The notes below the pieces were generated by a model that was not told where the DNA came from, searched no databases, and worked only from the letters and a program-made list of their open reading frames with translations. The translations under genes were made by a program, and so were the position numbers. Shown one piece after another: positions 1 to 64,000 of a stretch of DNA of 64,000 nt. How positions within the stretch are numbered: the first letter of the stretch is position 1; each line of letters starts with the position of its first letter. Origin of the DNA: Haloarcula sp. DT43 (GTDB lineage: Archaea; Halobacteriota; Halobacteria; Halobacteriales; Haloarculaceae); the NCBI RefSeq assembly GCF_037078405.1, contig NZ_JAYMGZ010000002.1, positions 1 through 64,000 on the forward strand. Direction: 5' to 3'.

Positions 1-88
1 CGTACAAGACGCGGTCGATAGACTCGGGGTGTGCGCGTCGAGGTAACGAGACGTTAAGCCCACGAGCACTAACAGACCAAAGCCATCA
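1..88 (+). rRNA. 23S rRNA, 3' end (partial)
   Basis: The first ~88 bases match the conserved 3' terminus of haloarchaeal 23S rRNA, including the stretch reading GAGGTAACGAGACGTTAAGC and the CACTAACAGACC box near the end. The gene begins outside the window. The exact 3' end is uncertain by a few bases. Together with the 5S gene and tRNA-Cys downstream it marks the distal part of an rRNA operon. Confidence 0.88.
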
Positions 89-224
89 TTCATACGCACT
101 GTGACTCATTCACCGACGAATTATCTCGTCGCTGAACGAGTCCAGGCGCAAACTGGATCGCACGAACACACGGTGGAGACCAACCGAGACCGGTACCCTC
201 GCGGTTCGACTCCGCGACTCGGCG

Positions 225-346
225 TTAGGCGGCCACAGCGGCGGGGTTGCCTCCCGTACCCATCCCGAACACGGAAGATAAGCCCGCCAGCGTTCCGGCG
301 AGTACTGGAGTGCGCGAGCCTCTGGGAAATCCGGTTCGCCGCCACC
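225..346 (+). rRNA. 5S rRNA
   Basis: This 122-nt segment has the haloarchaeal 5S sequence: terminal helix TTAGGCGGC pairing with GCCGCC at the 3' end, the internal CCCATCCCGAACACGGAAG box, and GAGTACTGGAGTGCGCGAGC in the 3' half. It lies about 135 nt after the 23S end, the usual arrangement. The ends are placed from the terminal helix and may be off by 1-3 nt. Confidence 0.93.
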
Positions 347-450
347 ATTCATACCTTACACAGCCCACCCGAGAGAAACATCCCTCTCCCGTGGGCTTCC
401 TGTATTTATAACCAGTGCGTAACTATGCGACCGGGTCCCGAGAGTGTCGT

Positions 451-708
451 ATGACTCGTGAAGTCAAACTGAACGAACTCACGGCACTCCTCGAAGCGGC
501 GACGTATCCGTTATCGGTCGAAGCGGCCCGAGCGGAGTTCGACGACGTACGACTCGTGTACGCGGACGGCTCCGAGCCACTATCCGCGCTACTGACTCGG
601 GTCGACGACGAGCAGTTCAGTTCTCCGGATGAGGCACAGTCGTCGATCTACAGTACCATCCCGGTCGAGGGAGTCGGTGAACCGGGCCAGTCGGAAGGGG
701 AAGGCTAA
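451..708 (+). CDS. Small acidic haloarchaeal protein (DUF5789-like)
   Basis: An 85-residue acidic protein encoded between 5S rRNA and tRNA-Cys. The ATG at 451 (MTREVKLNEL) is preferred over an upstream in-frame ATG at 415 because the conserved-looking part starts with VKLNELTALLEAATYPLS and the upstream stretch looks like untranslated sequence. The pattern of an LxxLLE helix, a YPLS motif, a VRLVYADGSE strand and a SPDEAQSSIY segment resembles small haloarchaeal proteins grouped as DUF5789; this is recognition by eye. No catalytic motif is visible. It belongs to the chromosome, not the island. Confidence 0.7.
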   Translation: MTREVKLNELTALLEAATYPLSVEAARAEFDDVRLVYADGSEPLSALLTRVDDEQFSSPDEAQSSIYSTIPVEGVGEPGQSEGEG

Positions 709-754
709 TCGAATCCGCTACGCTTAAACGACCGAGTTGACTACTCCTATTCGC

Positions 755-830
755 GCCAAGGTGGCAGAGTCCGGCCTAACGCAGCGGCCTGCAGAGCCGC
801 CCATCGCCGGTTCAAATCCGGCCCTTGGCT
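755..830 (+). tRNA. tRNA-Cys (anticodon GCA)
   Basis: A 76-nt cloverleaf. The acceptor stem pairs GCCAAGG (755-761) with CCTTGGC (823-829), and the discriminator is T at 830 as expected for Cys. The anticodon stem is GCGGC/GCCGC around loop CTGCAGA, with anticodon GCA at 791-793. The T-arm is GCCGG-TTCAAAT-CCGGC (806-822). CCA is not encoded. Its 3' end is the integration site of the island: bases 818-830 are duplicated at 52256-52268. Confidence 0.97.
818..830 (+). repeat. Left attachment-site core (3' end of tRNA-Cys)
   Basis: The 13 bases CCGGCCCTTGGCT are the 3' strand of the T-stem, the acceptor strand and the discriminator of tRNA-Cys. The same 13 bases occur at 52256-52268, beside an integrase gene. 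Identity stops at both edges (T against G before, C against T after). This is the classic result of tyrosine-integrase insertion into a tRNA 3' end, leaving the tRNA intact on this side. Confidence 0.85.
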
Positions 831-849
831 CTAGCACGATACGCTAAAG

Positions 850-871
850 CCCAAGACGACCTTGTCTTGGG
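850..871 (+). terminator. Hairpin after tRNA-Cys, possible terminator
   Basis: A perfect 8-bp inverted repeat, CCCAAGAC (850-857) and GTCTTGGG (864-871) with loop GACCTT, starts 20 nt after the tRNA-Cys 3' end and is followed by a moderately T-rich stretch. It lies just inside the island, so the island may supply the end of the rRNA/tRNA transcript. Haloarchaeal terminators are often T-tracts without hairpins, so the function is inferred. Confidence 0.4.
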
Positions 872-997
872 TCTTCTCGAATTTCCACAGTCATATCTAT
901 AGATGTTGATAGGAGGAACCGGTATCGAGAGGGCGACACTCGCTGCGGCCAGCGTGAGCAGGTCCCACCTCTGTAGACATCTCTCCTCTATTGCCGG

Positions 998-1049
998 GTA
1001 CATACTCATGTACGTCTGTGTGTACGCTCGTGGGTACGTGAACGAGTAT
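998..1049. repeat. GTAC motifs phased every 12 bp (iteron-like)
   Basis: GTAC occurs at 998, 1010, 1022 and 1034, exactly 12 bp apart, and a GTAT follows at 1046 in the same register. The intervening 8-mers are only loosely alike. The cluster sits about 170-220 bp inside the left end of the island, in a gene-free stretch (831-1105). Possible roles are arm-type binding sites for the integrase, a nucleating site for an oligomerising protein, or an operator. No function is shown. Confidence 0.5.
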
Positions 1050-1105
1050 GGACAAAAAAGCCCTCTACACTCGGTTCGGAGGGCGTATCTGCCACGTAAC
1101 GTCTG

Positions 1106-1567
1106 TCACCACTTGTCCTCGGGATACGTGATTCCCAGCCGTGCCACGATTTCCTCGTGATCGTTTAGCCACTGAAGCGCTTGATCGATTCCGTCGAAAG
1201 CTGCCTGAATCTCGGTCGTGTCGACGGAGTCTGGATCCTCAGCCAACCATCGGTCATCCTGACGAACGTATGACGCACAGAGTTCCGTAATGAGCTCATC
1301 CGCTCGACGATGGAGAGCCTCATCTAGAATTTCTCCGTAGTCTGCGATGGAACTCCGCATTGAGTCGCCCTGCCCCACCTGTGACTCACGGGCGGCTACG
1401 AACTGCCGAGATTGTTCTGACAACACTAAGAGGACACGGAACTGTTCATCGCTCCTCAGTTCCTCAACAATAGCCTCGCGCAACGGTCGATAGCAGAACG
1501 TGTCCTGTTTCAAATCGACGATCTGGTCAAATCGATCTTGGTCCTGGTCCGTTGATCTAAAACTCAT
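1106..1567 (-). CDS. Hypothetical acidic protein
   Basis: A 153-residue acidic, largely alpha-helical protein that I do not recognise. It begins MSFRSTDQDQ and has no Cys pairs, no membrane segment and no obvious catalytic motif. It is the first gene at the left end of the island and is transcribed towards the tRNA, divergent from the mre11-rad50 operon with a ~260-bp control region between them. It could be an accessory factor of the neighbouring resection cassette or an unrelated cargo gene. Confidence 0.6.
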   Translation of the reverse strand: MSFRSTDQDQDRFDQIVDLKQDTFCYRPLREAIVEELRSDEQFRVLLVLSEQSRQFVAARESQVGQGDSMRSSIADYGEILDEALHRRADELITELCASYVRQDDRWLAEDPDSVDTTEIQAAFDGIDQALQWLNDHEEIVARLGITYPEDKW

Positions 1568-1598
1568 CGCCGACTCACCTCAAACGCGGTTCTTTCAC

Positions 1599-1621
1599 GT
1601 TCCAGTAAGTGCATCTGGAAC
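1599..1621. promoter_or_regulatory. Inverted repeat in the divergent promoter region
   Basis: GTTCCAG (1599-1605) and CTGGAAC (1615-1621) form a perfect 7-bp dyad with a 9-nt spacer. It lies 32 bp upstream of the gene at 1106-1567 and about 210 bp upstream of mre11. The position fits an operator controlling one or both divergent units. Nothing else distinctive is seen in 1568-1831. Confidence 0.35.
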
Positions 1622-1831
1622 CAGTTTTCTTTCGTCATATGAGCGGTCCCTCACTGTGATTAATAAACGTACGCAAAATACCGACGGCCTACCCTCTCCG
1701 ACTCACTTGCCAGAAAAATGCTGTAGATTACTGTTGACACTCGTATATTCCAGTTGTATAGCTATTACTTCCACTTCGGTCACCACACGTTATTGTACCC
1801 TCCGCTGTCAGGTTATAGTCATCCAAGACCA

Positions 1832-3001
1832 ATGACCAAAATCCTCCATCTAAGCGATACACATCTCGGGAATCGCCAGTACGGAAGCGATATCCGGCGA
1901 GACGACTTCACGAATGCCTTCGACGCGGCCATCGACTGCGCGGTCAGTGAAGACGTGGATGCCGTCATCCACACGGGCGATCTGTTCCACCGTCGTACGC
2001 CCTCGCTTCCGGTCGTCACGGACTGCATCCAAACCCTCCGGAAACTCGCCGACGCGGACATCCCGTTCTATGGGATCGTCGGAAACCACGACCGGAAGAT
2101 GGACAAACAGTGGCTGGACCTCATCCGAGAGACCGGCACGGCCGAACGCCTAGACCGCACGCCGACAACGGTAAACGACGACGTCGCTCTCTACGGGATT
2201 GACGCCGTCACCAAACCCGCGTGGGAGGCGACCGACTTCACACTCGACAAACCTGAGAACCGCGACGCGTTCTGCCTGCTCGGCCTCCACCAGCTATTCG
2301 AGCCGCTCGTCCCCGAATTCTACGCTGACCACAACCTCGGCAAGGTTCTCGAACGCGTAAACATCAATGTCGATGCGCTCGCACTCGGTGACTATCACCA
2401 GACTGAGAGTGGTATTATCGACGGCGTCCCTGCGTGGTACGCTGGCTCGACCGAACGCTGTGCGACGGACGAAGTAGAGCCGCGGACCGTCAGCCTGCTC
2501 GAAATAGAAGACGGTGAACTCGACCGACGAGAGATCGAACTCGACACGCGGGAGTTCGTCTCGATCCGGATTGAGTTCGACGAGGAGGACAGTCACGGGT
2601 ATGCGCGCGACCAGATCGCACGGCACCAGCTCGATGACACGGTTGCTATCGTCACGCTCGCCGGTGAGCGGACACCCGTCACGTCGAGCGACGTTTACGA
2701 GATGGTCGTCGATAACGGCGCGGCGGTATGCAAGGTTGACGACCGTCGTGGACGAACACAGTTCGATCCTGAGGACGGCCCGCAGGGCGCGATTCAGAGC
2801 GCAGACAAACTCATCGAGGAGAAACTCGCCGAGCAGAACCTCAGCGAGATCACGACCGCCGTCGAGGAACGCATTCGGAGCGATGACGATCTGGCGACCA
2901 GCGAAATCGACGACGTCATCGAAGGGATGATTCAAGACGCCCAGACGGACGCCTTCGCGGACCTGGACGATGTGGATGATGATGAGGTGAGCGAGCAGTG
3001 A
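1832..3001 (+). CDS. mre11: Mre11-family DNA double-strand-break nuclease
   Basis: A 390-residue calcineurin-like phosphoesterase of the Mre11/SbcD family, which with Rad50 opens and trims DNA ends using two metal ions. All phosphoesterase motifs are visible: SDTHLG (D9, H11), HTGDLFH (D50), GNHD (N85, H86), LGLHQL, and LGDYHQ. The ATG at 1832 is chosen over an earlier in-frame start because the family begins directly with MTKILHLSDTH. It overlaps rad50 by 4 bp and opens the operon mre11-rad50-nurA-herA. Being in an island, it is probably an extra copy used in defence or in the element's own replication; the chromosomal copy is not in view. Confidence 0.93.
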   Translation: MTKILHLSDTHLGNRQYGSDIRRDDFTNAFDAAIDCAVSEDVDAVIHTGDLFHRRTPSLPVVTDCIQTLRKLADADIPFYGIVGNHDRKMDKQWLDLIRETGTAERLDRTPTTVNDDVALYGIDAVTKPAWEATDFTLDKPENRDAFCLLGLHQLFEPLVPEFYADHNLGKVLERVNINVDALALGDYHQTESGIIDGVPAWYAGSTERCATDEVEPRTVSLLEIEDGELDRREIELDTREFVSIRIEFDEEDSHGYARDQIARHQLDDTVAIVTLAGERTPVTSSDVYEMVVDNGAAVCKVDDRRGRTQFDPEDGPQGAIQSADKLIEEKLAEQNLSEITTAVEERIRSDDDLATSEIDDVIEGMIQDAQTDAFADLDDVDDDEVSEQ

Positions 3002-6000
3002 AGATCAACTCGCTCACGCTCCAGAACATCCGGAGCTACGAGGATCAGACCGTCGAGTTCCCCAAGGGAACGATCCTCATCCACGGTGAGAACGGGGCCG
3101 GGAAGACCTCGCTCCTGATGGGGATCTTCGGTGGGCTGTTCCTCTCGAAGATCCGCAACGTCGGGACGAATGACTTCAGGCTTGACGACCTCGTGCGACG
3201 CGGCGAAGACAAAGGAACGGTAGAGCTCGTCTTCGAGATCGACGGCACCGAATACACCGCGACGTGGAAGCTGTACACCACGAGTACGCCGAACAGCGCC
3301 ACGCTTGACGCGCCTTCGTTCTCCGAGCCGATCACCGGGATCGGTCCGGTCCGCGAAGAAGTCATCAGCCTCCTTGGCATGGATGAGGACGACTTCTCCA
3401 GTTCGGTCTACGTGAAACAGGGCGAGATCGACCGGCTGATCGACGCCGGCAACCGCGCCGAAATGATCGACAGCTTGCTCGGTCTCGACGAGATCGACGA
3501 ATACATCGACCGGATGAAACTCGCGCGCCGCGGAGCCGGGCGCGTCCAAGAGCGAAACAAGAACAGCCGTGAGAACTACCAAGAGGATCTCGACGGCTTC
3601 GAGTATACCGAACCGGAGTACGAGGACGAAATCCAGTCACTCACCGACCGCATTCAGGAACTGGAAGCGGAGATCGAGGAATACGACGAGTTCATCGACC
3701 AACTCAAAGAGCAACGCAACCGCATCGAGGGCGACATTGAGGATTACGAAGACCTCGAAGCACGACGCGACGACAAGGTCGAACAGATCGAGTCCGCACA
3801 GGAAGACCGCACAGACGCGCAGTCCGACATCGACGATAGCGAGTCCACAATCCAAGACGCTCAGGACGACATCGAAGCCCTCGAAGACGAGATCGCCGCC
3901 CTTGACGACGAGGTCCAGTACGATCTCACCACGGCAGATAGTGCTCGTGACGCCCGTGAGGAGGCACAGAGTGAGTACACGACCGCGTCCACAGAGCGGA
4001 CGGAGCGGAAGAACGACTTCGAGAACGCACAAGCCGAGCTAGAACGCCTCGAAGAGCGCCTCACCGAGGTCCGCGACGAGCGCGAAGCACGCGTGAACGA
4101 GCGCGACGAACTCGAAGCGCGCCTCGAAGAGGCAGAGGCAGACCTCGAAGACGCCGAATCGGACCTCCATACTCGGCTTGACGACCGGAACGAGCACGTC
4201 GCGGCGTTCCTCCCTTCGGTCGACGACCTCGACGAGGTCACTGACGAGCACGAGCGCGCCGTCACGGACCGTATCGAGGATCTCCGCGAGCAGCGCGAAG
4301 ACCTGACCGGGACGAAACGCGAGGTCACAACGACACGCGAGCACACCAGCGAGGATCTCGAAGACGCGCGGTCTGAGCGAGACGACGCCGAAGACGAGTT
4401 AGCCGATGCCGAGGTCGAACTCGCTGACATAGAGGCCGACATCGAGCACGCCGAGGACGACCTCTCGGAAGCCGAGGACGAGTTCGAACGCCGTCTCGAC
4501 GAGCTCACTTCGCTCGGCTCCGACCTCGATATCGACGTTACCTCGGAGAATCTTGGCGAGCTCCGCGACACGGTCCTCCCGACCCGGCTCGAACAGGTCA
4601 ACACCGAGTTGAACGACGTCGGGAACACTATCGCCGGCCACGAGAACGACATCGAGCGCTACGAGGAGGAGATCACTGAACTCCAAGCCCTCGAAGAAGA
4701 AGGGACGTGCCCGAAATGCGGACAGTCGGTCGACGAAACACACGTGACTGATGAGGTTGCGGACCTCGAAGCGCAGATCGATAACGCGGAGTCTGCCCTC
4801 GAAGACGAGAGGGAGACCGAGGCAGCGCTCCAGTCGGAGAAAGCGTCACTACAGGACCTCCGTGATGATGTCATCGATGCCATTCAGTTCCGCGAGAACA
4901 CGCTCGTCGAGGCACGGGAGGACGTGACGTCGCTCCGAGACGAGGCGGCCGACGTAGAGACTCACATCGATGATCTTGAAGATACTATCGAGGCCCGTGA
5001 GACGACGATCACCGAACTTGAGGCTGAAATCGACGAGTTCGACGAACGCGTAGCGGACCTTGACGACGAGATCGAAACCGTCACCGCCGACATCGAGACC
5101 GGGGACGAGGTGCTCAGCACGTTCGAAGCGGTCCGTGAGCAGCGTGACGCGGTCGACACGCTCGAAACCGAGATCGAAGACCTCCAGAGCGAGATCGAAG
5201 ACGTGGCCGATACCATCGACACGCTCGACGAGGAAATCGCGGACCTCAACGGCGACATTGCTGACCAGGAAGCGGCTGTCGAGGACGCGGAAGCCGCCCT
5301 CGAAGCTGCGGACGAGCGCGTCGAACAGCTCGACGACGCTCGGAAGACGGTCGAAGACGCAGTCGAACGCTACGACGACATCGCCGATCTCCGAACCACG
5401 ATCCACCAGGAACAGCAGTCTATCCAACACGCACGTGACCGGATCGAGGCTCTCAACAGCCAGATCGCCCGTCTCCGCCAGGAGAAAGAGGACATAGAGG
5501 ACGACCTCGGCGAGAAGGATATCGAGGACCTCCAGGACGACCTGGGACAAGTCGAGGAACTCGTCGAGAAGCGCCAGGACCAGCGCGACGACCGGCAGGA
5601 GGAACTCCAAGATACCCGTGACGAGCGGACACGCCTGGAAGCAGACCTTGAGAACTTCCGTGCAACGAAGGCGCAGATCGACCTCTCGGAGCGGAAAGAG
5701 CGCTGGGCGCAGGAAGTCCACGACGAACTGGACTCGACGATTGCCATCTACGAGAGCACAAAGTCCGACCTCCGCGAACAGTACCTCGCGTACATCAACG
5801 AGTACACGAACGACATATTCAAAGAGATCTACAAGAACAGCAGCTACCAGCAGGTCCTCATCGAGGAAGCGTACAACGACCGCAGCGGGAGCTACGAGTA
5901 CGACATTCGCCTGCTGCGCGACGACGGAACGACCGAGGATCCGAGCAACGCCAGCGGCGGCGAGCGCGCCATCGTGAATCTCGCGCTCCGCGCCGGCATC

Positions 6001-6267
6001 TATAAGCTCATCGCCGAACTCCACGGCGGCAACCAGGGCCAGCTCCCGCCGTTCATCCTCGACGAGCCCACGACATTCCTCGACGAAGGCCACGTCGGCC
6101 AGCTCGAACAGATGCTGACGACCATTCAGAACTGGAACGTCCCGCAGATCATCGTCGTTTCACACGACGAGAGCCTCATCCACGGCGCTGACCACGAGTG
6201 CTACGTCACTATCGACGAGGCGTCGAACACGAGTCAGATCACGATGCGGACTGCGGGGGACGACTGA
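2998..6267 (+). CDS. rad50: Rad50-family SMC-like ATPase
   Basis: 1089 residues with the full Rad50 plan: Walker A GENGAGKTS near residues 31-39, two long acidic coiled coils, a zinc hook CPKC near residue 570, ABC signature SGGERAIVNLALR near 985, and Walker B FILDEPTTFLD near 1020. It uses a GTG start at 2998 inside the mre11 stop (GTGA overlap), which implies translational coupling. In the complex it bridges DNA ends and gates Mre11 nuclease activity. Length is at the upper end of archaeal Rad50. The coiled coil is extremely rich in Glu, Asp and Arg, which creates long open frames on the other strand that are not genes. Confidence 0.94.
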   Translation: MKINSLTLQNIRSYEDQTVEFPKGTILIHGENGAGKTSLLMGIFGGLFLSKIRNVGTNDFRLDDLVRRGEDKGTVELVFEIDGTEYTATWKLYTTSTPNSATLDAPSFSEPITGIGPVREEVISLLGMDEDDFSSSVYVKQGEIDRLIDAGNRAEMIDSLLGLDEIDEYIDRMKLARRGAGRVQERNKNSRENYQEDLDGFEYTEPEYEDEIQSLTDRIQELEAEIEEYDEFIDQLKEQRNRIEGDIEDYEDLEARRDDKVEQIESAQEDRTDAQSDIDDSESTIQDAQDDIEALEDEIAALDDEVQYDLTTADSARDAREEAQSEYTTASTERTERKNDFENAQAELERLEERLTEVRDEREARVNERDELEARLEEAEADLEDAESDLHTRLDDRNEHVAAFLPSVDDLDEVTDEHERAVTDRIEDLREQREDLTGTKREVTTTREHTSEDLEDARSERDDAEDELADAEVELADIEADIEHAEDDLSEAEDEFERRLDELTSLGSDLDIDVTSENLGELRDTVLPTRLEQVNTELNDVGNTIAGHENDIERYEEEITELQALEEEGTCPKCGQSVDETHVTDEVADLEAQIDNAESALEDERETEAALQSEKASLQDLRDDVIDAIQFRENTLVEAREDVTSLRDEAADVETHIDDLEDTIEARETTITELEAEIDEFDERVADLDDEIETVTADIETGDEVLSTFEAVREQRDAVDTLETEIEDLQSEIEDVADTIDTLDEEIADLNGDIADQEAAVEDAEAALEAADERVEQLDDARKTVEDAVERYDDIADLRTTIHQEQQSIQHARDRIEALNSQIARLRQEKEDIEDDLGEKDIEDLQDDLGQVEELVEKRQDQRDDRQEELQDTRDERTRLEADLENFRATKAQIDLSERKERWAQEVHDELDSTIAIYESTKSDLREQYLAYINEYTNDIFKEIYKNSSYQQVLIEEAYNDRSGSYEYDIRLLRDDGTTEDPSNASGGERAIVNLALRAGIYKLIAELHGGNQGQLPPFILDEPTTFLDEGHVGQLEQMLTTIQNWNVPQIIVVSHDESLIHGADHECYVTIDEASNTSQITMRTAGDD

Positions 6268-7557
6268 ATGGACGCGGACGCACTCGGCATTGTCCGCGAG
6301 ATGTTCGACCACATCGACACGAACATTCCGCGTGACGTCACGTCACAATCTGAGTACGCGCGCGAGCTGTTCGCTCACATCGCACTCGACGGCGGCCACG
6401 TGAGCGCGCTCGACGACCCGTCATACCAGAAGACACGGATCGACGAACTTGGGACGTGGACTGGCGACCCGTGGGGCAGTCCCACATACGGGCTCGACGC
6501 GAGCACCACCCGACCCTTAGAGTTCAACAATGGACTCATCGTGGACACGGCGTACGCCAAGATCGGCGTCGCCGGCGCGAACGCGGACAAACGCATCGAG
6601 GACACGGGCACCATCGAAACCGTCGTCTACCTCGCCGACAGCGACAGCACGCTCCACCCCCAGCAGTTCGAAACGGACCACGTCGCCGGTGAAGTTGTCC
6701 AGTTCCCGTCGACCCAACGCTCGGCGACGCTCTCGAAGTCCGTCGCCACGGCCGCACAAGGCCTCGCCGAAAGCTCGCACGCCGCTGCGAAGGTAGATGC
6801 GTTCGATGGCGTGTTGTTCATCGACGGCGCGGTCTACCCGCTCGGCGTGCTCTACTGGGTTCTTCTTGACAAAGTCGGCCGGACGACTCCCGTTGGGACG
6901 TGGGAGAAACCCGACGAGATCGTCCGCAACTACATCGACGTGATCGACACCCAGTACGAGCAGGGATTCCCCGTCGTCGGCGTCGTTAAGACCTCCACCA
7001 TCAGCCAACTCCTCGACGCCCTCGACGAGAAACTCGGGGCGAACGATATTACAGGTGAGCGCGGGACAGCCCCGGACGTGCCGTGGACGCGCGACCACCA
7101 ATTCATCGCGGAGGTACTCCGCGACGAGAGCCTCGAACACCTCACGTACACATCCTGGTTCGTCCACGAACAAGCCCCGGTCAACGGCGAGGCGTTCGAA
7201 CTCCTGGAACCCTACAGCAGCGAGCTATCGCACGGCGCACCGACAGACTACCGCCGAGCGTTCTTCTACGTCCGGCTCCCGAAGACCGGCGGTGTCCTCC
7301 GCGTCGAAACGCCGCAGCTCATGATCGCCGACGCGGCGACACGCGACGAACTCCAGTACAAGGTACTGAAAGAGATTGCACAAACGCAAGACGTGCCGCG
7401 TGCCGTCAAGCGCGCAGACCGCATCGCCCGAGTTAGCCCCGAGAACCGCGACACGATACGCGACTTCCTCACGACCGCCGACTACGCCCACGACTACAAC
7501 TGGGACGGCCGCTGGAACGATATCGAACAACCGCCAGAAACTCAATTCCAACAATGA
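6268..7557 (+). CDS. nurA: NurA-family 5'-3' nuclease
   Basis: 429 residues with the NurA RNase H-like fold signatures. The first metal-binding Asp is in YGLDAST, and the second acidic motif is VLFIDGAVYP. The C-terminal half carries the conserved RADRIARVS region. NurA is the ring-shaped nuclease that the HerA translocase drives along DNA during end resection in archaea. It begins directly after the rad50 stop and overlaps herA by 4 bp (ATGA), so all four proteins are probably made from one transcript. Confidence 0.9.
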   Translation: MDADALGIVREMFDHIDTNIPRDVTSQSEYARELFAHIALDGGHVSALDDPSYQKTRIDELGTWTGDPWGSPTYGLDASTTRPLEFNNGLIVDTAYAKIGVAGANADKRIEDTGTIETVVYLADSDSTLHPQQFETDHVAGEVVQFPSTQRSATLSKSVATAAQGLAESSHAAAKVDAFDGVLFIDGAVYPLGVLYWVLLDKVGRTTPVGTWEKPDEIVRNYIDVIDTQYEQGFPVVGVVKTSTISQLLDALDEKLGANDITGERGTAPDVPWTRDHQFIAEVLRDESLEHLTYTSWFVHEQAPVNGEAFELLEPYSSELSHGAPTDYRRAFFYVRLPKTGGVLRVETPQLMIADAATRDELQYKVLKEIAQTQDVPRAVKRADRIARVSPENRDTIRDFLTTADYAHDYNWDGRWNDIEQPPETQFQQ

Positions 7558-9425
7558 GCGACGACTTAGACGATCTCCTCGAAAACGACCCCGGCGCAGA
7601 CGACGAATCGACTGAAACCGAATCCACCGCCATAGACGAACAGGCCACGGATAGTAGTGATGACGTCGAATCCGAAGCGAACGTTCCCGAGACATCTGTA
7701 CCGAACGCGCTGACCGATTCCGACGAAGACGAGCTCGGTCACATCGTCGCCAGCGAAGAGATTCACGTTACGCGCAGCGACTACAAAGTCAACGCGTTCG
7801 TGAAAACCGACTGCCGTGACGACGTTCGCGTCGGTGACTACGTCCAAATCCCATATCCACAGTCAGATCCGACCGAGCAACCCGACGAACTCTTCGCTAT
7901 CGTCGATGGCCTCCGATACGAACCCTACACGGAACTCGACGACAAATCTGACACGCACAACCGGATTACGGCAGCCCACACCCTCGACGAGACAGAGTTC
8001 GTTCTCGTCGCCGAACTCGAACCAATCGCCATCATCTCCGCCACCGACGGCGGGCTCGAACGCAGCATCGTCAACAAAATCCCGAAACCCAACACGCCCG
8101 TGGCGCTCTCCCTCAATGAAGAGTACCTCCGCACCGGCCTCAACATCCCGCACGACGGCGTGTTCGCCGGGTACCTTTCCGTCGGCGGCGACCGCATGAC
8201 TGTTGACGGCGACCCACTCCCCTACTACATCAACAACCCCGGCATCGACCCCGTAACTAATGAAATCGAATCTGGTGAACCCGCGATCTTCCGGCACACC
8301 CTCGTCGCCGGCTCCACCGGGAAAGGGAAAACACACTTCACGAAGAACCTGCTCCGCCAGTTCGCCACGGACAAGCGCTACCCGATAGAGAACCACCAGA
8401 CCGGCGACACCGAACACAGCCGCCTCAACCTTGTCATCCTCGACCCCGAAAACGAATACTCCGAAATGCGGAACGACAACCCCGAACTCCGCAACGAGGA
8501 CGAACTCATTCAGCGGCTTGAACGCCAAGGCATCGAAGTCGGCGGCATCGACAACTTCGAGACATTCATCCCGGACATCGGAAACACCAACGCCCCGAGT
8601 ACCGGCGAGAGTCGAAACCTCACGATCCCCTTCTCGCTCGTCGAGCACCGTCCACAGCTCCTCATGCCGTACTCCCCGACGGAAGTCACACGCGGTGCCC
8701 TCGAAAACTGCATCGACGCGTACTTCACTGACACTGACACGCCGACGTACGACGGGTTCCTCCAGTACCTCCGCACCAACGAAGACTCGGACAGCCCGCT
8801 CCGCCAGCGGTACAACATCGAAGACGGCACATGGGGCGCAATCATGCGTCGCGTCACCGACGCCGCCTACCGCGACGTCTTCGACCACGGCACCAACCCC
8901 CTCCCCGACGTGTCAAACGCCGTGTTCCGCGAAGGCCAAGTCACCGTCATCCCAACCAGCCACCTCCACGGCGCAAAAGAAGAACTCACCGTCCTCTCTA
9001 TCCTCTCCTACATCATCGACAACAAAATCGACGACTACAACGTCGATCCCAACGTCAAAGACACCCCACTCCTCGTCGCCGTCGACGAAGCCCACAACTA
9101 CGTCTCCGACCCGAGCACCCTCCGCGAACAATACATCGTCAACCGCGCCCGCGACGCCGTCAAACAAGGCCGCAAAGACAAACTCGGCCTCTTTATGATC
9201 ACCCAAAACCCCGAAGACATCGACGGCGACATCCTCAAACAAACCAACACCAACATCTTCCTCGGCCTCCGCGAAGAAGTCATCACCAAAGTCCCCTCCA
9301 TCCCCCGCGGCTACGAACAAGACCTCCAAAAATACGGGAAAGGCCAAGCCGCCATCAAAGCCCCCGACGTCGAAGCCGTCGAAGTCACCGGCCTCCCCTA
9401 CTGCCTCACCCAACACAGCAACTGA
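7554..9425 (+). CDS. herA: HerA-family DNA translocase/helicase
   Basis: 623 residues. An acidic N-terminal tail (~60 residues) precedes a HAS-barrel-like domain, then a RecA/FtsK-type ATPase with Walker A AGSTGKGKTHFT near residues 252-260 and Walker B LLVAVDEAHNY near 508, followed by TQNPEDID and the C-terminal strap. HerA hexamers pump DNA to NurA and can act with Mre11-Rad50. The gene ends the operon. HerA proteins also serve as motors of several antiphage systems, so a defence role is reasonable here but inferred. Confidence 0.93.
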   Translation: MSDDLDDLLENDPGADDESTETESTAIDEQATDSSDDVESEANVPETSVPNALTDSDEDELGHIVASEEIHVTRSDYKVNAFVKTDCRDDVRVGDYVQIPYPQSDPTEQPDELFAIVDGLRYEPYTELDDKSDTHNRITAAHTLDETEFVLVAELEPIAIISATDGGLERSIVNKIPKPNTPVALSLNEEYLRTGLNIPHDGVFAGYLSVGGDRMTVDGDPLPYYINNPGIDPVTNEIESGEPAIFRHTLVAGSTGKGKTHFTKNLLRQFATDKRYPIENHQTGDTEHSRLNLVILDPENEYSEMRNDNPELRNEDELIQRLERQGIEVGGIDNFETFIPDIGNTNAPSTGESRNLTIPFSLVEHRPQLLMPYSPTEVTRGALENCIDAYFTDTDTPTYDGFLQYLRTNEDSDSPLRQRYNIEDGTWGAIMRRVTDAAYRDVFDHGTNPLPDVSNAVFREGQVTVIPTSHLHGAKEELTVLSILSYIIDNKIDDYNVDPNVKDTPLLVAVDEAHNYVSDPSTLREQYIVNRARDAVKQGRKDKLGLFMITQNPEDIDGDILKQTNTNIFLGLREEVITKVPSIPRGYEQDLQKYGKGQAAIKAPDVEAVEVTGLPYCLTQHSN

Positions 9426-9488
9426 GATTCTAGGGAACTCGTTGTTTGATGAATAGAACTAAATGACTATTGTGGCACATAATGTAGC

Positions 9489-9701
9489 ATGAAGCGGGTT
9501 CCTGTCTCATCAAGCAATCTCAGCAGTGTAGGATATGATGAATCAACTCAAGTATTGGAGATTGAGTTCAACGGTGGAAGAGTCTACCAGTATTTCAATG
9601 TCCCCCAGCGAATCCACCAAGAGCTCATGAGTGCTTCTTCACATGGAAAATACTTTCATCGGAATATAAAAGACAACTATAGCTACGACCAGGTCAAATA
9701 A
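9489..9701 (+). CDS. KTSC-domain protein
   Basis: 70 residues forming a single KTSC domain: VPVSSSNLSSVGYDE, then LEIEFNGGRVYQYFNVP and a C-terminal SHGKYFHRNIKDNY segment. KTSC domains are small, often found in phage or mobile-element genes, and are thought to bind nucleic acid or partner proteins. Its stop codon shares one base with the start of the OLD nuclease at 9701, so the two are coupled. Base composition drops markedly from herA to this pair, suggesting separate acquisition. Confidence 0.85.
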   Translation: MKRVPVSSSNLSSVGYDESTQVLEIEFNGGRVYQYFNVPQRIHQELMSASSHGKYFHRNIKDNYSYDQVK

Positions 9702-11617
9702 TGCGCATTAGTTCAGTCCGTGTCCAAAACTTTCGGAGTCTTAGGGATGCGCAGATCAATTTTAATGAGCTGACTGCTCTTATAGGATCAAATGGAGCTG
9801 GAAAATCTTCGTTCCTAAGGTCGTTACAACTGTTTTATACAGCGAACGCTTCGTACTCCGAAGAGGACTTCTACAATCGCAACACAAACGAAGAGATCAG
9901 TGTTCAAGTGGAGTTCACAGATTTGGGGGAAGATGCTAAAGAAAAATTCAGTCCATATACCGGCGGTGAAACATTAACCGTAGAAAAGGTAATGGAGTAT
10001 CCGGATAACCGTGGCAATCAACGATACCACGGGAATCGCTTGTATAATCCGGACTTTGACGGGTTCCGTAATGCAAGTGGCCACGATCTCCGCAGAGAAT
10101 ATGAGGCTCTATTTGATAGCGGCTACAGCGAATTTCCTGAGTACCAAAACCAGGAAGAAGCAGAGTCGGTATTACGAGAGTGGGAAGAGGAACACCCCGA
10201 CCAATGTGAACGTAGACGAGATGACGGTCAATTCTTCGGTTTTAATTCGGTTGGTCAAGCTGCTCTTGAGGAATATACGCGATATCTCTTGATTCCGGCA
10301 GTCCGTGATGCGAGTGAGGATGCTGATGATAAACGAGGTAGTCCCCTTACGGAGCTGATGGACTTGGTCGTTCGTGCAGCACTCTCGGAACGGGATGAGC
10401 TAGAGGAGTTTCAACAAGCCGCTCAGCGGCGCTATTCAGAGCTAATTGAGGATGCATCAGAAGCAGAACTTGGTCAGTTGGAGTCTGACCTTTCCTCTAC
10501 GCTAGAAACCTTCGCACCTGGTGTCGGTGTAGACCTTTCCTGGGATACAGAGAATGTCATCGATATTCAAATGCCCCAGGCAGATATCAAACTGGAGGTA
10601 GATGATTTTGTCTCGGAAGTTGAACACGCAGGTCACGGCTCTCAGCGTGCCTTCATTATTTCTCTCCTGCAAAACTTAGCAGTCCATAGCGAGGATATGA
10701 GCTCGACCGGCGAAGATGATAGCGACCACGATCCGAGCCTTATTTTAGGTATCGAAGAACCTGAACTATACCAACATCCAAATCGTCAGCGTCATCTTAT
10801 GTCTATTCTGTCTTCGTTCGACGACCAGGGAATAGCAGGCACAGCTAGTAGCGTTCAGGTCGTATATTCCACTCATTCTCCTTTGATGGTGAGTATGAAG
10901 CGATTTGACGACATACGGAGCTTATCAAAGATCGAAGCAGCGGAGGATTATCCCAAACACACTCAGGTTAAACAGAGCTCATTGGAGACGCTTGCTCGAC
11001 AGATGGAGAATGTCCATGAAGCAGATGAAGGAACCTTCTCCGGAGAATCGACACGCGCTCGTTTGGAACCGGTGATGACGCCCTGGGTTAATGAGGGATT
11101 CTTTTCCGACGTTGTTCTACTGGTCGAAGGGCTTGAAGACCGGTCAGCTCTTTTGGGACGGGCGAGTGCTAGGGGTATCGATCTTAGCTCTGAAGGGGTT
11201 GCTGTCCTTCCCTGCAACGGGAAAACAAAAATCGGTCGGCCCGCTATTATTTTCGAGGAATTAGGGAGATCTGTCTACGTTATGTTTGACTCAGACCATG
11301 ATGATGAGTCAGAAGCAGTCATCAATAAGCGATTGCTCCGTCTTGTTGACGCTGAAGAAGAAAACTGGCCTTCGGGAGTCTATGATCGCCATGCATGTTT
11401 CCAAGAGAATCTAACCCAATGTATCAGAAACTCGCTCGACCCTGACTTCTACAACGATGCACTCCGGGACGCCTGCGACAAATACGGATATCACAAACAG
11501 TCACGAGGGGCGAAGAACCCGACGGTTATGTCTACTGTATTCGAGACTGCAAAGCAGGATGACCGGTCTGTCCCGAAGCTTGACGAAGTCATTGATCAAG
11601 TTCTTGCGTTGGTGTAA
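9701..11617 (+). CDS. OLD-family ATP-dependent endonuclease
   Basis: 638 residues. The N-terminal ABC ATPase has Walker A IGSNGAGKSS (residues 28-37), signature-region HAGHGSQRAF, Walker B LILGIEEPELYQHP and H-loop YSTHSPLM. A C-terminal TOPRIM nuclease follows, with VVLLVEGLEDR (catalytic Glu) and YVMFDSDHDDE (DxD). OLD nucleases defend against phage and include GajA of Gabija. No GajB/UvrD helicase is adjacent, so this is not Gabija; the partner is the KTSC protein. The gene is distinctly AT-richer than the mre11-herA operon, a sign of different origin. Confidence 0.92.
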   Translation: MRISSVRVQNFRSLRDAQINFNELTALIGSNGAGKSSFLRSLQLFYTANASYSEEDFYNRNTNEEISVQVEFTDLGEDAKEKFSPYTGGETLTVEKVMEYPDNRGNQRYHGNRLYNPDFDGFRNASGHDLRREYEALFDSGYSEFPEYQNQEEAESVLREWEEEHPDQCERRRDDGQFFGFNSVGQAALEEYTRYLLIPAVRDASEDADDKRGSPLTELMDLVVRAALSERDELEEFQQAAQRRYSELIEDASEAELGQLESDLSSTLETFAPGVGVDLSWDTENVIDIQMPQADIKLEVDDFVSEVEHAGHGSQRAFIISLLQNLAVHSEDMSSTGEDDSDHDPSLILGIEEPELYQHPNRQRHLMSILSSFDDQGIAGTASSVQVVYSTHSPLMVSMKRFDDIRSLSKIEAAEDYPKHTQVKQSSLETLARQMENVHEADEGTFSGESTRARLEPVMTPWVNEGFFSDVVLLVEGLEDRSALLGRASARGIDLSSEGVAVLPCNGKTKIGRPAIIFEELGRSVYVMFDSDHDDESEAVINKRLLRLVDAEEENWPSGVYDRHACFQENLTQCIRNSLDPDFYNDALRDACDKYGYHKQSRGAKNPTVMSTVFETAKQDDRSVPKLDEVIDQVLALV

Positions 11618-11709
11618 TCCAAGTTCTGCTGTAAACGATATTGGTTCGGCAATTGGCCTAATTTCAGCCTCGTGAGAACGCTTATTCTGGCCGCCTGATA
11701 TGTGGCATC

Positions 11710-13098
11710 ATGGCGACTCAAACTGGAAAGTTCGATCTGAATATGGAGGAAGTGCTTGAGGCATGGGGGCCAGCCGATGCTACCCGCGAGATCCTTGCGA
11801 ACGCACTCGATGAACAAGCACTCACTAGCGGCTCCGACCCTGAAGTTTCACGAGACAATAAGGGGCGTTGGCACATCCGAGACTACGGTCGCGGCCTCCG
11901 GTACGAGCACCTCACTCAATCAGAAGACGACGAAAAACTGGCCAACCCCGATACTGTCATCGGGAAGTTCGGTGTCGGACTGAAAGACGCTCTCGCCACC
12001 TACCATCGTCACGGTATCGACGTCACCATCCACTCTTCACACAACACGTTCACCATTGAAGAAGCGCCGAAACACGGGTTCGAAGAGATTTCCACCCTCC
12101 ACGTAACCATCCACCCTCCACAGGAAGATATCGACGGCACGGACGTCGTTCTTGACGGGATTTCTGAAACCGCAATCGCAGACGCCAAATCGAACTTCAT
12201 CCGGTACTCCGATCTGGACCTTCTAGAATCGACTGGGTTCGGTGATGTCTATCAGGTTCAAGACGGGGAAGACGCGGGCGTGTACGTCACCGGCCTCAAA
12301 GTCGCTGAAGAGCCGAACTTCCTGTTCTCGTACGACATCACGAACACGACGAAGAAAATCCGTGACGCGCTGAACCGCGAGCGCTCCAACGTCGGCCGAA
12401 CCGCGTACACATCCCGCGTCAAAAAGATCCTCCAGGCGTGTGACTCCGAAGCTGTCGCAAAGCGCCTCGTCGATGACCTGCAACGATTCACCGACGGTGA
12501 AACCCATGACGAACTCGGCTGGAAACCAATCCAACTACACGCAGTCCGGATTCTCAACGCCAGACAAGACGTCGTCGTCACAACCGTCGACGAACAACAG
12601 AAACACCGGGACCTCCTCGACCACGCCAAAGACGACGGGCACTCCGTCGTGACCGTACCCGACCGAATCCGAGCCGAACTCTCAGACACATCCGACGTCG
12701 ACGGCAATCAAATCCGGGACGTCACAGTCTACGAAAACGAGTACAACGACAGCTTCGAATTCGACTGGGTCGATGAATCCGCACTCACGACAAAGGAACT
12801 GGCCGCGTGGGACTCCCGCGATGAAATCCTAGAAATCGTGGGACGGCCGCAAAACTACGAGTACCGCATAGCGAGTCAGTTCCGAGCCACCGACGACGAC
12901 CAGACCCGCGGGCTCCACGAGCCCGGAGAACAACGAATCATCATCCACCGTAACGTGTTAAGCGACCAGGCAGAATTTATCGGCGTCTTTCTCCACGAAC
13001 TCGCACACACCAGAACCCCATTCCCCGACCAAACACGCGAGTTCGAAAGCGTACTTACGGAACTGCTCGGAGAAGTCGGCGTGGAGGCACTTTCGTAA
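11710..13098 (+). CDS. GHKL ATPase with C-terminal zinc-protease-like HExxH motif
   Basis: 462 residues. The N-terminal Hsp90/MutL/MORC-like ATPase shows the N box (E27 and N31 in REILANALDE), the G1 box RDYGRG (D58, G60, G62) and the G2 box IGKFGVGLKDA (G85, G88, G90). Near the C-terminus FLHELAHT places H429, E430 and H433 as a zincin HExxH motif, with REFESVLTELLG downstream as a possible third ligand. The middle has no recognised domain. It is followed 1 bp later by a DEDD exonuclease gene. MutL/MORC-like ATPases occur in restriction loci, but I know no named system with this fusion. Confidence 0.82.
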   Translation: MATQTGKFDLNMEEVLEAWGPADATREILANALDEQALTSGSDPEVSRDNKGRWHIRDYGRGLRYEHLTQSEDDEKLANPDTVIGKFGVGLKDALATYHRHGIDVTIHSSHNTFTIEEAPKHGFEEISTLHVTIHPPQEDIDGTDVVLDGISETAIADAKSNFIRYSDLDLLESTGFGDVYQVQDGEDAGVYVTGLKVAEEPNFLFSYDITNTTKKIRDALNRERSNVGRTAYTSRVKKILQACDSEAVAKRLVDDLQRFTDGETHDELGWKPIQLHAVRILNARQDVVVTTVDEQQKHRDLLDHAKDDGHSVVTVPDRIRAELSDTSDVDGNQIRDVTVYENEYNDSFEFDWVDESALTTKELAAWDSRDEILEIVGRPQNYEYRIASQFRATDDDQTRGLHEPGEQRIIIHRNVLSDQAEFIGVFLHELAHTRTPFPDQTREFESVLTELLGEVGVEALS

Positions 13099-13099
13099 C

Positions 13100-13837
13100 A
13101 TGGGAACACTCGTCCTTGACATCGAAACCGCGAGTCCATTCGAAGAACCACCCGAGAACTCCAACGACACGAAATACTACGAATGGTTTGCCGTCAGCCT
13201 CGCATACGCCGATGAGTTAGAAACCACGCCAGAAACCGAAGTTATGTTCCGCCGCGGCGGCTGGGACGCCTCCTATACCGTCGACCTCTACCAGCGAATG
13301 TTCGAGTGGTGCGACCAACGAGATGTCGAGCGCCTGCTCACCTACAACGGTGCCTGGTTCGACGGAAAGCATCTCCTCAACTGGGCCAGCGACATCGACG
13401 ACACCGCAGACCAAACCTTCCAGGAACAAACCGAGACGCTATTCGAGAACCATATCGACGTCGCTCTCGCAGCCGCCGACGAGTACTCCGAAGAACTCTG
13501 GGACGAACAGCACATTCTCCCAGACTGGAAAGCATACAATCTCACAGAAATCAACAACGAGGGCGTCTGGTACGACGATTACGACTTCCCAGACACATAC
13601 CTTTCAGACATCGATGGAGCCGCTGTCCAAGGCAAACACATCGGTCAAGTCCTCGGCGAACGCTACATCGACAACGTCGAAGCAGGCATCGAAGCGACCA
13701 GTGTCCACCGAGAACTCACACGATTGCTCGAAGACTACTGCACAAGCGACGTCGCCGACCTGATTGAGCTCTACACCACACTCGGCGGCCCAACCCTCGA
13801 CGAAGCGTATCGCCGGACAGCAGCTGAAATCATCTAA
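13100..13837 (+). CDS. DEDDy-type 3'-5' exonuclease-like protein
   Basis: 245 residues of the RNase H-like DEDD nuclease superfamily. Motif I is LVLDIET (D7, E9), motif II is TYNGAWFDGKHL (N83, D88) and motif III is DYCTSDVADL, the YxxxD form. No polymerase domain is attached. It starts 1 bp after the GHKL-zincin gene stop, and the pair likely forms one functional unit. Its end overlaps by 4 bp the convergent McrC-like gene. A second, DEDDh-type family member is encoded at 36381-37040 in the HRAMP operon. Confidence 0.82.
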   Translation: MGTLVLDIETASPFEEPPENSNDTKYYEWFAVSLAYADELETTPETEVMFRRGGWDASYTVDLYQRMFEWCDQRDVERLLTYNGAWFDGKHLLNWASDIDDTADQTFQEQTETLFENHIDVALAAADEYSEELWDEQHILPDWKAYNLTEINNEGVWYDDYDFPDTYLSDIDGAAVQGKHIGQVLGERYIDNVEAGIEATSVHRELTRLLEDYCTSDVADLIELYTTLGGPTLDEAYRRTAAEII

Positions 13838-15225
13838 AACACCTCATCTGGCGAGTCAGGGTACTGTACGATCTCGATCTTCTCCTCCGAATTCGACGGG
13901 ATCTCTCGGCCCAGATCGTCCACGAACAGTAGACCTTTGACGTCAACCGAATCAAGAATATTTTCTGGGGCTTCGACATACTCATCCGTAGCAGCCTGCC
14001 TAACAAACGCCATATATTCCAGTAATTCACGTAGCCCAGTCGCAGCGTAATCGACACTCTGAGTGTATTTCACTTCTCCAATAAACACCTGGTCCAATAC
14101 CCAGTCACCCGATTCCGCTGCCTGGTACCGTTCCAAAACAATGTCTGGACGGCCACCCCACAGCGAACCACTCCCACTGCGATCCAACATCCGCTCAGAC
14201 AATGATTGCCACCGAGACAGCACCTCATTCATTCGGAACAAATACCCATCCGGATCGATGTCCTCATCTCCCACTGACTCGTTGAACGTGAGCTTCTCTC
14301 CTGTTGAATCGTGCGACAACCGATACCGGAATCCGTCTTGTTCCCACGTAGCGATTGTCGACGGGCTTTCTCTACTGTCAGTCAATACCCGGTACTGGAC
14401 TCCCTCATAGGCATCTAATACGCGGAATACCCAGTACAGTTCAAACAGGACTTCTGTCTTCTCAGGTGCAATAATCGTGTGATTCAGAATCTCGCGTGCC
14501 TCATCACTATCCAGTTCTTGATTCACCAGCTGCCGATACCGATCCAGTAGAATCGCAGCCTCCTGATAGAATCTTGACCGAGATCGCTTGACCGATTCAA
14601 CAGTCCGGTCCGTGATATCTGCCTCCTCAACATTGATGCGTTGAAGATAGATGTTCTGTTCATAGATCCGATCAAGCATCTCCACTGCAGACTCAGCCTC
14701 TACCGCGATCTCGCTGTCTGAATCGACCCATGGGCCGAGCCATCCATACCCATCTGGATTGTCCACTGCGTACTCCAGATCTTCCGTCAGAATCTCGTGA
14801 ATGACGGTTAGTAACCGCTTTAACACGAGATTCTCGTCGATATTGTAATGTTCCTCTGATTGGTTACACACGAAGATCGGCTCACTAAGTCGCCCCGCCC
14901 TTGCCCGAGTCTTCACTGTCCCTTGCCAATCGATCTGCCCGCGCACCTCGCCATGATACTCATGTGCCTCCGGCGAGGTCGTCGTCTTCATCCGGCGGAT
15001 ACGTGCTTCCAATTCCCGCATAAAGTCCAACACCCCGACGTCCTGGTCATCCGTTTCAGCATCAGTCAACACAAAGTGAATCCGAAGCAGAGTCTCGATA
15101 TCGTCTATCTCAAGATCCGAGTGCGCTGAACCGATAACTCGGTCAAACCGAACCCCCTTCCGAAGGTACGTGTGGAAATCATCCGCAATCGCATCGAGTA
15201 ACGCCTCCTCACTCGTCTTCGCCAT
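13834..15225 (-). CDS. mcrC: McrC-like type IV restriction nuclease subunit
   Basis: 463 residues, second gene of a pair with the McrB-like ATPase, 6 bp apart. The C-terminal part has a PD-(D/E)XK nuclease core: RPDIVLERY followed by VFIGEVKYTQS, giving D...ExK. The N-terminal two thirds are helical and poorly conserved, as usual for McrC, whose N-terminal part contacts the McrB ring. In type IV restriction McrC cuts DNA bearing modified bases when McrB translocates. Identification rests on the motif, the length and the partner gene. Confidence 0.82.
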   Translation of the reverse strand: MAKTSEEALLDAIADDFHTYLRKGVRFDRVIGSAHSDLEIDDIETLLRIHFVLTDAETDDQDVGVLDFMRELEARIRRMKTTTSPEAHEYHGEVRGQIDWQGTVKTRARAGRLSEPIFVCNQSEEHYNIDENLVLKRLLTVIHEILTEDLEYAVDNPDGYGWLGPWVDSDSEIAVEAESAVEMLDRIYEQNIYLQRINVEEADITDRTVESVKRSRSRFYQEAAILLDRYRQLVNQELDSDEAREILNHTIIAPEKTEVLFELYWVFRVLDAYEGVQYRVLTDSRESPSTIATWEQDGFRYRLSHDSTGEKLTFNESVGDEDIDPDGYLFRMNEVLSRWQSLSERMLDRSGSGSLWGGRPDIVLERYQAAESGDWVLDQVFIGEVKYTQSVDYAATGLRELLEYMAFVRQAATDEYVEAPENILDSVDVKGLLFVDDLGREIPSNSEEKIEIVQYPDSPDEVF

Positions 15226-15231
15226 CCCAAA

Positions 15232-18200
15232 TCACTCCTCGTCACTAGGCTGCAGGTCAACCTGGAAAAAGTCCCGCGCAACCGTCCACAACTCTCCAGC
15301 CCTATCATCCACAATCGAATCAAGCTGCTCGATCAGGGCCTCTAACTCGTTCCGACGCAGCCCCTCCAACTGCGGGAACACATACATAATCAGCGGCGAC
15401 ACGTAATCTGCGTCCTCACGAGTTGGTGCCGCTGCAACGTACTCGTAGATATCCTCCACAATAGCCGGTCCAATTGACCGCTCCTCGTTCACAGCCCGCC
15501 AGATCCGACCCACCGGCTCGTAATGCTGTTCAGCTTCAGGTACGCTCCCATCAGCCGCCCACACCTTCACGTACTCCTCAACCAACTCTTCTAACTCAGA
15601 ATCATCCTCGTCCACCCGCTCAGGAAGCTCAGGAATCCCGACTGGAATGAACGCCCATCGTCGCATAAACGCATAACTCATCTCATACAGCGAGGTCTTG
15701 TCGAGCGTGTTCATCGTCGCAATCATCTGCCAATCCTCCGGGATATAGAACCGATTCGTGTCCACCTCCACGCCCGTCTGTGACGCATCGAGAATCTGGA
15801 TCGGATCCCCATTCGATCCATCAAACGGCAACGTGACACTCTCACCCGTCAATGCAGAAAACAGCGATCCAAACGCTTTGTCGATATCAGCTCGGTTGAG
15901 TTCGTCGATGATGAGCCACTCGTTCGTCGGCGACCCATCAGCATCGTCCTGAAACCGATCCAGCACAATTCCCGGTTCGAATTCGAGCGTATTCTTCGAG
16001 GTCGTCTGATACCCACCAACGGTATCAAACGTAGACCAATCAGCTGACGCCGTCACAAGCTCAAAATCGTCTTCCCCGACTGTGTCTTCACACACCTGAC
16101 GAGCAAGCTTCGTCTTCCCCGTCCCCGGCGGCCCAAACAGCAACACGTGCTTCCCATTCGCAAGCGCTCGCTCTATCCGAGACTGGATTCGGCCCCACTC
16201 CCCTTGCTCATCCTCCGCCCCATCTGGGAAGTGCAGATTCTTCCGATCCACAGTGATCTCTGAATTCGGTACCTCCAGCTCTTCAACGAAATCACCAAAC
16301 GTCGTTTTCCGGGTCAACTCCAGAATCCTATCGTACTCCTGTTTGGTGAGTTCAGTAACAACAAAGCTGTTTCCCGACTCGACGAGCCTACTGGCTTCCA
16401 GTTCTGAATCCGACGTTATGTCGTTCCAACCTACCCCATCCACAGATTCATCCCAGCGGAGGGTAATCCCGGCTACCGGTTCCTCGCTATCCTCTACAGA
16501 TTCCTCGTGTAACCCGCGAGCCACGTGGGCTCGCCCGACAACACGTTTTTCAGGCGAAATCTGATAGACGAGCACCTCATCGCCCCGCTGCGCCTTTTGA
16601 TACGCCTCCTGATTTCGACGTTTCCCACCAGATGGACCTGTAACCGTATAGAAGGCCTCACCCCCTTCCTCCTGCCAGTCAGTGGCTTCTGCATTCACCC
16701 AGAAGTACCGCGTGGACGTCCCCAACTCCACAACGGTCCGATAATCACGGCCCGTAATCTCGATAATCGGGTGTTGGAGAGAAATAGATGTCTCAAACTC
16801 CCCACGCACTGAATTCACGTCAACCGGATCCAACTCCTCGTACTCCTCAATATCCGCGAAGCAGTGCGTCTCATCACCTCGCTCTTCTTCGTGAATCTCA
16901 ACAATCCGTGCCCTCGCATAGATGTCTCCGTCTTCCAAGTATAACACACGGGCAGTCTCAGCATCCCCCAACTTCCGTGAACCAGGGATTCCCATCTTGA
17001 AATGGTACTGCTCAGCAGGTTTATCCTCCCACTCGTCACTCCCCGTTTGCAGGATGAAGAAACTCTGCGTAGCAAAATCTACACTAGCATGCTCAAGACG
17101 CTGCAGTGGAGCGAGTGTTTCCGCTGGAAGATTCCTCGCCAGAAGTCCTCGAAGTTCCTCAAAACAATCGTACGCGACGACTGTCCGATTGTCAAACTGT
17201 TTTGAAACTCCCCAGTCCTGGATATTGACCGCGTCAGAAACGCTTCGCGTAAAGACCCACTCAACGTGTCTGATACACGGATGCGTGTCTGATTCACCCT
17301 CATTAGAAAACGCGATCTCACGAACCGTACCGCCCACATACTCGTACCCATCAGGCGCTACGACACCGAGCCCCAACAGATCGTGATGTCCTCCTTTGGC
17401 GACCACGATATCTCCGGGCGACATCCGCTCTACGAGCGTTTTGCTCTGCGAATTCAACTCATCAGTAGAGACCTGGCTTAATGGTCCGATATCCCACCCC
17501 ACTGAAATCACATTTCGTTCTATCCAGATCGGCCAGAGCTCTTCTGGGTACGAATGCTTGTTCGTCCCAGGTTGTACCTGCCACGCGTTCCGAGAAATTC
17601 CTTCCCTGAGCGCCTCAGACCATACGTTGTCGGCCGATTGTACCCAGTGAAGGAAGTAATCTAAATCACGGAAATGGCTCTCGAACGAGAATTCTTCTCG
17701 AACTTCAAGGAATCTCTCACGCTCATCCAGGTAATCACTCAGTTCCTGACTCACCTGCTCACCGGTCATCAACTCCATTCCATCACAAGACCGTCCGTTG
17801 ATAACTGGAAAAAGATCAGGAGCCAGGTAATGAAATATCGGCGAAATACGGCCGGACTGAACCCCATAAAAGTCAATCGTCAAGATCTCACGCACTGTAT
17901 CGACTAACTCCGATTCACCCTCATAGTCCTCAACAATCCGAGCAAAACACTCGTGCAAATCCCGTTCCAACTCAGGAAACTCGTCTTCTTTTCCCCCCAC
18001 ATGTATCGGGGGATTCGTCATACTCTGACCAACGCTTCCAACAGACGCATCGATATCATCGACGATCTGCTCTGTCTTGCCATCAGATAAGCCAAGTTGA
18101 CGGACAAGCTCCCGTTTGTCCTCAGCCGACCGCCCATCACTGCTATTCTGACACAAATGATACAGCGTCTTCAGTTCCTGATCCCCAATCCGCTCTCGCT

Positions 18201-18351
18201 CTTCAACCAAGCTCTCGACAGTCCCTCGGACGACCCGAGTCGTTTGCTCAGCAGATTCCTTGAGCGCTTCCCACGACGGCTCTTCACGCTCTTTGAACCG
18301 ATCAACAAGAAACTGAGAACGGTAATACGACTCGCCCTGAGAATCGAACAT
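15232..18351 (-). CDS. mcrB: McrB-like AAA+ NTPase with EVE/PUA-like reader domains
   Basis: 1039 residues. After a helical N-terminus there is a PUA/EVE-like region at about 235-395 (WQVQPGTNKHSYPE, ISVGWDIG, MSPGDIVVAKGG), then a clearer EVE-type domain at about 548-700 (YFWVNAEATDW, GDEVLVYQIS). The AAA+ motor follows, with Walker A LFGPPGTGKTKLA near 740, Walker B LIIDELNRADI near 813, and the McrB-type ATMNTLDKTS near 880. EVE domains flip and read modified cytosines, so the pair is expected to attack modified invader DNA. It must tolerate the phosphorothioate marks made by the dnd genes nearby. Two reader-like regions in one McrB are unusual. Confidence 0.88.
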   Translation of the reverse strand: MFDSQGESYYRSQFLVDRFKEREEPSWEALKESAEQTTRVVRGTVESLVEERERIGDQELKTLYHLCQNSSDGRSAEDKRELVRQLGLSDGKTEQIVDDIDASVGSVGQSMTNPPIHVGGKEDEFPELERDLHECFARIVEDYEGESELVDTVREILTIDFYGVQSGRISPIFHYLAPDLFPVINGRSCDGMELMTGEQVSQELSDYLDERERFLEVREEFSFESHFRDLDYFLHWVQSADNVWSEALREGISRNAWQVQPGTNKHSYPEELWPIWIERNVISVGWDIGPLSQVSTDELNSQSKTLVERMSPGDIVVAKGGHHDLLGLGVVAPDGYEYVGGTVREIAFSNEGESDTHPCIRHVEWVFTRSVSDAVNIQDWGVSKQFDNRTVVAYDCFEELRGLLARNLPAETLAPLQRLEHASVDFATQSFFILQTGSDEWEDKPAEQYHFKMGIPGSRKLGDAETARVLYLEDGDIYARARIVEIHEEERGDETHCFADIEEYEELDPVDVNSVRGEFETSISLQHPIIEITGRDYRTVVELGTSTRYFWVNAEATDWQEEGGEAFYTVTGPSGGKRRNQEAYQKAQRGDEVLVYQISPEKRVVGRAHVARGLHEESVEDSEEPVAGITLRWDESVDGVGWNDITSDSELEASRLVESGNSFVVTELTKQEYDRILELTRKTTFGDFVEELEVPNSEITVDRKNLHFPDGAEDEQGEWGRIQSRIERALANGKHVLLFGPPGTGKTKLARQVCEDTVGEDDFELVTASADWSTFDTVGGYQTTSKNTLEFEPGIVLDRFQDDADGSPTNEWLIIDELNRADIDKAFGSLFSALTGESVTLPFDGSNGDPIQILDASQTGVEVDTNRFYIPEDWQMIATMNTLDKTSLYEMSYAFMRRWAFIPVGIPELPERVDEDDSELEELVEEYVKVWAADGSVPEAEQHYEPVGRIWRAVNEERSIGPAIVEDIYEYVAAAPTREDADYVSPLIMYVFPQLEGLRRNELEALIEQLDSIVDDRAGELWTVARDFFQVDLQPSDEE

Positions 18352-18472
18352 ATCCTACCCTGAAAGAGTATCCTAAAAAGAGTAACTGGTATGTAGTTAT
18401 ATCTCCACCTCAGACCGATTCTGCCAGAATGCCGTGCTTCAATTCATCTGGCCGAGAACTGCCCATAATCTG

Positions 18473-18479
18473 TTTTATA
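18473..18479 (+). promoter_or_regulatory. TATA-like box
   Basis: The motif TTTTATA lies 27-33 bp before the ATG at 18506. That is the spacing expected for a transcript starting at or next to the start codon, the leaderless form common in haloarchaea. It supports the choice of the 18506 start for the PD-(D/E)XK gene. Confidence 0.5.
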
Positions 18480-18505
18480 TTCCTCGGATAAAAACAAGAA
18501 CAGCA

Positions 18506-19753
18506 ATGGCAGCCACACTCACCGAACCAACTGTTCTAGCTGCCGCGAAGGACACGCTCTACCCGACTCTCCATGATAGCGCAAATCATTACGCTGTCAC
18601 GGAAACGCAGTTCACACAACCGACCTGGGGCGGGTGGACGATCCCGGAAGAACTCCGTGACCGCCTCGCACCGTACAATACGATCCGTCTCGCAGAAGGA
18701 GAGCCCGATCTGCTCGGCGTTGGCATGCCAGCTGCCGAAGTGCTGAACGGCGACGCCGCGACCACCCCCGTCGCAGTCATCGAAGCGAAAGGCCACAACT
18801 CAGACCCAGGTGCAGCGGACGTGACTCGCGGCATCAACCAAGCACACGCTCATCTCTCCGAAGTTAATCTCGGGTACGTCGCTGCCCCGATCCAGAGCGT
18901 CACTGACACAGCACGCGCACTCGCCCGCGAACTCAACGTCGGCATCATCGGTGTCGAAACCGCTCACGACGCCACACTCGTCGAACCCGCTCGCGTCACC
19001 GGAGCCGGTGACTTCTCAACCACCATCGACGCCATCCGGTTCCAAGCAACCACGCACCACCTCACCGAAGGCAGCTTCCCAGTCAACCACCCGAAAAACT
19101 ACCTCGGCTACGTCCTCGCCCTCACCGCAGACGGTAACACACGAGACATCTACGCCGATAAGGTAATCAACAGCGTGTCAGGCGGCCGCCGCGGCGCAAT
19201 CCTCCTCGGCTTAGTAGATGACCGTCCCGCCGGAGAGACGCTGACACACCTCGGTGCGGAAGTCGTCCGCTTCGCCCGCACCCGGCATGGAAGCCTCTCC
19301 GCAGCACTTGACCAATTCGACGCCTGGACCGGCCGATCAACCCGATTCACCGAACTCGCCCCGCGATGGGCACAACTCGCCCGCTCAATCGCCATCCAGT
19401 ACGACCCAACACAACTCATCATCGAAGCCCTCGAACACCTCCACCACACCGGCACTCACAACGCAACCATCGCTGACGTCGCCACCGAAGCCTGCCGAAT
19501 CAACCAACCACTCGCCGTCGAAGTCTTCTTCACCCAAACCCGCCGCAACGATGTCCTCACCGCCGACGGCGACATCAACGAACCGACGCTTCACGACCCC
19601 ACCATCTACAAATCCGGCCTCCACTTCCAATACAAATACCAACTCTACCACGTCGGACTCCTCACCACCGGCGGCACCGACGACAAAGACGAGGTCCTAA
19701 ACAATTCATGGCAGTTGGAACGCTCAGTCGAAAACAACACCACCTCAAACTAG
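18506..19753 (+). CDS. PD-(D/E)XK nuclease-like protein
   Basis: 415 residues from ATG 18506. The start is chosen because the TATA-like element sits 27-33 bp before it and the upstream in-frame part looks untranslated. The sequence GEPDLLGVG followed by VAVIEAKGHN fits a PD-(D/E)XK catalytic core, with D and E-A-K as key residues. The C-terminal half is helical with no recognised domain. It is divergent from mcrBC with about 150 bp between the starts. It may be a stand-alone restriction-like nuclease; its target is unknown. Confidence 0.7.
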   Translation: MAATLTEPTVLAAAKDTLYPTLHDSANHYAVTETQFTQPTWGGWTIPEELRDRLAPYNTIRLAEGEPDLLGVGMPAAEVLNGDAATTPVAVIEAKGHNSDPGAADVTRGINQAHAHLSEVNLGYVAAPIQSVTDTARALARELNVGIIGVETAHDATLVEPARVTGAGDFSTTIDAIRFQATTHHLTEGSFPVNHPKNYLGYVLALTADGNTRDIYADKVINSVSGGRRGAILLGLVDDRPAGETLTHLGAEVVRFARTRHGSLSAALDQFDAWTGRSTRFTELAPRWAQLARSIAIQYDPTQLIIEALEHLHHTGTHNATIADVATEACRINQPLAVEVFFTQTRRNDVLTADGDINEPTLHDPTIYKSGLHFQYKYQLYHVGLLTTGGTDDKDEVLNNSWQLERSVENNTTSN

Positions 19754-19778
19754 TGTATGGTGGAGTCTCCTAAGGAAT

Positions 19779-20231
19779 CTAATAGTTCTTAGACGAGTCA
19801 GAGGACAGCGATCCTTGATTAGCTGGGTTGGAATCTGAGTCGCGGATCAAATCTTTTTCGAGGCCGTCGACAGCCCAGATGTCTTCCACAGCACGCCAGG
19901 TATCGAAATTGTTGTCCAAGATAGGATCCGGTTCCTGGTAGTACGGTTCTGGGTTGTCGACAGGGAACGGTTGATGTGAGTCGAAGTTGTCCCGTTTCCA
20001 CCTGGAGGAATCGAATTGTCGGGGGACATCATATGAGCTCTCCATACTCCGGAAGCCTTTGCAGACGAGATAGCCAGCAGTTCCAGCGATCAAGCCATTC
20101 TGTGGGCCGGTAGTGATGCCCGTCGTGATACCGGTGCCAACTGCTTGCTTGAAGCAGGCAGAGACATCAAGTTCGCATCTATCAGTTTCCATATTGTAGC
20201 TTCGGCCCGTACCGCAGAGATCTTCTTGCAT
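19779..20231 (-). CDS. Hypothetical protein with Gly-rich transmembrane-like segment
   Basis: 150 residues from the ATG at 20231, chosen because an earlier start would overlap the next gene. Cys residues lie in DLCGTG, DRCELDVSACF and YLVCKG. A short Gly/Thr-rich hydrophobic stretch (TGITTGITTGPQNGLIAGTAG) may be a membrane or small amphipathic helix. No family is recognised. It is followed upstream by a small membrane protein on the same strand, and the two may form a unit at the edge of the phosphorothioation region. Confidence 0.5.
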   Translation of the reverse strand: MQEDLCGTGRSYNMETDRCELDVSACFKQAVGTGITTGITTGPQNGLIAGTAGYLVCKGFRSMESSYDVPRQFDSSRWKRDNFDSHQPFPVDNPEPYYQEPDPILDNNFDTWRAVEDIWAVDGLEKDLIRDSDSNPANQGSLSSDSSKNY

Positions 20232-20277
20232 CTTAGTTAGAATTACTGACGAGCTTGTTGAAGGACCTTGGGGAGGA

Positions 20278-20625
20278 TTAGTCTCCGAAGAGGTAGTCGA
20301 CCAGAGTTTCCACGTATTCGGTGACATCGCTGAAGATCACTGAGAAGACGCGCCGTACCATCGACTGCTCTTCCGTGAGATCGATGAAGTTGGCTTTGTC
20401 AGCAGCTCCGACGACAGTCGGGGCGTAGGGAATGAGCGCTACCAACGCGATGAATCCGAGAAAACAAACTACGATGATATTTCCGATTAACCCTGTGAGG
20501 AACAGGGTGTCAACAATCCAGATCGCGGCGACGGTGATTATAGCCTTCCATGTGATCGCGTTCAGGTTCCACTCGAAGAGAAACCAGTAGATCCGATAGA
20601 GCAGTTGGTCGGTCAGTCCCCCCAT
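20278..20625 (-). CDS. Small membrane protein
   Basis: 116 residues from the ATG at 20625 (MGGLTDQLLYR). Two strongly hydrophobic segments are visible, ITVAAIWIVDTLFLTGLIG and IIVVCFLGFIALVALIP, followed by an amphipathic C-terminus ending VDYLFGD. No family is recognised. The gene lies upstream of 19779-20231 on the same strand and diverges from the repeat protein at 20682. Small membrane proteins beside defence genes sometimes act as effectors, but nothing here proves that. Confidence 0.55.
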   Translation of the reverse strand: MGGLTDQLLYRIYWFLFEWNLNAITWKAIITVAAIWIVDTLFLTGLIGNIIVVCFLGFIALVALIPYAPTVVGAADKANFIDLTEEQSMVRRVFSVIFSDVTEYVETLVDYLFGD

Positions 20626-20681
20626 TCTCTTACCGCAAAACACGATACACCTCACTGTAAAATGGAAGGTAACGAGACAGT

Positions 20682-21722
20682 ATGCCGCCATCGAATAACA
20701 GGAACTCCGTCAATTATGACGAAGACACGGGAAGATTCGAGTTCGGGCCAGAACTGAAGGCCAATATCAAGGAGAAGCTCAGCGATCTCCCCGATGAAGC
20801 GCATGATCGGCTGTTAGATCTTGTCCGTCTTGAGCCGACCAGTAATTCTAAGCTGAAGAATCAGTGGGACATGGCTTCGGGCAGCGAGGTTCACCAGTAT
20901 CTGGAGTCGGAGCTGAAACCGTACTATTACAGGAACGATGATAGCTACATCTGTGTGACAGAGGAGGCGAAAGATTTTGTCCGTGAAAATAGTGGTCTGA
21001 ACCAGTACGTGACAGGGGATTCAAGCAACTCCGAGGATGTGTCGGAGAACATCCGGAACCGAGACCTGTTGATGGACTTGGTTTCGGTAGCGCAAAGTAT
21101 CGGCCATCTGCCGGACGAAGGGGAAATTGAGACGCATTCTAACTATGCTCCCGACCGGTTCCGTGAGGAGTTCGGTGGGTTGTTTGAGGCTTTCCAGGAG
21201 GCAGGGATAGTCCCTGATTCAATTACGAAGGACGACTACACGGCGGCGACAGAGGCGAAGAAAGAGCAGGAGGAATCACAAGCTGAGGAAGAGGAGCAGA
21301 AGTCTGAGCCGAGTGGCCCTTCGGAAGCAGAGCTGATTGAGGAGCTGCAGTGGGTTGATGAAGAAGTTGAGGGGATACCGTATCCAGCGGATATGAACGA
21401 GTCAGGTGCTTTCACTGCCCACACTTACCAGGAGGAGTTCGGCTCTTGGGATGATGCGCTTGATGCTGCAGGCATCGACAAAGGGGAACTGCTGTTAGAG
21501 GATATGCACCGGGTAGCTGACGAGGTCGGGGATGACATAACCCAAGAAGAGATGAACGAGTACGGACGTTACAGTTCAACGATGGCAGCCCGGTATTTCG
21601 GAAGCTGGACTGGAGCCAAGGAAAGGTTTCAGGAGTGGAGAAAGGAACAGGAACAGGAAGAAGAACCAGCTAAAGAGTTCGACAACATGGTCAACGACCG
21701 GCTGGACGATATTCTGGGTTAG
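20682..21722 (+). CDS. Protein with three homing-endonuclease-associated repeats
   Basis: 346 residues. The N-terminal ~110 residues look like a helical DNA-binding region. Three copies of a ~50-residue repeat follow, each with a helix, a charged loop and a final aromatic motif: FREEFGGLFEAFQEAG, YQEEFGSWDDALDAAG and AARYFGSWTGAKERF. These repeats occur with LAGLIDADG/HNH nucleases and as free DNA-binding arrays; no nuclease domain is attached here. A Glu/Lys-rich linker separates repeat 1 from 2. It converges on the last pbe gene with a 4-bp overlap. A DNA-binding regulator or adaptor is likely. Confidence 0.72.
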   Translation: MPPSNNRNSVNYDEDTGRFEFGPELKANIKEKLSDLPDEAHDRLLDLVRLEPTSNSKLKNQWDMASGSEVHQYLESELKPYYYRNDDSYICVTEEAKDFVRENSGLNQYVTGDSSNSEDVSENIRNRDLLMDLVSVAQSIGHLPDEGEIETHSNYAPDRFREEFGGLFEAFQEAGIVPDSITKDDYTAATEAKKEQEESQAEEEEQKSEPSGPSEAELIEELQWVDEEVEGIPYPADMNESGAFTAHTYQEEFGSWDDALDAAGIDKGELLLEDMHRVADEVGDDITQEEMNEYGRYSSTMAARYFGSWTGAKERFQEWRKEQEQEEEPAKEFDNMVNDRLDDILG

Positions 21723-22213
21723 CTCTCTTGCTGGTCTACGAGAACATCTTCTAGACGCTCTTCCCACTTTTGATCAGCTTCGTCGATGAAAGCGAGGAGG
21801 TCAAACTCGTCTTTCAGGCTGATGTCTTGGTCGATTGCTTCTACGCCGGCATCAGCATATTGGAGGGCAAGTTCCCAGAGTTCGCTGTCCTCTGGATCTT
21901 CGTCGCTGTGTTCCAGTTCGATAAGTTTGTAGATGAACTCGATTCCCTCTCGGTATTCATTTTCGGAGGAGCCACCGACTCGGTTTACCTGGATGAAGTC
22001 TTGGGAGTAGCTGCCTTCGGACTCTGTACGGGGATCATCTCTGAGAAATCCGAGAACCAGACCAGCAGTGAATAGTTCGTAGTTGGTGTCGAAGGGGTAG
22101 TCGTTTTTATCGTTTACTTCGACATTGTCGTCTTTGCGGGCGGTCCGCAGCACCATGTTTCGGTAGATATCGAAGCGGGCTGTCTTGAGCCGTCTGGAGG
22201 TTGTAGTGCTCAT
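21719..22213 (-). CDS. pbeD: PbeD-like protein of the phosphorothioation-linked defence module
   Basis: 164 acidic residues, last gene of the eight-gene operon, overlapping the ATPase gene upstream by 4 bp. It starts MSTTTSRRLKTARFDIYRNM and contains a helical region similar in size to DndE-type accessory proteins; no catalytic motif is visible. The published archaeal system has the order dndCDEA-pbeABCD. Naming here follows that order, not sequence comparison. Confidence 0.6.
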   Translation of the reverse strand: MSTTTSRRLKTARFDIYRNMVLRTARKDDNVEVNDKNDYPFDTNYELFTAGLVLGFLRDDPRTESEGSYSQDFIQVNRVGGSSENEYREGIEFIYKLIELEHSDEDPEDSELWELALQYADAGVEAIDQDISLKDEFDLLAFIDEADQKWEERLEDVLVDQQES

Positions 22214-24273
22214 TTGGCAAGCACCCGTCTGAGCTCGGTTTCTGATTCAATGGGGCTGACTTCAGAGGATTCGGGATCGTCATCTCGCTGATGGATCTCC
22301 AGGTGGCTGGAGATGTTGTCGCCCATTTGTTCGATGTCTTCTTCATCGATCTCTCCGGGCTGGTAGAGAATGATGACCTGGTCACGGAAGTTGGGGAAGT
22401 AGTCGATCAGATTTTCTTTGTGTTCTGGGTCGAGCCTGCCGATTGGTGTGTCGATGACGACGGGTGCTTCTCGGGCGGTGAATTTGTTCAGTCCAGCGAT
22501 GAAGGAGTAGGCGATGATCTGTCGAGCGCCTTTGCTGGGGTTCTGTTCTTCTATGTCCCGGTCTCCGGAGATTGTCTTGACGTCGAGTTCGTAGTCTTTG
22601 CTGATGGTGAGACCTTCGTAGACGTCGTTCTTGTTGGTGAGTTCTTGGAAGATTTTGGAGGCGTGTTTTTCCACACTTTCACGCTGGGTTTCGACATATC
22701 TGTCGCGGATTTCTTCCCAGGCGTCAGCGCACTCGTCGGAGAGTTTCATCAGTGTGCGGTAGCGCTGTTCCTCTTCGTCCGCGGCTTCCATTGAGTTGAC
22801 TGTCTGCTCCAGCTCTCGTTTCTGTTCTTCGAGCTCGTCTATCTTTTCGTCCAAGTCTTTGATTGTGGTCTTCAGACCGCCAATCTCTTCGTCGAGAGTC
22901 TCTTTGGTGTCTCGCAGAGATTCAGCTTCTTCGGCAGTGACTGTTGCTTCCTCGATCTCTCCTTCGAGAGTCTCTTTTTCGTCTTCGAGGTCGTTGATAT
23001 CTTCTTCCAGACCCTCAATATCCTCTTGTATAGAGACGTACTCGCTCTTGGCCTGGTTGACGTTCAGGTTCTCTGGATAGTCGCCGGAGGTGAGGCAGTC
23101 AAGGTGGTCTGAGGCAAATCCTTGCAGTTCCGAGATGGTGCTCATCTCGTCGTTCCGTAGCTGCTCAAGGGTGTTTTCTAAGGTTTCCTCGGCGTCTTCA
23201 TCGATGTCGGCTCCGCAGAGACAGTCATCTCGGTCAAGGAGGTACTCGATGGTGTCTTCCATCCCGGAGACGATGGAAACGTCGTAGTTGTCGATGGCGT
23301 GTTTTGCACCGATACCGATCATCAACGGACCGAGACGGGAGTGGAGTTCGCGGCGCTCTCCACGTTTCTCATCCAGATCGTGCTTCAAACCGTCGTCTTG
23401 GCCCTTGCCTTCGATTTCCTCTTTGATTTCGTTAACTCGGTCCTGCTTGCCGGCTACACCGGAGGCTTCTGCCAGATCATCTTCTATCTGACTACGGCGC
23501 TTCTCCTTCTTCCGAAGTTTTGTTTTAGCCGAGTTCTTCTCCGTCTTTTTCGCCTCGATATCGCTTTGGACGCTACTGATGTCCTCTGAAAGACCTTGGA
23601 GTTCCTCTACGTCCTCGGCCTTGTTCTTCCATTCATCCTGGTAGTAGTCCTTTCCCTCATCCTTTAAGTCGTGAATCGCGTTTTGAATCTCCCGGATTCC
23701 GAGAACAGTTTCGATTGCTTCTCGGACATCTGCTTCGGAGTCGTTGTAGGATCCGGCGTATCGGTCAAGTTCTTCGCCGTCGAAGAAGAAGAAATCTGAG
23801 GCGCTTTCTGGGAGAATGCCGTTGATGAACCGGTTGTATTTCTTGGCAGGGTCTTCGTTCGGTGCCTGGTCGATTACGGTTTCTTTACCTTCGCTAACGC
23901 TGGGCTTTTTGACGTTGACGTAGCAGGAGTTCCAATCCCGTTCATCAGGGTCATCGACTTGGTCGAACTCGATAACCCGTTCGATTTCGTAGACGTTCTG
24001 ATTGTGCGTAAATTCGAGAGTGACGCTGGCTTCGCCTAATCCTTCTTTTGCGGCTTTCCGGTTGATTGCTTGCCGGCGTTTCTTTGATTTCTCCGCGTTT
24101 CCGCCTTCAAATCCGTAGAGGCAGAAACGCATCGCAGTAAAAAACGCGGTCTTCCCTCGGTCGTTTTTGCCGCCCATAAGGATTAGAGGAGAGTCACTAC
24201 TGGTTTGGAGGTCAACGGGAACCTCCTTGTAGAAGGGCATGAAATTCTTTATGATCGCTTTTTGAACCTTCAT
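22210..24273 (-). CDS. pbeC: SMC/DndD-like ATPase (PbeC position)
   Basis: 687 residues with an SMC/RecN-like layout: Walker A GGKNDRGKTAFF near residues 34-45, a long coiled coil, a Cys pair CLCG in the hairpin region, a signature-like KGARQIIAYSF and Walker B VVIDTPIGRLD. It is a paralogue of DndD at 28257-30281 (same end motif VDTPLGRLD), so the operon holds two such ATPases. It likely couples ATP hydrolysis to DNA sensing in the PbeABCD barrier. Base composition is lower in GC than the flanking genes. Confidence 0.75.
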   Translation of the reverse strand: MKVQKAIIKNFMPFYKEVPVDLQTSSDSPLILMGGKNDRGKTAFFTAMRFCLYGFEGGNAEKSKKRRQAINRKAAKEGLGEASVTLEFTHNQNVYEIERVIEFDQVDDPDERDWNSCYVNVKKPSVSEGKETVIDQAPNEDPAKKYNRFINGILPESASDFFFFDGEELDRYAGSYNDSEADVREAIETVLGIREIQNAIHDLKDEGKDYYQDEWKNKAEDVEELQGLSEDISSVQSDIEAKKTEKNSAKTKLRKKEKRRSQIEDDLAEASGVAGKQDRVNEIKEEIEGKGQDDGLKHDLDEKRGERRELHSRLGPLMIGIGAKHAIDNYDVSIVSGMEDTIEYLLDRDDCLCGADIDEDAEETLENTLEQLRNDEMSTISELQGFASDHLDCLTSGDYPENLNVNQAKSEYVSIQEDIEGLEEDINDLEDEKETLEGEIEEATVTAEEAESLRDTKETLDEEIGGLKTTIKDLDEKIDELEEQKRELEQTVNSMEAADEEEQRYRTLMKLSDECADAWEEIRDRYVETQRESVEKHASKIFQELTNKNDVYEGLTISKDYELDVKTISGDRDIEEQNPSKGARQIIAYSFIAGLNKFTAREAPVVIDTPIGRLDPEHKENLIDYFPNFRDQVIILYQPGEIDEEDIEQMGDNISSHLEIHQRDDDPESSEVSPIESETELRRVLAK

Positions 24274-24277
24274 AGTG

Positions 24278-24487
24278 CTAATCCTCCATGCTCCATCCGT
24301 TATCGACGTAGTTCTCCAGTATCTGTCTTAATTCCGAGGGAAGCCCCGCCCTCCGGTCCATTGTGACCATCTCTTTTTCGAGGACATAGATCTCTTTCAG
24401 TAGATCCTCTGGGATATTCCGCTCATCAGCCTGTTCAGCGATTAATTTCTCAATCTCCGGATCGATTTCCTCTTCTTCAGTACTCAT
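24278..24487 (-). CDS. pbeB: Small acidic protein (PbeB position)
   Basis: 69 residues, very acidic (MSTEEEEIDPEIEKLIAEQA), predicted to be helical. It overlaps the helicase gene upstream by 4 bp and lies 4 bp from the ATPase gene downstream, so it is surely part of the operon. No domain is recognised. Small linker subunits of this kind often connect a motor to a nuclease. The pbeB name is by operon position only. Confidence 0.6.
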   Translation of the reverse strand: MSTEEEEIDPEIEKLIAEQADERNIPEDLLKEIYVLEKEMVTMDRRAGLPSELRQILENYVDNGWSMED

Positions 24488-26643
24488 ATTAGTGCTAGAT
24501 GCCCCAGTCCGTACGGTTCAAGCTGTTCTCGAAGTTCCTGCCTGATTTCTTCTTGGTTGTCGGCAGAGTCCATGAGAACCCGACTTCGATGGAGTTCCTT
24601 CTTCACAAATTCCCTGGCCGTGTTGTTACCCTGCTCAGCGATGAGGCCAGGCAACGTGATCATGTCATAAACAGATGCCTTCGCTTTATCTTCACTTTTT
24701 CGAAGAACGCGCCCCCTTCGCTGAATGAATTGTCTCTCATTACTTGAACTGGCGATGATGATAGCCGTCGGACAATCAGGTACGTCTACCCCCTCGTCCA
24801 GACAGTTGATTGCCAGTAGGTAGTCTACCATCCCGTTGTTAAACTGGTAGAAGGCACTGGCCTTCTTATCTTCGTCCATATCAGAGACGAACACTGCGTA
24901 GGAGTCTTCTCCCTTCTTCCGGTTCAGCTGGTCTTTGATTTGGTCAACCTGCTGATTGTCCTCGCAGAAGATAATGGCAGGTGTCGGGTGGTATGTCTCA
25001 AGGAAGCGACCGAATCGGTGAGGCTTGTTCTCTGCTTTCTTTAGAATCTTGGCTCTGTCTCTGGAGAGCCTTTCCTGCTTTTCTCTCAGTTTTTGGACTG
25101 ACTTGCTGGGGTTGTCGCTGTTTAGTTCGCTGGTGACTTGACCGATTCGCTGGCTGTAGCTTTTGTATTTCTCGTATTCTTCCTCGTTAAGGTCGCAGAT
25201 GATAGGGTAGTAGTCGTAGTTGGATAGGTAGTTGTTCTCGATGGCTTCGGCGGTTTCGAAGCGGAAGATGATGTCGTCGAAGTAGTTCATAATCTTCCGG
25301 TTGCCGGTGTCATCGAACCTGCGTTCAGGGGTTGCGGAGAGCCCGATACGTCGGCCTGCGTCTATCTCAAAAAGCTGGCTGAAGGTGTCGGCTCCGTACC
25401 GGTGGACTTCGTCAGCGATTATTTGAAGCCGGTTGGGAGGTACTCCTCGGAGGAAGCTTCGGAATGCGTCTCCGACCGCTGTATGGATTGTTGTGAGGAT
25501 GAACTGCTTAGGACGGTCGTGGATTACATCTGTGCTTTCGGTCCGGTAGGGGTTGACAAGGCCCAGCATTTCTTGTCGCCAGTCTGTTTCTCCGCTGCAG
25601 ACGAGGATTTCGGCATCTTCGATCAGCTCTTCGATGTCCTCTTTCCATTGGTTGAGTAGAGTAGTGGTTGGGACGATAACGAGGGTGACTCTGTTGTTGG
25701 CATCGAGGTTTGCAGCTGCGATTGCAGATCTGGTCTTTCCGGTGCCGGTGGCCAATGCGAAGATGCCGTGATAGTCGTTTGCGATCCACTCGTCTATGGA
25801 TTGTTCTTGGTGTTCCCAGAGTGGGATCTCCTCTTCTTCGCTTTCCCCGGTGTCCTCCTTGTTGAACAGTTCGAGGTCTGGACGGCCATCGACGGTTTCT
25901 GGACTGTGTTCTTTCAGCCCGGATTCGACTGCATCCGGTAGCTCTTTTACCGTTACGCGGGCCTCTTCGTTGTTCCAGAGGTTGTTGAAGGATTCCTGTT
26001 TCTCGGAGGTCCGCATATCGAGGCCGGGCCACCAGTTGGTGTAGACGTCGAAAGATTCGAAGTTGTCTGTCCAAGCTAACTCGGTCTCGTTTATTGAGCC
26101 GAAGAAGGCTACTTGGTTACCGTGGTCGTCTGAGAAGATTCCGAGTTTTTCGTGGTAGTGGCTGAAGGGGTTCAGGTCTTCCGCATCAGTCATGTAGGCG
26201 ATACGGATTTCCAGCATCTCTTCTTCGAGCATCCAGGCGAGGCATTTGAAACGGTCTCGCTTCAGATAGTCCTCGAATTGTTCGGTGGAGAGTCCTCGGT
26301 GAAGAGCGTTCTCTATGACTTCTTCTTCATCGAGGTCGGTTTCGGGTTCGGAGGCTTGTTCCAGGACTTCGATGTCTTCCGGTTTGAGCCGGGGGCTGAC
26401 GATCAGCCGCATTTTGCCGTCGTTCAGAACTAGTTTGGAGATTCCCTGAGCGGCGAGGACCAGCGATTTGCTGTCGAAGTAACCGGCTGCCCGGTCGTAC
26501 TGGGTTGCGTTTTTGAGACAGGGTATGTAGAAATCGTTCAGGATATCGTCGTTACCTGAGCGATAACTGTTTTGGAGGGAGAGGGTTCTGAGGCCTTGTT
26601 CTTCCTCATCCTCGGTTTGCTCAGGTGTTGTTCCGTCAGCCAT
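24484..26643 (-). CDS. pbeA: PLD-domain DEAD/DEAH helicase (PbeA position)
   Basis: 719 residues. The N-terminal third is a phospholipase D-like domain with YDRAAGYFDSKSL and HYHEKLGIF...FFGSINETELAW (H-K and N motif). A superfamily 2 helicase follows: Walker A FALATGTGKTRSA, DEVH box IIADEVHRYG, motif III GLSATPERR, and motif VI QRRGRVLR. This architecture is known in restriction enzymes of DNA phosphorothioation systems. It starts 25 bp after dndA on the same strand and opens the pbe half of the operon. Only one clear HKD-like motif was found, so nuclease activity would need a dimer. Confidence 0.8.
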   Translation of the reverse strand: MADGTTPEQTEDEEEQGLRTLSLQNSYRSGNDDILNDFYIPCLKNATQYDRAAGYFDSKSLVLAAQGISKLVLNDGKMRLIVSPRLKPEDIEVLEQASEPETDLDEEEVIENALHRGLSTEQFEDYLKRDRFKCLAWMLEEEMLEIRIAYMTDAEDLNPFSHYHEKLGIFSDDHGNQVAFFGSINETELAWTDNFESFDVYTNWWPGLDMRTSEKQESFNNLWNNEEARVTVKELPDAVESGLKEHSPETVDGRPDLELFNKEDTGESEEEEIPLWEHQEQSIDEWIANDYHGIFALATGTGKTRSAIAAANLDANNRVTLVIVPTTTLLNQWKEDIEELIEDAEILVCSGETDWRQEMLGLVNPYRTESTDVIHDRPKQFILTTIHTAVGDAFRSFLRGVPPNRLQIIADEVHRYGADTFSQLFEIDAGRRIGLSATPERRFDDTGNRKIMNYFDDIIFRFETAEAIENNYLSNYDYYPIICDLNEEEYEKYKSYSQRIGQVTSELNSDNPSKSVQKLREKQERLSRDRAKILKKAENKPHRFGRFLETYHPTPAIIFCEDNQQVDQIKDQLNRKKGEDSYAVFVSDMDEDKKASAFYQFNNGMVDYLLAINCLDEGVDVPDCPTAIIIASSSNERQFIQRRGRVLRKSEDKAKASVYDMITLPGLIAEQGNNTAREFVKKELHRSRVLMDSADNQEEIRQELREQLEPYGLGHLALI

Positions 26644-26668
26644 TCTTGGATGTTTGGAGGGATGTTTG

Positions 26669-27850
26669 TCAGCTTATTTGTAGCTTCCGCAGGCGGGAGA
26701 CGCTCTGAATAACCTGATCCGTGGCGTATTCAATTTCTTCCTGGGTGTTGTCTTTCCCAAGGCCGAACCGGACTGCCGAGTGCCAACGTTCTTCGTCGCC
26801 GCCTAATGCTTGGAGTACGTGTGAGGCTTCAACCTTGCCAGTTGTACAGGCTGATCCGGCTGAAACAGCTATCTCTGGTTGCAGGTTTTGTACGAGAGCT
26901 TTGTTTTCGACGCCGAGGAAGCTGACATTCAGATTGTTTGGAATCCTCTTTACGGGGTGGCCGTTGAGGACCACGTCGTCGAGTTCGCTCTGGAAGCGTT
27001 CCCACATGTAGGACGTGAGTTCGTCGACGTGTTCTCGGCGTTCTTCCATCTCTTGGTCGGCTAGTTGTACTGCCTTGCCGAGTCCGATTATGGAAGGTAC
27101 GTTGAGGGTGCCGGAGCGCCAGCCTCGTTCGTGGCCGCCTCCGTGGATGAGCGGGTCGAGTTTGACCTTCGGGTTTCGTCGACGGACGTAGAGAGCTCCG
27201 ATGCCTTTCGGCCCGTAGATCTTGTGGGCGGAGATCGACATCAGGTCTATTCCCATTTCTTCGACGTCGATTGGGAGATAGCCGACTGCCTGGACTGCGT
27301 CGGTGTGAAAGAAGACCTCGTTGTCTTTCGCTATTTCCCCGATTTCCTTGAGAGGTGCGATGGTTCCTACCTCGTTGTTGGCGGCCATGATCGAGATGAG
27401 GAGTGTGTCGTCTCGGATGGCGTCTTCCACGTCGTCGGGATTGATCAACCCTTTTTCATCGACATGAAGGTAGGTGACGTCGAAGCCACGTTCTTCCAGG
27501 GCTTCACAGGCTTCGAGCACGGCTTCGTGTTCGGTTTCTCCGGTGATTATGTGGTTTCCCTTGTCTTTCCTTTCGGCGTAGTCAGCGATGCCCTTGACGG
27601 CTAAGTTGTCGGACTCTGTTGCGCCACTGGTGAAGATGATCTCTTCCTTACGGCAGTTGAGAACCTCGGAGATCTGTTTCCGTGCTTGTTCCACGCCTTC
27701 CTTGGCTTTGGCTCCGTAGAGGTGGTCGTCGCTGGCTGGGTTTCCGAAGTTCTCGGTGAGGTACGGGGTCATCTCTTCAGCTACCCGCTCATCTACAGGA
27801 GTGGTGGCGTGATGATCGAGGTAGACCGCGTCCTCAAGACTTGGACTCAA
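26669..27850 (-). CDS. dndA: DndA cysteine desulfurase
   Basis: 393-residue class V aminotransferase of the IscS/NifS type, close to full length. The PLP lysine is in SISAHKIYGPKG, the PLP-binding His in GETEHEAV, and the catalytic cysteine in SAGSACTTG. It delivers sulfur for phosphorothioate formation in the DNA backbone and can build the DndC iron-sulfur cluster. The context (4-bp overlap with dndE, then the pbe genes) makes a housekeeping iron-sulfur role unlikely. Confidence 0.93.
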   Translation of the reverse strand: MSPSLEDAVYLDHHATTPVDERVAEEMTPYLTENFGNPASDDHLYGAKAKEGVEQARKQISEVLNCRKEEIIFTSGATESDNLAVKGIADYAERKDKGNHIITGETEHEAVLEACEALEERGFDVTYLHVDEKGLINPDDVEDAIRDDTLLISIMAANNEVGTIAPLKEIGEIAKDNEVFFHTDAVQAVGYLPIDVEEMGIDLMSISAHKIYGPKGIGALYVRRRNPKVKLDPLIHGGGHERGWRSGTLNVPSIIGLGKAVQLADQEMEERREHVDELTSYMWERFQSELDDVVLNGHPVKRIPNNLNVSFLGVENKALVQNLQPEIAVSAGSACTTGKVEASHVLQALGGDEERWHSAVRFGLGKDNTQEEIEYATDQVIQSVSRLRKLQIS

Positions 27851-28260
27851 GGTAGCTCACCATCCGGTTCCACGTCAGAATCTTCTTTCAAGCTATTGGG
27901 GATCAGGGCTTGGAAGTCACTGAGGTCCCTGATGTTGCCGTGGACTCGGATTACACCCCGGTTCAGGTGAGCGACGAACTCGTCGTAGAGATCTTCCTCT
28001 GGGTCTTTCCCCTCTTGGATTAGCCGTTCTTTCAACAGTGCCATGTAGAGGGCGTCGTGTTCTCCAAGCAGGGTGTACCGGTTGAAGGTTTGACCGTCGT
28101 TATCGTATTCTTCAGGGGTTGGTGGCCGTGGCTCATTCAGGGAATAGCACAGGCCGATTCTGCAGAGGTAGTTCGGTGTAAGCCCAGTATTCCCTTTCAC
28201 CATTCGTAGCCTGTTCGTGGCATCCGTCCCGATCTGTATCCGGTTGAACTCTTTGCTCAT
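27847..28260 (-). CDS. dndE: DndE phosphorothioation protein
   Basis: 137 residues with the DndE pattern: FNRIQIGTDATNRLRMVKGN TGLTPNYLCRIGLCYSL, then FNRYTLLGEHDALYMALLKE and a C-terminal HLNRGVIRVHGN. DndE binds nicked or target DNA in the modification complex with DndC and DndD. It overlaps dndD and dndA by 4 bp each. Confidence 0.94.
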   Translation of the reverse strand: MSKEFNRIQIGTDATNRLRMVKGNTGLTPNYLCRIGLCYSLNEPRPPTPEEYDNDGQTFNRYTLLGEHDALYMALLKERLIQEGKDPEEDLYDEFVAHLNRGVIRVHGNIRDLSDFQALIPNSLKEDSDVEPDGELP

Positions 28261-30281
28261 TGCGTCACCTCCAGGTCGATTTCCTCTCCTTGGTCAGGAC
28301 TGGACCAGAAGTAACCCCGAGAGACCGAGGTGTAACCTTCTTCCTGGTTGTAGTCCAGGTGATAGGCCTGAGTAACGTCGTCGTTCAGCTTGTCGTAGTA
28401 CTCGTCATCGATTTCGGTGTCAGTAGAGAAGACCAAAACTTGGTGTGATGCTTCCGGGAAGAAGTTCTCTACGAGGTTTTCCCGGTGTGCCTTGTCGAGG
28501 CGTCCGAGCGGTGTGTCGACGATGAAGGGAAGTGGTCTGCCGGAGATCTCTGCAAGTGCCCAGAGTAGGGCGGTTGCGAAGATCTGGCGTTCGCCGGCAG
28601 AGAGTTCGGACTGTGGTTTGTGGTTCCCATGTTTCGTTCTGACTTTGATGTTGAGAGCGTCTTCGTCAACCTCAATTCCTTCGTAGAAGTCGCTCTTGTT
28701 CGATAGAGCCAGGTACCGTTCTGTGAGTGCGTCTTCGAGGTTCCGAAGCTTTTCCTTGGCCAGATCTTCCCGGTATTCACTCAGCACGTTCTGTACATTG
28801 GAGGCGAGTTCTGCCCTCTCTGAGACGGTTTCTTTGTCGTCCTTCCGGTCGAGCTTGTTGTCGATCTGGTTTCCGAGTCTGGAGGTCCGTGTGTCGAGTT
28901 TGCTCAGTTCTTCCTCGATGTCTTCGATATCGGATTTGAGGGATTCCTTTTCCTCGATCAGTTCGTTCAGGTCTTCGATGAGTGGCGAGATATCCTCTTC
29001 TTCGGGGGCACGTCCAAGCTTCTCTTCGATGTCCTGCAGTTCTCGGACCATGCTCTCCAGCTCGCTGGATTTCCCACCGAGGGTTTCGGGCACCTCGTTC
29101 AGTGCTTTGTCGACGACGCCGTACATCTCACGGCGCTGTGCTTCTGAGAACTGGTGGAGGAGCTGAGTGTTCTCGTCATCGACCTGGAACCTGTTTCGGA
29201 TCTCTGACTGGAGCCGGCTCTTGATTTCTTCGGCTTGATCGTCAGGGACATCCAGGTCACTGAAGACGTCGCCATTCAGGGCGTCGTCGAGTTCGCTATC
29301 AAGCCGTTCTCTGGCAGCAGCGGTTTCCTGCTTCTCGCTTTCGTCTTTCAGCCGGTTGACGACGCTTTGGCAGAGGTTGGGTGCAAGTGCGAAGGGGTAT
29401 GCGTCGGTGACGATGTCTCGGATATCTTCTTCGACATTCTCTATCTTCGCATTGAGTTCTGCCCGGCGTTCTTTGAGTTCTTCGCGTTTGTCGGCGTAGG
29501 CACCTCCCTCTTGAGCGATATCGGATTCCTTACTGTCGATCTCAGTTTCGAGTTCAGCAAGCCGTTTTTCCTTGTCGTCCTTTCTGTCCTTGAGCTCCTG
29601 TTCACGTTGCTCCAGTTCTTCTTTCTCTTCCCGGAGTTCTTTGATTTCCTCGGTGATGCCTTCGAGACCGCTTTCGTCGAGTTTTCTGGAGCGGTAGATA
29701 GAGAGGTCTGCGTCAAGTCGGTCGACGAGGTCGAGACCGAGTAGTGAGAACAGGGAGTCTTCGAAGCTTTCGTCGTCTTCGATTGCGGTAGCAAGTTCTT
29801 GGACTTTCTCTCCGTCGAAGAAGAAGAGCTGTGAGACTCCTGGCGGGATCAGCTCCTTCAGGAAGTCTTCCCACTGGTCTTTGTCCAGGTCGGATGGCAG
29901 CTTTCCGTTACGACGTACTTCGAGGTTCTCGACGATGCTTTTACCACGGTCACGCCAGGATCGCTCGACGCTGTAGTGGTCTACCTCGCCCATATAGGCG
30001 TACTCAAATTCGAGGCGAATCGACGCTTCGTCAGCGGTGTCTTCGGGATACTCGTGGAGCTTCCCTCTGATATGCTCCTTGTAATCTGCTTCGCTGACCC
30101 GTCGACCTAACGCACTTCGCCCGTGAAGACAGATTTGGACGCCTCGGAACAGCGTGGTTTTCCCAGCTCCGTTTGATCCACCGAACAGGATGATAGGAGA
30201 GTCCTGTGAAGTGGTTAGCGTAAACTCGTTTCTGCCGCGATATGGTCCGAAATCATTGATGACCAGCTTTGTCAGTTTCAT
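28257..30281 (-). CDS. dndD: DndD SMC-like ATPase
   Basis: 674 residues. Walker A FGGSNGAGKTTLF lies near residues 34-46, followed by the DndD-typical RGVQICLHGR. A coiled coil occupies the middle, with the signature LSAGERQIFATALLW and Walker B PFIVDTPLGRLD near the C-terminus. DndD nicks or remodels DNA in the phosphorothioation complex. It lies 16 bp downstream of dndC and overlaps dndE by 4 bp. Confidence 0.94.
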   Translation of the reverse strand: MKLTKLVINDFGPYRGRNEFTLTTSQDSPIILFGGSNGAGKTTLFRGVQICLHGRSALGRRVSEADYKEHIRGKLHEYPEDTADEASIRLEFEYAYMGEVDHYSVERSWRDRGKSIVENLEVRRNGKLPSDLDKDQWEDFLKELIPPGVSQLFFFDGEKVQELATAIEDDESFEDSLFSLLGLDLVDRLDADLSIYRSRKLDESGLEGITEEIKELREEKEELEQREQELKDRKDDKEKRLAELETEIDSKESDIAQEGGAYADKREELKERRAELNAKIENVEEDIRDIVTDAYPFALAPNLCQSVVNRLKDESEKQETAAARERLDSELDDALNGDVFSDLDVPDDQAEEIKSRLQSEIRNRFQVDDENTQLLHQFSEAQRREMYGVVDKALNEVPETLGGKSSELESMVRELQDIEEKLGRAPEEEDISPLIEDLNELIEEKESLKSDIEDIEEELSKLDTRTSRLGNQIDNKLDRKDDKETVSERAELASNVQNVLSEYREDLAKEKLRNLEDALTERYLALSNKSDFYEGIEVDEDALNIKVRTKHGNHKPQSELSAGERQIFATALLWALAEISGRPLPFIVDTPLGRLDKAHRENLVENFFPEASHQVLVFSTDTEIDDEYYDKLNDDVTQAYHLDYNQEEGYTSVSRGYFWSSPDQGEEIDLEVTQ

Positions 30282-30297
30282 TGATTAGAGAGATGGT

Positions 30298-31779
30298 TCA
30301 GGTCTGCGACTCTGGCGTGTACTGCCACTTTTCAACGTTCTCTTCGCCTTCGATATCTGCTACGATTTCTTCCATAGGCCGCCAGTCCTCTCGCATGACC
30401 TTGTCGATCTCGTTGTAGATCGAGGCCCGGCGCTTCATGCCGTGGTGCTGGAGTTCGGTGTCGAGCAGTCTCTGGACTAGTTCTGGGGGAACGTCGTGCT
30501 TGTCTGCAATCTTCTTGAGCAACTTGGCTTCGGTTTCTCCGAAGGCACCGTAGTCGTCCTGCACCCAGCCGATGTCTTCCCCCATGACTTCTCTGTAAAT
30601 CTTAGGGACGGAGTCTTCCCAGTCCGCTCTTTCTTCCCGCCAGATACGGCGGATTTCTCGCAGCTCCTCGTCCCGGATAAGATCCATTTCCTCATCGTCT
30701 GGGAGCTGTTCGTTCACCTTTTTCTGGGTTTTCAGCAGCTTTCTCAGCAGGTCTTTGCAGAACTCGAATTTGTGGGCTCGGGGAATGATCCCGTTGTCGC
30801 CGTTGGTCTTGGTTTTGACGTAGCCGTGTTGCCGGCCTTTGACCTGCCTGTATTTGGGTTTTTCATCGGGGTCCTGAGTGGACTTTAGGAAGTCACGGAA
30901 CTCAAGAAGCGGTTCCATCCACTCGTCGCCTTCGTCGATCATGTTCTGCATCGCCTTGTCCTCGGATACGACGGTGCAGGTCCAGCATCCGAACCGGCTG
31001 TTACCGCAGGAAGGTGTTTTCGTGTCAATGACCATCGGGCACTCGTCGTCGGCTTCTTGGTAGAGGGCTGCGAGGTCTCGGTTTTCTTTGCCCCAAGGAC
31101 ATTCAACTTGGAGGAGGTAGGACCAGACGTCGTCGACAATCCAGTCTTCGATGGGGGTGTAGACGAAGGCGTTGGCGAATTTGTTGTGGCGGGAGAGGAC
31201 GCTACCCTCGATGCTGTGCATCTCCATCACCTGTTTCCGGGTGGCGGATTCGGCTTTGCGTGCTCCGAGGATGACCACGACTTCGCCGTGTTCGGAGACT
31301 TTCTCTTGGATGAAGCGGTCTGCCGGGTCGATTTTCAGGCGTTCGGTACACCAGCGGAAGGTCTGGTTGGGTGCTGGGTAGCCACGTCCGATGAGATTGA
31401 CCCAGAAAGAGTCGTCGACTTTCGGAGTGACTTTGTGGGCTTCGAACGGGAGATCCTCTTTCTCAGAGTATTCGTTGATGTTTTCAAGAGTACTGGTGAT
31501 ATGGTTTACAATCTTAGGAGTTTCGACGAGTGTGTCAGAGGAAATGACGTAAATAGACTTTGTTTGCTGCTCATCTGGGAGATCTTTGATAGCGTACCAA
31601 ATGAGTTGAAGGGCCGTAGTAGAGTCTTTTCCGCCGCTGTATCCGATAACCCAAGGCCGCTCATCTGCAAGATAGGTGTCGCGGATTTCCTCATAGATAT
31701 CCTCAAGAGAGCGATTGTCGAATACGGATTCTCCTTTCTCCTGACCCGTATTTGAAACGTCGAGATTGTCAGTACTCAT
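30298..31779 (-). CDS. dndC: DndC PAPS-reductase-like sulfurtransferase
   Basis: 493 residues. The PP-loop ATP site is IGYSGGKDSTTAL near residues 43-55, and the region CGNSRFGCWTCTVV holds the Cys residues that bind the 4Fe-4S cluster. DndC activates the backbone phosphate and passes sulfur from DndA to DNA. It is the first gene of the eight-gene operon dndCDEA-pbeABCD. A TATA-like element lies just upstream (about 31790-31801, reading CCTAAATAAGAG on this strand). It should not be confused with the CysH-like protein of type IV-B CRISPR systems, although an HRAMP operon lies close by on the other strand. Confidence 0.94.
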   Translation of the reverse strand: MSTDNLDVSNTGQEKGESVFDNRSLEDIYEEIRDTYLADERPWVIGYSGGKDSTTALQLIWYAIKDLPDEQQTKSIYVISSDTLVETPKIVNHITSTLENINEYSEKEDLPFEAHKVTPKVDDSFWVNLIGRGYPAPNQTFRWCTERLKIDPADRFIQEKVSEHGEVVVILGARKAESATRKQVMEMHSIEGSVLSRHNKFANAFVYTPIEDWIVDDVWSYLLQVECPWGKENRDLAALYQEADDECPMVIDTKTPSCGNSRFGCWTCTVVSEDKAMQNMIDEGDEWMEPLLEFRDFLKSTQDPDEKPKYRQVKGRQHGYVKTKTNGDNGIIPRAHKFEFCKDLLRKLLKTQKKVNEQLPDDEEMDLIRDEELREIRRIWREERADWEDSVPKIYREVMGEDIGWVQDDYGAFGETEAKLLKKIADKHDVPPELVQRLLDTELQHHGMKRRASIYNEIDKVMREDWRPMEEIVADIEGEENVEKWQYTPESQT

Positions 31780-31851
31780 TACTTAGACTCTTATTTAGGG
31801 TAGCCTTGTGGAAGGTACTTGTATCTACCGTTGCCACCACCGCCGGTTCCG

Positions 31852-32322
31852 CTACGATCCGTCGATTTTCCATTGTATATTCTCCTTTCTGAGGTCGGTT
31901 TTTTCGAGTCGGGTAGCGCCCTTCTCGACTGCTTGCCTGACTGAGATTTCGTCCTTCATAAGGTAGATTTCGTAGCTTCCTTTACGCTGATTTGCTACTG
32001 AGTTTCTCAGTATGTCTGATGAATTCACCTGCTCGTCTTTGACGACGCAGTAATCCTCTGGTTCCTCATCTATCTTCAAACCGTAGAAGTAATTATCCAA
32101 GAATTGTCTCACTTCTGGAAGCTTCTCTTCCGGTACTTCAAATCGGTATTTATCAGAATAGTAGTATTCTTGGAGCTGTTGGAAGAGATCATCCTTGTCG
32201 AAGTATTGTTTGAACAGATATGTCTGATCGAACTCAAATGCAATGATCTCGTCCTGTTCGACATCGAAAGTGGGCATAGTTGGATGCGTGACTGTCGTCT
32301 TTCCTATCTTGAACGTGTACAC
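31852..32322 (-). CDS. Hypothetical protein upstream of dndC
   Basis: 156 residues, aromatic-rich in the middle (FDQTYLFKQYFDKDDLFQQLQEYY) with a charged C-terminus. No family is recognised. It is on the same strand as the dnd operon, 72 bp upstream of dndC. Its codon use is AT-rich like dndC-pbeD, suggesting that it arrived with that block. It could be a regulator or a DndB substitute, as no DndB repressor was found. Confidence 0.6.
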   Translation of the reverse strand: MYTFKIGKTTVTHPTMPTFDVEQDEIIAFEFDQTYLFKQYFDKDDLFQQLQEYYYSDKYRFEVPEEKLPEVRQFLDNYFYGLKIDEEPEDYCVVKDEQVNSSDILRNSVANQRKGSYEIYLMKDEISVRQAVEKGATRLEKTDLRKENIQWKIDGS

Positions 32323-32509
32323 TCTAATAGCTCAGCTAAACGAAGTGAAAGTGAAACACAAGGAAGGCGGTATGGTGGGCCCGCTGAATAATTGCGAGGC
32401 TATTCCCCAGAAAGGTAGTCGTCGTAAATGCATACTTGCAAAGAGTTCAAACGATTCGATTTGACGAGTTGGATAATACCGGATATAATTCCACTATATC
32501 TGTTGAAAT

Positions 32510-32722
32510 TCAATCAGCGCTTTCACATACGACTTCACGCAATTCTTGTAAAAGATCTTCTTTATTCTCCGCCAAGATTTCGATATCTTCATCTACATTT
32601 TCAATCTTTGTGCGTATCCGGCTGACGACTCTATATCTGTAGTTGTCGGAAACATCTGCGTCTCCTCTCAGTATTTCGCGTTCACGTTCAGTGAGAAGTC
32701 CACGATATTGGTCATCAACCAT
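32510..32722 (-). CDS. Small HTH-like protein
   Basis: 70 residues, MVDDQYRGLLTEREREIL followed by RGDADVSDNYRYRVVSRIR and a C-terminal coiled segment. The LTEREREIL opening recalls the helix-turn-helix of LuxR-type regulators. Small haloarchaeal proteins with this pattern are common, but their function is not known to me. It diverges from the HRAMP operon across a region rich in dyads (32779-32840), so it is a candidate regulator of that operon or of itself. Confidence 0.6.
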   Translation of the reverse strand: MVDDQYRGLLTEREREILRGDADVSDNYRYRVVSRIRTKIENVDEDIEILAENKEDLLQELREVVCESAD

Positions 32723-32778
32723 ATTCTCGGGTTGGTCGGCCCACGAACATAGTACCTCTTACTGGGCACAGTCATCTA

Positions 32779-32840
32779 ATTACTGCAAATAGTAACTATG
32801 ACTGTATACAGTAATCTTAAGTGACTGGCTATAGTAACTG
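32779..32840. promoter_or_regulatory. Operator-like cluster of AGTAACT/CAGTAAT motifs
   Basis: ATTACTG (32779-32785) and CAGTAAT (32809-32815) form a wide inverted pair. Inside the span lies the perfect palindrome ACTGTATACAGT (32801-32812). AGTAACT occurs at 32791-32797 and again at 32833-32839, 42 bp (about four helical turns) apart. The cluster fills the divergent promoter between the small HTH gene and the HRAMP operon, as expected for binding sites of a dimeric repressor. Confidence 0.55.
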
Positions 32841-32845
32841 TTCGT

Positions 32846-32922
32846 GTGGAAGCCCAGCTCTACAGGGTGGCACGTTCGTAGAAACCGCCCAGGTGCTTAG
32901 GACACCTGAGCTGGGTTCCCAC
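32846..32922 (+). ncRNA. Candidate structured RNA (three-way junction) before the HRAMP operon
   Basis: The 77 nt fold on paper into a three-way junction. P1 pairs 32846-32860 with 32908-32922: 15 positions with one A-C mismatch and one G-U. P2 pairs GGGTGG (32865-32870) with CCGCCC (32885-32890), with one G-U. P3 pairs AGGTG (32891-32895) with CACCT (32903-32907) around a 7-nt loop. P2 and P3 abut, P3 and P1 abut, and only 4 nt join P1 to P2. The segment ends 5 nt before the first ATG of the operon. It could be a guide or scaffold RNA for the Cas5/Cas7-like proteins, or a structured leader that controls translation. Transcription is not shown. Confidence 0.55.
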
Positions 32923-32927
32923 CGACT

Positions 32928-33386
32928 ATGAGAGAACCCATGAAAGGATCCACGACGACGAATCAAGAACGTATCGACAGAGCCCTAGTTGAAGACATAA
33001 ATAAAACACAAAAACTTTGTCAGGTTTGTGGGGCGCGTTTGCGGTCGGGTGAGCGGGTGGTTGCGTATGGGTTTCGGCCGTGTCCGCGTGCGGTGTGGGT
33101 GGCCGGGCAGGTGCGATGTGTGGACCATCCGCTGTCCCTTGAGTCGATGGCGACGCTGGGCGTTTGTGAAGCGGTTTTGTCGGGTCGTGTTGGGTGGTGT
33201 GTTGATCAGGCGTATCAGCGTAAATGGCCGGTGTTGCTTGACCCTGCTGTTGAGGGCGTGTCGCCGCGTGAGACGACAGCGACGGTTGATGTGCCAGGCG
33301 TGAAGATTGAAGATTTGACTGAGTGCCCGGTTACTGAGTCGGCGTTGGAGCATCGAACGGTGCGTCGTCGAGCGGAGGTGGCGTAA
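32928..33386 (+). CDS. HRAMP operon zinc-finger protein
   Basis: 152 residues. A putative zinc knuckle near the N-terminus is formed by CQVC, then FRPCPRAVW and VRCVDH. The rest has no recognised domain and ends in a basic stretch. The ATG at 32928 and one at 32940 are both possible. It is the first gene of the operon, 2 bp before the Cas7-like gene. A small zinc-binding protein with Cas5/Cas7 homologues recalls Csf1 of type IV systems, but similarity is only in size and Cys pattern. Confidence 0.68.
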   Translation: MREPMKGSTTTNQERIDRALVEDINKTQKLCQVCGARLRSGERVVAYGFRPCPRAVWVAGQVRCVDHPLSLESMATLGVCEAVLSGRVGWCVDQAYQRKWPVLLDPAVEGVSPRETTATVDVPGVKIEDLTECPVTESALEHRTVRRRAEVA

Positions 33387-33388
33387 CG

Positions 33389-34330
33389 ATGGCAGACGGA
33401 TTCGAGTTCGCTGACCTGCCGGTTGCGGAGGCTGATCTGCTGTTCCCGGACGTGTACGTCGGCCTGGAGGTTGATCTGCTTGCGCCCGGTGATGGCGTGG
33501 TGACTGATCGGCATCATGCGTCGTCGGATCGATATGAGCCGGGTGATCCGATGAATCAGATTGAGGGGCAGATCTCGCCGTTCACGTTGTCGGGGTGGTT
33601 GCGGCACGGGTGCGAGGAGGTGTTGCAGGTTGCTGGTGCGACGGCGTGTCATCCGGGGGAGCCGGATGGGAATTACCGGCGTGGGGACGTGTACGAGCGT
33701 GATCTCGATTCAGGGTATCACGAGAAGGGCAGCTGTACCGAGGAACACGATCCCGGGTGCGTGGTGTATGACTTGTTCGGCGGGTTTGGTGATCAGCCCG
33801 GGAAGTTGTTGCGTCGGCCGGTGTCGTTCTCGCCGATTCGGACGCACGTGGATGTGCTGGATGGTGATGCGGAGGCACATTACCGGCGGGTGAGTAATCA
33901 GCTCCGGTCGCGGAATGAGGCGGATGGCGGGCAGACGCTTCGCCAGTCGGACCGGGATCTACTTGGGAATGTTGAGGGGACGTGGAAGCTCACGCTTCGG
34001 GAGGTGAAGCCGGAGTTCGTCGGGCTCCTGCTGGAAGCGGTGTCGTTTCTGGATGCGCACAGTGACGAGATGGCGTTCCAGATTGGTGGGGCGCGGAATT
34101 TCGGTGCGGGGATTGCGGATGCGTGGGTGGTGAATCCGTTGTACTCCGAGTCGGAGGTGAAGCGTGTGTTCGACCGGTCGAAGGCGGTGACGAGTGAGAT
34201 GGAGCGGAAAGACGAGGTGTGGGCGTCTGAGTGTCGGCCTGAGTTTGTGCGGGCGTTGCAGGCGCGGCTCGCTGAACGGGACAGCGACTTCGAAGCACCG
34301 GATGCGATCAACGGGGGTGGGTCGGCGTGA
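33389..34330 (+). CDS. Cas7-like RAMP protein of HRAMP
   Basis: 313 residues with RAMP features of Cas7/Csm3-type backbone proteins: an N-terminal strand LEVDLLAPG, a substrate-loop opening ISPFTLSGWLRHGCEEVL, a Cys/His-containing insertion, and the glycine-rich loop QIGGARNFGAGIADAW in the C-terminal half. Cas7 subunits coat the guide RNA in class 1 effectors. It overlaps the next gene by 4 bp (GTGA). The neighbours match the HRAMP system predicted in haloarchaea (diverged Cas5, Cas7, one conserved unknown and nucleases, without a CRISPR array). Confidence 0.8.
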   Translation: MADGFEFADLPVAEADLLFPDVYVGLEVDLLAPGDGVVTDRHHASSDRYEPGDPMNQIEGQISPFTLSGWLRHGCEEVLQVAGATACHPGEPDGNYRRGDVYERDLDSGYHEKGSCTEEHDPGCVVYDLFGGFGDQPGKLLRRPVSFSPIRTHVDVLDGDAEAHYRRVSNQLRSRNEADGGQTLRQSDRDLLGNVEGTWKLTLREVKPEFVGLLLEAVSFLDAHSDEMAFQIGGARNFGAGIADAWVVNPLYSESEVKRVFDRSKAVTSEMERKDEVWASECRPEFVRALQARLAERDSDFEAPDAINGGGSA

Positions 34331-35229
34331 CTGACCGGGGTGACGAGTCGTTGCAGCCGCCGTCTGAGTCGATTCGTCCAGCTGTTTCGAAAGGGGACGG
34401 AGTCGGTGAAGCATCGACTGAGTCGCAGACTGATGGGGATGGTGTGGGTTTGATGACTGAGGTGTATCGTCACGATGTGCATAAGGCGCGGATGCGGTCG
34501 CACGAGCATGCTGAGGGGATGTTTCGTGGTATTCCGGTCAATCGAGAGGTGCCGTTGGGTGCGGATGCGGATGCTGCGCTGTTGAGTCGGCCGCGAGGGT
34601 CGCCGGAGCAGACGGTAGCGAATCACGAGTCGTGGTTGCGTGTGTCGCTGCTGACTGGGAGTACTGGAGCGTCGGTTGGGCCGGTCGGGGAGATCGGCGC
34701 GGCCCTGTACGACGTGATCAGCATTGAGGACTCAGAGGAGCTGCACGCGGCGTGGTTGGGTGCGGCGGTGCCGGCGTTGTTCTCGGAGTCGCCGTATTAC
34801 CCGTACACGAGCCTGAAGTACCATACGTTGCTGACGGCGGCGTTGCTCGATAACTACCGGGCAGGGGCTGGGTTCGAGGACTTGTACCTCGCGGTGGGTT
34901 GCGGTGATGAGGCTGAGGTCGTTCCGCATCGGACGGTGTTGTCGCTGCCGGGGGTCGCTCTGCACGTGACGAGTGAGCCGGATGGGCGGCCGGCAGCGGG
35001 ACTCGGTGCTGTGCCGGCGCGGTCGTTCGGGGACGTCTGGGCGCGACTTCCGGAACTCCCGTTTGATGTGAACCGGGAGCGCCGGTGGCGGGTGTTGGAT
35101 GCGCAGCTTCGCCGCGTCCGGTCGTGGTCGGTGGCGTTGCAGTACGTCGAGGAGTACGTTGCCGCGCTCGGACCAGCAGTCAGCGACGGGACTGACGGGG
35201 CGTCTGGAGGTGAGTCGCGTGATACGTGA
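34327..35229 (+). CDS. HRAMP conserved protein of unknown function
   Basis: 300 residues from a GTG inside the Cas7-like stop. A disordered N-terminus of ~45 residues precedes a mixed domain with PYYPYTSLKYHTLLTAALLDNY and a C-terminal Arg-rich helical part. It has no glycine-rich RAMP loop. It occupies the place of the uncharacterised conserved protein of HRAMP and may be the large or small subunit. A 180-bp gap with dyad repeats follows, the only real gap in the operon. Confidence 0.65.
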   Translation: MTDRGDESLQPPSESIRPAVSKGDGVGEASTESQTDGDGVGLMTEVYRHDVHKARMRSHEHAEGMFRGIPVNREVPLGADADAALLSRPRGSPEQTVANHESWLRVSLLTGSTGASVGPVGEIGAALYDVISIEDSEELHAAWLGAAVPALFSESPYYPYTSLKYHTLLTAALLDNYRAGAGFEDLYLAVGCGDEAEVVPHRTVLSLPGVALHVTSEPDGRPAAGLGAVPARSFGDVWARLPELPFDVNRERRWRVLDAQLRRVRSWSVALQYVEEYVAALGPAVSDGTDGASGGESRDT

Positions 35230-35271
35230 TGTCGGTGTTGGCTTCGTGAGGCAGGGGGTCGCTTCCGGTCA

Positions 35272-35409
35272 GGACACTGGAAATGGGGTGTGTCTGGGTG
35301 GGGCTCGGTGGTGTGTGGACACTGGAAATAGGGTGTGTCTCTCACGGTGTGGTGGCGGGGCGGTCTTGTGTCGTGTCATTAGATGGACTGGAAATGCGGG
35401 GGGTTGTGC
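35272..35409 (+). repeat. Dyad-bearing repeat pair with decayed third copy inside the HRAMP operon
   Basis: Two 24-bp direct repeats lie at 35272-35295 and 35317-35340, differing at one base (G or A at repeat position 14), with a 21-bp spacer (35296-35316). Each begins GGACAC and ends GTGTCT, able to pair as a 6-bp stem around a 12-nt loop that starts TGGAAAT. A degraded third copy starts at 35385 (GGACTGGAAATG). The arrangement recalls a minimal CRISPR-type repeat-spacer-repeat unit, but is shorter than canonical arrays and lies in a G-rich stretch, so chance duplication is possible. Confidence 0.55.
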
Positions 35410-36381
35410 ATGACGGCGATTCAGCAGGTACTGTTCGAACTTGAGGAGCAGTATCTTGGACACCCGTATTTCGTCTCCGGAAACGCGTTGTTCAACGCCT
35501 TGGCGCGTCGTGTTGATGCGGAGACGCGTCAAGCCCTCCAGGTGAGTCACGGGGTGTTCGTGCCCGGCGAATATGGTGAGTACCCTGACGAAGCGTCACA
35601 GGACGGGTATGGGGGGAAGCTCGGCCAGTCATTGCCGGATGTTGAACGGTACGCGGACTTGTTCGTGTATCGGGATGCGGCGCAGCGCTGGTTGCTTGAT
35701 TCACGGCCGCGAGATGCGCATAATGCGTTCGATATTCAGCTGCACGGTGATCGAGTGGCGTTCGCGCCGACGTGTTGGTTCGGGCGGCCGTCGCACACGC
35801 AGAAGTCGAAGCGGTCGGTGTCGTGGTACGTCCAGTGCTACCTACACACGGGGCCGGGCGACGATGGTGTGGTTCCGGTTGATGAGGGTGTGCTTGACGA
35901 GTTGCGAGTCGGCGGTGCGCGGAACTACGGGTTTGGCGAGTTATCGCTCGTTGACACGCAAATCGTTGAGCTGGATGCGCTGGACTTCTCCCGGCTGCAG
36001 GGGGCGCAAGCGGACGGTGAGGCGTGTCGGCTTGAACTCGTGACGCCGTACGTCCTCGATACGGAGCATCCGAGTGGCGACGCGCAAGAGGTCCCGTGGT
36101 GGTGGCGTGTCGACACGGACGGGAGGACTCCTGGTTCGATGAGCGGGTTACGTCGCCGTGAGACGCGTTTCGTTGACGGGGCGGAGTCGTATACGGTGAG
36201 GGCGGTGGATCACGGGCAGGTCGTCGCGTATGCTGGTGATGATCCGGTGGCGACGGCACGAAACGGTATCTTGCGGGTCGGGACGCATTCCCGGCTCGGT
36301 TTCGGCGAGTTCAGGGTTCGCCCCCCGGGTGAGGATCGTGTGCCGGAGCGTCGTGCTGTTCGAACGGGTGGTGAGGCGTAG
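35410..36381 (+). CDS. Cas5-like RAMP protein of HRAMP
   Basis: 323 residues from the ATG at 35410 (MTAIQQVLFELEEQ); an earlier in-frame ATG at 35383 lies within the repeat region and is less likely. Two glycine-rich RAMP loops are visible, RVGGARNYGFGELSLV in the middle and RVGTHSRLGFGEFRV at the C-terminus, as in Cas5/Cas6-type double ferredoxin folds. Cas5 caps the 5' handle of a guide RNA, whereas Cas6 cuts repeats. A His in LQVSHGVFVPGEYG could be relevant if it processes RNA. It overlaps the next gene by 1 bp. Confidence 0.75.
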   Translation: MTAIQQVLFELEEQYLGHPYFVSGNALFNALARRVDAETRQALQVSHGVFVPGEYGEYPDEASQDGYGGKLGQSLPDVERYADLFVYRDAAQRWLLDSRPRDAHNAFDIQLHGDRVAFAPTCWFGRPSHTQKSKRSVSWYVQCYLHTGPGDDGVVPVDEGVLDELRVGGARNYGFGELSLVDTQIVELDALDFSRLQGAQADGEACRLELVTPYVLDTEHPSGDAQEVPWWWRVDTDGRTPGSMSGLRRRETRFVDGAESYTVRAVDHGQVVAYAGDDPVATARNGILRVGTHSRLGFGEFRVRPPGEDRVPERRAVRTGGEA

Positions 36382-37040
36382 TGTTGGAGCAGGTGGCGTT
36401 TGATATCGAGACGACTGGGTTTGATGTCACCGATGAGGTGACGGTGGTCGGGTTCGCGCTCTCGATGGGGGTGCAGGTGTTCGTCCAGACTGGGAATCGC
36501 CCAGTCGAGGATCTTCAGGCGACGGTGCAAGAGCAGGTGCCGGTGCACGTGGATGTCTCGACGCACATGTCTGAGGAAGAACTGCTCCGGGCTGTGACGG
36601 GGTTCGTTAAGGAGCGACTCAGCGGCTCGGACGTGTTACTCGTCGCGTATAATGGTGAGCGGTGGAACGGCGGATTCGATCTACCGTTCCTCCGTACGCG
36701 ATACGCCGAGCGCGACCTGGCGTGGCCGTTCGTGGATGTGCCGTACGCGGACGTGCTTCCGGTCGTCACTGACCGATTCAATACGTGCGTCGACGGCGAC
36801 GACCAGCAAGACTTGGAGGGCGTGTACGGCCTGTTGTGCGACGGTGAGTACGCCGACGTAGACCCATTCGATGAGAGTAGTGATGCAGTGCCGGCGTTCG
36901 AGAACGGTTGGTTTGAGGAACTGGTGCAGCACAACGTCGCGGATGTGCTGCGGACGCGGGCCTTAGGCCGGGTCGCTGAACGGTACTGTAGCAAGTCAGA
37001 GTTCCAAGTGAAGTCACTCACGCCGACCAGGGAGGTATAA
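36381..37040 (+). CDS. DEDDh-type exonuclease of the HRAMP operon
   Basis: 219 residues of the RNase H-like DEDD family. Motif I is VAFDIETTG (D8, E10), motif II is VAYNGERWNGGFDLPFL, and motif III is QHNVADVLRTR, the HxxxD form. The GTG start shares its G with the Cas5-like stop TAG, so the gene is firmly in the operon. It could degrade target nucleic acid or trim a guide RNA 3' end. The related protein at 13100-13837 has a Tyr in motif III and a different neighbourhood. Confidence 0.82.
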   Translation: MLEQVAFDIETTGFDVTDEVTVVGFALSMGVQVFVQTGNRPVEDLQATVQEQVPVHVDVSTHMSEEELLRAVTGFVKERLSGSDVLLVAYNGERWNGGFDLPFLRTRYAERDLAWPFVDVPYADVLPVVTDRFNTCVDGDDQQDLEGVYGLLCDGEYADVDPFDESSDAVPAFENGWFEELVQHNVADVLRTRALGRVAERYCSKSEFQVKSLTPTREV

Positions 37041-37229
37041 CATGAGTCGTATTCATTCAGCCGCGAGGCCAAGCGAGCGGAGAGGTGGGTTCAGCTCCTC
37101 GTGGAGTCCGGGATGATCGGTGACTCTTGGTTTCGGTGGGAGCGCTGGCTGGGTGCCTGCGGATTGAAGCGATACATCACTCACTTCCCGGGAGCGTCGA
37201 CGAGCAACCGATCAACGAGAGTACGAAGC

Positions 37230-38279
37230 ATGACAGAGACGACGGCACAACTGAACGGGGAATCGAGCGGTGAACGAACAGATAGCGGCGGGTCTGACCG
37301 GATTGGACACTGTGAGTGTCACGAGACGGTTGACCCGGATACGCGGGAAGATGTCTTGGAGGAGTACAAGCATCGGTGCCAGTCGTGTGGGCGTTGCGGG
37401 CCCGAGGAAGGCGGGTTGGCGACATTGCATGTCCATCATATTGAGCGGAATCCGGACGAGATGGATGAGCACGCGATGGAGAACTTGACGCTGATGTGCC
37501 GGCCGTGCCACAGTTGGCTCCATCAGCAGGCAACGCCGGGTGAATCGCCAGTGACAATTACGGACGCGGACCGGAGCGTCCTGTTGCCACAAGACATTGA
37601 GGTACTGCAATTCCTCGCGGCGCATGGGCCGAGCCGGACTGGGGAGGTTGCATCCGGGATGACTGCAGATCTGTCTGTCTCGTCGGTCCGGGAACGACTC
37701 TGGGTGCTGATGGGACTGGACAATCGTATCGAGTCGCGTGACCGGCAGATCGTCGATAAGGACATCGAGACCGGGGAGTGGGGGCTTCTCGATCAGATCG
37801 AGAACTCAGCTCGCGGGCATATCCCTGACGACCAGCAATTGCTGCTGCAACGGATGGAAGACGAGCAGGTGCGACGCGCACTCGACCGTGGCTGCGACCG
37901 GCACGCCGTGATGGACGTCCTCGGGATTTCGCGGCGCTCAACGTTCAATAAGGTCAAGCGAGCGTACGCGTATGATTTCCCGCTCGACGCGTTCAGTCGC
38001 GGCGGGCGTCCCACGGACTCTCGGCCGGAACAGAGTTCAGCTGCGGCTGAAAGCGAGTCTGATCAACAGCAACGGCTTGATGACGTCGCTGAGCCAGAGA
38101 GTCCTGACCTGGGCCGGACTGAGACGTGGGGCACACCTGAGTCGAACTCGGCGGGGGAAGCACCGCGGGATAGTGATCAGCGAAATGGGCGAGCAGGAGA
38201 CGACGGGATGAGTGACGAACTGCGGACAAACCTACAGCAAGCTATCGAGTCCTTACAGGACATCAACACGGCACTCTGA
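37230..38279 (+). CDS. HNH endonuclease with C-terminal HTH
   Basis: 349 residues from the ATG at 37230. An HNH nuclease lies at about residues 30-100: CQSCGRCGPE, LHVHHIERNPD, ENLTLMCRPCHSWLH. A helix-turn-helix-like part follows near 200-250 (HAVMDVLGISRRSTFNKVKRAYAY), then a disordered tail. It is 190 bp after the DEDDh gene on the same strand. The 190-bp interval keeps an open frame without an ATG whose translation looks protein-like (SREAKRAERWVQLL), possibly an older N-terminus or a remnant of another gene. Nuclease genes of this kind accompany HRAMP loci. Confidence 0.75.
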   Translation: MTETTAQLNGESSGERTDSGGSDRIGHCECHETVDPDTREDVLEEYKHRCQSCGRCGPEEGGLATLHVHHIERNPDEMDEHAMENLTLMCRPCHSWLHQQATPGESPVTITDADRSVLLPQDIEVLQFLAAHGPSRTGEVASGMTADLSVSSVRERLWVLMGLDNRIESRDRQIVDKDIETGEWGLLDQIENSARGHIPDDQQLLLQRMEDEQVRRALDRGCDRHAVMDVLGISRRSTFNKVKRAYAYDFPLDAFSRGGRPTDSRPEQSSAAAESESDQQQRLDDVAEPESPDLGRTETWGTPESNSAGEAPRDSDQRNGRAGDDGMSDELRTNLQQAIESLQDINTAL

Positions 38280-38321
38280 TGAACGAATAGATAATTATCT
38301 TCTTATTATGTGATATAGGAT

Positions 38322-39530
38322 ATGGAGTGTACGGACTGCGGAGCAGCCTTGAGTGATTTCATGGCTGAAATGGTTTCCATTGGCCGTATAGATGTACTGC
38401 GGTGCTTTTCGTGCTACTTGGAAGGCCCCTCAATTGCGATGGAATATGACGATATCGAACCTCGTGTCCTGGACAAATCTGTTCCGATGATGAGGGAGGC
38501 GCTCTCAGATACGCTCTCGATCAAGCTCGATGTCCTCTTCGAGACGAATCCTGCTGAAGGCGTTGTGGTCTTTACTCAGACAGTTGATGACGCGGGTGTC
38601 CTTCGTACTCAGTTCCTAGAGTCCGCGTTTGGGCCGTATATCGAAGAGATTCATAGTACTTCTCTTGCTGCTGTGTACTCAGACGGGTATGAACAACTCG
38701 CGTGGGATGCGGCAAATTGGCAACATGATCCGTATAGACGTATGCACCGGAACGAGCCCGAATACAATCTGGTTAGCGGGGTTCCCTGCATTCTTGACGC
38801 ACATCGGTTTATGAGTGAAGAGACAAGGGAGAGTGTCGCAGTGGATCTGCGCGGCGAGTTCTTTGAACGAGTCGGCAAGGAGGGATTCGATTCACTTACA
38901 GATGTACGTGGGACTGTTGAGGAGAAATTCCCGTTCGTCGCAGAAACGAGTTCGTTCGTGACTTCGAAAGTCGTGGAATACTATCGCCGGAATCCGGAAT
39001 ACATTCCGACCACGTTTGCGACCTATGATGAGTCTGACTCCGCTCACTCTACGCGGGAGGTCGCCTCCCGGGCTGAGCTAGAGCGCATATACGAGGAGGA
39101 GGAGGTTGAGGACACAGACACCTACCAAGATGAGATTATCGCCCTGTTAGAAGCTGCTGAGGGAGCGCGTTCATCTGATATTGCAGAAGTGGTTGGGTGC
39201 TCAGTGGGGCACGCGCGCCGATTCACGTACGATCCCTCAACGGAGACAGCTTTTCGTAAGGACTGGTCGAAAGCTGCTGAGTCAGAAAAGGTATCTCCAG
39301 CGAAGCGAGATCGGATCATCGAACGGGACGGAGAGTGTCGCCGCTGTGGGTGCTCAGAGGAACTCCGCGTTCATCATATCGTTCCGATTGCGCTTGGAGG
39401 AGAATCAGAGTCTGAGAACCTGGTGACACTCTGTGAGGAGTGCCATCAGGATGCTCATAGTGGTGCGTATAATCCTCCGACGACGGTATACGATGGGCCT
39501 GATGAATTCGAAGATTGGGTATCTGAGTGA
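38322..39530 (+). CDS. HNH endonuclease with N-terminal zinc ribbon
   Basis: 402 residues. The N-terminus has CTDCGAAL and RCFSCYLEG, a zinc ribbon. The middle (~200 residues) is unrecognised. A winged-helix-like region (ALLEAAEGARSSDIAEVVGC) precedes the C-terminal HNH domain with CRRCGCSEE, RVHHIVPIALGG and NLVTLCEECHQDAH. It is 42 bp after the HNH-HTH gene and could belong to the same unit, or be a separate restriction-like nuclease. Confidence 0.75.
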   Translation: MECTDCGAALSDFMAEMVSIGRIDVLRCFSCYLEGPSIAMEYDDIEPRVLDKSVPMMREALSDTLSIKLDVLFETNPAEGVVVFTQTVDDAGVLRTQFLESAFGPYIEEIHSTSLAAVYSDGYEQLAWDAANWQHDPYRRMHRNEPEYNLVSGVPCILDAHRFMSEETRESVAVDLRGEFFERVGKEGFDSLTDVRGTVEEKFPFVAETSSFVTSKVVEYYRRNPEYIPTTFATYDESDSAHSTREVASRAELERIYEEEEVEDTDTYQDEIIALLEAAEGARSSDIAEVVGCSVGHARRFTYDPSTETAFRKDWSKAAESEKVSPAKRDRIIERDGECRRCGCSEELRVHHIVPIALGGESESENLVTLCEECHQDAHSGAYNPPTTVYDGPDEFEDWVSE

Positions 39531-39609
39531 ATGATGTTCTCTAAGAAGGAGGGATAGAGGAAAGTGATGGCGGCGTCACTTTGATTTCCACCGTGGGTGA
39601 CTGTATCGT

Positions 39610-40965
39610 ATGACTCGAAGTATCGAGACAGAATTAGCGACGGTACGGCAGCAGCTTGCTGCACTTCCGGAGGCGGAGCAACCCCCACCGACTTCGCTGC
39701 AGGTGCTTGGCCGAAGTTCGCAGGAGCGGGACTGGCAGCAGTTTCTCGTTCATTTCTTGACGCCGGATGCACCGCATGGTCTCGAACACGCCGTGTTAGA
39801 ACACGTATTGGCGGCGTTGTCTGATCGAGATGATCTGGAGTTCGGGTTTTCTCGGTTCGATATCGACGATATCCAGGTCGCCCAGGAGGTGTCTACGTCG
39901 GACGGGATCCCAGATGTGGTGTTGTGGGCGTCCGACGAGTGGTTCATTTGCTGGGAGCTGAAGGTTCACGCATCAGAAGGGCAAGACCAGACAGAACGGT
40001 ACGTCGGCGTTGATTCGTTCGACGGGATTGGGGTTGACAAGTCCGAGGTACCATCCGACGGCCAGCACTACGTCTTCTTGGCCCCGGAATCCGCGTCATC
40101 ACCAGCCGCTGAGGAATTTGTGCATGTTTCGTGGGAGTGGCTGGCTGCAGAACTTCAGTCGTTCTTGATCGAGAGCTACGACGAGTACCCGGCACGAACT
40201 ACGGCGCAGTTGAAGGACTTCGTCGACACGATTCGGAGTGAACTCACGATGACAGATTATCAAGAGAATCAGCAAGAGAAGGTGGAATTGTACGTCGAGA
40301 ACTACGGCGTGATCTCGGAGTTAGAGACAGCGTTTGAGGAAGAGTGGTCGGAGTTTGAAGCGACGTGGGGAAGACGGGTGGCGCAGACGCTGACGGGTGC
40401 GGAGCTTATTGAAGATGCGGATGTGCCGGAGGAGTACGCTGCGGTTCGGGTGCCGATGGGGACGGGTGACCGCCGACAGTGGACGTTCCGGCAGGGGAAG
40501 TCAGATTGGTCGTGGCTATTCCCTCGGGAGTGGTGGACGAAGCTAGATGAGGATCGCCCAGTTTCGGATGCGACCAAACCGAATGCACGGGTTGGGCTGG
40601 TCCACCGACTTGACCGGCATCGAACGGAGGCAGTCCGCGATCATACCTTGGTTGTCTACCTTCGAAATGCACCGTCAGGCCACGATAGCTTCTACAATAA
40701 TTTCGCAGCGCGATTCAGTGACGCCAATACGGAGGTCGCAGAGGCGATTGAAGAGACGAATTTCACGATTACGGGGAACAAGTCGAATCTCCTCCGTGCT
40801 GAGTACAACATCAACGTTGATGCCCACGCTGACTTCTTCGACGCGTACGTTGCAGCCCTATCAGAAGCCATCCAGGAGATCGTCACCGAAAACTCTGAGC
40901 TGGTCGAAATTATTGACCGCCTGTATAAAATGACAGTTGCGGAAGACGTGACGGTGGAAACGTGA
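39610..40965 (+). CDS. PD-(D/E)XK nuclease family protein
   Basis: 451 residues. The core SDGIPDVVLWASDEWFICWELKV followed by SEGQDQTERYV gives the D...ExK pattern plus the Gln-containing helix typical of PD-(D/E)XK nucleases. The remaining ~300 residues are mixed helix and strand with no recognised domain. It is preceded by a 79-bp gap. It resembles stand-alone proteins of defence islands whose targets are unknown. Confidence 0.75.
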   Translation: MTRSIETELATVRQQLAALPEAEQPPPTSLQVLGRSSQERDWQQFLVHFLTPDAPHGLEHAVLEHVLAALSDRDDLEFGFSRFDIDDIQVAQEVSTSDGIPDVVLWASDEWFICWELKVHASEGQDQTERYVGVDSFDGIGVDKSEVPSDGQHYVFLAPESASSPAAEEFVHVSWEWLAAELQSFLIESYDEYPARTTAQLKDFVDTIRSELTMTDYQENQQEKVELYVENYGVISELETAFEEEWSEFEATWGRRVAQTLTGAELIEDADVPEEYAAVRVPMGTGDRRQWTFRQGKSDWSWLFPREWWTKLDEDRPVSDATKPNARVGLVHRLDRHRTEAVRDHTLVVYLRNAPSGHDSFYNNFAARFSDANTEVAEAIEETNFTITGNKSNLLRAEYNINVDAHADFFDAYVAALSEAIQEIVTENSELVEIIDRLYKMTVAEDVTVET

Positions 40966-41071
40966 GTGATTCGGCCAGTCATAGCTGTGACTTTCGGCTC
41001 TATTCTTTGACTGAAACGTTTGGAGAGGTTCTGTGATGAGTGCTGGCTAACCGGGTGAAAAGACAAAACGG

Positions 41072-41689
41072 TTAGACCTTGAGTAGGTGGTCGTAGACTC
41101 TCTCGGTCGTCTGAATACTTCGGTGACGGAGTCTGTTCCGGACATCGTACAGCGTGTTTCCATCTTCTTCGTTCATCATTCGATAAGCAACGCCGTGCCT
41201 CAGGGCGTGGGGTGTGACGTCACTTGAGTCGCCTCTACTCCCGTCGAGTTTGTAGGGTCGAATCCCGGCCTCCTCGGCGATCTTGTGAAGCATGTTCCGT
41301 ACACCTTGTTCGCTGATGCGCTCGGAGGAGCGAGAGGGGAAGAGTGCTGGCGTGTCTTTCCATCGGTTGGTGAGGTACGCTGAGAGCAGCCGTGTTGTGT
41401 CGTCGGCGAGTTCGAGGGTCACTGGTGGTGGCGAGTTTTGGTTGGGGTAGTCTTTCTGCAGTTCCGTGGGGAGGTAGAGCTCCGAGTTGTTGTTCCGGAG
41501 TAGTTCGACATCGACCTGGACGAGTTCGCCTACCCGGAGCCCCGTATCGTACATCGTCGTAACGATTGCTTCGTTTCGCTGTTGGAGATAGTCTGCACCA
41601 GCGGAGTAACATGCCGACCGGAGCGATTCGACTTGATCAGGTGTCACCCATACTTTCGCCCGAACTTGGGAATTTGCATATTCGCCCAT
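41072..41689 (-). CDS. Compact tyrosine recombinase (XerC/D-like)
   Basis: 205 residues, essentially a catalytic domain: TGLRVGELVQVDV (first Arg), TPHALRHGVAYRMM (HxxR), LRHRSIQTTERVYDHL (His/Arg and nucleophile Tyr). The usual N-terminal SAM-like core-binding domain is missing or reduced to ~25 residues. The active residues are intact. It reads away from a perfect 14-8-14 inverted repeat 44 bp upstream of its start, which is the obvious candidate for its recombination site. It may be a plasmid-type resolvase or an invertase rather than an integrase. Confidence 0.85.
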   Translation of the reverse strand: MGEYANSQVRAKVWVTPDQVESLRSACYSAGADYLQQRNEAIVTTMYDTGLRVGELVQVDVELLRNNNSELYLPTELQKDYPNQNSPPPVTLELADDTTRLLSAYLTNRWKDTPALFPSRSSERISEQGVRNMLHKIAEEAGIRPYKLDGSRGDSSDVTPHALRHGVAYRMMNEEDGNTLYDVRNRLRHRSIQTTERVYDHLLKV

Positions 41690-41732
41690 CCTAAGTAAAC
41701 CTCTTTATAAATGATAGTGGGCTACAGCCACT

Positions 41733-41768
41733 TGAACTTTGGAGTCCACAAGTAGACTCCAAAGTTCA
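41733..41768. repeat. Perfect 14-8-14 inverted repeat (lox/FRT-like site)
   Basis: The left arm TGAACTTTGGAGTC (41733-41746) and the right arm GACTCCAAAGTTCA (41755-41768) are exact inverse complements, separated by the asymmetric 8-mer CACAAGTA. Arms of 13-14 bp around an 8-bp spacer are the architecture of recombination cores such as loxP and FRT. It lies between the divergent recombinase and AbrB-like genes. A hairpin-forming regulatory site is the alternative. No second copy was seen by eye in the window. Confidence 0.65.
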
Positions 41769-41866
41769 TTAGAGAAAAATCGTGCCCAGTCATATTTGTC
41801 GATACTACGTAGAAGACGTGAGTTGTATGGGGACTACGAAACAAGTACTGAATAGGAGCGCAAAGA

Positions 41867-42145
41867 ATGTTTGAGGATGAGGGTGAAGAGGAGGTCGTAC
41901 GGTCTGCAAGAATCACTCGACACCGTGACGGAACGCCGGTTGGGACGGGCATTCATCTCACCGCCACCGATCTTCTTCAATTGGGAATTGATCCGGTTGA
42001 CACAGACGTCGTAGATATTAGAATCCAAGATGGATCTCTTCACATGATTCCGGGTGATGGTGAACCAGTGATTATCGAACGAGGAGCGTCTGAGGCAAAG
42101 AAAGAAGAGTGGCAGGAAGCGAAAGCAGTCTACGATACAGGTTAA
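41867..42145 (+). CDS. Possible AbrB-like small regulator
   Basis: 92 residues. The segment ARITRHRDGTPVGTGIHL TATDLLQLGIDPVDTDVVDIRI looks like a swapped-hairpin AbrB/SpoVT fold, and a charged helical tail follows. No toxin gene is coupled to it: the next gene is convergent, with a 4-bp overlap. It diverges from the tyrosine recombinase with the lox-like site in between, so it may control that promoter. The assignment is by pattern only. Confidence 0.55.
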   Translation: MFEDEGEEEVVRSARITRHRDGTPVGTGIHLTATDLLQLGIDPVDTDVVDIRIQDGSLHMIPGDGEPVIIERGASEAKKEEWQEAKAVYDTG

Positions 42146-42612
42146 GAGGGGTCGTCAAGTAGGCTATTCACTTTGTCGCGGAGGCTTGTGTTGTACTTCT
42201 CTGTAACTTCGAAGAGATTGTTCTGTACGACCATTTTGTAGAGATCCATGAACTCTACAAGCTCAACATCCATATCTGAGTGGTTCCGGTAAATCTTCTC
42301 TTCTTCTTGGGTCCGATTGCTTCCTTGTCCGTTTGTAACCAAGATCGCTTTTGTCGCGTTTACTCTGACCGCGACTCCAACGATTTCCCGAAGATGAATG
42401 GGTGCGATCCCTGACTTATCCTCAACCTGCTGCTTTACTGAAACCACTTGCAGCTTCTCATTTTTATACAGCTTGACGTCCATCCCGCCATCCTTCTTAC
42501 TCTGCGTTACCCGGGCGTCCCATCCCAACTCATCATAGATGTGGCCGACCACCTGTTCGAACTGTCGATCAGTAATCGCTTCAGACCACTCTCGAAACTC
42601 GTCTGGCTTCAT
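42142..42612 (-). CDS. Mrr-like restriction endonuclease domain protein
   Basis: 156 residues made of one Mrr catalytic domain: FEQVVGHIYDELGWDARVTQ, then DGGMDVKLY and VVSVKQQVE, giving the D...QxK-type PD-(D/E)XK site, and a C-terminal TKAILVTNG strand. Mrr-type enzymes cut modified DNA in type IV restriction. No separate DNA-reading winged domain is fused here, so specificity may come from elsewhere. It is AT-rich relative to neighbours. Confidence 0.82.
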   Translation of the reverse strand: MKPDEFREWSEAITDRQFEQVVGHIYDELGWDARVTQSKKDGGMDVKLYKNEKLQVVSVKQQVEDKSGIAPIHLREIVGVAVRVNATKAILVTNGQGSNRTQEEEKIYRNHSDMDVELVEFMDLYKMVVQNNLFEVTEKYNTSLRDKVNSLLDDPS

Positions 42613-42831
42613 CGTGCTTGGGGCTGCTTTACCACTTAGAAATTACACAGTTGGATCAATTAAAACCCTACTTCCCCAGAAGTGCACCATTCCCTGCTAT
42701 CAACTATTACTGTGTGAATAGTCTGAGACAGATACACGAGACTGACGACACATTCCGGATACGGGCCAAGTGAAGTAATAGTATGAGAAGCCTTGAACCG
42801 CATCAGAACTATGGGATGCTTAGCAGACTGT

Positions 42832-42851
42832 AGAATTATCCACACAATTCT
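42832..42851. promoter_or_regulatory. Inverted repeat upstream of 42895
   Basis: AGAATT (42832-42837) and AATTCT (42846-42851) flank an 8-nt spacer, 44-63 bp before the ATG at 42895. The surrounding gap (42613-42894) is AT-rich and holds no other gene-like feature. It may be an operator for the gene downstream. Confidence 0.3.
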
Positions 42852-42894
42852 GTGACCGGTAAGATTGTACGTCACAACTCGCAACTAACAACTT

Positions 42895-43617
42895 ATGAAA
42901 TTCAGCGGGAACATTCTTATCGAGTATGCTGATACTGAGGTCCAAACGCACTGGCTAGAGCGAGCCGGACCAAAATTGATTCTCGATATCGACGACATCA
43001 GTACATTGGATAGAGAAATCGAGAACACCATAGAACAGTATATTGCGAACACAGGAATACACTATGTGGACGACTTTGCTGGTGGGAATAACTGGGTAAC
43101 TTGTCAATTTGGACGTATTGAAGTACCTATCGATAGGTGGCATTGCAAAATCACGGGGGATAATTGTCCTATCCAAGCGAAAATCGATCTAACCGATAAG
43201 CAGCGCTTCCTCCAGGGATGTAACATAGAAACTTGCGAAGGGGCTGTCAAAAAGAGGTATGATCGCAATGCAAACGAGTTCAAAGAAGACATTTGGAGTA
43301 CGGTAACAGACGGTGATTACGAGGGACACCATCACCATCCAGGAACAGCACCTTGCTCTTTCTGTGAAGATGACAATCTCCGTGATACGTATCACCTTCC
43401 CTGGGAAATGACGCGGCTCACCGACCACATCAGTGATTACGAGACTGCTCGTACATCTGTAGAACTATTACAAGAAGGAGTGGCGTATAAACTCGGGAAC
43501 GCTATCTGTTCAACGTGCTTTGTATCCTTGGAGGATTCTTATCCGGAGATAGATCTCAGTGAATACGGGATTGATCTGAATGAGTATGACACCGTTGAAT
43601 ACACGTTCAAGCCATAA
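42895..43617 (+). CDS. Hypothetical Cys/His-rich protein
   Basis: 240 residues with several metal-binding-like pairs: WHCKITGDNCP, GCNIETCEG, the sequence EGHHHHPGTAPCSFC, and NAICSTCFVS. This suggests two or more zinc sites. No enzymatic motif is evident. It stands alone between two gene pairs on the other strand. Codon use is AT-rich, as in the Mrr-like gene. Confidence 0.55.
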   Translation: MKFSGNILIEYADTEVQTHWLERAGPKLILDIDDISTLDREIENTIEQYIANTGIHYVDDFAGGNNWVTCQFGRIEVPIDRWHCKITGDNCPIQAKIDLTDKQRFLQGCNIETCEGAVKKRYDRNANEFKEDIWSTVTDGDYEGHHHHPGTAPCSFCEDDNLRDTYHLPWEMTRLTDHISDYETARTSVELLQEGVAYKLGNAICSTCFVSLEDSYPEIDLSEYGIDLNEYDTVEYTFKP

Positions 43618-43688
43618 TTCTGTACGTTGTCGAGACGGACGGATCAAGCCAAATCTACTTTCCAACCGCCTGCTCTCTTGGAAGAGGA

Positions 43689-44399
43689 TCAGACGCTTGG
43701 GTAGACAATAGATGGATCACAGGTGGGGTCAGCATCGGCTGGGAGGGTCGAGTAGGTTCCGTTAGATTCGCGGGCGGTGAGTGCGAGGATGGCGGCGTCG
43801 AGGACGTCGTCGACGCGGCCTGACTGGATGCGGTGATGCCACTGGCTGTTTGTTTGGCGCTCGTCAGCAAGGTCGAGTACTGGTTGGAAGGTGTCTCCGC
43901 CGTGCTTGATGAGACACTCTTTCCGGGCTTCGAGGCCTGTGTCGCTTTTTTTCGACGGGAGGTCGTCGCCGTGGTATGCTTTGAAGCACACCTCTGGGTG
44001 ACTCTCGTAGACCGTCGCACGTGCGGTGTCGAATTCATCCAGCAAGGCGTTCACTTCCCGGATACGTGGGATGAGGCCCCAGCTGTGGCTTCCCAACCCG
44101 CGCGTATTCTTCGCTACTGCGTCGTCGTAGTCATGTGCTGTCACTGCGTCGCTGTTCGGTGTCCAGAAGACGGTACTACCCCGGGAGCCGAGGAAGTCCT
44201 TGGCTTCCTGGTCACACTTCCGATTTCCCTCACTTTCAAGGTGAACTGGGATGTCTACGAGGATCTCGGTTGCCCGATCCCTGTATTCGTGCCAGACGTT
44301 GAGCAGTGAGGGTTCTGTACTGATGTCGGTGGTCTCGGTGGTCGCTTCGACAACGACCCAGGATCCGCTTGCCCAGTCCACGCCGACGTGAGAATCCAT
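43689..44399 (-). CDS. DUF429 predicted RNase H-like nuclease
   Basis: 236 residues from the ATG at 44399 (MDSHVGVDWASG). Conserved acidic positions of DUF429 are visible: GVDWASGSW, ILVDIPVHL, and DDVLDAAILALTA near the C-terminus, together with ESHPEVCFKAYHG. The family is predicted to be an RNase H-like nuclease, often found in mobile or defence contexts. It is a single gene; the 76 bp before the next convergent gene hold nothing clear. Confidence 0.75.
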   Translation of the reverse strand: MDSHVGVDWASGSWVVVEATTETTDISTEPSLLNVWHEYRDRATEILVDIPVHLESEGNRKCDQEAKDFLGSRGSTVFWTPNSDAVTAHDYDDAVAKNTRGLGSHSWGLIPRIREVNALLDEFDTARATVYESHPEVCFKAYHGDDLPSKKSDTGLEARKECLIKHGGDTFQPVLDLADERQTNSQWHHRIQSGRVDDVLDAAILALTARESNGTYSTLPADADPTCDPSIVYPSV

Positions 44400-44575
44400 A
44401 GAGAAGAGAATCGAGGAGTGCACTTAGTTTCCAGTCCCCCCGTTCGGTCCGTGACCCGACGGGTAGGAGATGTTTCGATGGTCTTCTGACTCCCAGCTTA
44501 CAAAGTTGAGGACGACTCTGTCGCGGTGACTGTTCGAATCACCACTTCGATTTTGTCGTGTTTTCCGGTGGCCGT

Positions 44576-45682
44576 TTAATCGCTTCTCGGTTCGTCGAAA
44601 TCGAATCTGGTGGAACCAACTACTCCTCCGAGTGTCGCAGCGGCGATGTCCGGAGAGATGACCCCGCCCGTCGAGATGACAATAGGGGCGAGAACCAGCA
44701 ACAGGCCCAATGCGTACGCTGCTGCGCCTGCTACCGGGGCGGGTTCTGTTGTAGTCGCTTTCATTGATTCTCGCTCATACCGTACGCGAGTAAGGGACTC
44801 TCTTACTGTGACCATCGTCCCTAGGGCGATTGCAGTGGATGGCGTCGCAGCGTTCAAGAAGTCACTCAGTGGCTTCGTTGATTCGAACTCTTCCTTTTCG
44901 GCTGCGGTCTCTTCGGCATCTAACCGTTTCTTTAGGGTTTGCACATCGCTTTTCGTTAGATCAGCCACGTCAACGATTCCCCGGAGATCGAGTGCGCGCT
45001 CGATCTGTTCTAGCCGTGCCAGTATCTTGCCGAACTCGTCCTGCCGCGGCGGGGCCGGAACGTCTTTTTCCACTACTCCCGCGCGTGCGAGTTCGTCTTG
45101 CAAGTCGCGGGGTAGTGGACTCGCAAGGTAGGGTTCGATGGCTTTCCTGCTATCCCAGCTCCCCATTTCCATCACGACTTCCATATCGACGCCAAGACGA
45201 CGGACCATGTTCGTCGCGTAGTAAGCTCGCAAGTCATGGGATCGAACGTGCTCGTAGTCGCTGTTGCCCGTCGCTATTGCGGTTGCTTCAGCGGTCTCTC
45301 TTATTTGATCACCCAACCATTTTGCCGTGATGTCGAAGATCTCGTCGTCCCCTTCTATACCCTCGTCATCACAGTACTGCTGTACCTCCTCGTACAGATC
45401 CCAGGGTACCCACGAAACCCGCGCCTTTCCTCCGAGCGTGTTTTCGCCTTCAGTAGTGTCTTTCGTCTCTCGGAGTCTTACGAACGCCAACTCAACGCGT
45501 GGGTCGTCAGGAACGAAGAAGTCGTTCCGGACCAGGTTTGCCGTCTTTCCAATCCGTGGTGAGGACTCAGCGATGATCCGAGATGCGATTCGCTCTCGGC
45601 GGTCGCAGTGGTCGAGGAATGTCTCGTATTCGTACGGGGCTAGGTAGACCCGCACTTCTTTTTCCATTGGTTTCAATCTCAT
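44576..45682 (-). CDS. Tyrosine recombinase with C-terminal membrane segments
   Basis: 368 residues from the ATG at 45682 (MRLKPMEKEVRVYLAP); an upstream ATG at 45715 is possible. The catalytic domain keeps SHDLRAYYATNM (HxxR-like), MGSWDSRKAIEPYLA (nucleophile Tyr) and an N-terminal Arg region (RIASRIIAESSPRIGK). After a coiled linker come two hydrophobic segments, AAAYALGLLLVLAPIVI and GGVISPDIAAATLGGVV, then a short acidic tail. A membrane-anchored recombinase is odd. The upstream gap has dyads that could be its operator or recombination site. Confidence 0.78.
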   Translation of the reverse strand: MRLKPMEKEVRVYLAPYEYETFLDHCDRRERIASRIIAESSPRIGKTANLVRNDFFVPDDPRVELAFVRLRETKDTTEGENTLGGKARVSWVPWDLYEEVQQYCDDEGIEGDDEIFDITAKWLGDQIRETAEATAIATGNSDYEHVRSHDLRAYYATNMVRRLGVDMEVVMEMGSWDSRKAIEPYLASPLPRDLQDELARAGVVEKDVPAPPRQDEFGKILARLEQIERALDLRGIVDVADLTKSDVQTLKKRLDAEETAAEKEEFESTKPLSDFLNAATPSTAIALGTMVTVRESLTRVRYERESMKATTTEPAPVAGAAAYALGLLLVLAPIVISTGGVISPDIAAATLGGVVGSTRFDFDEPRSD

Positions 45683-45715
45683 TATACTTCCATCCTCATT
45701 TCGATCTATCAGCAT

Positions 45716-46097
45716 CTAAACGCTGAATACGTAGTAAACTTCGGGTAACCACCCCCGTCACGTACGGCGTGTTCTGAAAAGAGAAAAAATCCGAAGTCCG
45801 TCGCAGTCTGCTGATTTTCCTGATTTGTGGTTCGGGTTTGTTCTTCAGAGAGAGAAACCCGAAGTGAATCTATTAATCTGATATGTTGCTAAAATGGTCG
45901 TACTGTGAGTCGGAGATTCGTGCTGTGAGTACAGATTCTTTATAAGAATAACGCGATGGTCGTTTTGATTCTCTGCGGCAAGAGCTGCAGTCCATACCGG
46001 AGGTCTTTGTTGACGGTTGGGAAACGCCAAGTGCCGGTTCTCCCACCTTTCAGTCTCTTTCCCTTGATGAGGATACGCGAATGAGTGTCTGAGCTGG
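45716..46097. other. Gene-free stretch with a 9-bp dyad
   Basis: No convincing gene is seen in this 382-bp interval. TTCGGGTTT (45831-45839) and AAACCCGAA (45855-45863) are a perfect inverted repeat with a 15-nt loop, and a related CTTCGGGT occurs near 45739. An open frame at 45845-46129 on the minus strand lacks haloarchaeal amino-acid bias and is probably spurious. The region may include the promoter of the recombinase at 44576-45682 and decayed sequence. Confidence 0.4.
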
Positions 46098-47489
46098 TTA
46101 TGTACCCAACGTAGTAACGACGTCGTCAACTGTGAAGAGCCGAAGATTTTCCCGCTCCGAAGCCGCTTCCTCTACGGACTGTTTGAACCCACTCCGCGAG
46201 AATAGGGCGTACTTTTCGACTCGACTGCTACCGTCCTTGGGTGTCCATCGAAGCTCCTCGACGTGCCGTTCCAGCTTCGAGAGTGCGTCATACCCCAGTG
46301 GCGACTGCTGGAATTTACACTCGCCAACGATCAGGGTGCCTCCCGCGGTGAGTCCCACGACGTCAACTTCGTGTTCACCGTACCACCATTGCCCGGTCTG
46401 TGTAATCGTGTACTCCGGGTACAGTGACCGAAGTGCCGAGCAGCAGAGGTCCTCAAACGAGTGGCTCACGAAGTCAGCCAATTCTGGTTGGATCAGCACC
46501 TCGTACGCATCTTCCCCGAGTTCGTCGTACTGTTCGCCGGTCCCGTAGACGAAGTGGAACCAGAAGCGGAAGAATGGGTCCCGAATCCGATATCTGCTGC
46601 GTTTGCTCCGCTCTTTTTGCTCAGTTACCGGGACGTGCTGATCGACGAGCCTGAGTCGAGAGAGTCGATTGAGGTATTTCGAGAGCTGATTGTAGTCGAT
46701 GCCCGTCGTCCCTGCAATCTCGTTCCGGCTGGTGCTTCCACCGGCGATGGCCTCTATGATCGAAAAGTACCGTGTCGGTTCTGTCAGTTCCATCCGGAGC
46801 ACGTAGTCCGGTTCATTATGGAGAGTTCCGTGGCGTGAGAGTATCGTCTGCTGGATGTTCTCTGCGAGCGTCGCGTCGGGTGAGACCTCTTCGAGGTAGT
46901 ACGGGACGCCGCCGAAGACGCCCCACGTGAGGACTTGCTCGTCGGGAGTGTATGCATCGTCGAAGAACTCCATTGCGGCTTCGAATGGTAGTTGTCTGAT
47001 GTCGAGTTTGAGTGAGGATCGGCCGTACAGGGGGCTGTTGCCGAGGAGAGCTGCCTCTTCCATCATGCTGATTGACGACCCGACGAGAACGAACGTCGCA
47101 GCCGACTCGTCAAGCTCGTGGTCGAACATTGCCTGTAACACCGAGGGAAGGCTCTCATCCTGTTCGACGAGGTACAGGAACTCGTCGAGAACGATAATCG
47201 CGTCCTGTTCGGCGAGATATCCGAGGATCTCTTCCCAGTCTTCCCGTATCCGAGTCACGCCTGGGTAGGAGTCCGCGGCCGCGTCGATGAACTGCTGGAG
47301 CTGGAGAGCACTCGTTTTCTGCTTCGCTTGATAAACGACGGCGTCATCATATTGATTGAGGGACTGCTTGACGAGGGCGGTCTTACCGAGCCGCCGTCGA
47401 CCGTATATCACCGCGAGTTCGGCATCGTCTGATTCGTAGAGATCCCTGAGCCGTGAGAGTTCCTCACTCCGGTTTACGAAGCCCGGCAT
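46098..47489 (-). CDS. DUF234-type archaeal ATPase with PD-(D/E)XK C-terminus
   Basis: 463 residues. The N-terminal STAND-like ATPase begins MPGFVNRSEELSRLRDLY, with Walker A IYGRRRLGKTALVKQ and Walker B AIIVLDEFLYLV. A winged-helix region follows (GTTGIDYNQLSKYLNRLSRL), then a C-terminal DUF234 region in which HEVDVVGL and LIVGECKFQQ give a nuclease-like D...ExK pattern. Such archaeal ATPases are abundant and poorly characterised; some act in defence. Its promoter has a TATA-like TATTATAAAT at 47511-47520 (minus strand), suggesting a leaderless transcript, with a tandem dyad operator just upstream. Confidence 0.85.
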   Translation of the reverse strand: MPGFVNRSEELSRLRDLYESDDAELAVIYGRRRLGKTALVKQSLNQYDDAVVYQAKQKTSALQLQQFIDAAADSYPGVTRIREDWEEILGYLAEQDAIIVLDEFLYLVEQDESLPSVLQAMFDHELDESAATFVLVGSSISMMEEAALLGNSPLYGRSSLKLDIRQLPFEAAMEFFDDAYTPDEQVLTWGVFGGVPYYLEEVSPDATLAENIQQTILSRHGTLHNEPDYVLRMELTEPTRYFSIIEAIAGGSTSRNEIAGTTGIDYNQLSKYLNRLSRLRLVDQHVPVTEQKERSKRSRYRIRDPFFRFWFHFVYGTGEQYDELGEDAYEVLIQPELADFVSHSFEDLCCSALRSLYPEYTITQTGQWWYGEHEVDVVGLTAGGTLIVGECKFQQSPLGYDALSKLERHVEELRWTPKDGSSRVEKYALFSRSGFKQSVEEAASERENLRLFTVDDVVTTLGT

Positions 47490-47528
47490 AGCTACTCCTA
47501 CTCTCCCTCGATTTATAATACCTTCTCT

Positions 47529-47562
47529 TATCGTACTTCAGAGTACGATACTTTGAAGTATC
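47529..47562. promoter_or_regulatory. Tandem dyad operator upstream of the DUF234 ATPase
   Basis: TATCGTACT (47529-47537) and AGTACGATA (47542-47550) form a 9-bp dyad around TCAG. GATACTT (47547-47553) and AAGTATC (47556-47562) form a second dyad that overlaps the first. The two carry related cores, TACTTCAGAGTA and TACTTTGAAGTA, 15 bp apart. They lie directly upstream of the TATA-like box of the ATPase gene. Confidence 0.55.
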
Positions 47563-47662
47563 ATATTTTGCGTGGCTATTCCGTCTCTGGACGATTCAGG
47601 AACGGGGAGAAAGCGCTGAGTCGAATAGCTAGCGTTCGAGAGTCAGAATCGTGCCGCGTGTC

Positions 47663-47869
47663 TCACTGTGTATCTTTCAGTTCCTTGATCCGTTCAAGAT
47701 CATCTGTGATTGATTCTACAGAGGCGTCTTCGCCATATTCAACGAAGGCAGCAATCGCTAAGGCCCGAACGAAGTCGTTGTTACTGTGTTTGATCAGTCG
47801 CTCTAACTGCTGCTTGTTTTCCCGCACGTACTCACTCGGCGGAAGGCTGTCATCGTCGTATCCGACCAT
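47663..47869 (-). CDS. Small hypothetical protein
   Basis: 68 residues from the ATG at 47869 (MVGYDDDSLPPSEY); a start at 47923 would add 18 residues. It is acidic and helical, with RENKQQLERLIKHSNNDFVRALAIAAFVEYG. No family is recognised. It stands alone upstream of the DUF234 ATPase on the same strand and is separated from it by the tandem operator. Confidence 0.5.
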   Translation of the reverse strand: MVGYDDDSLPPSEYVRENKQQLERLIKHSNNDFVRALAIAAFVEYGEDASVESITDDLERIKELKDTQ

Positions 47870-48107
47870 ACCTGAATTAGAAGAAGGATGGTACTCTACG
47901 TGCCGAGAATAAAGTAACTTCACCGCCGAAAACTATTAACTGCTCATTCTGAACGCCACGGAGACGTGCCCTAACTGGGTATCCGAACTTAGAAAACACG
48001 CAAGTCGAGCGACTCACCACCAGGGAACAATGGCAGAATTAACTTCGGAATTAACAGTTCTACCCTGGCTATCATATTTACCTCTGGACCGGGGAAGTCG
48101 CCTTGTA

Positions 48108-48509
48108 ATGAATGAGAACGAGTTCGACCAACTACTCAAACAGAAATACGCACAGGTGGTGCTGAAAGAATTACTGGAGGCTGACGGCTACAGTTGTGCG
48201 TTTAGTGCGCTTCGAGAGGAAGTCAACGCGATTACAACAGATGACTCACGTGGTGCTAAAGAAACGATTCAGGGAAGCGAGTACTCTCCTGCTTCCTTGA
48301 GCTCGTTGCTTTCGGCGGCAAAGGACGCAGGCATCGCGGATCAGTATCTTACTGATGACGGCCAGATCCGCTGGCGACTACGCCCCTCGGAATTGTCCCG
48401 ATCTCAAATAAACGAAATCAAGGCCAGAACCCACCAGAGCAGGAGCCACACGGACACCTCAAGCGTTGACTTATACCAGAAACGCCACACAGAGTCCGTG
48501 TTCCAATAA
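48108..48509 (+). CDS. Hypothetical protein
   Basis: 133 residues from the ATG at 48108 (MNENEFDQLLKQKYAQVVLKELLEADG). The start is chosen because the preceding in-frame part looks unlike protein. The N-terminal half is helical and could be a winged-helix domain; the C-terminus is polar. No family is recognised. It stands 150 bp before the degenerate integrase gene on the same strand. Confidence 0.5.
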   Translation: MNENEFDQLLKQKYAQVVLKELLEADGYSCAFSALREEVNAITTDDSRGAKETIQGSEYSPASLSSLLSAAKDAGIADQYLTDDGQIRWRLRPSELSRSQINEIKARTHQSRSHTDTSSVDLYQKRHTESVFQ

Positions 48510-48650
48510 ACAGTCTGATGACTGAATAGTCTGCTTCGGCAACGCGCTGTCAGCTATAGCCAAGAGGACGGCCAGCCGTTCGGTCGTATAAACATTCCGC
48601 TGGTGAAGTGACTTCTCCCACGAGTCGGCGATTACCCCTCCGGCCGAACG

Positions 48651-49349
48651 ATGGGTTGCGTCATGCAAGAACCGAATGACGACCCAGGGACGATACTCCG
48701 CTGGGAAGACCACATCGTACCGATTCTAGAACATCCAGCCATCCACATTCGAGACAAAGCCCTCGTCGCAGTCGGGTGGGAAGCACATCCACGACCAGTT
48801 GAAGTTCAACAGCTGAGCTTCAGCGACGTGGAAGACAAAGGCGACCACATGACGATCCTACTCACCGGCCCGCAGGGACGTGACCGAAAACTCATGATCG
48901 TCGGATCGGCACCCTACCTGAGAAAGTGGATTCAAGCGGAACACCCGGTCGTCGAATTGCTCGCAGACGATGCCGAACCGCTAAAAGATGCCGCACCAGG
49001 AACGCTGGTCTGGACCGGAACGGAACGGAACCACTACCTCTCCTCGGCCGAGTTTCTGAGCATTACGGAGCGAGCCCGCAAGCGCGCTAATGTCACGGCA
49101 GAAGTCACGCTGGAGAAGCTCCGAAAGTCACGAGCGAAACAACTGGCTGCCAAACTCGCCTTGGACAATCGTATTCTTCGAGAGAGGTTCGGATGGATAC
49201 GCCACGTGCGCATGGAGGACATCGAATCGTTCATAGACAACAGTTCCGACGAAGACATCAAGCCGCGCCCACCCATCCAGTGTTCGGACTGTGGTGCGTG
49301 GAGACCACGACATCAACCGTGCCTCTGGTGTGATGCCGGTCGCTCATAA
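48651..49349 (+). pseudogene. Degenerate integrase paralogue lacking the catalytic Tyr
   Basis: 232 residues resembling the catalytic part of the island integrase at 50894-52213: HPRPVEVQQLSF around the first Arg, TLEKLRKSRAKQLA around the second, and a C-terminal zinc finger CSDCGAWRPRHQPCLWC like the integrase's CPRCDKQTPRDEPFCVWC. The N-terminal core-binding domain is absent. No Tyr occurs in the last ~60 residues; the place of the nucleophile reads DIESFID. It is an intact reading frame, so it may be a DNA-binding decoy or regulator rather than a dead gene. Confidence 0.65.
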
Positions 49350-49757
49350 ATCGTCTTTGGCTGCGGCTTTGGCGAAGTGATTTCTGATTTGCTTTTCGCT
49401 CTGTCGAGATCCTCAGCCGCTGATAGCTTTTTCAGGCCGTGCTGAATACAGCGCGCATATTCATCACAGTGTTCGAACCGGTAGTGTGGGGTCTATTCTA
49501 TCCTACCCCCATTTGTGTCTATCACACGGGTGGAGACTACGGAAGCTGAAATGACGTCAAGCATGGTGATATCGCTGGAGGGAGCGTCATCACTAAGAAA
49601 TCAGATGGAGAATAGATGTCGATGTCGCTCGTGGGTTTCGATATTATCGATCCCCCGTGCGAAGCAGTATTTATTAGGCACTATATAAAAATCTAAGAGG
49701 ATGTCCCAAATCCAGGAGCTCAATCTCATCTGCCCGTCATAACAATCGAAATGGCTT
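49350..49757. other. Gene-free stretch before the membrane protein
   Basis: This 408-bp interval holds no convincing gene. A strong TATA-like run, CACTATATAAAAA, lies near 49679-49691, about 67 bp before the ATG at 49758, and is a plausible promoter for it. The rest is mixed-composition sequence without clear repeats. Confidence 0.4.
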
Positions 49758-50495
49758 ATGACCGACAGCATCATAACAGATGATGAACTTTGGCGGATTG
49801 GACGGTGGGGGGTTGCACGAAGAGGGCTCCGTCCGGTAATTTGTCTACCCGAGAGTCACGCACGAAGACTGCTCAATACAAAAGATATCCTTGAGGTTGC
49901 CGGAATTATACTATATTTGATTTCTACGGGCCTATTTTTTACAGATATCTTAGGTGCCGAGTTCCCGATATTGATTGGTGGTGCCGTGATTGTATTGAGG
50001 GGAGTGGTCATACTAGTTAGCTTTTCAATCGTAGCTCGAACAGTTGTTTGGCACATCTCCACGAGACCTCAGGGAGACGATCAGATTGAGGGCCGGGGTA
50101 TGAGCTTGCGGGCGGAGGTGAAAGATGCAGGCCTACACATCCTGATAAAAAATTACAGAGCAATGAGTGTTGATTTTAGGATTGGTGTCCAGTCCCAATC
50201 GGGAATGATCTCCGCCAGGGGAGATGATCACAATTGGGTCATTCCTCCTCAGATGGCAAGGCCGGGAGAGGGTTTTGACGAAACCGAACTCGTCATTGAT
50301 CTCGATAAAGTTGGGACTGGTGGGGCCCAAGACGACATATTGGAAGTAACTGTAGATGCCAACCCCACGTCTCCTTCGGTAGAGCAAGAATATACGAGGG
50401 TGGGGCAATTTGAGATTCCCATCACTATCTCGGAGGCTGGTGAGATGTCGTCCGAGGTTATCATGAGGAAATATGAGGCCGAAATACTCGAATAG
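49758..50495 (+). CDS. Hypothetical two-helix membrane protein
   Basis: 245 residues. Two adjacent transmembrane helices lie near residues 46-100 (VAGIILYLISTGLFFTDIL and FPILIGGAVIVLRGVVILV), followed by a soluble beta-rich domain of ~140 residues (LRAEVKDAGLHILIKNYRAM, VGQFEIPITI). No family is recognised. Codon use is AT-richer than the chromosome. It is isolated near the right end of the island. Confidence 0.55.
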   Translation: MTDSIITDDELWRIGRWGVARRGLRPVICLPESHARRLLNTKDILEVAGIILYLISTGLFFTDILGAEFPILIGGAVIVLRGVVILVSFSIVARTVVWHISTRPQGDDQIEGRGMSLRAEVKDAGLHILIKNYRAMSVDFRIGVQSQSGMISARGDDHNWVIPPQMARPGEGFDETELVIDLDKVGTGGAQDDILEVTVDANPTSPSVEQEYTRVGQFEIPITISEAGEMSSEVIMRKYEAEILE

Positions 50496-50627
50496 CGGGT
50501 CGCTCACTGGCCACGATCTGATGAAGGAAAGCGAATCGATTAGTTTTGATGTCTCGGTGTGGCCGAGGCTGGGGTCATCCGCTGCGACGTCGATGGCAGG
50601 TTCTTATAACCCGAGTGCATTCGATAT

Positions 50628-50897
50628 TTAAAGATCTGGTGTTAGGCCGAAGCTGGGTAACCGAGTGATTGACCCCTCACCGTTGACGACGTACGGCAAC
50701 TGGACTACGTCGGATTCAGTTCGCCGTATCCATTCACGAGCGATGTCTACATCCCATTGACTGCTGGACTCATCATCTGTATTCAGCACGCCATATCTAT
50801 CAAACTCTGAGGACTTCAACAGAGCTGTTTTCTGAAACCAGAGACGGTACACACTATACTCACCTGCTCTGAAGCGCAGGGCAGCATTTGCGATCAC
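50628..50897 (-). CDS. Small protein coupled to the integrase
   Basis: 89 residues starting inside the 3' end of the integrase gene (4-bp overlap), hence translationally coupled to it. The sequence is mixed (MIANAALRFRAGEYSVYRLW) without a recognised fold. A recombination-directionality factor would fit the position, but the composition does not clearly suggest a winged helix. It may also be a fragment. Confidence 0.45.
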   Translation of the reverse strand: MIANAALRFRAGEYSVYRLWFQKTALLKSSEFDRYGVLNTDDESSSQWDVDIAREWIRRTESDVVQLPYVVNGEGSITRLPSFGLTPDL

Positions 50898-52213
50898 TCG
50901 GTAGCTTCGACGAACTTCCGAGCAGTATCGATGACCTTTGCGTCGCCGCCCAAGCTCTCGATGAGGGGTTCGATCTCCTCAACTGCGTCCAAGAGCTCCG
51001 GGTTCTCTTTCGCAAGCCGGAGTAACTCTCGCCGTTTCTGGGATTCCTCCTTTTCGAGTTTGTCGACAGCATCGGGCTCCATGGCCTGGTGACACCAGAC
51101 GCAGAACGGCTCGTCGCGCGGGGTCTGTTTATCACACCGAGGGCACGTGAGCGGTGTCCTGTCTTCTGTTTTCTCGGTTTGGACGTCCAGTCCTTGAAGT
51201 TCCGCGTACTGGTTGTTCTCGTTCTCGGGGCCAAACGCTGCGATGTACCGTCTCGCGTGATCAGAGGTCGCTGTTCGTCCTTGGCGCTCGTTGATGAACG
51301 ACTCATTCGCTCCTTGTTTGGCGAGCCAGTACGTGTTCGACTTCCGGAAGTTCGTTGGCGTGACGGGCTTGTCGATGTCAGCCCGCCGCCCCGCTTTTTT
51401 GAACCGCTTGAGGAACGTCTGGTAGCTCGCGTTGTCGTACGCGTCGTCGAGGTTGCACCAGAGGTACGCCTCGTCATCGTCGGGCGCAGGGTGCTCCCTG
51501 AGCCATTGTTGTAGGTAGGGAACGCTGTTAATTAGTGTGACCGAGTGTTCCCCTTGTTTCCCGTCGAGGCTAATCTGAATCCCGTGGTCGGCATCGGTTA
51601 CCTGCCCAATCAGGATGTTGTGGCTCTCTTCTCCACGTGGTCCGAGTTCGTGGGAGACGGCGATCAGCGCCTTGTCCCGTGGATTAGTCGTTCCTTCGAC
51701 GGCCATCCGTTTGGCCTCTTCCCAGTCCAGCATGTCCGACCGGCTGGGTGAGGGGTCGTAGGAGTTGCTCGTCCCCGTTGGAACCCAGGCCAGCGAGTCC
51801 GGCACCTCGTCGTCAGCCATCTTGAGGACTCGCTTCCCGAACACCCGAAGCGCAACCCGGTAGTCCTGATTCGTCTCCTCGCTGAACTCCGGAGTATCAC
51901 GTTCCTGGTTGATCCACACGACGACATCCTCGGCGGCCTCTCGGCTTTCGAGTGCATCTGCGAGTCCGCCAACCTGTTCCGCCATGATGACGCAGTGGCG
52001 GAGGAGTTTGAGATGCCTGTAGTCCGTGTACTTCGAATTGAGTAGATTGAGCTGCCGACTAAACTCTAGGAGCGCCTCTGCATCGTCCTCGGAGATAGAC
52101 GGTACATCGTCGTCATCTTGATCATCGTCATCTGGCTCCTCGTCAGACAGACTTGAACGTTTCTTGACCCTTTGTTTGAGGTTCTCGATTTGGTCTTTCG
52201 TTCCCATCCTCAT
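50894..52213 (-). CDS. int: Island tyrosine integrase with zinc finger
   Basis: 439 residues. An acidic N-terminus is followed by a core-binding domain (about 50-150). The catalytic domain has SHELGPRGEESHNI (first Arg), VTPTNFRKSNTYW (Asn in place of His in the HxxR box) and SDHARRYIAAFG (nucleophile Tyr). A zinc finger CPRCDKQTPRDEPFCVWC and a coiled tail follow. It begins 43 bp inside the right attachment repeat and is the integrase most likely to have inserted the island into tRNA-Cys. Its start region is next to a 9-bp dyad (52233-52257). Confidence 0.9.
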   Translation of the reverse strand: MRMGTKDQIENLKQRVKKRSSLSDEEPDDDDQDDDDVPSISEDDAEALLEFSRQLNLLNSKYTDYRHLKLLRHCVIMAEQVGGLADALESREAAEDVVVWINQERDTPEFSEETNQDYRVALRVFGKRVLKMADDEVPDSLAWVPTGTSNSYDPSPSRSDMLDWEEAKRMAVEGTTNPRDKALIAVSHELGPRGEESHNILIGQVTDADHGIQISLDGKQGEHSVTLINSVPYLQQWLREHPAPDDDEAYLWCNLDDAYDNASYQTFLKRFKKAGRRADIDKPVTPTNFRKSNTYWLAKQGANESFINERQGRTATSDHARRYIAAFGPENENNQYAELQGLDVQTEKTEDRTPLTCPRCDKQTPRDEPFCVWCHQAMEPDAVDKLEKEESQKRRELLRLAKENPELLDAVEEIEPLIESLGGDAKVIDTARKFVEATE

Positions 52214-52232
52214 TTATTACTTTGAAGTGCAG

Positions 52233-52257
52233 GGCTTTAACGTTCAGTGTTAAAGCC
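52233..52257. repeat. 9-bp inverted repeat at the right island end
   Basis: GGCTTTAAC (52233-52241) and GTTAAAGCC (52249-52257) are exact inverse complements with the 7-nt loop GTTCAGT. The right arm overlaps the attachment core by two bases. The 7-nt loop containing TTCA mirrors the tRNA T-arm loop TTCAAAT on the left side. It may be the integrase core site or the int operator. Confidence 0.55.
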
Positions 52258-52268
52258 GGCCCTTGGCT
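52256..52268 (+). repeat. Right attachment-site core (copy of tRNA-Cys 3' end)
   Basis: CCGGCCCTTGGCT, identical over 13 bases to 818-830. No other part of a tRNA is present here, so this is the displaced 3' fragment. It sets the right boundary of the island. Confidence 0.85.
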
Positions 52269-52433
52269 TTTTGCGTCGCTTCAACGATCGGTACTACCCA
52301 TTCTGACGTGAGCGGGGCGGGGGCACCGCAACCAACGTGTTCATCGAGCAGTAGCCGAACACGCAATCGGTCATACAGACCGCTGCGAACCTGGTATCAA
52401 ATCTTATCTGTCGGCACCGGTATTACGGTTACA

Positions 52434-53549
52434 ATGGGGCTGTTGGGGCGGGAGACACGACGGACAGTCGCTGACAACTACAGACTGCTACTGATTTGCC
52501 TGGTCGCGGTCGCCGCCGTCGGCGGCTATCTCACGTACACGAGCCACGTTGCCCCCGGCACAGAGACGACCACGCGACAGGTGTCGTCGTGGCAATCGTC
52601 CGGGTCGTTCACGCACAATGCCACAGTACGCAACGGGACCGCCGCGTTCCGGGAGGGCGAAGTGCTCGACGAACGGTCCGTGTACTTGCGTCAGGTCGCT
52701 CCTGTGCTGGATGGCGCGTTCACGTACACGTACAGTGCCAGCGACGAAGGCGACCTCACCGCTGTTGCCGACGTGGCCGTCCAGTATCGCTCGGTGGAGG
52801 CGACTCAGAACGGTGATATCGTATACTGGGCGGTCGAGCAGTCACTGACTCGGAACGGTGTGCAGTCGCTGGCCGCGGGCGAGCGTCTGACAGCGCCGTT
52901 CTCGGTGAACGTCAGCCGTGCTGCTGAAACTGTCCGACGTATCGACTCGGAACACGGTCGGACGGCCGGCCGACTCGAAGTGGCGGTCGTTTCGCGGGTC
53001 GAACTCTCGGGGACGCGCAACGGGCAACGGGTCGACACGACCCGCACGTACCGGCTCCCGATTACGCCGAGCCAGAGCAGCTACCGCGTCGGAAACTCCG
53101 GCCCAGTGACCCACAGCGACGACCGAACCGTCGAAACGCGGGTAGAACGGACTTACGGACCGCTCTGGACCTCCGGCGGCCCAGTGCTCTCGTTCGGTGG
53201 CCTCGTCGGTGCTGTCGCTCTCGTCTACGGACGCGTGACCGGCCGGTTTGGACTCACCGAGACGGAGCGCCGATGGCTCGCGTACGAGTCCGCTCGTGCG
53301 GAGTTCGACGAGTGGATAACCGTCGGCCGGGCCGACCCGGTCGACGACGACGTCTGGGCGACGACTGTCGACTCCCTCGTCGGACTCGTCGATATTGCAA
53401 TCGACACCGACGAACGCATCATCGAGACCGAGAACGGCTCGGAACTCATCGTCTACACCGGGGACCGACTGTACCGGTATCGTCCGCCGCCGGAACCCGG
53501 TGCTGGTGACTCCGCGGAAGTCCACAGCGACGCCGAGACGCCGAGCTGA
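52434..53549 (+). CDS. DUF5305-like membrane protein
   Basis: 371 residues from the ATG at 52434. An N-terminal transmembrane helix (LLLICLVAVAAVGGYL) precedes a large extracytoplasmic beta domain with FTHNATVRNGTA and a Tyr/Thr-rich segment. A second transmembrane helix (VLSFGGLVGAVALVYG) is followed by a cytoplasmic tail. The pattern fits the haloarchaeal DUF5305 family, commonly beside archaeal signal peptidase genes. It is the first chromosomal gene after the island and heads the secreted-protein cluster to 59069. Confidence 0.75.
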   Translation: MGLLGRETRRTVADNYRLLLICLVAVAAVGGYLTYTSHVAPGTETTTRQVSSWQSSGSFTHNATVRNGTAAFREGEVLDERSVYLRQVAPVLDGAFTYTYSASDEGDLTAVADVAVQYRSVEATQNGDIVYWAVEQSLTRNGVQSLAAGERLTAPFSVNVSRAAETVRRIDSEHGRTAGRLEVAVVSRVELSGTRNGQRVDTTRTYRLPITPSQSSYRVGNSGPVTHSDDRTVETRVERTYGPLWTSGGPVLSFGGLVGAVALVYGRVTGRFGLTETERRWLAYESARAEFDEWITVGRADPVDDDVWATTVDSLVGLVDIAIDTDERIIETENGSELIVYTGDRLYRYRPPPEPGAGDSAEVHSDAETPS

Positions 53550-53584
53550 CCGGGTTATCGCTCGTCGACTCTGCGGTCAGCGGC

Positions 53585-54727
53585 TTACACCTCGCCTTCA
53601 CCATCGAGTTTCGGGACCAGTTGGTGCCCGGTTACCGTACCGACCAGGGTGGAGGCCCCGAGTCCCGTAGCCAACTGTGCGACCGGGCCGGCCCCGGTGC
53701 TCGACACCGCGGCCACGACGAACACTGTGAGCGCGATACCGGCGAGGCCGACTGCCGCCTCGCGGACGGCGACGCTGCGAACCCGACGACTTCGAGCGTT
53801 CGGATGCGTCCGGAGAACCGGCAGAACGTCGTGGTACCGCGTCTGCACGAGGTAGTTCGTCGCGACGGCGAGCAGGCCGACGACGAGCGCCCACGGCCCC
53901 CAGCCGATGCCGAACGGCGGCTGGAAGCCGAGTGGGTTCGCGCTCTGCTCGGCCGACTGCTGGTTCTCGGGCGTCGTCACCACGGGTTCGGCCCCGCCGC
54001 CGGCCGCTGGTTCGGTGCCGGTAGCCGGCTCCGTCGGCTCGGCGGCCGCCGTCCCGACTGCGGTACCGCCTCCGCCAGGGGGCGCTTCGGTCACGTTCCC
54101 GGGACCGACTGCGGCCCCACCCGACGGGTCGTCGCTTTCGGGGGTAGTCGTCGGTGTTGGCGTCGGCGTCGCGGAATCGCCCCGATTTCGCGTGTCGCTC
54201 CCGGGCGGTATCCCGCTGCCTCCGCCGGTCGACCCACCGTCCTCGCTCGCTTCGGTCGACTGTTGCTCGGGAACGGGCACGGTGAGCGATATCGTTCCAG
54301 TGAAGTTGCGCTCCGCCGGCGTCACCGACAGCCCGAAGCGGACCGACTCGCCGGGCTGCAACGAGACGGCGTCGCCAGCGACCTGCGCACCAGTGTCCAT
54401 CCGGTACATGCGAAGCGTCTCCGGCTCGCTGTCTAGTTCGATGGCAACGGCGCTATCGTTCCCGTCGTAGCCCGCGAAGCCGACGACGAACAGGTTGTCG
54501 ACGCGGGTCTGTCCGTTCGGAAGCACCGGCGACAGACGGATGTGTAGCCGCCCCCGCTCGTCGTAGTCGACGTACTGGTCGCCGTTTGCCGTGTCGGCCG
54601 GAGCCAGGTAGACACCGGAGTCCCGGTCGGGAGCCACTTCGTCGCCGTCGGTGAACGCCCCCGTCGCCATAGCGGTCCCCGCGAGGAGGACGGCCGCTGC
54701 GACGACGGCGACGAGGGTACGGTTCAT
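53585..54727 (-). CDS. Secreted DUF1102-like protein with Thr/Pro stalk and membrane helices
   Basis: 380 residues. A signal peptide (MNRTLVAVVAAAVLLAGTAMATGAFT) leads to a beta-rich domain of ~130 residues (VDNLFVVGFAGYDGNDSAVAI). A low-complexity Thr/Pro/Gly linker of ~110 residues follows, then three hydrophobic helices towards the C-terminus. The GAF[ST] motif at the signal end is shared with the proteins at 54797 and 55488. Membrane-anchored partner or assembly factor for those secreted proteins is inferred. Confidence 0.7.
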   Translation of the reverse strand: MNRTLVAVVAAAVLLAGTAMATGAFTDGDEVAPDRDSGVYLAPADTANGDQYVDYDERGRLHIRLSPVLPNGQTRVDNLFVVGFAGYDGNDSAVAIELDSEPETLRMYRMDTGAQVAGDAVSLQPGESVRFGLSVTPAERNFTGTISLTVPVPEQQSTEASEDGGSTGGGSGIPPGSDTRNRGDSATPTPTPTTTPESDDPSGGAAVGPGNVTEAPPGGGGTAVGTAAAEPTEPATGTEPAAGGGAEPVVTTPENQQSAEQSANPLGFQPPFGIGWGPWALVVGLLAVATNYLVQTRYHDVLPVLRTHPNARSRRVRSVAVREAAVGLAGIALTVFVVAAVSSTGAGPVAQLATGLGASTLVGTVTGHQLVPKLDGEGEV

Positions 54728-54796
54728 AATCTGTCGGTGGACTGCGTTGGTCTTCGTGTCTGTCTCCCTCTGTCGGTCGACGACTGGCCCAGGGGT

Positions 54797-55366
54797 CTAC
54801 TCCTGTACCGCCTCGACGACGAAGGTCACGTCGGTGATACTGCTGAGGGTGCTCCCGTCGACGCCGTCGTCCCGGAGGTCGACGACGATGTCTATCTCTA
54901 CGGCGTCGCTGTAACCGTCGTCTGAGCTACCGCCGTCGGGGTCGAGCGTGATAGCCTGCGCTGCCCCGACGATGGACACGCCGGCGGCCCCTTCCCGGAA
55001 ATCTAGCACCTCGCTGTTCGTCGGGTCGTCCCCGATGCCGGTGGTGCTGTCGTCGACGTAGAGAGCGACCTTCGAGGCACTGTTGTTGTCGACTTCGAGG
55101 GCGTTCTCGAAGGTCGTCTCCGCTCGCTCGTTGAGGTCGGTCTCCTCGAACTCGATGATGTCGACGGACTCGTTCGAATCCGTTCCGACGATACCTGTGG
55201 CACCGCTTCCGGCGTCAAACCCGACCTGTGCCGAGCCCGCGTCGCCGGTGACGTTGAGGTCGACGTTCCGGTCCGCCTCGATAGAGGTGAACGCACCGGA
55301 ACCAAACACCGCACCCGTCCCCACGCTAGCCGCACCGATACCGAGGAGAAACCCACGCCGATTCAT
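54797..55366 (-). CDS. SipW-tag/DUF1102 secreted protein
   Basis: 189 residues from the ATG at 55366 (MNRRGFLLGIGAASVGTGAV). A Tat-like RRGF motif and hydrophobic stretch end in GSGAFTSI, the SipW/camelysin-type cleavage context. The mature part is acidic, Asp/Ser-rich and beta-predicted (VDIIEFEETDLNE). It probably is cleaved by the signal peptidase of this cluster. It diverges from the related protein at 55488 across a ~120-bp region. Confidence 0.78.
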   Translation of the reverse strand: MNRRGFLLGIGAASVGTGAVFGSGAFTSIEADRNVDLNVTGDAGSAQVGFDAGSGATGIVGTDSNESVDIIEFEETDLNERAETTFENALEVDNNSASKVALYVDDSTTGIGDDPTNSEVLDFREGAAGVSIVGAAQAITLDPDGGSSDDGYSDAVEIDIVVDLRDDGVDGSTLSSITDVTFVVEAVQE

Positions 55367-55429
55367 TACTACCCGATTCACGACGTAGTCTCTTAGTACT
55401 GAACAGCGTTAGCGGCTTCAATGACTGCT

Positions 55430-55442
55430 TTAGACGGTCTAA
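55430..55442. promoter_or_regulatory. 13-bp palindrome between divergent secreted-protein genes
   Basis: TTAGAC-G-GTCTAA is a perfect dyad with one central base, 46-58 bp before the ATG at 55488 and 64-76 bp before the divergent ATG at 55366. The position suits a shared operator. Confidence 0.4.
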
Positions 55443-55487
55443 TGCAACAAAATAGTAAGTGGTAACCTTTCGATAAGCAGGTCGAAC

Positions 55488-56111
55488 ATGAAACTGAACC
55501 GCAGAAGCGTACTCGGTCTCATCGGGACGGTCGGCATCGGTTCCGGGGCGGCGTTTGGCTCCGGTGCGTTCAGCACCGTCAGTGCAACGCGCGAAGTCGA
55601 AGTCAACGTCGTCGGCGCCGAGGGGAACGGCGCCGAGATAGCGACCCAGTTCACCGACGTGCTCGTCGACACGTCCGCCGACGAGGTTGCAGTTCGGGAC
55701 GGAGACTCCCTCGTCACCGATACCTCGGGGTTGTTCCCGTCGAGTTCCGACTCTCTCACGCCGGACAGCGGCTCGGCTGTCGGGACCGAGTACGTGAGCC
55801 TCATCGCGAACGACGTGTCTATCGTCTTCGGCTACGAGGACGACGATGCCGACGAACGACTGATGCCCAACAGCACGTACGGATACGACGAGGGATTCTT
55901 CAAACTGGTCAACAACGACGACGGCAACGCGACAGCGTTCAACGTCGACCTGAGTACCGGGAGCGGCCTTCTCTCCGACATCGGCGGGAGCACTGACTCC
56001 TATAGCGAGGACGTCGCCGCCGGCACGGTTTCTGACCTCTCCGCGACCCTCGAAACCGGTGACAGCGCACAGGAAACCGAAGACCTCACCATCACCATCA
56101 CCGAGGCGTAA
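55488..56111 (+). CDS. SipW-tag/DUF1102 secreted protein
   Basis: 207 residues with a Tat-like start (MKLNRRSVLGLIGTVGIGSG) and a GSGAFSTVSATREVEV cleavage region closely like that of the divergent neighbour. The mature part is acidic with repeated beta motifs and conserved aromatic residues (FGYEDDDADE, GYDEGFFKLV). Paralogue of 54797-55366. In bacteria SipW substrates such as TasA form extracellular fibres; a comparable surface role is inferred. Confidence 0.78.
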   Translation: MKLNRRSVLGLIGTVGIGSGAAFGSGAFSTVSATREVEVNVVGAEGNGAEIATQFTDVLVDTSADEVAVRDGDSLVTDTSGLFPSSSDSLTPDSGSAVGTEYVSLIANDVSIVFGYEDDDADERLMPNSTYGYDEGFFKLVNNDDGNATAFNVDLSTGSGLLSDIGGSTDSYSEDVAAGTVSDLSATLETGDSAQETEDLTITITEA

Positions 56112-56259
56112 CCGGTGACTGCTGCCGTCCCACTGTACTCTACCGTCGACGGACGGCCGTCGGTGACTGCGACTATCTGAGGTCGGAACTACACTTACAT
56201 ACCATTTAACTCTGTATACAAGCAAAAAATCTATCAAGTAGCACAGAATACGGATAAAT

Positions 56260-56820
56260 ATGGGACAGGTGGGGGTTAGCCGAACAGAGGAGCAACCGCT
56301 ATCGCGTGACGACGTGTACGACATACTCAGCAACCAACGGCGTCGGTACGCTCTCCACGCGATAAAACAGGAGGACGAGTGCGCCGAACTCGCCGACCTC
56401 GCCGAGCAGGTCGCTGCGTGGGAAAACGGCAAGTGCGTGCAGGAAATCACGTCCACGGAGCGCCACCGCGTGTACACGTCGATGCAGCAGACGCATCTCC
56501 CGACGCTCGAACGCGCGGGGGTCATCACGCACGACAACGGCACGATTACGCTGACGGACACCGCCGACAGCCTTGACGTGTATCTCGACGTCGTTCCCGG
56601 GGACTCGATTCCGTGGGCCGAGTACTACCTCGGGCTCGCCGCCGTCTCCCTGGCGCTGGTCGTCGCCGTCTGGGTCGGCGTCTTCCCGCCGTCGGTTCCG
56701 TCGCTCGTGTGGCCGACGGTGATTACGCTGCTGTTTCTCGTCTCTGCGGCGTACCACGTCATGGAGACCCGACGGCTCCGGCTCGGTGCGGACGACAGGC
56801 CACCGGAGTTGTCGGAATGA
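56260..56820 (+). CDS. DUF7344-type regulator with two membrane helices
   Basis: 186 residues. The N-terminal winged helix (LSRDDVYDILSNQRRRYALHAI, LPTLERAGVITHDNG) is the DUF7344 pattern of haloarchaeal transcription factors. Two transmembrane helices follow (YYLGLAAVSLALVVAVWVG and LVWPTVITLLFLVSAAYHV). It overlaps the next gene by 4 bp. A membrane-anchored regulator of the secreted-protein cluster is a reasonable inference. Confidence 0.78.
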   Translation: MGQVGVSRTEEQPLSRDDVYDILSNQRRRYALHAIKQEDECAELADLAEQVAAWENGKCVQEITSTERHRVYTSMQQTHLPTLERAGVITHDNGTITLTDTADSLDVYLDVVPGDSIPWAEYYLGLAAVSLALVVAVWVGVFPPSVPSLVWPTVITLLFLVSAAYHVMETRRLRLGADDRPPELSE

Positions 56821-57917
56821 GCCGGAAGTGGACCCGACGTAGCGCGCTCGCGTTCGTCGCCAGCGGTGCGGGGCTGCTCGCCGCCGAAACCGCCGGCGTC
56901 ACCACCATCGACGCGAAACGGTCCAGCACCCTCGACACCGCCGACGACGCTGGCGACGCGTTGCTCGGCATCAGTGCCGACCCCGTCGTCGGGGTCGACG
57001 GCCAGCGGGTGACGCTGGCGACGCTCACGAACAACTTCGACGAGTCGCTCACGAGGGTTCGCGTCGACCCCCCGTTCGATGCACCGCTTGAGAACCTCCA
57101 GGCACCGAACCGGCTCCGACCCGGGGAGAGCGGCGCTATCGAGGCGACGCTCGCCTGTGACTCGCCGGTAGACACGACTGTCGACCTCGCTATCACCGCA
57201 ACCGGACCCAGCCACCGCATCGAAGTGCGACAGCCGGTCGACGTTGAGTGCCGTGACCCTCGAGTGTCGTGGTGGCACTTCGAGGACGCGGGCGACATCT
57301 TCGTCCCGGACTCGTGGCCGGCCGCGAACAATGGCTATCACACCTTCACGAAACGGAAATCTCGTCCGGACCGGGGCGACGTGTTCGAGTTCCGCCGTGA
57401 CGATGTCGTATGGGTCCCCCACGACCCGACACTCGACCTCACCGGGGCGTTTTCGCTTTCCGTCTGGGTAGCGCCGAAAAAACAGAAAGGGCTCACACGA
57501 CTGTTCAGCAAGTGGAACTCCCGCGGTGACGACAGCTACCAGTTCGGCTTCGGCGGCGGCTGGAACGGCTCTGACGACAGGGAACTCCTCGTCGAAACCA
57601 CGAACGAGTATAGACTCACCGGCGTCACAGTCTCGAAGAACCGGTGGTCACACGTCGTCTGGACACACGGACCGCAAGAGGATGCGGTGTACGTGGATGG
57701 TGCCAGAGAGGGGCAGACGTTTTCGCTCCCAGACGCGGCGGCCTCGACGCAACCGCTCCGAATCGGTGGGGGCGTCGATTCCAGAGGGGATCTCTCGTAC
57801 GGGTTCGTCGGCGGTCTGGACGAACCCAAAGTCTACGACGCCGCTTTGACCGCCGAACAGGTCGCGACCCTCTACGAATCGAGCAGGGGCGGTAGCGGCG
57901 GCGACATCACCGGCTGA
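56817..57917 (+). CDS. Tat-exported LamG-domain protein
   Basis: 366 residues from the ATG at 56817, inside the stop of the regulator gene (ATGA). The N-terminus RKWTRRSALAFVASGAGLL is a Tat signal. After a beta domain (~residues 40-145), a concanavalin/LamG-like domain covers about 145-355: WWHFEDAGDIF, FSLSVWVAPKK, GGWNGSDDRELLVE, GFVGGLDEPKVYD. LamG domains bind surface glycans. It likely is exported folded and acts at the cell surface with the DUF1102 proteins. Confidence 0.8.
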   Translation: MSRKWTRRSALAFVASGAGLLAAETAGVTTIDAKRSSTLDTADDAGDALLGISADPVVGVDGQRVTLATLTNNFDESLTRVRVDPPFDAPLENLQAPNRLRPGESGAIEATLACDSPVDTTVDLAITATGPSHRIEVRQPVDVECRDPRVSWWHFEDAGDIFVPDSWPAANNGYHTFTKRKSRPDRGDVFEFRRDDVVWVPHDPTLDLTGAFSLSVWVAPKKQKGLTRLFSKWNSRGDDSYQFGFGGGWNGSDDRELLVETTNEYRLTGVTVSKNRWSHVVWTHGPQEDAVYVDGAREGQTFSLPDAAASTQPLRIGGGVDSRGDLSYGFVGGLDEPKVYDAALTAEQVATLYESSRGGSGGDITG

Positions 57918-57923
57918 CCCGTC

Positions 57924-59069
57924 TCACTCGCGCCCGAGCAGCCGGCGCACCCGCCGTCTCAGCGGAACCGCCCGCTCACGACTCCGGCGGCGCGTCTCGC
58001 CGAACCCGAAGGTCGCCCCGACTGCCGCTGCAAGGCTGCCGAGAACCAGGAAATTGAACGCTCCGATAGCCACCAGTGGGTGAATCCGGTGCAGTCCGCC
58101 GATGACGCCCGGCGGTGCCAGCAGGAAGTATCGGTGTTCCTCGACGGACACGACGGTCTGCTCGCCGGGCGGCGGGGCGGTCACCGACAGCGTCGCCGTC
58201 GCTGACTCGCCGCGCTGGACGACGAGGTGGTTGCGGTCCATCGCCGCGTCCGGGTGCGGGGATTCGAGGACGACGAGCATCGTCACCAGGCCGCCGTTCT
58301 CGGCGGTGAACGCGCTTTCGACGGGCTCGCCTGGCTGGACGTCTTCGTTCGTGCTGTCGATGGTGACGCTGTGCGTGCCGCTCGGCGCGAGCATCGCGGC
58401 GTTGGCCGGCACGAGAATCAGCACCGCCAGTGTGAGGATGACCGTCCGGCCGTCGACGGCGTCCCCGTCGCGGGAACGCGTTCGCTCCCTGGTCCGCTCC
58501 CCGCCGTCCCGGACGCTGTCGACGAAGACGAGCAGGAACAGCCCGAGCCCGATTGAGATGAACAGACCGCTCAGCCCCTGGCCGCTCGTCAGGTCGCTGT
58601 CGCCCGCCCCGTCGAGCAGTGCCACCCCGCTCCCGGCCGCCGTCCGGGCGGAGCTGATGGCGGCCCCGAGGCCGGGGAGCCGGACGACCTGTCCGTCGAC
58701 CTGGAGTGCCGTCGCCACGACGCGGTCGTCCGTGACGACCGGCTCGCCGCCGCTCTGGTCCCTGAAGGGGTTGTTGTCCCCCTTCGTGATGTAGCCCGCC
58801 TCGGTCTCCGCGACGACCCGGTGCGTGGTCAGCCCGCCGCCCTGCAACTCGATCGCTTCGAACACGATGACGTCCCCCGGCTCGATGTCACCGGCCAGCG
58901 GCGCGGGCACGGCGACGAACGCATCGCCCGTGTTCAGCGTCGGCGACATGCTCCCCGAGGTTACGTACCCCAGTAGCACCGGCTGCCCGAGGAGCTGTCC
59001 GATAACGAGGGCGAGAACGACGAGTACGGCAAGCAGGGTGAGTGCGTCCTCGACGGACTGCCGCAGCAT
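57924..59069 (-). CDS. sec11: Signal peptidase I (Sec11 type)
   Basis: 381 residues. An N-terminal membrane helix precedes the catalytic Ser in VTSGSMSPTL, the His in TTHRVVAET that replaces Lys in archaeal/ER-type enzymes, and KGDNNPFRD with the third Asp. The C-terminal half is unusually long, with a membrane helix (LFISIGLGLFLLVFVDS), a beta domain and a last helix near LGSLAAAVGATFG. It removes signal peptides at the membrane. Its position among GAF[ST]-tagged secreted proteins suggests it serves them, as SipW does for TasA. Confidence 0.88.
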   Translation of the reverse strand: MLRQSVEDALTLLAVLVVLALVIGQLLGQPVLLGYVTSGSMSPTLNTGDAFVAVPAPLAGDIEPGDVIVFEAIELQGGGLTTHRVVAETEAGYITKGDNNPFRDQSGGEPVVTDDRVVATALQVDGQVVRLPGLGAAISSARTAAGSGVALLDGAGDSDLTSGQGLSGLFISIGLGLFLLVFVDSVRDGGERTRERTRSRDGDAVDGRTVILTLAVLILVPANAAMLAPSGTHSVTIDSTNEDVQPGEPVESAFTAENGGLVTMLVVLESPHPDAAMDRNHLVVQRGESATATLSVTAPPPGEQTVVSVEEHRYFLLAPPGVIGGLHRIHPLVAIGAFNFLVLGSLAAAVGATFGFGETRRRSRERAVPLRRRVRRLLGRE

Positions 59070-59162
59070 ACTCGCAGTAACCCGCCGTCGGTTTTCAACC
59101 CACCGACCGGCGGACAGCGGTTCGCGTTGCTGTGTCGGCGTCTCCTCCGGTCGCCGGCCCGC

Positions 59163-59582
59163 TCACTCCGGTTCGACGGGAATCGTGTGGACCCGCCGCA
59201 GTGGTGCGATGTGTGCCTTCGCCGCCTCGTTCAGCGGGAAGGTCCCGTGAACGTCGGCCGGGGCCCGACCGTGGACGAGGCGCCCGAACGGCCCGGCGGC
59301 GGTGGGGTACACCTGCTCGGCCAGCCGGGCGACGGGAGCCGCGACGTCGAGCCCCTCCAGCGCTTCCTTCACCGCCGCTTCGCCGACGTGGACCGACTCC
59401 CCCTCTATCAGGATGAACGCGAACGGGGGCTCCTCGAACTGCGCCCGGAGGAACGCCTGAATCGACTCGGACTCCCAGGGGACGGGCGTGATGTCCGTCC
59501 CACAGCGGGTCACCGTCTCGGCAGCGCGCCGGAACAGGTCGGTACTGCCGTCGTAGACGAGAAGCGACTGAGTCACACCCAC
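59163..59582 (-). CDS. Hypothetical haloarchaeal protein
   Basis: 139 residues beginning MGVTQSLLVYDGSTDLFRR. The opening strand with YDGS and a single Cys (TRCGTDI) recall small thiol-oxidoreductase-like folds, but no CxxC is present. The C-terminus is HTIPVEPE. It diverges from the gene at 59655 with a 17-bp palindrome between them. Confidence 0.6.
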   Translation of the reverse strand: MGVTQSLLVYDGSTDLFRRAAETVTRCGTDITPVPWESESIQAFLRAQFEEPPFAFILIEGESVHVGEAAVKEALEGLDVAAPVARLAEQVYPTAAGPFGRLVHGRAPADVHGTFPLNEAAKAHIAPLRRVHTIPVEPE

Positions 59583-59606
59583 AGTAGGGGGTTCGGCCGT
59601 TTGAAC

Positions 59607-59623
59607 GTTGTGTAGTACACAAC
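59607..59623. promoter_or_regulatory. 17-bp palindrome in a divergent promoter
   Basis: GTTGTGTA-G-TACACAAC is a perfect dyad with a single central base, 25 bp upstream of one gene (59582, minus) and 32 bp upstream of the other (59655, plus), with a TATA-like GGCTTAT immediately downstream. It has the form of a dimeric-regulator operator. Confidence 0.55.
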
Positions 59624-59654
59624 GGCTTATCCGCCCGCGGCCCGACGGTTCGGT

Positions 59655-59963
59655 ATGGACACGCGGGACGAACCCACGGCCGCCCTCCGTCGGCGGCTCG
59701 AAGCCTCGCTAGAGCGCACGCTCGCCGAGAGTGCCCCCTGGGAGATACCCACCGACGACCCGCTCGTGGTTCGACTGCCCGACCGCGAACTCGCGGTCGA
59801 ACGCGCCGACGGTCCCGACGGGCACCGGTGGACGGTCGCGTTACGCGCTGACGGGGCCGTCGTGAGCAAGTTCGGACCGTTCGAGACTGTCGACGCTGTC
59901 GTCGAGCGGGTCGAATCGCTCCTCGACTCCGAGGTTCGGTACACTGTTTGCTGTGACGGCTGA
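59655..59963 (+). CDS. Small hypothetical protein
   Basis: 102 residues, MDTRDEPTAALRRRLEASLE, followed by an alternating helix-strand fold (WTVALRADGAVVSKFGPFET) and a C-terminal VRYTVCCDG with two adjacent Cys. No family is recognised; the GC-rich codon use is typical of the host. Confidence 0.55.
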   Translation: MDTRDEPTAALRRRLEASLERTLAESAPWEIPTDDPLVVRLPDRELAVERADGPDGHRWTVALRADGAVVSKFGPFETVDAVVERVESLLDSEVRYTVCCDG

Positions 59964-60053
59964 CGCCACGCGGCAGGCCGGTCCGGTGGTCCTCGTGTCA
60001 CACTGCCTGCCGTGAGTAATCTCTATACGAGACCCACACCAACGAACGCCCGT

Positions 60054-60227
60054 ATGAGCCTGCGCAAGCACCTGCTCAACGGGGTCGTCTCACTGGCAAT
60101 CAGCGTCGCTATCACGGTCTGGCTGGCCGACGACGAGGACGGGCCCTGGAGCCTGACGGACATGGCTCTGGCCGTCGCTATCTCGTCGTTCCTCTCCGGC
60201 TTCTGCACCAGTTACTTCGCCGACTGA
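60054..60227 (+). CDS. Small membrane protein
   Basis: 57 residues from the ATG at 60054 (MSLRKHLLNGVVSLAISVAI). Two hydrophobic helices flank an acidic DDEDGPW loop; the end is FCTSYFAD. Tiny membrane proteins of this kind are common in haloarchaea; the function is unknown. Confidence 0.6.
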   Translation: MSLRKHLLNGVVSLAISVAITVWLADDEDGPWSLTDMALAVAISSFLSGFCTSYFAD

Positions 60228-60317
60228 GTCTGGGTGCCGTGCCAGCGCCCCGACAGCGCGCTCTCCGATGCGCTCGAAAAGTAATCATTAAACGGCGCGG
60301 CGACTGACCGTCCTGAT

Positions 60318-61184
60318 ATGCAACGACGAGCCGCGGCGGCGTACTTCGCGTTCTTCCTCGTTATCAGTGTTGCTGCGTACGCCTACATCGGCGTCGCGGA
60401 GAGTCAGCGGCCGGCGGTGTCGCTCGACGCTGACGCCGAACTGACCAACGAGAGTACGTTCACTGTCGACGGAACGGAATACACGGCCACGAACATCCAC
60501 ATGTCTGGCGGCGGCGGTGGCGGCCATGGCGGCGGCGGTGGCAGTATGGCGGCCGACCTCTCGTGGACGAACGAGTCGTCACGGTATACGGCGACGTTGG
60601 AACACAACGCCACGACGACCTACCAGAACGAGACCTACCGCGTGTACACCGACGGCAACGAGAGCACGGTGACGCTCGAAGAGCAGTTCAACGTCAGCGC
60701 GCTCCTCGCCGCGGACTCCTCGGTCCAGAACACGCTGGCGACCCAGAACGGGACCCAGTACGTCGTCTACCGGTCGAACAACACGCAGGCACCGCTGAGC
60801 GAGTGGCTGCCCGAACCGGAGACGGTGACGTTCACGACCGGCGACACCTACCCGCACGCGACCGACAGCGGCACCCAGGAGACCACCATCTCCGCGGTGA
60901 CCGACAGCGGCGCGACGCTTGAGTGGTTCGCACCGCGTGAGAACACAATCGAGCTTTCCGAGGGCGGGAACGTCACGCTGAGCGAGCAGCAGTTCTTCAC
61001 GCACTTCCCCGACCACAGCACCGTCGAAATCGTCCCGATTCAGCAGTACAGCCAGTACCAGGCGACGCTCGACCAGCAGGACTACTTCCACGAGCGCAAG
61101 AACGGCATCTGGGGCGTCTCGATACTCTCCGGCATCGCGGCCGTGCTGATGCTTGGAATGGCGTACCTGCCCGTCCGCGGATAA
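60318..61184 (+). CDS. Membrane-anchored extracellular protein (DUF5803-like)
   Basis: 288 residues with an N-terminal membrane segment (YFAFFLVISVAAYAYIG), an extracytoplasmic domain rich in Asn-Glu-Thr sequons (NESTF, NATTT, NETYR, NVTLS), a Gly/His-rich insert GGGGGGHGGGGG, and a C-terminal helix (VSILSGIAAVLMLGMAYLPV). Probably an N-glycosylated surface protein. The His in the Gly run could bind metal. Family assignment is tentative. Confidence 0.6.
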   Translation: MQRRAAAAYFAFFLVISVAAYAYIGVAESQRPAVSLDADAELTNESTFTVDGTEYTATNIHMSGGGGGGHGGGGGSMAADLSWTNESSRYTATLEHNATTTYQNETYRVYTDGNESTVTLEEQFNVSALLAADSSVQNTLATQNGTQYVVYRSNNTQAPLSEWLPEPETVTFTTGDTYPHATDSGTQETTISAVTDSGATLEWFAPRENTIELSEGGNVTLSEQQFFTHFPDHSTVEIVPIQQYSQYQATLDQQDYFHERKNGIWGVSILSGIAAVLMLGMAYLPVRG

Positions 61185-61222
61185 CGACTCTCTCGTTTTC
61201 GGCTCCGTTCTCGGCGACCGGC

Positions 61223-61444
61223 TTACGCGTCGGCTCCCCAGCTGATGTAGGCCAGTCCGACGCCGAGTACGCCCATCAGGACCGCCGCGGCCAGTTGTAC
61301 AACCACCGCTCCCATCGACGCGTACGTCTGCCACGGCGTGCTGGCGACCGCGGAGAGCGTGGCGACGACGAGCAGTACGCCGACGGTCACGCCCAGCGGG
61401 CGCAGCGGCTCCGCGAGTACGCGCTGTATTGTATCTCCGTTCAT
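61223..61444 (-). CDS. Small two-helix membrane protein
   Basis: 73 residues from the ATG at 61444 (MNGDTIQRVLAEPLRPLG). Two transmembrane helices, VTVGVLLVVATLSAVAST and VVVQLAAAVLMGVLGVGLAY, and a final SWGADA. Typical of conserved small haloarchaeal membrane proteins of unknown role. Confidence 0.65.
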   Translation of the reverse strand: MNGDTIQRVLAEPLRPLGVTVGVLLVVATLSAVASTPWQTYASMGAVVVQLAAAVLMGVLGVGLAYISWGADA

Positions 61445-61653
61445 ACTGGGGGCATCCGCCGTCTCGGTGGTAAATGAACCGGTCTCGTGCTCGCGACGCT
61501 CGACGGTCGGGGTGTCGTGCCAATCCGTCGTCGTTCCCGAGGCCGGGAGTTGAACCACGGAAAGACGGTCCCTCCCTCGGCGCTGCGACCGTCCTCATTC
61601 ACCGCCATCCCACTCCTGTTCGACACCGCTCCCTATCGCTCGCGGAGTTCGAA

Positions 61654-61727
61654 CGGGCCGGGAGGGAGTTGAACCCCCGACCATCTGGTTAAAAGCCAGA
61701 CGCTCTGCCTAACTGAGCTACCGGCCC
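61654..61727 (-). tRNA. tRNA-Lys (anticodon TTT)
   Basis: A 74-nt cloverleaf on the minus strand. The acceptor stem GGGCCGG (61727-61721) pairs with CCGGCCC (61661-61655), with discriminator G at 61654. The anticodon loop CTTTTAA has TTT at 61693-61691 in stem TCTGG/CCAGA. The T-loop is TTCAACT. No direct repeat of its 3' end was noticed downstream, so it is not an occupied integration site in view. Confidence 0.96.
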
Positions 61728-61761
61728 TCGCTATTCGCTCGGGGGAGTGGCGATTAAGACC

Positions 61762-62439
61762 TTACGGTCCGTCGTCGAAGTACGACTCGACGGCCTCGCT
61801 GATGACCTCTCCGGGGGACGCCCCGTCGAGTGCGGCCTGCCGGCGGAGGCGGCAGTAGGCGTCGCGGTCGAGTTGCGTCCGCAGTTCGCCCAGCGCGTAG
61901 CCGTTCCTGGCCAGCGCCGCGTCCACCGACGCGCCGTCGTTGACGCTGCTCGCTACCGACCGTATCTGCCGGACGGTGAGGTCGTGGTCGAGGGCGGCCC
62001 ACGCGAGCAGGAGGCGGGACTCGCCGGAGACTCTGGCGATGTGTTTGGCCGCAGTCGGTGCAATCTCCCCCTTGGCGACGTGAATCCGGACGGACCGGGG
62101 GAGGTCGTGGACGCGGGACCACTTGCGGATAAACGAGACCGAGGCTTCGCCGCCGGCCCGTTCGGCGGCGGCCTTGTAGGACCCCTCCCCGCGAACCAGG
62201 GCCGCACACGCGGCCGCGCCGCGCAGGATGAACACGTTGTCGTCGGCACCGGCGGTGTTCTCGGAGAATTGCTCGACTGTTCTGGCGGCGAGTTCGAGGC
62301 TCTCGGGGTCGTCGGGGTCGAACTCGATGGCCTCCTCGGGTCGCTGTCCGGTAAGCGCCGGGTCCCCGCGGATGACCGGTTTACCGACCGGCGACTCGCG
62401 GTCGGTCGATGGAACGTAGTTGTCGGGCCCCTCAGGCAT
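61762..62439 (-). CDS. DUF7119-like protein with ParB-like HTH region
   Basis: 225 residues from the ATG at 62439 (MPEGPDNYVPSTDRE). The middle, RGAAACAALVRGEGSYKAAAERAG through RSVRIHVAKGEIAPTAAKHIARVSG, resembles the helix-turn-helix core of ParB-type proteins, and the C-terminus is helical. Conserved in haloarchaea; family name by recognition. It is probably a DNA-binding protein with an unknown target. Confidence 0.65.
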   Translation of the reverse strand: MPEGPDNYVPSTDRESPVGKPVIRGDPALTGQRPEEAIEFDPDDPESLELAARTVEQFSENTAGADDNVFILRGAAACAALVRGEGSYKAAAERAGGEASVSFIRKWSRVHDLPRSVRIHVAKGEIAPTAAKHIARVSGESRLLLAWAALDHDLTVRQIRSVASSVNDGASVDAALARNGYALGELRTQLDRDAYCRLRRQAALDGASPGEVISEAVESYFDDGP

Positions 62440-62566
62440 CGAGACGTGCTTGGGGAGCGCCGCACAAAAGTATCCCGTACGGGGTGCCACACAGGCTATT
62501 GTAAGCCGTTCGAGGATGTCGCCGACCCGGCGTCGGCGCAGTCGGAACGCAGTTACAACAGGCTGT

Positions 62567-62713
62567 CTAGTCGTCGGATGCGCTCTCGCGCTCTTCGCTC
62601 ATGTGCTCCCAGATTTCTGTGCAACCGCAGCCATCCTCGACGTCGTCGAGGTGGTCTGTGGTCGGCTCTTCGCGTTCGGCGTCGTCGTCGTGGGTCTGTT
62701 GTGCGTTCGTCAT
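62567..62713 (-). CDS. Very small acidic Cys-containing protein
   Basis: 48 residues from the ATG at 62713 (MTNAQQTHDDDAERE). The C-terminal half DGCGCTEIWEHMSEERE, with a CGC motif, looks conserved in haloarchaeal small proteins and could hold one metal. Function unknown. Confidence 0.6.
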   Translation of the reverse strand: MTNAQQTHDDDAEREEPTTDHLDDVEDGCGCTEIWEHMSEERESASDD

Positions 62714-62799
62714 CGTTTCTGTCACAGCGGCGACCGGCGTGGCCGCCACGTGGTGTCGTACTCCTTCGTAACGGTCCCATTATCTTAAACACGGACTCT

Positions 62800-62914
62800 C
62801 CTGTAAGCTTGGCCCGCACTGCGACTTACAGGCAACATATGTGTGTATCTGGTACGGCACCCAACAAATAGTGGGTCATGATACCTCGACGCATCCACCG
62901 CATGACTGCGGTGG
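62800..62914. other. Two hairpins in a gene-free stretch
   Basis: In the interval 62714-62985 two perfect inverted repeats stand out. CCTGTAAG (62800-62807) and CTTACAGG (62825-62832) flank a 17-nt loop. CCACCGCA (62895-62902) and TGCGGTGG (62907-62914) flank the tetraloop TGAC. The GC-rich sequence after the second could extend the fold. It may be an unannotated small RNA or the leader of the gene at 62986. Confidence 0.4.
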
Positions 62915-62985
62915 CTTCGGCCCGGCCCCGGTGATACTTGCGACCGCCGATGCCCTCAGGTGCCTCGGGAATCTAATGAGATGTA

Positions 62986-63327
62986 ATGACGACCGACGTT
63001 CACCAGCTCGACGACGGGGCCTGGATTTCCGTCAACGACTCGCGGGAAGTGAACGTCTCGGACCTGTGGTTGTTGGCGCGAAGCGACTTCTGTGGGTGTG
63101 AGACGACGGATTTCCTCGCCGAGGGGTTCGTGAAAGTGGGTGTCGATTATCCGGATATTCAGGCGCGCATCGCCGGACAGTGTATCGCCTGTGGCGAGAG
63201 CGGCGTCACCGACTGGCTGACGGTCGGCCGCGTCGTAGACCCCGACTCCGGCGAGTTCCACGGCGTCGTCCACGAGAGCGTCCATTTCCCGGAGAAGCGA
63301 ACCCGGCTCGCCCGTCTCGAAGAATAG
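62986..63327 (+). CDS. Putative zinc-binding haloarchaeal protein
   Basis: 113 residues, MTTDVHQLDDGAWISVNDSRE. Cys residues in RSDFCGCETTDF and GQCIACGESG suggest one zinc site. The fold appears mostly beta. It lies 92 bp before the nitrite/sulfite reductase gene on the same strand and could be linked to it, but is recognised only as a conserved small protein. Confidence 0.65.
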   Translation: MTTDVHQLDDGAWISVNDSREVNVSDLWLLARSDFCGCETTDFLAEGFVKVGVDYPDIQARIAGQCIACGESGVTDWLTVGRVVDPDSGEFHGVVHESVHFPEKRTRLARLEE

Positions 63328-63419
63328 GCAATACTGTCTTGTTTCGGGGAGTGGGGGAGACGGTTGACGGCAAAGTGTGTTGTATAAGTCTGTGAGGCTT
63401 GTGGGAGAACACATTAGCT

Positions 63420-64000
63420 ATGCCCAGTAAAGTCGAGAAATGGAAAGACGAGGTTTACGGCAACGAGATACGGGAGCATCTGATGGAGTTCGCGGAGGAA
63501 GGCTGGGACGCCATCCCGGAGGACGAACACGACGCCTGGTTCGAGCGCTTCAAGTGGTGGGGCCTGTACCACCAGCGCTCCGGGCAGGAGTCGTATTTCA
63601 TGATGCGTATCGGGACACCCAACGGCGTCATCAAGCCGGGCCAGCTCGAAGTCATCGGCGAAATCGCAAAGGAGTACGCGACCGGCCCCGCCGACAACCC
63701 CGAGTTCGGCGACGCCTACTGTGACTGGACGACCCGCCAGTCCATCCAGCTCCACTGGATAAAACTGGAGGACATCCCGGAAATCTTCGAGAAACTCGAA
63801 GCCGTCGGCCTCGGCACCCAGCAGGCCTGCGGTGACTCCTGGCGCAACATCGTCGGCTGCCCGGTCGCCGGCAAGGACAAGCACGAGCACGTCGACGCCT
63901 GGCCCGTCGCCGAGGACCTCCACGAGACGTTCAAGGGCAACGACGACTATTCCAACCTCCCGCGCAAGTGGAAGGTCGCCATCGCCGGCTGTGACGAGGG
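63420..64000 (+). CDS. Ferredoxin-type nitrite/sulfite reductase, N-terminal part
   Basis: The ATG at 63420 (MPSKVEKWKDEVYGNEIREH) opens a frame that runs off the window after 193 codons. It matches the N-terminal half of siroheme 4Fe-4S nitrite and sulfite reductases: FERFKWWGLYHQRSGQESYFMMRI, a region before TTRQSIQLHWI (substrate-pocket Arg), GLGTQQACGDSWRNIVGCPVAG, and the partial IAGCDEG. The family reduces nitrite to ammonium or sulfite to sulfide with ferredoxin electrons in the cytoplasm. The siroheme-cluster Cys residues lie beyond the window, so nitrite against sulfite cannot be decided. Confidence 0.85.
   Translation, partial: MPSKVEKWKDEVYGNEIREHLMEFAEEGWDAIPEDEHDAWFERFKWWGLYHQRSGQESYFMMRIGTPNGVIKPGQLEVIGEIAKEYATGPADNPEFGDAYCDWTTRQSIQLHWIKLEDIPEIFEKLEAVGLGTQQACGDSWRNIVGCPVAGKDKHEHVDAWPVAEDLHETFKGNDDYSNLPRKWKVAIAGCDE

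Follow-up and report, generated by a model that had tools for sequence, protein, structure and literature searches.

Gene A of Haloarcula sp. DT43 encodes a protein in which a GHKL ATPase with an S5-type transducer is joined to a zincin-like domain. Tentatively, we read A as an ATP-operated clamp of the gyrase/Hsp90/MutL/MORC superfamily with its own putative zinc metalloprotease, and as a mobile accessory to systems directed at DNA ends or foreign DNA. Neither A nor gene B, which follows it, has a name in the Pfam, PADLOC 2.0 or NCBIfam libraries. No PADLOC 2.0 family matches A or B at E<=1, NCBIfam gave nothing useful for either, and Pfam has no match for B. A search of the open-access full-text literature found no description of a GHKL-zincin protein.

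The two genes lie in the analysed stretch of 64,000 nucleotides (the window), which belongs to a genome of 3.75 Mb. The genes for Mre11, Rad50, NurA, HerA, a KTSC protein, OLD, A and B all lie on the + strand between 1754 and 13837, with A and B at the end of the array. The features are listed here by position.

1754 to 3001, + strand: Mre11-like phosphoesterase, second copy (Metallophos E 4e-13; the other copy is at C1:926749, 37% identity)
2998 to 6267, + strand: Rad50-like SMC ATPase (AAA_23 E 1.8e-23; Rad50 profile)
6268 to 7557, + strand: NurA nuclease (NurA E 1e-11)
7554 to 9425, + strand: HerA helicase, second copy (DUF87 E 5.5e-11; the other copy is at C2:389132, 37%)
9489 to 9701, + strand: KTSC-type small protein, 70 aa (DNA aligned with an annotated KTSC gene of a Haloferax plasmid)
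9701 to 11617, + strand: OLD-family AAA_15-TOPRIM nuclease, directly upstream of A (AAA_15 E 5e-43; OLD-like TOPRIM E 1e-12; PADLOC Old E 9e-54)
11710 to 13098, + strand: gene A, GHKL-S5-zincin protein, 462 aa (AlphaFold2 model pLDDT 90.4, pTM 0.78)
11731 to 12501, + strand: residues 8-264 of A, GHKL ATPase and S5-type transducer (invariant residues; VIA-align Z 11-12)
12790 to 13092, + strand: residues 361-461 of A, zincin-like domain (DSSP of the model; weak family matches)
12994 to 13008, + strand: HELAH motif of A, residues 429-433, with D440 and E446 downstream (kept in 70/71 relatives)
13100 to 13837, + strand: gene B, DEDDy-type exonuclease-like protein, 245 aa (D7, E9, D88, Y213, D217)
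13834 to 15225, convergent to B: 463-aa protein in the place of McrC
15232 to 18351, - strand, convergent to B, after the 463-aa protein: 1039-aa protein with EVE and McrB-like AAA domains
22210 to 31779, - strand: Dnd-Pbe DNA phosphorothioation system (DndA, DndC, DndD/PbeC, DndE, PbeA, second PbeC)
46101 to 47489, - strand: ATPase-like protein (PADLOC candidate PDC-S27, E 7e-45)

An Mre11-Rad50-HerA-NurA end-resection set is thus present just upstream of A in the same operon. It differs in being a second copy for Mre11 and HerA and in being joined to OLD, A and B. Its four genes (1754-9425) share 94% DNA identity with a plasmid of Haloferax alexandrinus, and by sequence this second set looks mobile.

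The preliminary description had placed A and B at these coordinates, with the start of B 1 bp after A, and the coordinates are exact. It knew of no named defence system with this layout, and indeed no defence, Pfam or NCBIfam model names A or B; its setting among other defence genes is borne out for both A and B. Complete N, G1 and G2 boxes and a HELAH motif had been claimed for A and a DEDDy set for B, and all three stand in the family alignments given below. The HExxH region, which was required to fold as a metalloprotease, has a confident prediction of an a/b domain with zincin-like secondary structure in a model of mean pLDDT 90.4.

Architecture of protein A

The ATP-site residues of A are invariant. 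N31 and D34 of the N box, D58, G60 and G62 of the G1 box and G85, F87, G88 and G90 of the G2 box are identical in 71/71 aligned relatives, as are K92, N222, R223, E224, G229 and R230. The N, G1 and G2 motifs that mark the GHKL superfamily are therefore found in every row. The alignment has 71 rows, its members are 41-91% identical to the window protein, and conservation is highest in the GHKL-S5 module. Residues 8-264 of the model align with GyrB 43K (4wub) at Z 11.4 and rmsd 4.0 over 231 residues (VIA-align), and the same region aligns with Hsp90 and MORC2 (Z 11-12). The N-terminal part is modelled with confidence as a gyrase/MutL/MORC-like GHKL and S5 module. PDB matches listed in the fold search are GHKL proteins, and they mostly cover model residues 8-345 and not the zincin part, so that the lack of zincins among them carries no weight. 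The AlphaFold2 model also contains a middle domain between the GHKL-S5 and C-terminal domains. Pfam gives sub-threshold matches of the window protein to GHKL and to DUF6782 (putative metallopeptidase), while HATPase_c_3 is found in 65/71 family members at E<=0.05.

Residues 361-461 form a helix, three strands, a helix (420-435) bearing the HExxH motif and a helix at 443-461 (DSSP). This is the order of elements expected of a minimal zincin, a statement about order and not about a fold match. H429, E430, H433, D440, F445 and E446 are each present in 70/71 relatives, the exception being the L097 type (L and G numbers denote loci and genomes). In the model HExxH lies on a helix of an a/b domain, and D440 or E446, downstream of it, is the candidate third zinc ligand. 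A chance motif was ruled out because HExxH is retained in 70/71 relatives that are 41-91% identical to the query.

Profile matches to known zincins are weak. Like A, the SprT, WLM, DUF6782 and M76 peptidases carry HExxH, and some A members match the SprT-like, DUF6782, M76 and WLM families, whereas no match of the window protein reaches a curated cut-off. At E<=0.05 the 71 members include 12 with DUF6782, eight with SprT-like, four with M76 and two with MPTase-PolyVal matches, and the best Pfam match of the C-terminal domain to known zincins has E 0.0025. Its profile has no significant match among solved structures (best Wss1, E 0.075, and WLM protease, E 0.19). Of 36 C-terminal segments compared with PHROGs, 23 hit phrog_87, 'metallo-protease', with a best E of 2.4e-4. 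The C-terminal part is probably, as modelled, a zincin-like a/b domain and a putative protease.

The motif can be lost. One subclade of haloarchaea (L019, L063, L064=L097, L094, L095, L096) has other residues in place of HELAH but an intact GHKL part, so the putative protease is not always needed. In L063, L095 and L096 gene A of this subclade faces large genes, which in L095 are SNF2/PLD-like and type IIG-like. Elsewhere A is shortened (L066=L099), stops at contig ends (L153, L171) or has its C-terminus absent from the open frame (L161). A Citrobacter plasmid (L025, 5947-6294) encodes a 115-aa protein that has this domain, as HELIH...D...FE, but no ATPase. The GHKL region of A and some C-terminal zincin segments match phrog_8203 (394 aa), which from these matches is possibly a phage-borne version of the GHKL-zincin fusion.

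The paraMORC1-5 proteins are prokaryotic GHKL-S5 ATPases of R-M operons, and the available part of their description gives them restriction-fold nuclease, TIR or HxH domains as C-terminal parts (Iyer et al. 2008, PMC2292703). As far as that part describes them, MORC and paraMORC proteins share with A the GHKL and S5 module, a sporadic spread, R-M and helicase neighbours and a varied C-terminal effector. A has the same GHKL plus S5 architecture, with restriction-type neighbours at part of its loci. It is unlike them in its zincin-like domain and its Mre11-Rad50 partners, and the words 'peptidase' and 'protease' have no occurrence in PMC2292703. A fits the paraMORC idea with a zincin as effector, a likeness drawn from descriptions of paraMORCs and not from their sequences. 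MORC proper carries the motif GhXhhpXXRhl in the S5 domain (PMC2292703, available part); at G195, the one site aligned, by eye, A has N or D for the required R.

It is possible that A is a paraMORC-type ATP-driven looping or clamp factor, which would tether DNA so that restriction or repair nucleases encoded nearby can act on it. Its zincin domain would then dock or regulate and would cut nothing but A or a partner, perhaps to set a nuclease free. Conservation strongest in the GHKL-S5 module, a C-terminal motif that can be lost and R-M and helicase neighbours of the kind reported for paraMORCs in the available part of PMC2292703 are all consistent with this. Retention of HExxH-D-E in 70/71 sequences across phyla, however, argues for real catalysis, and most A genes are without one constant partner to regulate. 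We rate this tether, its zincin being regulatory, as almost as probable as a clamp with a protease.

Phage RIIA also has an N-terminal GHKL module, with structural matches to A in viral models; in sequence the matches are weak and extend over some 190-260 residues. Its C-terminal domains are described as highly variable in the available part of PMC7824862. The named RIIA hits are longer. A is mostly cellular, with two loci in the viral collection.

Gene B and its pairing with A

Gene B carries, on its sequence, the complete DEDDy set (DxE, D, YxxxD). D7, E9 and D88 are invariant in 41/41 rows and Y213 and D217 in 40/40 of a 42-row alignment that includes duplicate loci; for the tree of B the duplicate loci, L047 and L017 were removed from these 42 rows. 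The structure model of B (pLDDT 40, from a 4-row alignment) was too poor for a fold search. Relatives of B occur in 94/392 sampled haloarchaeal genomes. Without A, they stand beside Piwi, DEAD/MZB helicase and RNase_H_2 genes (L070, L071), PLD-domain genes (L080, L081), DEAD helicases (L083-L085) or SMC/Rad50-like and Mre11-like genes (L074, L076, L077). Piwi (Argonaute) genes were seen near B relatives at L070, L071, L090, L018 and L091, with DEAD/MZB helicase and RNase_H_2 or PLD. The window also encodes, at 36381-37040 on the + strand, a 219-aa protein that begins with a DIETTG exonuclease-like motif and has no BLASTP similarity to B. The gene array at 32.5-41 kb that holds it is partly common to L059 and L071.

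The A stop ends at 13098 and the B ATG is at 13100, both on the + strand, and the 1-bp gap recurs in L090. Between the window and G023 the common block (11663-13874, 85%) consists of A and B alone with a few tens of bases on each side, and the surroundings otherwise differ. In the comparison with Halobellus (L090) the shared A+B block reaches into the next genes. All B-adjacent A genes form one clade (support 99/97) with a single change of label. The B genes next to them belong to two separate clades of B, and 0% of bootstrap trees give these one origin, as would be seen after a swap of the B partner or its very rapid evolution; some rows are long-branched. In one haloarchaeal A clade, then, sequence comparison identifies A+B as a transferable two-gene cassette.

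The pairing is not general. A profile search found B in only 6/94 A neighbourhoods, all haloarchaeal. Eight sampled haloarchaeal genomes have a long A match and a B relative; the two are adjacent in four (G000, G023, G216, G246) and apart in four (G074, G102, G134, G276). A universal A+B module was rejected because of the six neighbourhoods and because B relatives are found in 94/392 genomes and long A matches in 13/392. In the Haloferax alexandrinus plasmid and G379 the HerA-side genes and B are kept, with a different OLD-type gene and A as a 3' remnant. Short 3' remnants of A lie at L176 (11826-11999) and near 554-679 of L069, with B downstream and a different OLD-like gene upstream; the L176 remnant still reads HELAH.

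The proposal of a two-part A+B unit in the preliminary description is borne out as a cassette of some haloarchaea and is not supported as a general arrangement. The neighbourhood check that it called for gave co-occurrence in one haloarchaeal A clade, while most A and B genes are separate. A self-standing antiviral pair, whose protease would activate the exonuclease or act together with it, is unlikely. The 1-bp gap in the window and L090, the block shared without other genes and the single A clade served by two B lineages speak for it. They are set against A without B across phyla and B near A in just six neighbourhoods, B next to Piwi, PLD, helicase or Mre11-Rad50 genes where A is absent, and a Haloferax plasmid that keeps B while A is a remnant.

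Spread and neighbours of gene A

Scanning genome contigs for gene A turned up 179 relatives. The best 80 of these, at 41-91% identity, come from haloarchaea, DPANN, Thaumarchaeota, Lokiarchaeota, Bathyarchaeota and many bacterial phyla. The gene is sporadic. Matches occur in 16/392 sampled haloarchaeal genomes (13 long), in 7/250 genomes of the Nitrosopumilus order, Nitrosopumilales (5 long), and in 7/156 genomes of the phylum to which the Aenigmatarchaeota locus L109 belongs (2 long). Sphingomonads have matches in 139/347, only three of them long; the others lie within residues 22-150, and from their sequence we take them to be of the GyrB/ParE type. Ten plasmid records match, an A-profile scan found two viral contigs, and 28 phage records match only over parts of the GHKL region. 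A phage origin of the haloarchaeal A+B pair was rejected: viral scans with A and with B found no relative, and the A-profile scan found two.

The 94 neighbourhoods compared derive from 103 loci with an A match. Duplicates (L057, L058, L061, L062, L064, L066, L098) and distant or partial loci (L024, L025) were dropped, and L067 and L068 have no A open reading frame. Near-identical pairs remain, for example L117/L120 and L118/L119, so the counts cannot be taken as independent. A simple script served for gene calling, and some small or overlapping ones are unreliable, such as those miscalled around A in L021. The neighbours annotated are a chosen part, at most 20 of 87 operon-type ones plus eight large ones.

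The most recurrent neighbour is Mre11-Rad50. By profile search an Mre11-like gene is present in 16/94 neighbourhoods and in none of the other 78. Such genes make up 15/794 within five positions of A versus 1/653 further out (Fisher P 0.0009; 0.037 with sphingomonads and DPANN archaea each counted once), in a test that ignores other kinship and whose profile was built from the same hits as were counted. DPANN archaea (L109, L111, L121), Nitrosopumilales (L145 and L226, the latter fetched afterwards) and Novosphingobium (L117, L120) have Mre11-Rad50-A in this order on one strand, as does Dormibacterota (L141) with a 300-bp gap. As a control, Mre11-like genes are present at 4/20 loci with B relatives (L070-L089), and are therefore not rare in haloarchaeal islands.

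After Mre11-Rad50 come restriction, DISARM-, Druantia-, Wadjet- and OLD-type genes. In Salinibacter type I R-M genes flank A on both sides, and at L103 it lies beside an N6_N4 methylase and ResIII. SNF2/DrmD-like and type IIG-like genes occur near A at L095, L102 and L105, a DruE-like gene at L155, SMC and JetD_C at L133, OLD/AAA_15 at L163, in the window and at L161 (by clustering), and RmuC at L161. Ordinary neighbours, such as a NADH dehydrogenase subunit (L115) and a thioredoxin-like protein (L100), are found too, and several operon neighbours have no Pfam match.

The Mre11-Rad50 partners, together with Wss1/WLM proteases as nearest profile hits among solved structures (non-significant, E 0.075-0.19), would suit a DNA repair protein for protein-DNA crosslink or end clean-up that merely gathers on mobile islands and has no anti-invader role. 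That reading is improbable, given the sporadic presence of A (long matches in 13/392 haloarchaeal and 5/250 Nitrosopumilales genomes), its carriage on plasmids and its restriction and DISARM/Druantia-like neighbours.

Proposed role of A

In the preferred reading, binding of ATP would close the A dimer on DNA or nucleoprotein. The protease would then cut proteins that shield foreign DNA, whether end-bound, terminal or crosslinked, and Mre11-Rad50, NurA-HerA or B would degrade the uncovered DNA. This clamp with a protease is suggested by ATP-site residues kept in 71/71 and protease-site residues in 70/71 relatives, by the GHKL and S5 model and by the recurrent Mre11-Rad50 and restriction neighbours. 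It is weakened by the 88/94 neighbourhoods without B, the 78/94 without Mre11 and the weak zincin profile matches. A may instead be an R-M regulator or chaperone and not a protease aimed at invaders. As its relatives often lie beside genes for DNA-end cutting or restriction, an antiviral or DNA-cleaning enzyme without earlier characterisation is a possible identity for A.

Rad50 complexes recognise free, hairpin and protein-linked DNA ends, and Lamassu combines an SMC-like sensor with varied effectors, peptidases included, according to the available part of PMC10586767. The context of A resembles Lamassu, as described there, in that a Rad50-like protein is coded with a nuclease or protease effector. 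A is unlike Lamassu in having its own ATPase, and PADLOC, which includes Lamassu models, matches neither A nor B. A wider proposal, which is doubtful, is that A represents a widespread unnamed class of immune or genome-guard enzymes, in which a DNA-clamping, ATP-gated metalloprotease would join with Mre11-Rad50, and in haloarchaea also with a dedicated DEDDy exonuclease, to free the ends of foreign DNA of protective or terminal proteins and thereby open the DNA to destruction by nucleases.

Both putative active sites of the A proteins, an ATPase and a protease, are strictly conserved in a family that spans many phyla of archaea and bacteria and has no name in the libraries searched. The A proteins put a putative protease in the C-terminal slot where described paraMORC ATPases have nuclease or TIR domains. 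Eukaryotic crosslink-repair proteases clear proteins from DNA. The position of A beside Mre11-Rad50 raises the question of whether a prokaryotic protease may clear proteins off foreign DNA ends before nucleases act.

Follow-up and report, generated by a model that had tools for sequence, protein, structure and literature searches.

The window, by which we mean the whole 64,000-nucleotide stretch of DNA analysed here, carries an HRAMP operon on its plus strand. The operon is preceded by a TATA box, a compact three-way-junction RNA and a short segment that runs into the start codon of the first gene. The features are as follows, in the coordinates of the window:

32510 to 32722, minus strand: divergent 70-aa ORF with the pattern TEREREIL...YRYRVVSRIRTKI
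32778 to 32840, plus strand: repeated or inverted half sites of the AGTAAC/CAGTAATC type around the TATA box, a putative operator
32816 to 32821, plus strand: TATA box CTTAAG, whose centre lies 27.5 nt ahead of the P1 5' end; the predicted transcription start is at about 32846
32846 to 32922, plus strand: three-way-junction RNA, with helices P1 (32846-32860/32908-32922), P2 (32865-32870/32885-32890) and P3 (32891-32895/32903-32907)
32912 to 32918, plus strand: TGGGTTC in the P1 3' arm, the strand common to P1 and an alternative helix, P4
32934 to 32940, plus strand: pre-start segment GAACCCA, complementary to 32912-32918 (P4); its last base is the A of the conserved start codon
32940 to 33386, plus strand: first gene of the HRAMP operon, encoding a Cys-rich protein of 148 aa with no Pfam match; its start is moved here from 32928
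32958 to 32978, plus strand: position of the P5 hairpin (+19 to +39), not convincingly formed in the window
32964 to 32976, plus strand: nucleotide signature at +25 to +37, inside the ORF, reading CAAGAACGTATCG (consensus CWWRAANNYNNCG)
33389 to 37040, plus strand: HRAMP genes, comprising a Cas7-like gene (33389-34330), a gene at 34327-35229, a Cmr3/Cas5-like gene (35383-36381) and a DEDD nuclease gene (36381-37040)
up to 40965, plus strand: HNH/PD-(D/E)XK genes following the HRAMP genes

Two of the HNH proteins (37101-38276 and 38322-39527, plus strand) match the HNH part of the NCBIfam model for RNA-guided IscB, with scores far short of its cut-off. To the left of the operon (28257-31779, minus strand) are genes for DndC (PADLOC E 3e-205), a DndD-like SMC-type ATPase and, adjoining, a cysteine desulfurase-like protein. 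They probably form a phosphorothioation cluster beside HRAMP, the latter two being named by sequence alone.

An earlier, sequence-only reading had described helices of 15, 6 and 5 bp over 77 nt. All three helices stand, with the correction that P1 consists of 14 pairs and one A.C mismatch (32850/32918); P2 has 6 bp and P3 has 5 bp. That reading was right to describe a junction with almost no unpaired bases, as four unpaired nucleotides separate P1 from P2 and none lie between P2 and P3 or between P3 and P1. The folding energy of the 77-nt element is -38.4 kcal/mol, compared with -25.1 +/- 3.2 kcal/mol for shuffled sequences (z -4.12), and 0 of 200 shuffles reached its stability. Together with the covariation of the copies described below, this bears out the view that such complete pairing is not due to chance. 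Three features come in addition to those of the sequence-only reading: a second pairing that reaches over the start codon, a promoter that sets the P1 5' end at +1, and copies at other places. The loops contain conserved bases (GAA in the P2 loop and U in the P3 loop), which could constitute a candidate aptamer. None of the Rfam 15 covariance models matched the element at its gathering threshold; extending the search up to E 10 yielded a single meaningless match (E 9.6) on the opposite strand. Two further structural proposals were discarded. A kink-loop/L7Ae site in P2 would be possible in some copies (e.g. L006), where tandem G.A pairs could form, but it is absent from the window and from the family. 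Pairing of the P2 loop with the +25 to +37 signature as a pseudoknot would have 6 bp, in the window only; the small number of other copies examined by eye lacked it.

Related copies were sought with a covariance model, R1, built from 8 HRAMP leaders. In the model-fitted alignment of 85 copies, 93.3% of the cells are paired and 20 of the 25 pairs show two-sided changes; the covariation score is 0.50, whereas shuffled sequences give 0.20 and slid partners no more than 0.11. Because this alignment was fitted to R1, the count was repeated on an alignment of 30 copies (A6) made with MAFFT from sequence alone. There, 89.9% of the cells are paired, 20 pairs are changed on both sides, and the score is 0.43 (shuffled, 0.22; slid, at most 0.13). 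The evidence for P1-P3 is partly dependent on the search, since the copies were found with R1; P4, the promoter layout and the +25 to +37 signature lie outside that model and hence are independent of it. Within P1-P3, G.U cells outnumber A.C cells by 157 to 46, an excess that favours an RNA function of the plus strand over a function of the DNA or of the opposite strand. R1 also matched the reverse strand, as expected from arms that are palindromic, and these mirror matches were set aside. The element is thus a conserved, covarying structure, and its placement in an mRNA 5' UTR is predicted from the TATA spacing.

The spacing between the TATA box and the transcription start is established in archaea. 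With the box centred 27.5 nt upstream, the first base of P1 is the predicted start of transcription. Among 56 non-redundant copies, A or T makes up 95% at positions -28 and -27 from the P1 5' end, and an A-rich, BRE-like stretch occupies -32 to -35. The inverted repeats around the TATA box slightly exceed in length those of shuffled sequence (mean 8.6 versus 6.7), and the half sites are wholly different in sequence from locus to locus. Winged-HTH genes lie divergently at the same place in two plasmid copies (L138 and L139). These half sites and divergent genes make a local transcriptional regulator plausible. In the window, the 70-aa ORF at 32510-32722 might possibly be that regulator, which is a guess in view of its lack of a clear Pfam match. 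The idea that the promoter repeats are targets of the RNA loops was dropped, because loop/operator matches failed to hold across loci.

The sequence-only reading had the fold end 5 nt before the first ATG. This spacing is correct for the ATG at 32928, but the start codon that is conserved is the following ATG in that frame, at 32940. Among about 38 homologous HRAMP leaders the position of 32928 mostly holds no start codon, reading GTC, GCC, ACG and the like, and in several HRAMP loci in-frame stops lie right behind it. A GAACCC-like segment always precedes the conserved start. As this segment is noncoding in the loci with in-frame stops, its conservation operates at the level of nucleotides.

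The pre-AUG segment is complementary to the P1 3' arm, and in each copy the complementarity is to that copy's own arm. In the window the alternative helix P4 is GGGTTC/GAACCCAUG, i.e. GGGTTC/GAACCC; other copies have GGTCTTC/GAAGACC, GGTTTGT/ACAAACC, GGGTTGTT/AACAACCC, GCTGTTTC/GAAACAGC, GGGCTT/AAGCCC and others. A variant copy belongs to VNG_RS11530 on pNRC200 of Halobacterium salinarum NRC-1, with TGCTTCG in the 3' arm and CGAAGCA ahead of the AUG. A scan of positions -16 to +30 around the AUG placed complementarity to the copy's own 3' arm only at -8 to +3, with z about 10-11 relative to permuted partners. Over the 56 non-redundant copies it scores 15.3; permuted partners give 11.9 +/- 0.33, and the observed value was reached in 0 of 5000 permutations, a test that leaves some relatedness among the copies; a perfect 5-bp P4 is absent in about 10 of the 56. 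P1 and P4 are mutually exclusive, and P4 reaches the translation start. Because the P1 3' arm also covaries with its 5' arm, the three strands covary together, as expected for two competing helices. The same 466 bases of the 3' arm form 72 G.U pairs and 25 unpaired or mismatched positions in P1, and 20 G.U pairs in P4. Inner P1, P2 and P3 remain intact when P4 forms. The P4 state is calculated to lie above the P1 state by a median of 3.4 kcal/mol (3.2 in the window; range -8.8 to 12.2). This predicted gap is small enough that a trigger could have an effect, with the reservation that the energy parameters apply to about 1 M NaCl and do not describe molar KCl.

A further conserved feature lies inside the ORF. 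In the 56 non-redundant copies the signature has A or T at +27 in all 56, A at +29 in 54, a pyrimidine at +33 in 54, C at +36 in 52 and G at +37 in 54. The residues that it encodes vary (QE, LQ, LE, YK, EN), and silent positions are constrained: the codon for Gln-9 is CAA in 23 of 23 cases (background 0.33), and that for Leu-9 is CTT in 12 of 12 (background 0.14). The signature keeps its place relative to the AUG, whereas the junction lies at a varying distance from that codon, 11-26 nt in almost every copy; this ties the signature to the start codon or to P4. A hairpin, P5, pairs +19 to +24 with +34 to +39 in about half of the non-HRAMP copies, with 51% of its cells paired. In permutation tests the observed pairing was matched in 0 of 1000 trials for the non-HRAMP copies (shifted controls were negative) and in 368 of 1000 for the HRAMP copies. 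P5 was consequently rejected as a universal hairpin and was kept out of a second model, R2, which is longer than R1 and describes the element together with the start region.

One sub-class of copies, often present many times in a genome (L106, L109-L112, L117-L121 and L123), precedes short Arg-rich ORFs (M..ILPGYKRPAR). In codons 7-13 of these ORFs, from about 20 nt past the AUG, is a covarying hairpin (CGGGA/TCCCG, CGAGA/TCTCG) with the loop TATAAACG. The short ORF may be a leader peptide, or it may be noncoding. In another pair of copies, L139 and L140, unrelated ORFs begin with almost the same 14 codons (ATGTCAATGAAGACATCCGCCGGACTTCAGGATTCCGGCACG) behind leaders that differ; this pattern points to mosaic exchange, its breakpoint lying at the start codon.

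The distribution of the element was surveyed in 392 genomes of the order, 97 of which encode the Cas7-like protein. R1 detected it in 182 of these genomes and R2 in 278 (about 70%), spread over 78 of 95 genera; matches below about 30 bits were inspected in part. Both the element and a Cas7-like gene are present in 87 genomes, the element without a detectable Cas7-like gene in 191, and the Cas7-like gene only in 10. The source genome of the window has three copies, and others have up to about ten, copy numbers being lower bounds because at most eight candidates per genome were scored in the R2 survey. Outside the order there was no credible match, only ones at chance level (G413 and G503), and the one in G413, on inspection, was without the start-codon layout. 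Exact-pattern scans of viral contigs, a weak test, and blastn of phages found no element in viruses.

Conservation of the structure upstream of other HRAMP operons, which the sequence-only reading had proposed as its own test, is present: the element is directly upstream of every family-A operon examined, and a match, weak in some cases, lies near most family-B operons. In family-B loci, TnpB-like ORFs (Cas12f1-like TNB domain, OrfB_IS605) were seen in the interval that separates the leader RNA from the Cas7-like gene (L074:306-965, minus strand; L049:5307-5870, plus strand). The ORFs downstream of the copies, clustered by residues 21 onward, fall into at least 32 unrelated clusters, among which SWIM is the sole recurrent Pfam domain. 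CxxC or SWIM-type metal-binding motifs occur in 17 of the 53 downstream ORFs outside HRAMP family A, compared with 3.9 expected from shuffles.

No description of the element was found in the literature searched, a search that left most subscription journals outside; within those bounds, it is a previously undescribed leader RNA. With translational riboswitches and other leaders that sequester the start site it has in common a conserved junction at the 5' end, an exchange of helices of variable sequence and occlusion of the translation start. It differs from riboswitch platforms in that the partner of the common strand is a segment that ends on the AUG itself and not an SD sequence, in having a fixed signature inside unrelated ORFs, and in its restriction to haloarchaea; it would work like a translational leader or riboswitch platform, though membership of the riboswitch class would call for a ligand. 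The fluoride riboswitch of Thermococcus is named as the sole natural riboswitch in archaea that has been determined experimentally (PMC8241225). The S15 leader of Halobacteria is likewise a haloarchaeal structured mRNA leader, and one that resembles a multistem rRNA junction (PMC7247131). Archaeal leaders of that kind precede ribosomal protein genes, whereas this element precedes HRAMP, SWIM, other small zinc-finger ORFs and unknowns, and no recognisable ribosomal protein, S15 (rpsO) included, was found among the ORFs read downstream of the copies. CRISPR guide RNAs, tracrRNA and scaRNA are also compact structured RNAs beside Cas7-like genes; the element, in contrast, has no repeat or spacer, is found in HRAMP-free genomes and pairs with its own AUG. 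The omega RNA of IS200/IS605 TnpB is a haloarchaeal structured RNA too, and TnpB-like fragments lie near some copies (L074, L049). The element, however, is a leader at the predicted +1 ahead of ORFs, and most of its downstream genes are unrelated to TnpB. Membership of the omega RNAs was rejected: instead of overlapping or following tnpB, the copy in the window and most others precede unrelated ORFs, and TnpB-like ORFs were seen only near some family-B copies.

We propose that the element is probably a cis-acting 5' leader that controls translation by exchanging strands between P1 and P4 over the start codon. Transcription would begin at the first base of P1, as judged from the promoter spacing, and the leader would fold into the P1/P2/P3 junction. 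About seven bases of the P1 3' arm could pair instead with the pre-AUG segment, P4 then stacking on inner P1 with P2 and P3 intact. With P1 complete, the start codon would be free and translated; with outer P1 unzipped and P4 formed, it would be covered and translation would be low, this direction being the one that we infer. A protein, a metabolite, salt or temperature, or 5' processing might shift the balance between the two helices. As P1 is usually predicted to be more stable than P4, the switch would be mostly on without such a trigger. The +25 to +37 signature might serve as a binding or positioning site that is read together with the switch, and HRAMP operons would be one client among many. 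The parts of this proposal that can be read from the sequences are the conserved P1-P3, the three-strand covariation, the promoter spacing and the +25 to +37 signature. More tentatively, and with appreciable doubt, the copies may represent a haloarchaea-specific leader class, with a junction at +1, a helix exchange at the AUG and a +25 to +37 signal that is read by a shared trans-acting factor, combining start choice without an SD with the control of defence and mobile genes, HRAMP included, across the genome.

The main rival of the switch reading is a structured initiation aid. The upstream junction and the +19 to +39 signature or hairpin would lie on either side of the start codon and position the small ribosomal subunit there without an SD, and P4 would be a mark of the start site instead of an off state. 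Such an aid would suit organisms that make no use of an SD, and SD pairing is unused at the 5'-UTRs of Haloferax volcanii (PMC3986360); it would also agree with a signature that stays at a fixed distance from the AUG where that of the junction varies, and with the occurrence of P5 in about half of the non-HRAMP copies. P4 pairing, however, would hide the AUG and not present it, the weakness of outer P1 relative to P4 suggests competition, and most haloarchaeal genes lack such an element; we regard this explanation as rather unlikely. It is improbable, in turn, that the fold acts as DNA, in a recombination site or mobile cassette (attC-like) that carries promoter, leader and first codons to new ORFs. 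The shared first codons of L139 and L140, and the several copies on plasmids and close to transposases, would fit a cassette. The fixed TATA spacing, the anchoring of P4 on the AUG, the predominance of G.U over A.C and the constraint on third codon positions in the +25 to +37 signature all indicate a function in mRNA. Cassette shuffling could nevertheless proceed alongside an RNA function.

Of the two roles put forward by the sequence-only reading, that of an HRAMP guide or scaffold RNA, released from the mRNA leader by cleavage and then bound to the Cas7-like protein, now seems very improbable. HRAMP is array-less (PMC12669027), and the position of the element before family-A and most family-B operons, as well as its presence in 87 of the 97 genomes with a Cas7-like gene, would accord with such a role. 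As a general function it is contradicted by the 191 of 278 element-carrying genomes without that gene, by the many unrelated genes that copies head, and by the pairing to the element's own start codon. The other role, a leader controlling translation, is supported by the covariation, the predicted position at the 5' end and the covariation of the P1 strand with the pre-AUG segment. Control of transcription only, with operator and promoter conserved and the leader fold of little weight, would draw on the operator-like repeats that flank the TATA box and on the wHTH genes divergent from two plasmid copies. It is scarcely credible, given that the operators change completely among loci, yet P1-P3 covary.

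Start-site mapping in Haloferax found no leader on 72% of coding transcripts and led to the judgement that structured leaders are "not typical" there (PMC4983044). How haloarchaeal mRNAs that have a leader and no SD are started is unresolved (PMC3986360). Given these observations and the lack of SD use at 5'-UTRs, either a switch or an initiation aid would be new for haloarchaea. The presence of a covarying leader in about 70% of the sampled genomes, together with its competing helix at the AUG, makes initiation without an SD directly testable. If the switch reading holds, HRAMP would share translational control with a large number of other genes, both small zinc-finger ones and unknowns, and this would hint at a signal common to them.

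Follow-up and report, generated by a model that had tools for sequence, protein, structure and literature searches.

A compact recombinase gene preceded by a perfect palindrome raises the question of whether gene and palindrome work as one unit, and what such a unit would do for its replicon. The gene lies on the (−) strand at 41072–41689 of the window, the 64-kb stretch of haloarchaeal DNA analysed here. We consider it probable that the two form a self-contained module for site-specific recombination, one that acts on direct repeats by resolving or excising them and is controlled, in the manner of TnpI and its IRS, by a third half-site. The locus sits in a low-GC region that also holds Dnd-type genes, nucleases and several integrases, with GC content climbing near 52 kb. 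Dnd/Pbe phosphorothioation-type defence genes (DndA, DndC, DndD-like) occupy 24487–31779, and the recombinase gene, within 39610–42612, has a nuclease-like ORF on either side, one of PDDEXK_4 type (PDC-S26 candidate defence) and one Mrr-like. Three more phage-integrase-family ORFs (44576–45715, 48651–49346 and 50897–52213) lie no more than 11 kb from the recombinase at the edge of the low-GC region.

The protein is a tyrosine recombinase reduced to its catalytic domain. Pfam Phage_integrase covers residues 14–202 (82 bits), and residues R52, K79, H161xxR164, H189 and Y199 are invariant in alignments of 31 and 42 relatives, which bears out the earlier note’s description of a 205-residue recombinase with intact catalytic residues. 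The AlphaFold model (pLDDT 92) consists of the catalytic domain alone and a short N-terminus; only ~13 residues precede the domain, so the N-terminal core-binding domain of the Cre family is absent. The solved structures nearest to the model are XerA, XerH, XerD and Cre. By sequence, the protein falls far below the NCBIfam equivalog cut-offs for XerA, XerC and XerD (84 versus 220 bits; 64 versus 335 bits), matches the integron-integrase profile partially (29.4 bits, cut-off 265), and gives a weak match of 20.6 bits to a DNA-invertase profile. Among phage proteins, Int2 of phiCh1, phiH1 and ChaoS9 come closest, at ~47% identity. With these Int2-type compact recombinases it shares full-length homology, the restriction to a catalytic domain, an intact R-K-HxxR-H-Y set and a gene whose 5′ end carries a palindromic core.

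That core is the perfect 14-8-14 palindrome TGAACTTTGGAGTC-CACAAGTA-GACTCCAAAGTTCA at 41733–41768, upstream of the gene. Read on the (−) strand along the gene, it comprises a gene-distal (left) arm TGAACTTTGGAGTC (41755–41768), an 8-bp spacer TACTTGTG (41747–41754) and a gene-proximal (right) arm GACTCCAAAGTTCA (41733–41746). The exact 14-bp inverted repeat with an 8-bp spacer had been described previously and is indeed exact; the distance from site to gene, given as 44 bp, measures 43 bp to the ATG. Between core and ORF, also on the (−) strand, is a TATA-like box (41704–41711) that may serve as the promoter. The geometry is that of Cre/loxP, with two inverted arms of ~13 bp around an asymmetric spacer of the 6–8 bp class. 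No other perfect 14-8-14 palindrome occurs in the window, and none occurred in ten Markov-shuffled windows. A search of the 3.75-Mb genome with a single arm, allowing up to two mismatches, returned four other, unrelated places, which is the chance level set by a reversed-pattern control, and disclosed no second core site.

We found that the core is a conserved part of the recombinase gene locus. Roughly 100 haloarchaeal relatives (42–100% identity) have a 13-(7/8)-13 core in the same place, and a core with at least 9/13 paired positions lies upstream of the gene in 107 of 110 homologues, although some of the weakest (9/13) are individually no better than chance. Homologous recombinases lacking a nearby repeat had been named beforehand as the outcome that would speak against the site, and this is not what the family looks like. 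A search of 391 genomes of the class with the window core pattern (12+12 specified bases, up to three mismatches) retrieved 29 sites in 24 genomes and no control matches; 27 of the 29 adjoin a family gene, one of these genes being broken. A second arm type, verified class-wide in the same way, is found in 23/391 genomes. Arms differ by subfamily, and the arm types are many (CCAAAGTT, CCCAAACT, CGAACATT, CGACGTT, CGGAAACT, CTGCCACT, CCCACAGT and CCTACATT among them). The 8-bp spacers vary as well yet keep their polarity relative to the gene, with a family preference of T-N-Y-T-W-R-Y-R along the gene; a leave-one-out score called the orientation correctly at 51 of 64 loci. A strand-exchange site would be expected to have such polarity; a symmetric operator would not. 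In the non-subscription literature on haloarchaeal plasmid multimer resolution and on phiCh1 Int2 function we found no report of this core, and likewise none of it as a haloarchaeal loxP-like site.

The site does not end with the core. A third half-site, AATTCCCAAGTTC, lies inside the ORF at 41662–41674 on the (−) strand, under codons 5–10; it repeats the gene-proximal arm in direct orientation, with 72 bp from start to start, and is a previously unreported feature that the earlier note does not contain. Matching the gene-proximal arm of each of 87 nonredundant loci against its surrounding DNA, we found a copy (at least 8/11) at 72 bp in 50 loci, at 73 bp in 14, at 71 bp in one, at 82/83 bp in three and at 91/92 bp in two. 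Steps of ~10 bp correspond to whole helical turns. In one more locus the copy is perfect and stands at 67 bp, off the whole-turn series. Among the 87 loci no comparable peak was present at any other distance from −380 to +400, and no additional half-sites, upstream, downstream or inverted, were enriched. The third half-site follows the arm sequence when the arms change between subfamilies: at exactly 72 bp, the match to a locus’s own arm averages 7.14/11 versus 5.48 for permuted partners, a value reached in 0 of 2000 permutations. The distance from start codon to third half-site differs among subfamilies while the distance from core to third half-site is fixed. Because the element lies within the recombinase ORF it constrains the codons there, which are atypical: Val is GTT in 29/29 cases (13% in the rest of the genes), Ile is ATT in 15/15 (19%) and Lys is AAA in 23/24 (39%). 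The phage Int2 clade has the core without the third half-site, so the third half-site is not essential to the whole family. In two members (L081 of genome G033 and L116 of G140) the gene-distal arm is degraded, and the gene-proximal arm and third half-site are retained.

The arrangement around the promoter raises the alternative that the palindrome is an operator and nothing else, where the recombinase, or some other protein, would sit around the TATA box and repress the gene. In its favour, of the 66 relatives with a TATA-like hexamer, 53 have it at the same distance of 22 bp from the core end, between core and third half-site. We regard this reading as very unlikely, given the conserved spacer polarity, the existence of gene-less cores with other flanks, and a breakpoint of recombination that, in relatives, falls precisely within the core (these last two are described below). 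Autoregulation is compatible with a recombination module but insufficient alone.

Evidence that the core is exchanged comes from Natronococcus, where sites of two kinds, A and B, have in common a ~105-bp left flank, the left arm and the spacer. A sites run on into promoter, third half-site and recombinase gene; B sites continue into another right arm and flank, with no third half-site and no gene. At seven Natronococcus loci a B site lies upstream of an A site in the same orientation, at distances of 0.46, 0.53, 0.74, 1.67, 2.66, 4.66 and 8.0 kb. Two genomes of this group can be compared as filled and empty versions of the locus, and their breakpoint falls inside the core: G132 and contig C49 of G390 are 99.0% identical over 1,890 bp, a stretch that stops four bases inside the right core arm. 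Past the breakpoint G132 enters an A site. G390 first enters a B site, followed by a 392-bp body that contains an 85-aa ORF and by another left flank, and only after these reaches an A site, which amounts to a 525-bp insertion at the core in G390 (L341 rc 4416–4941 versus L335/L336). This divergence inside the core, with its insertion, indicates that recombination at the Natronococcus core has occurred, and in some lineages segments of DNA have come in at the site. A/B pairs, the one just described and those at L333, L337, L338, L342, L344 and L345, enclose bodies whose ORFs are of small membrane, regulator and other kinds, and on contig C44 of G390 two consecutive B sites stand 5.2 kb apart. 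Gene-less cores of the window arm type also occur outside Natronococcus, together with a conserved ~85-bp flank, on pHLAC01 of Halorubrum lacusprofundi and in three other genomes (L102:7601–7724; L073 1786–1909; L117:9168–9290; L283; L284); no Rfam match was obtained for this flank. Considered as a structured RNA, the Natronococcus left flank displayed no covariation and no pair altered on both sides.

These results argue strongly for a lox/FRT-like core, as the earlier note had proposed: the core is kept beside the gene family-wide, its arms vary yet stay palindromic, its spacer is polar and relatives display natural exchange. The helically phased third half-site means that it is not a plain lox/FRT site.

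The Natronococcus segments at A sites indicate that insertion of DNA is also within reach of the same reaction, and B-type sites in some genomes hint at DNA capture besides resolution. Extended to the family, this would make the locus an integron-like platform for cassette capture, with A as primary attachment site and circles carrying a gene-less B site inserting there and being re-excisable, a reading that we hold possible but doubtful. It gains from the coexistence of A and B sites in a constant order and orientation at seven loci, from the filled/empty pair resolved to the base, and from the similar core with its conserved 85-bp flank in Halorubrum lacusprofundi and three other genomes. 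It loses from the absence of a second core within ~10 kb at most of 84 loci scanned, from bodies between B and A sites that range from ~0.3 (0.33) to 8 kb and in some cases lack a convincing gene, from a shared left flank with no attC-like covarying fold, and from the wide miss of the integron-integrase cut-off (29 versus 265 bits). A related form, rather doubtful in our judgement, is a haloarchaeal capture system unrelated to IntI, in which a catalytic-domain-only recombinase with a tripartite primary site would take in and release B-site circles; the Natronococcus loci would then be its arrays and the window an empty platform.

The number and orientation of cores bear most directly on resolution. 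Nearly all genomes have a single core. On each of five closed plasmids, of 8.9 (Halorientalis), 10.8, 14.0 (Halorubrum p13), 15.8 and 18.3 kb, there is exactly one core, together with one gene. The proviruses of phiCh1 and phiH1 are circular plasmids (PMC6471424), and their int2 genes lie in the repH/parA region; int2 of ChaoS9 is near parA. The earlier suggestion of plasmid dimer resolution thus fits the closed plasmids and plasmid-prophages with exactly one site, though this falls short of proof. A second core within ~10 kb was detected at 5 of the 84 loci, with one control locus also positive. Every one of these second cores is in direct orientation, and, a single weak match apart, they lie beyond the native core as seen from the gene; no inverted second core was found within ~10 kb of the 84 loci or in the window genome. 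Promoter inversion, the other role that had been suggested, is therefore unsupported, since a second site is missing from the host genome and those that occur elsewhere are direct repeats. A fim-like or phiCh1 Int1-like switch inverting a promoter or gene would draw on the weak DNA-invertase match (20.6 bits) and on the fact that FimB and FimE are small catalytic-domain-only invertases, but it needs an inverted site pair flanking the switch, and with that partner missing from the window genome and from 10 kb around the other loci, and every second core a direct repeat, we judge it extremely improbable.

The same counts speak to whether the core is the attP (or attL) of a conventional mobile-element integrase, the element integrating at a chromosomal attB. 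Homology between loci often stops at the outer edge of the core, the left arm is degraded in L081 and L116 as an attL might be, and other integrases lie nearby in the window. Against this, the window genome has no second copy of the arms, cores are single in nearly all genomes, and none of three hosts of small closed plasmids (G110, G374 and G181) has a chromosomal copy of the plasmid core. In G033 single-arm matches elsewhere are at control level, so that its degraded left arm, tried as a candidate attL, was rejected, the native match being the only other one. We therefore consider this reading unlikely. Integration at a tRNA was likewise ruled out, with no arm match in the window genome and no tRNA at the gene-less core sites.

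We thus return to a resolution module under the control of a third half-site. The recombinase, as the presumed agent of exchange, would bind both inverted arms of the core (13–14 bp each, 8-bp spacer), cut at the spacer edges and exchange strands between two cores, so that sites in direct orientation, as in plasmid or provirus multimers, would be resolved or excised. A further protomer may bind the third half-site, which lies some seven helical turns off, at the beginning of the enzyme’s own gene; core and third half-site would thereby be joined in a phased complex that surrounds the promoter. The accessory repeats of TnpI confer a resolution bias. By analogy with TnpI at the IRS of Tn4430 and Tn5401, the phased complex probably biases the reaction toward resolution and represses the gene. 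On small plasmids the module would most simply serve multimer resolution. Many family members are located on main chromosomes, where a need for this is not obvious, which weighs against the reading; resolution and DNA insertion are both candidates for the function under selection. Because the window genome has only one site, the window copy is either this replicon’s own means of resolution or a copy that was inherited and now lies idle in a defence-gene island. For a widespread and poorly characterised family of haloarchaeal recombinases, the module defines a target site and offers a mechanism that can be tested. An accessory site that sits in the enzyme’s own coding sequence and keeps whole-turn spacing while arms, start codon and N-terminus drift is a natural experiment in the control of recombination. 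Minimal enzymes of ~205 aa with many natural site specificities are potential tools, and the A/B sites hint at an unrecognised archaeal route of DNA capture.

Several known systems share parts of this layout. Integrons (IntI, attI, attC) likewise place a site beside the recombinase gene, and some relatives here have segments between directly repeated sites; they differ in that an IntI-level profile match is absent and no attC-like fold was found in the left flank of the A/B sites. XerA/dif and XerH/difH offer the closest solved folds (5hxy, TM ~0.7) and sequence profiles, but XerA is a two-domain protein whose cut-off of 220 bits the window protein misses at 84, and dif is 11-6-11 (PMC8371274), as against haloarchaeal arms of 13–14 bp and a spacer of 7–8 bp. 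Cre of phage P1 shares the catalytic fold (TM ~0.67), a position beside a single 13-8-13-type site with an asymmetric spacer, and plasmid-prophage relatives; in contrast, Cre has an N-terminal clamp domain, needs no accessory site and has no close sequence relation to the window protein. Among phage proteins the nearest in sequence is Int2 of phiCh1, phiH1 and ChaoS9, a homologous full-length small recombinase. In phiCh1 and phiH1 its gene starts at a palindromic core and belongs to the parA/repH region of proviruses kept as circular plasmids. Int2 differs in having no third half-site, and the ChaoS9 palindrome is weak (9/13, not above shuffles); the literature that we found assigns Int2 no function. 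The annotated start of phiH1 int2 (L070:6914–7576) is probably too far upstream, as the core falls inside the annotated ORF and a later ATG fits the family. In layout, the site resembles TnpI/IRS of Tn4430 and Tn5401. There the recombinase binds an inverted core (IR1-IR2) along with direct repeats, all located upstream of its gene, and TnpI modulates promoters within the site (PMC7157771). Both systems pair a tyrosine recombinase with a site just upstream of its gene that combines an inverted core and an accessory direct repeat of the arm. The haloarchaeal module comes without a transposon, no tnpA-like family appearing among those shown in the neighbourhood scans, and where the IRS has two accessory repeats the haloarchaeal site has one, set within the ORF at 72 bp and shiftable by whole turns.
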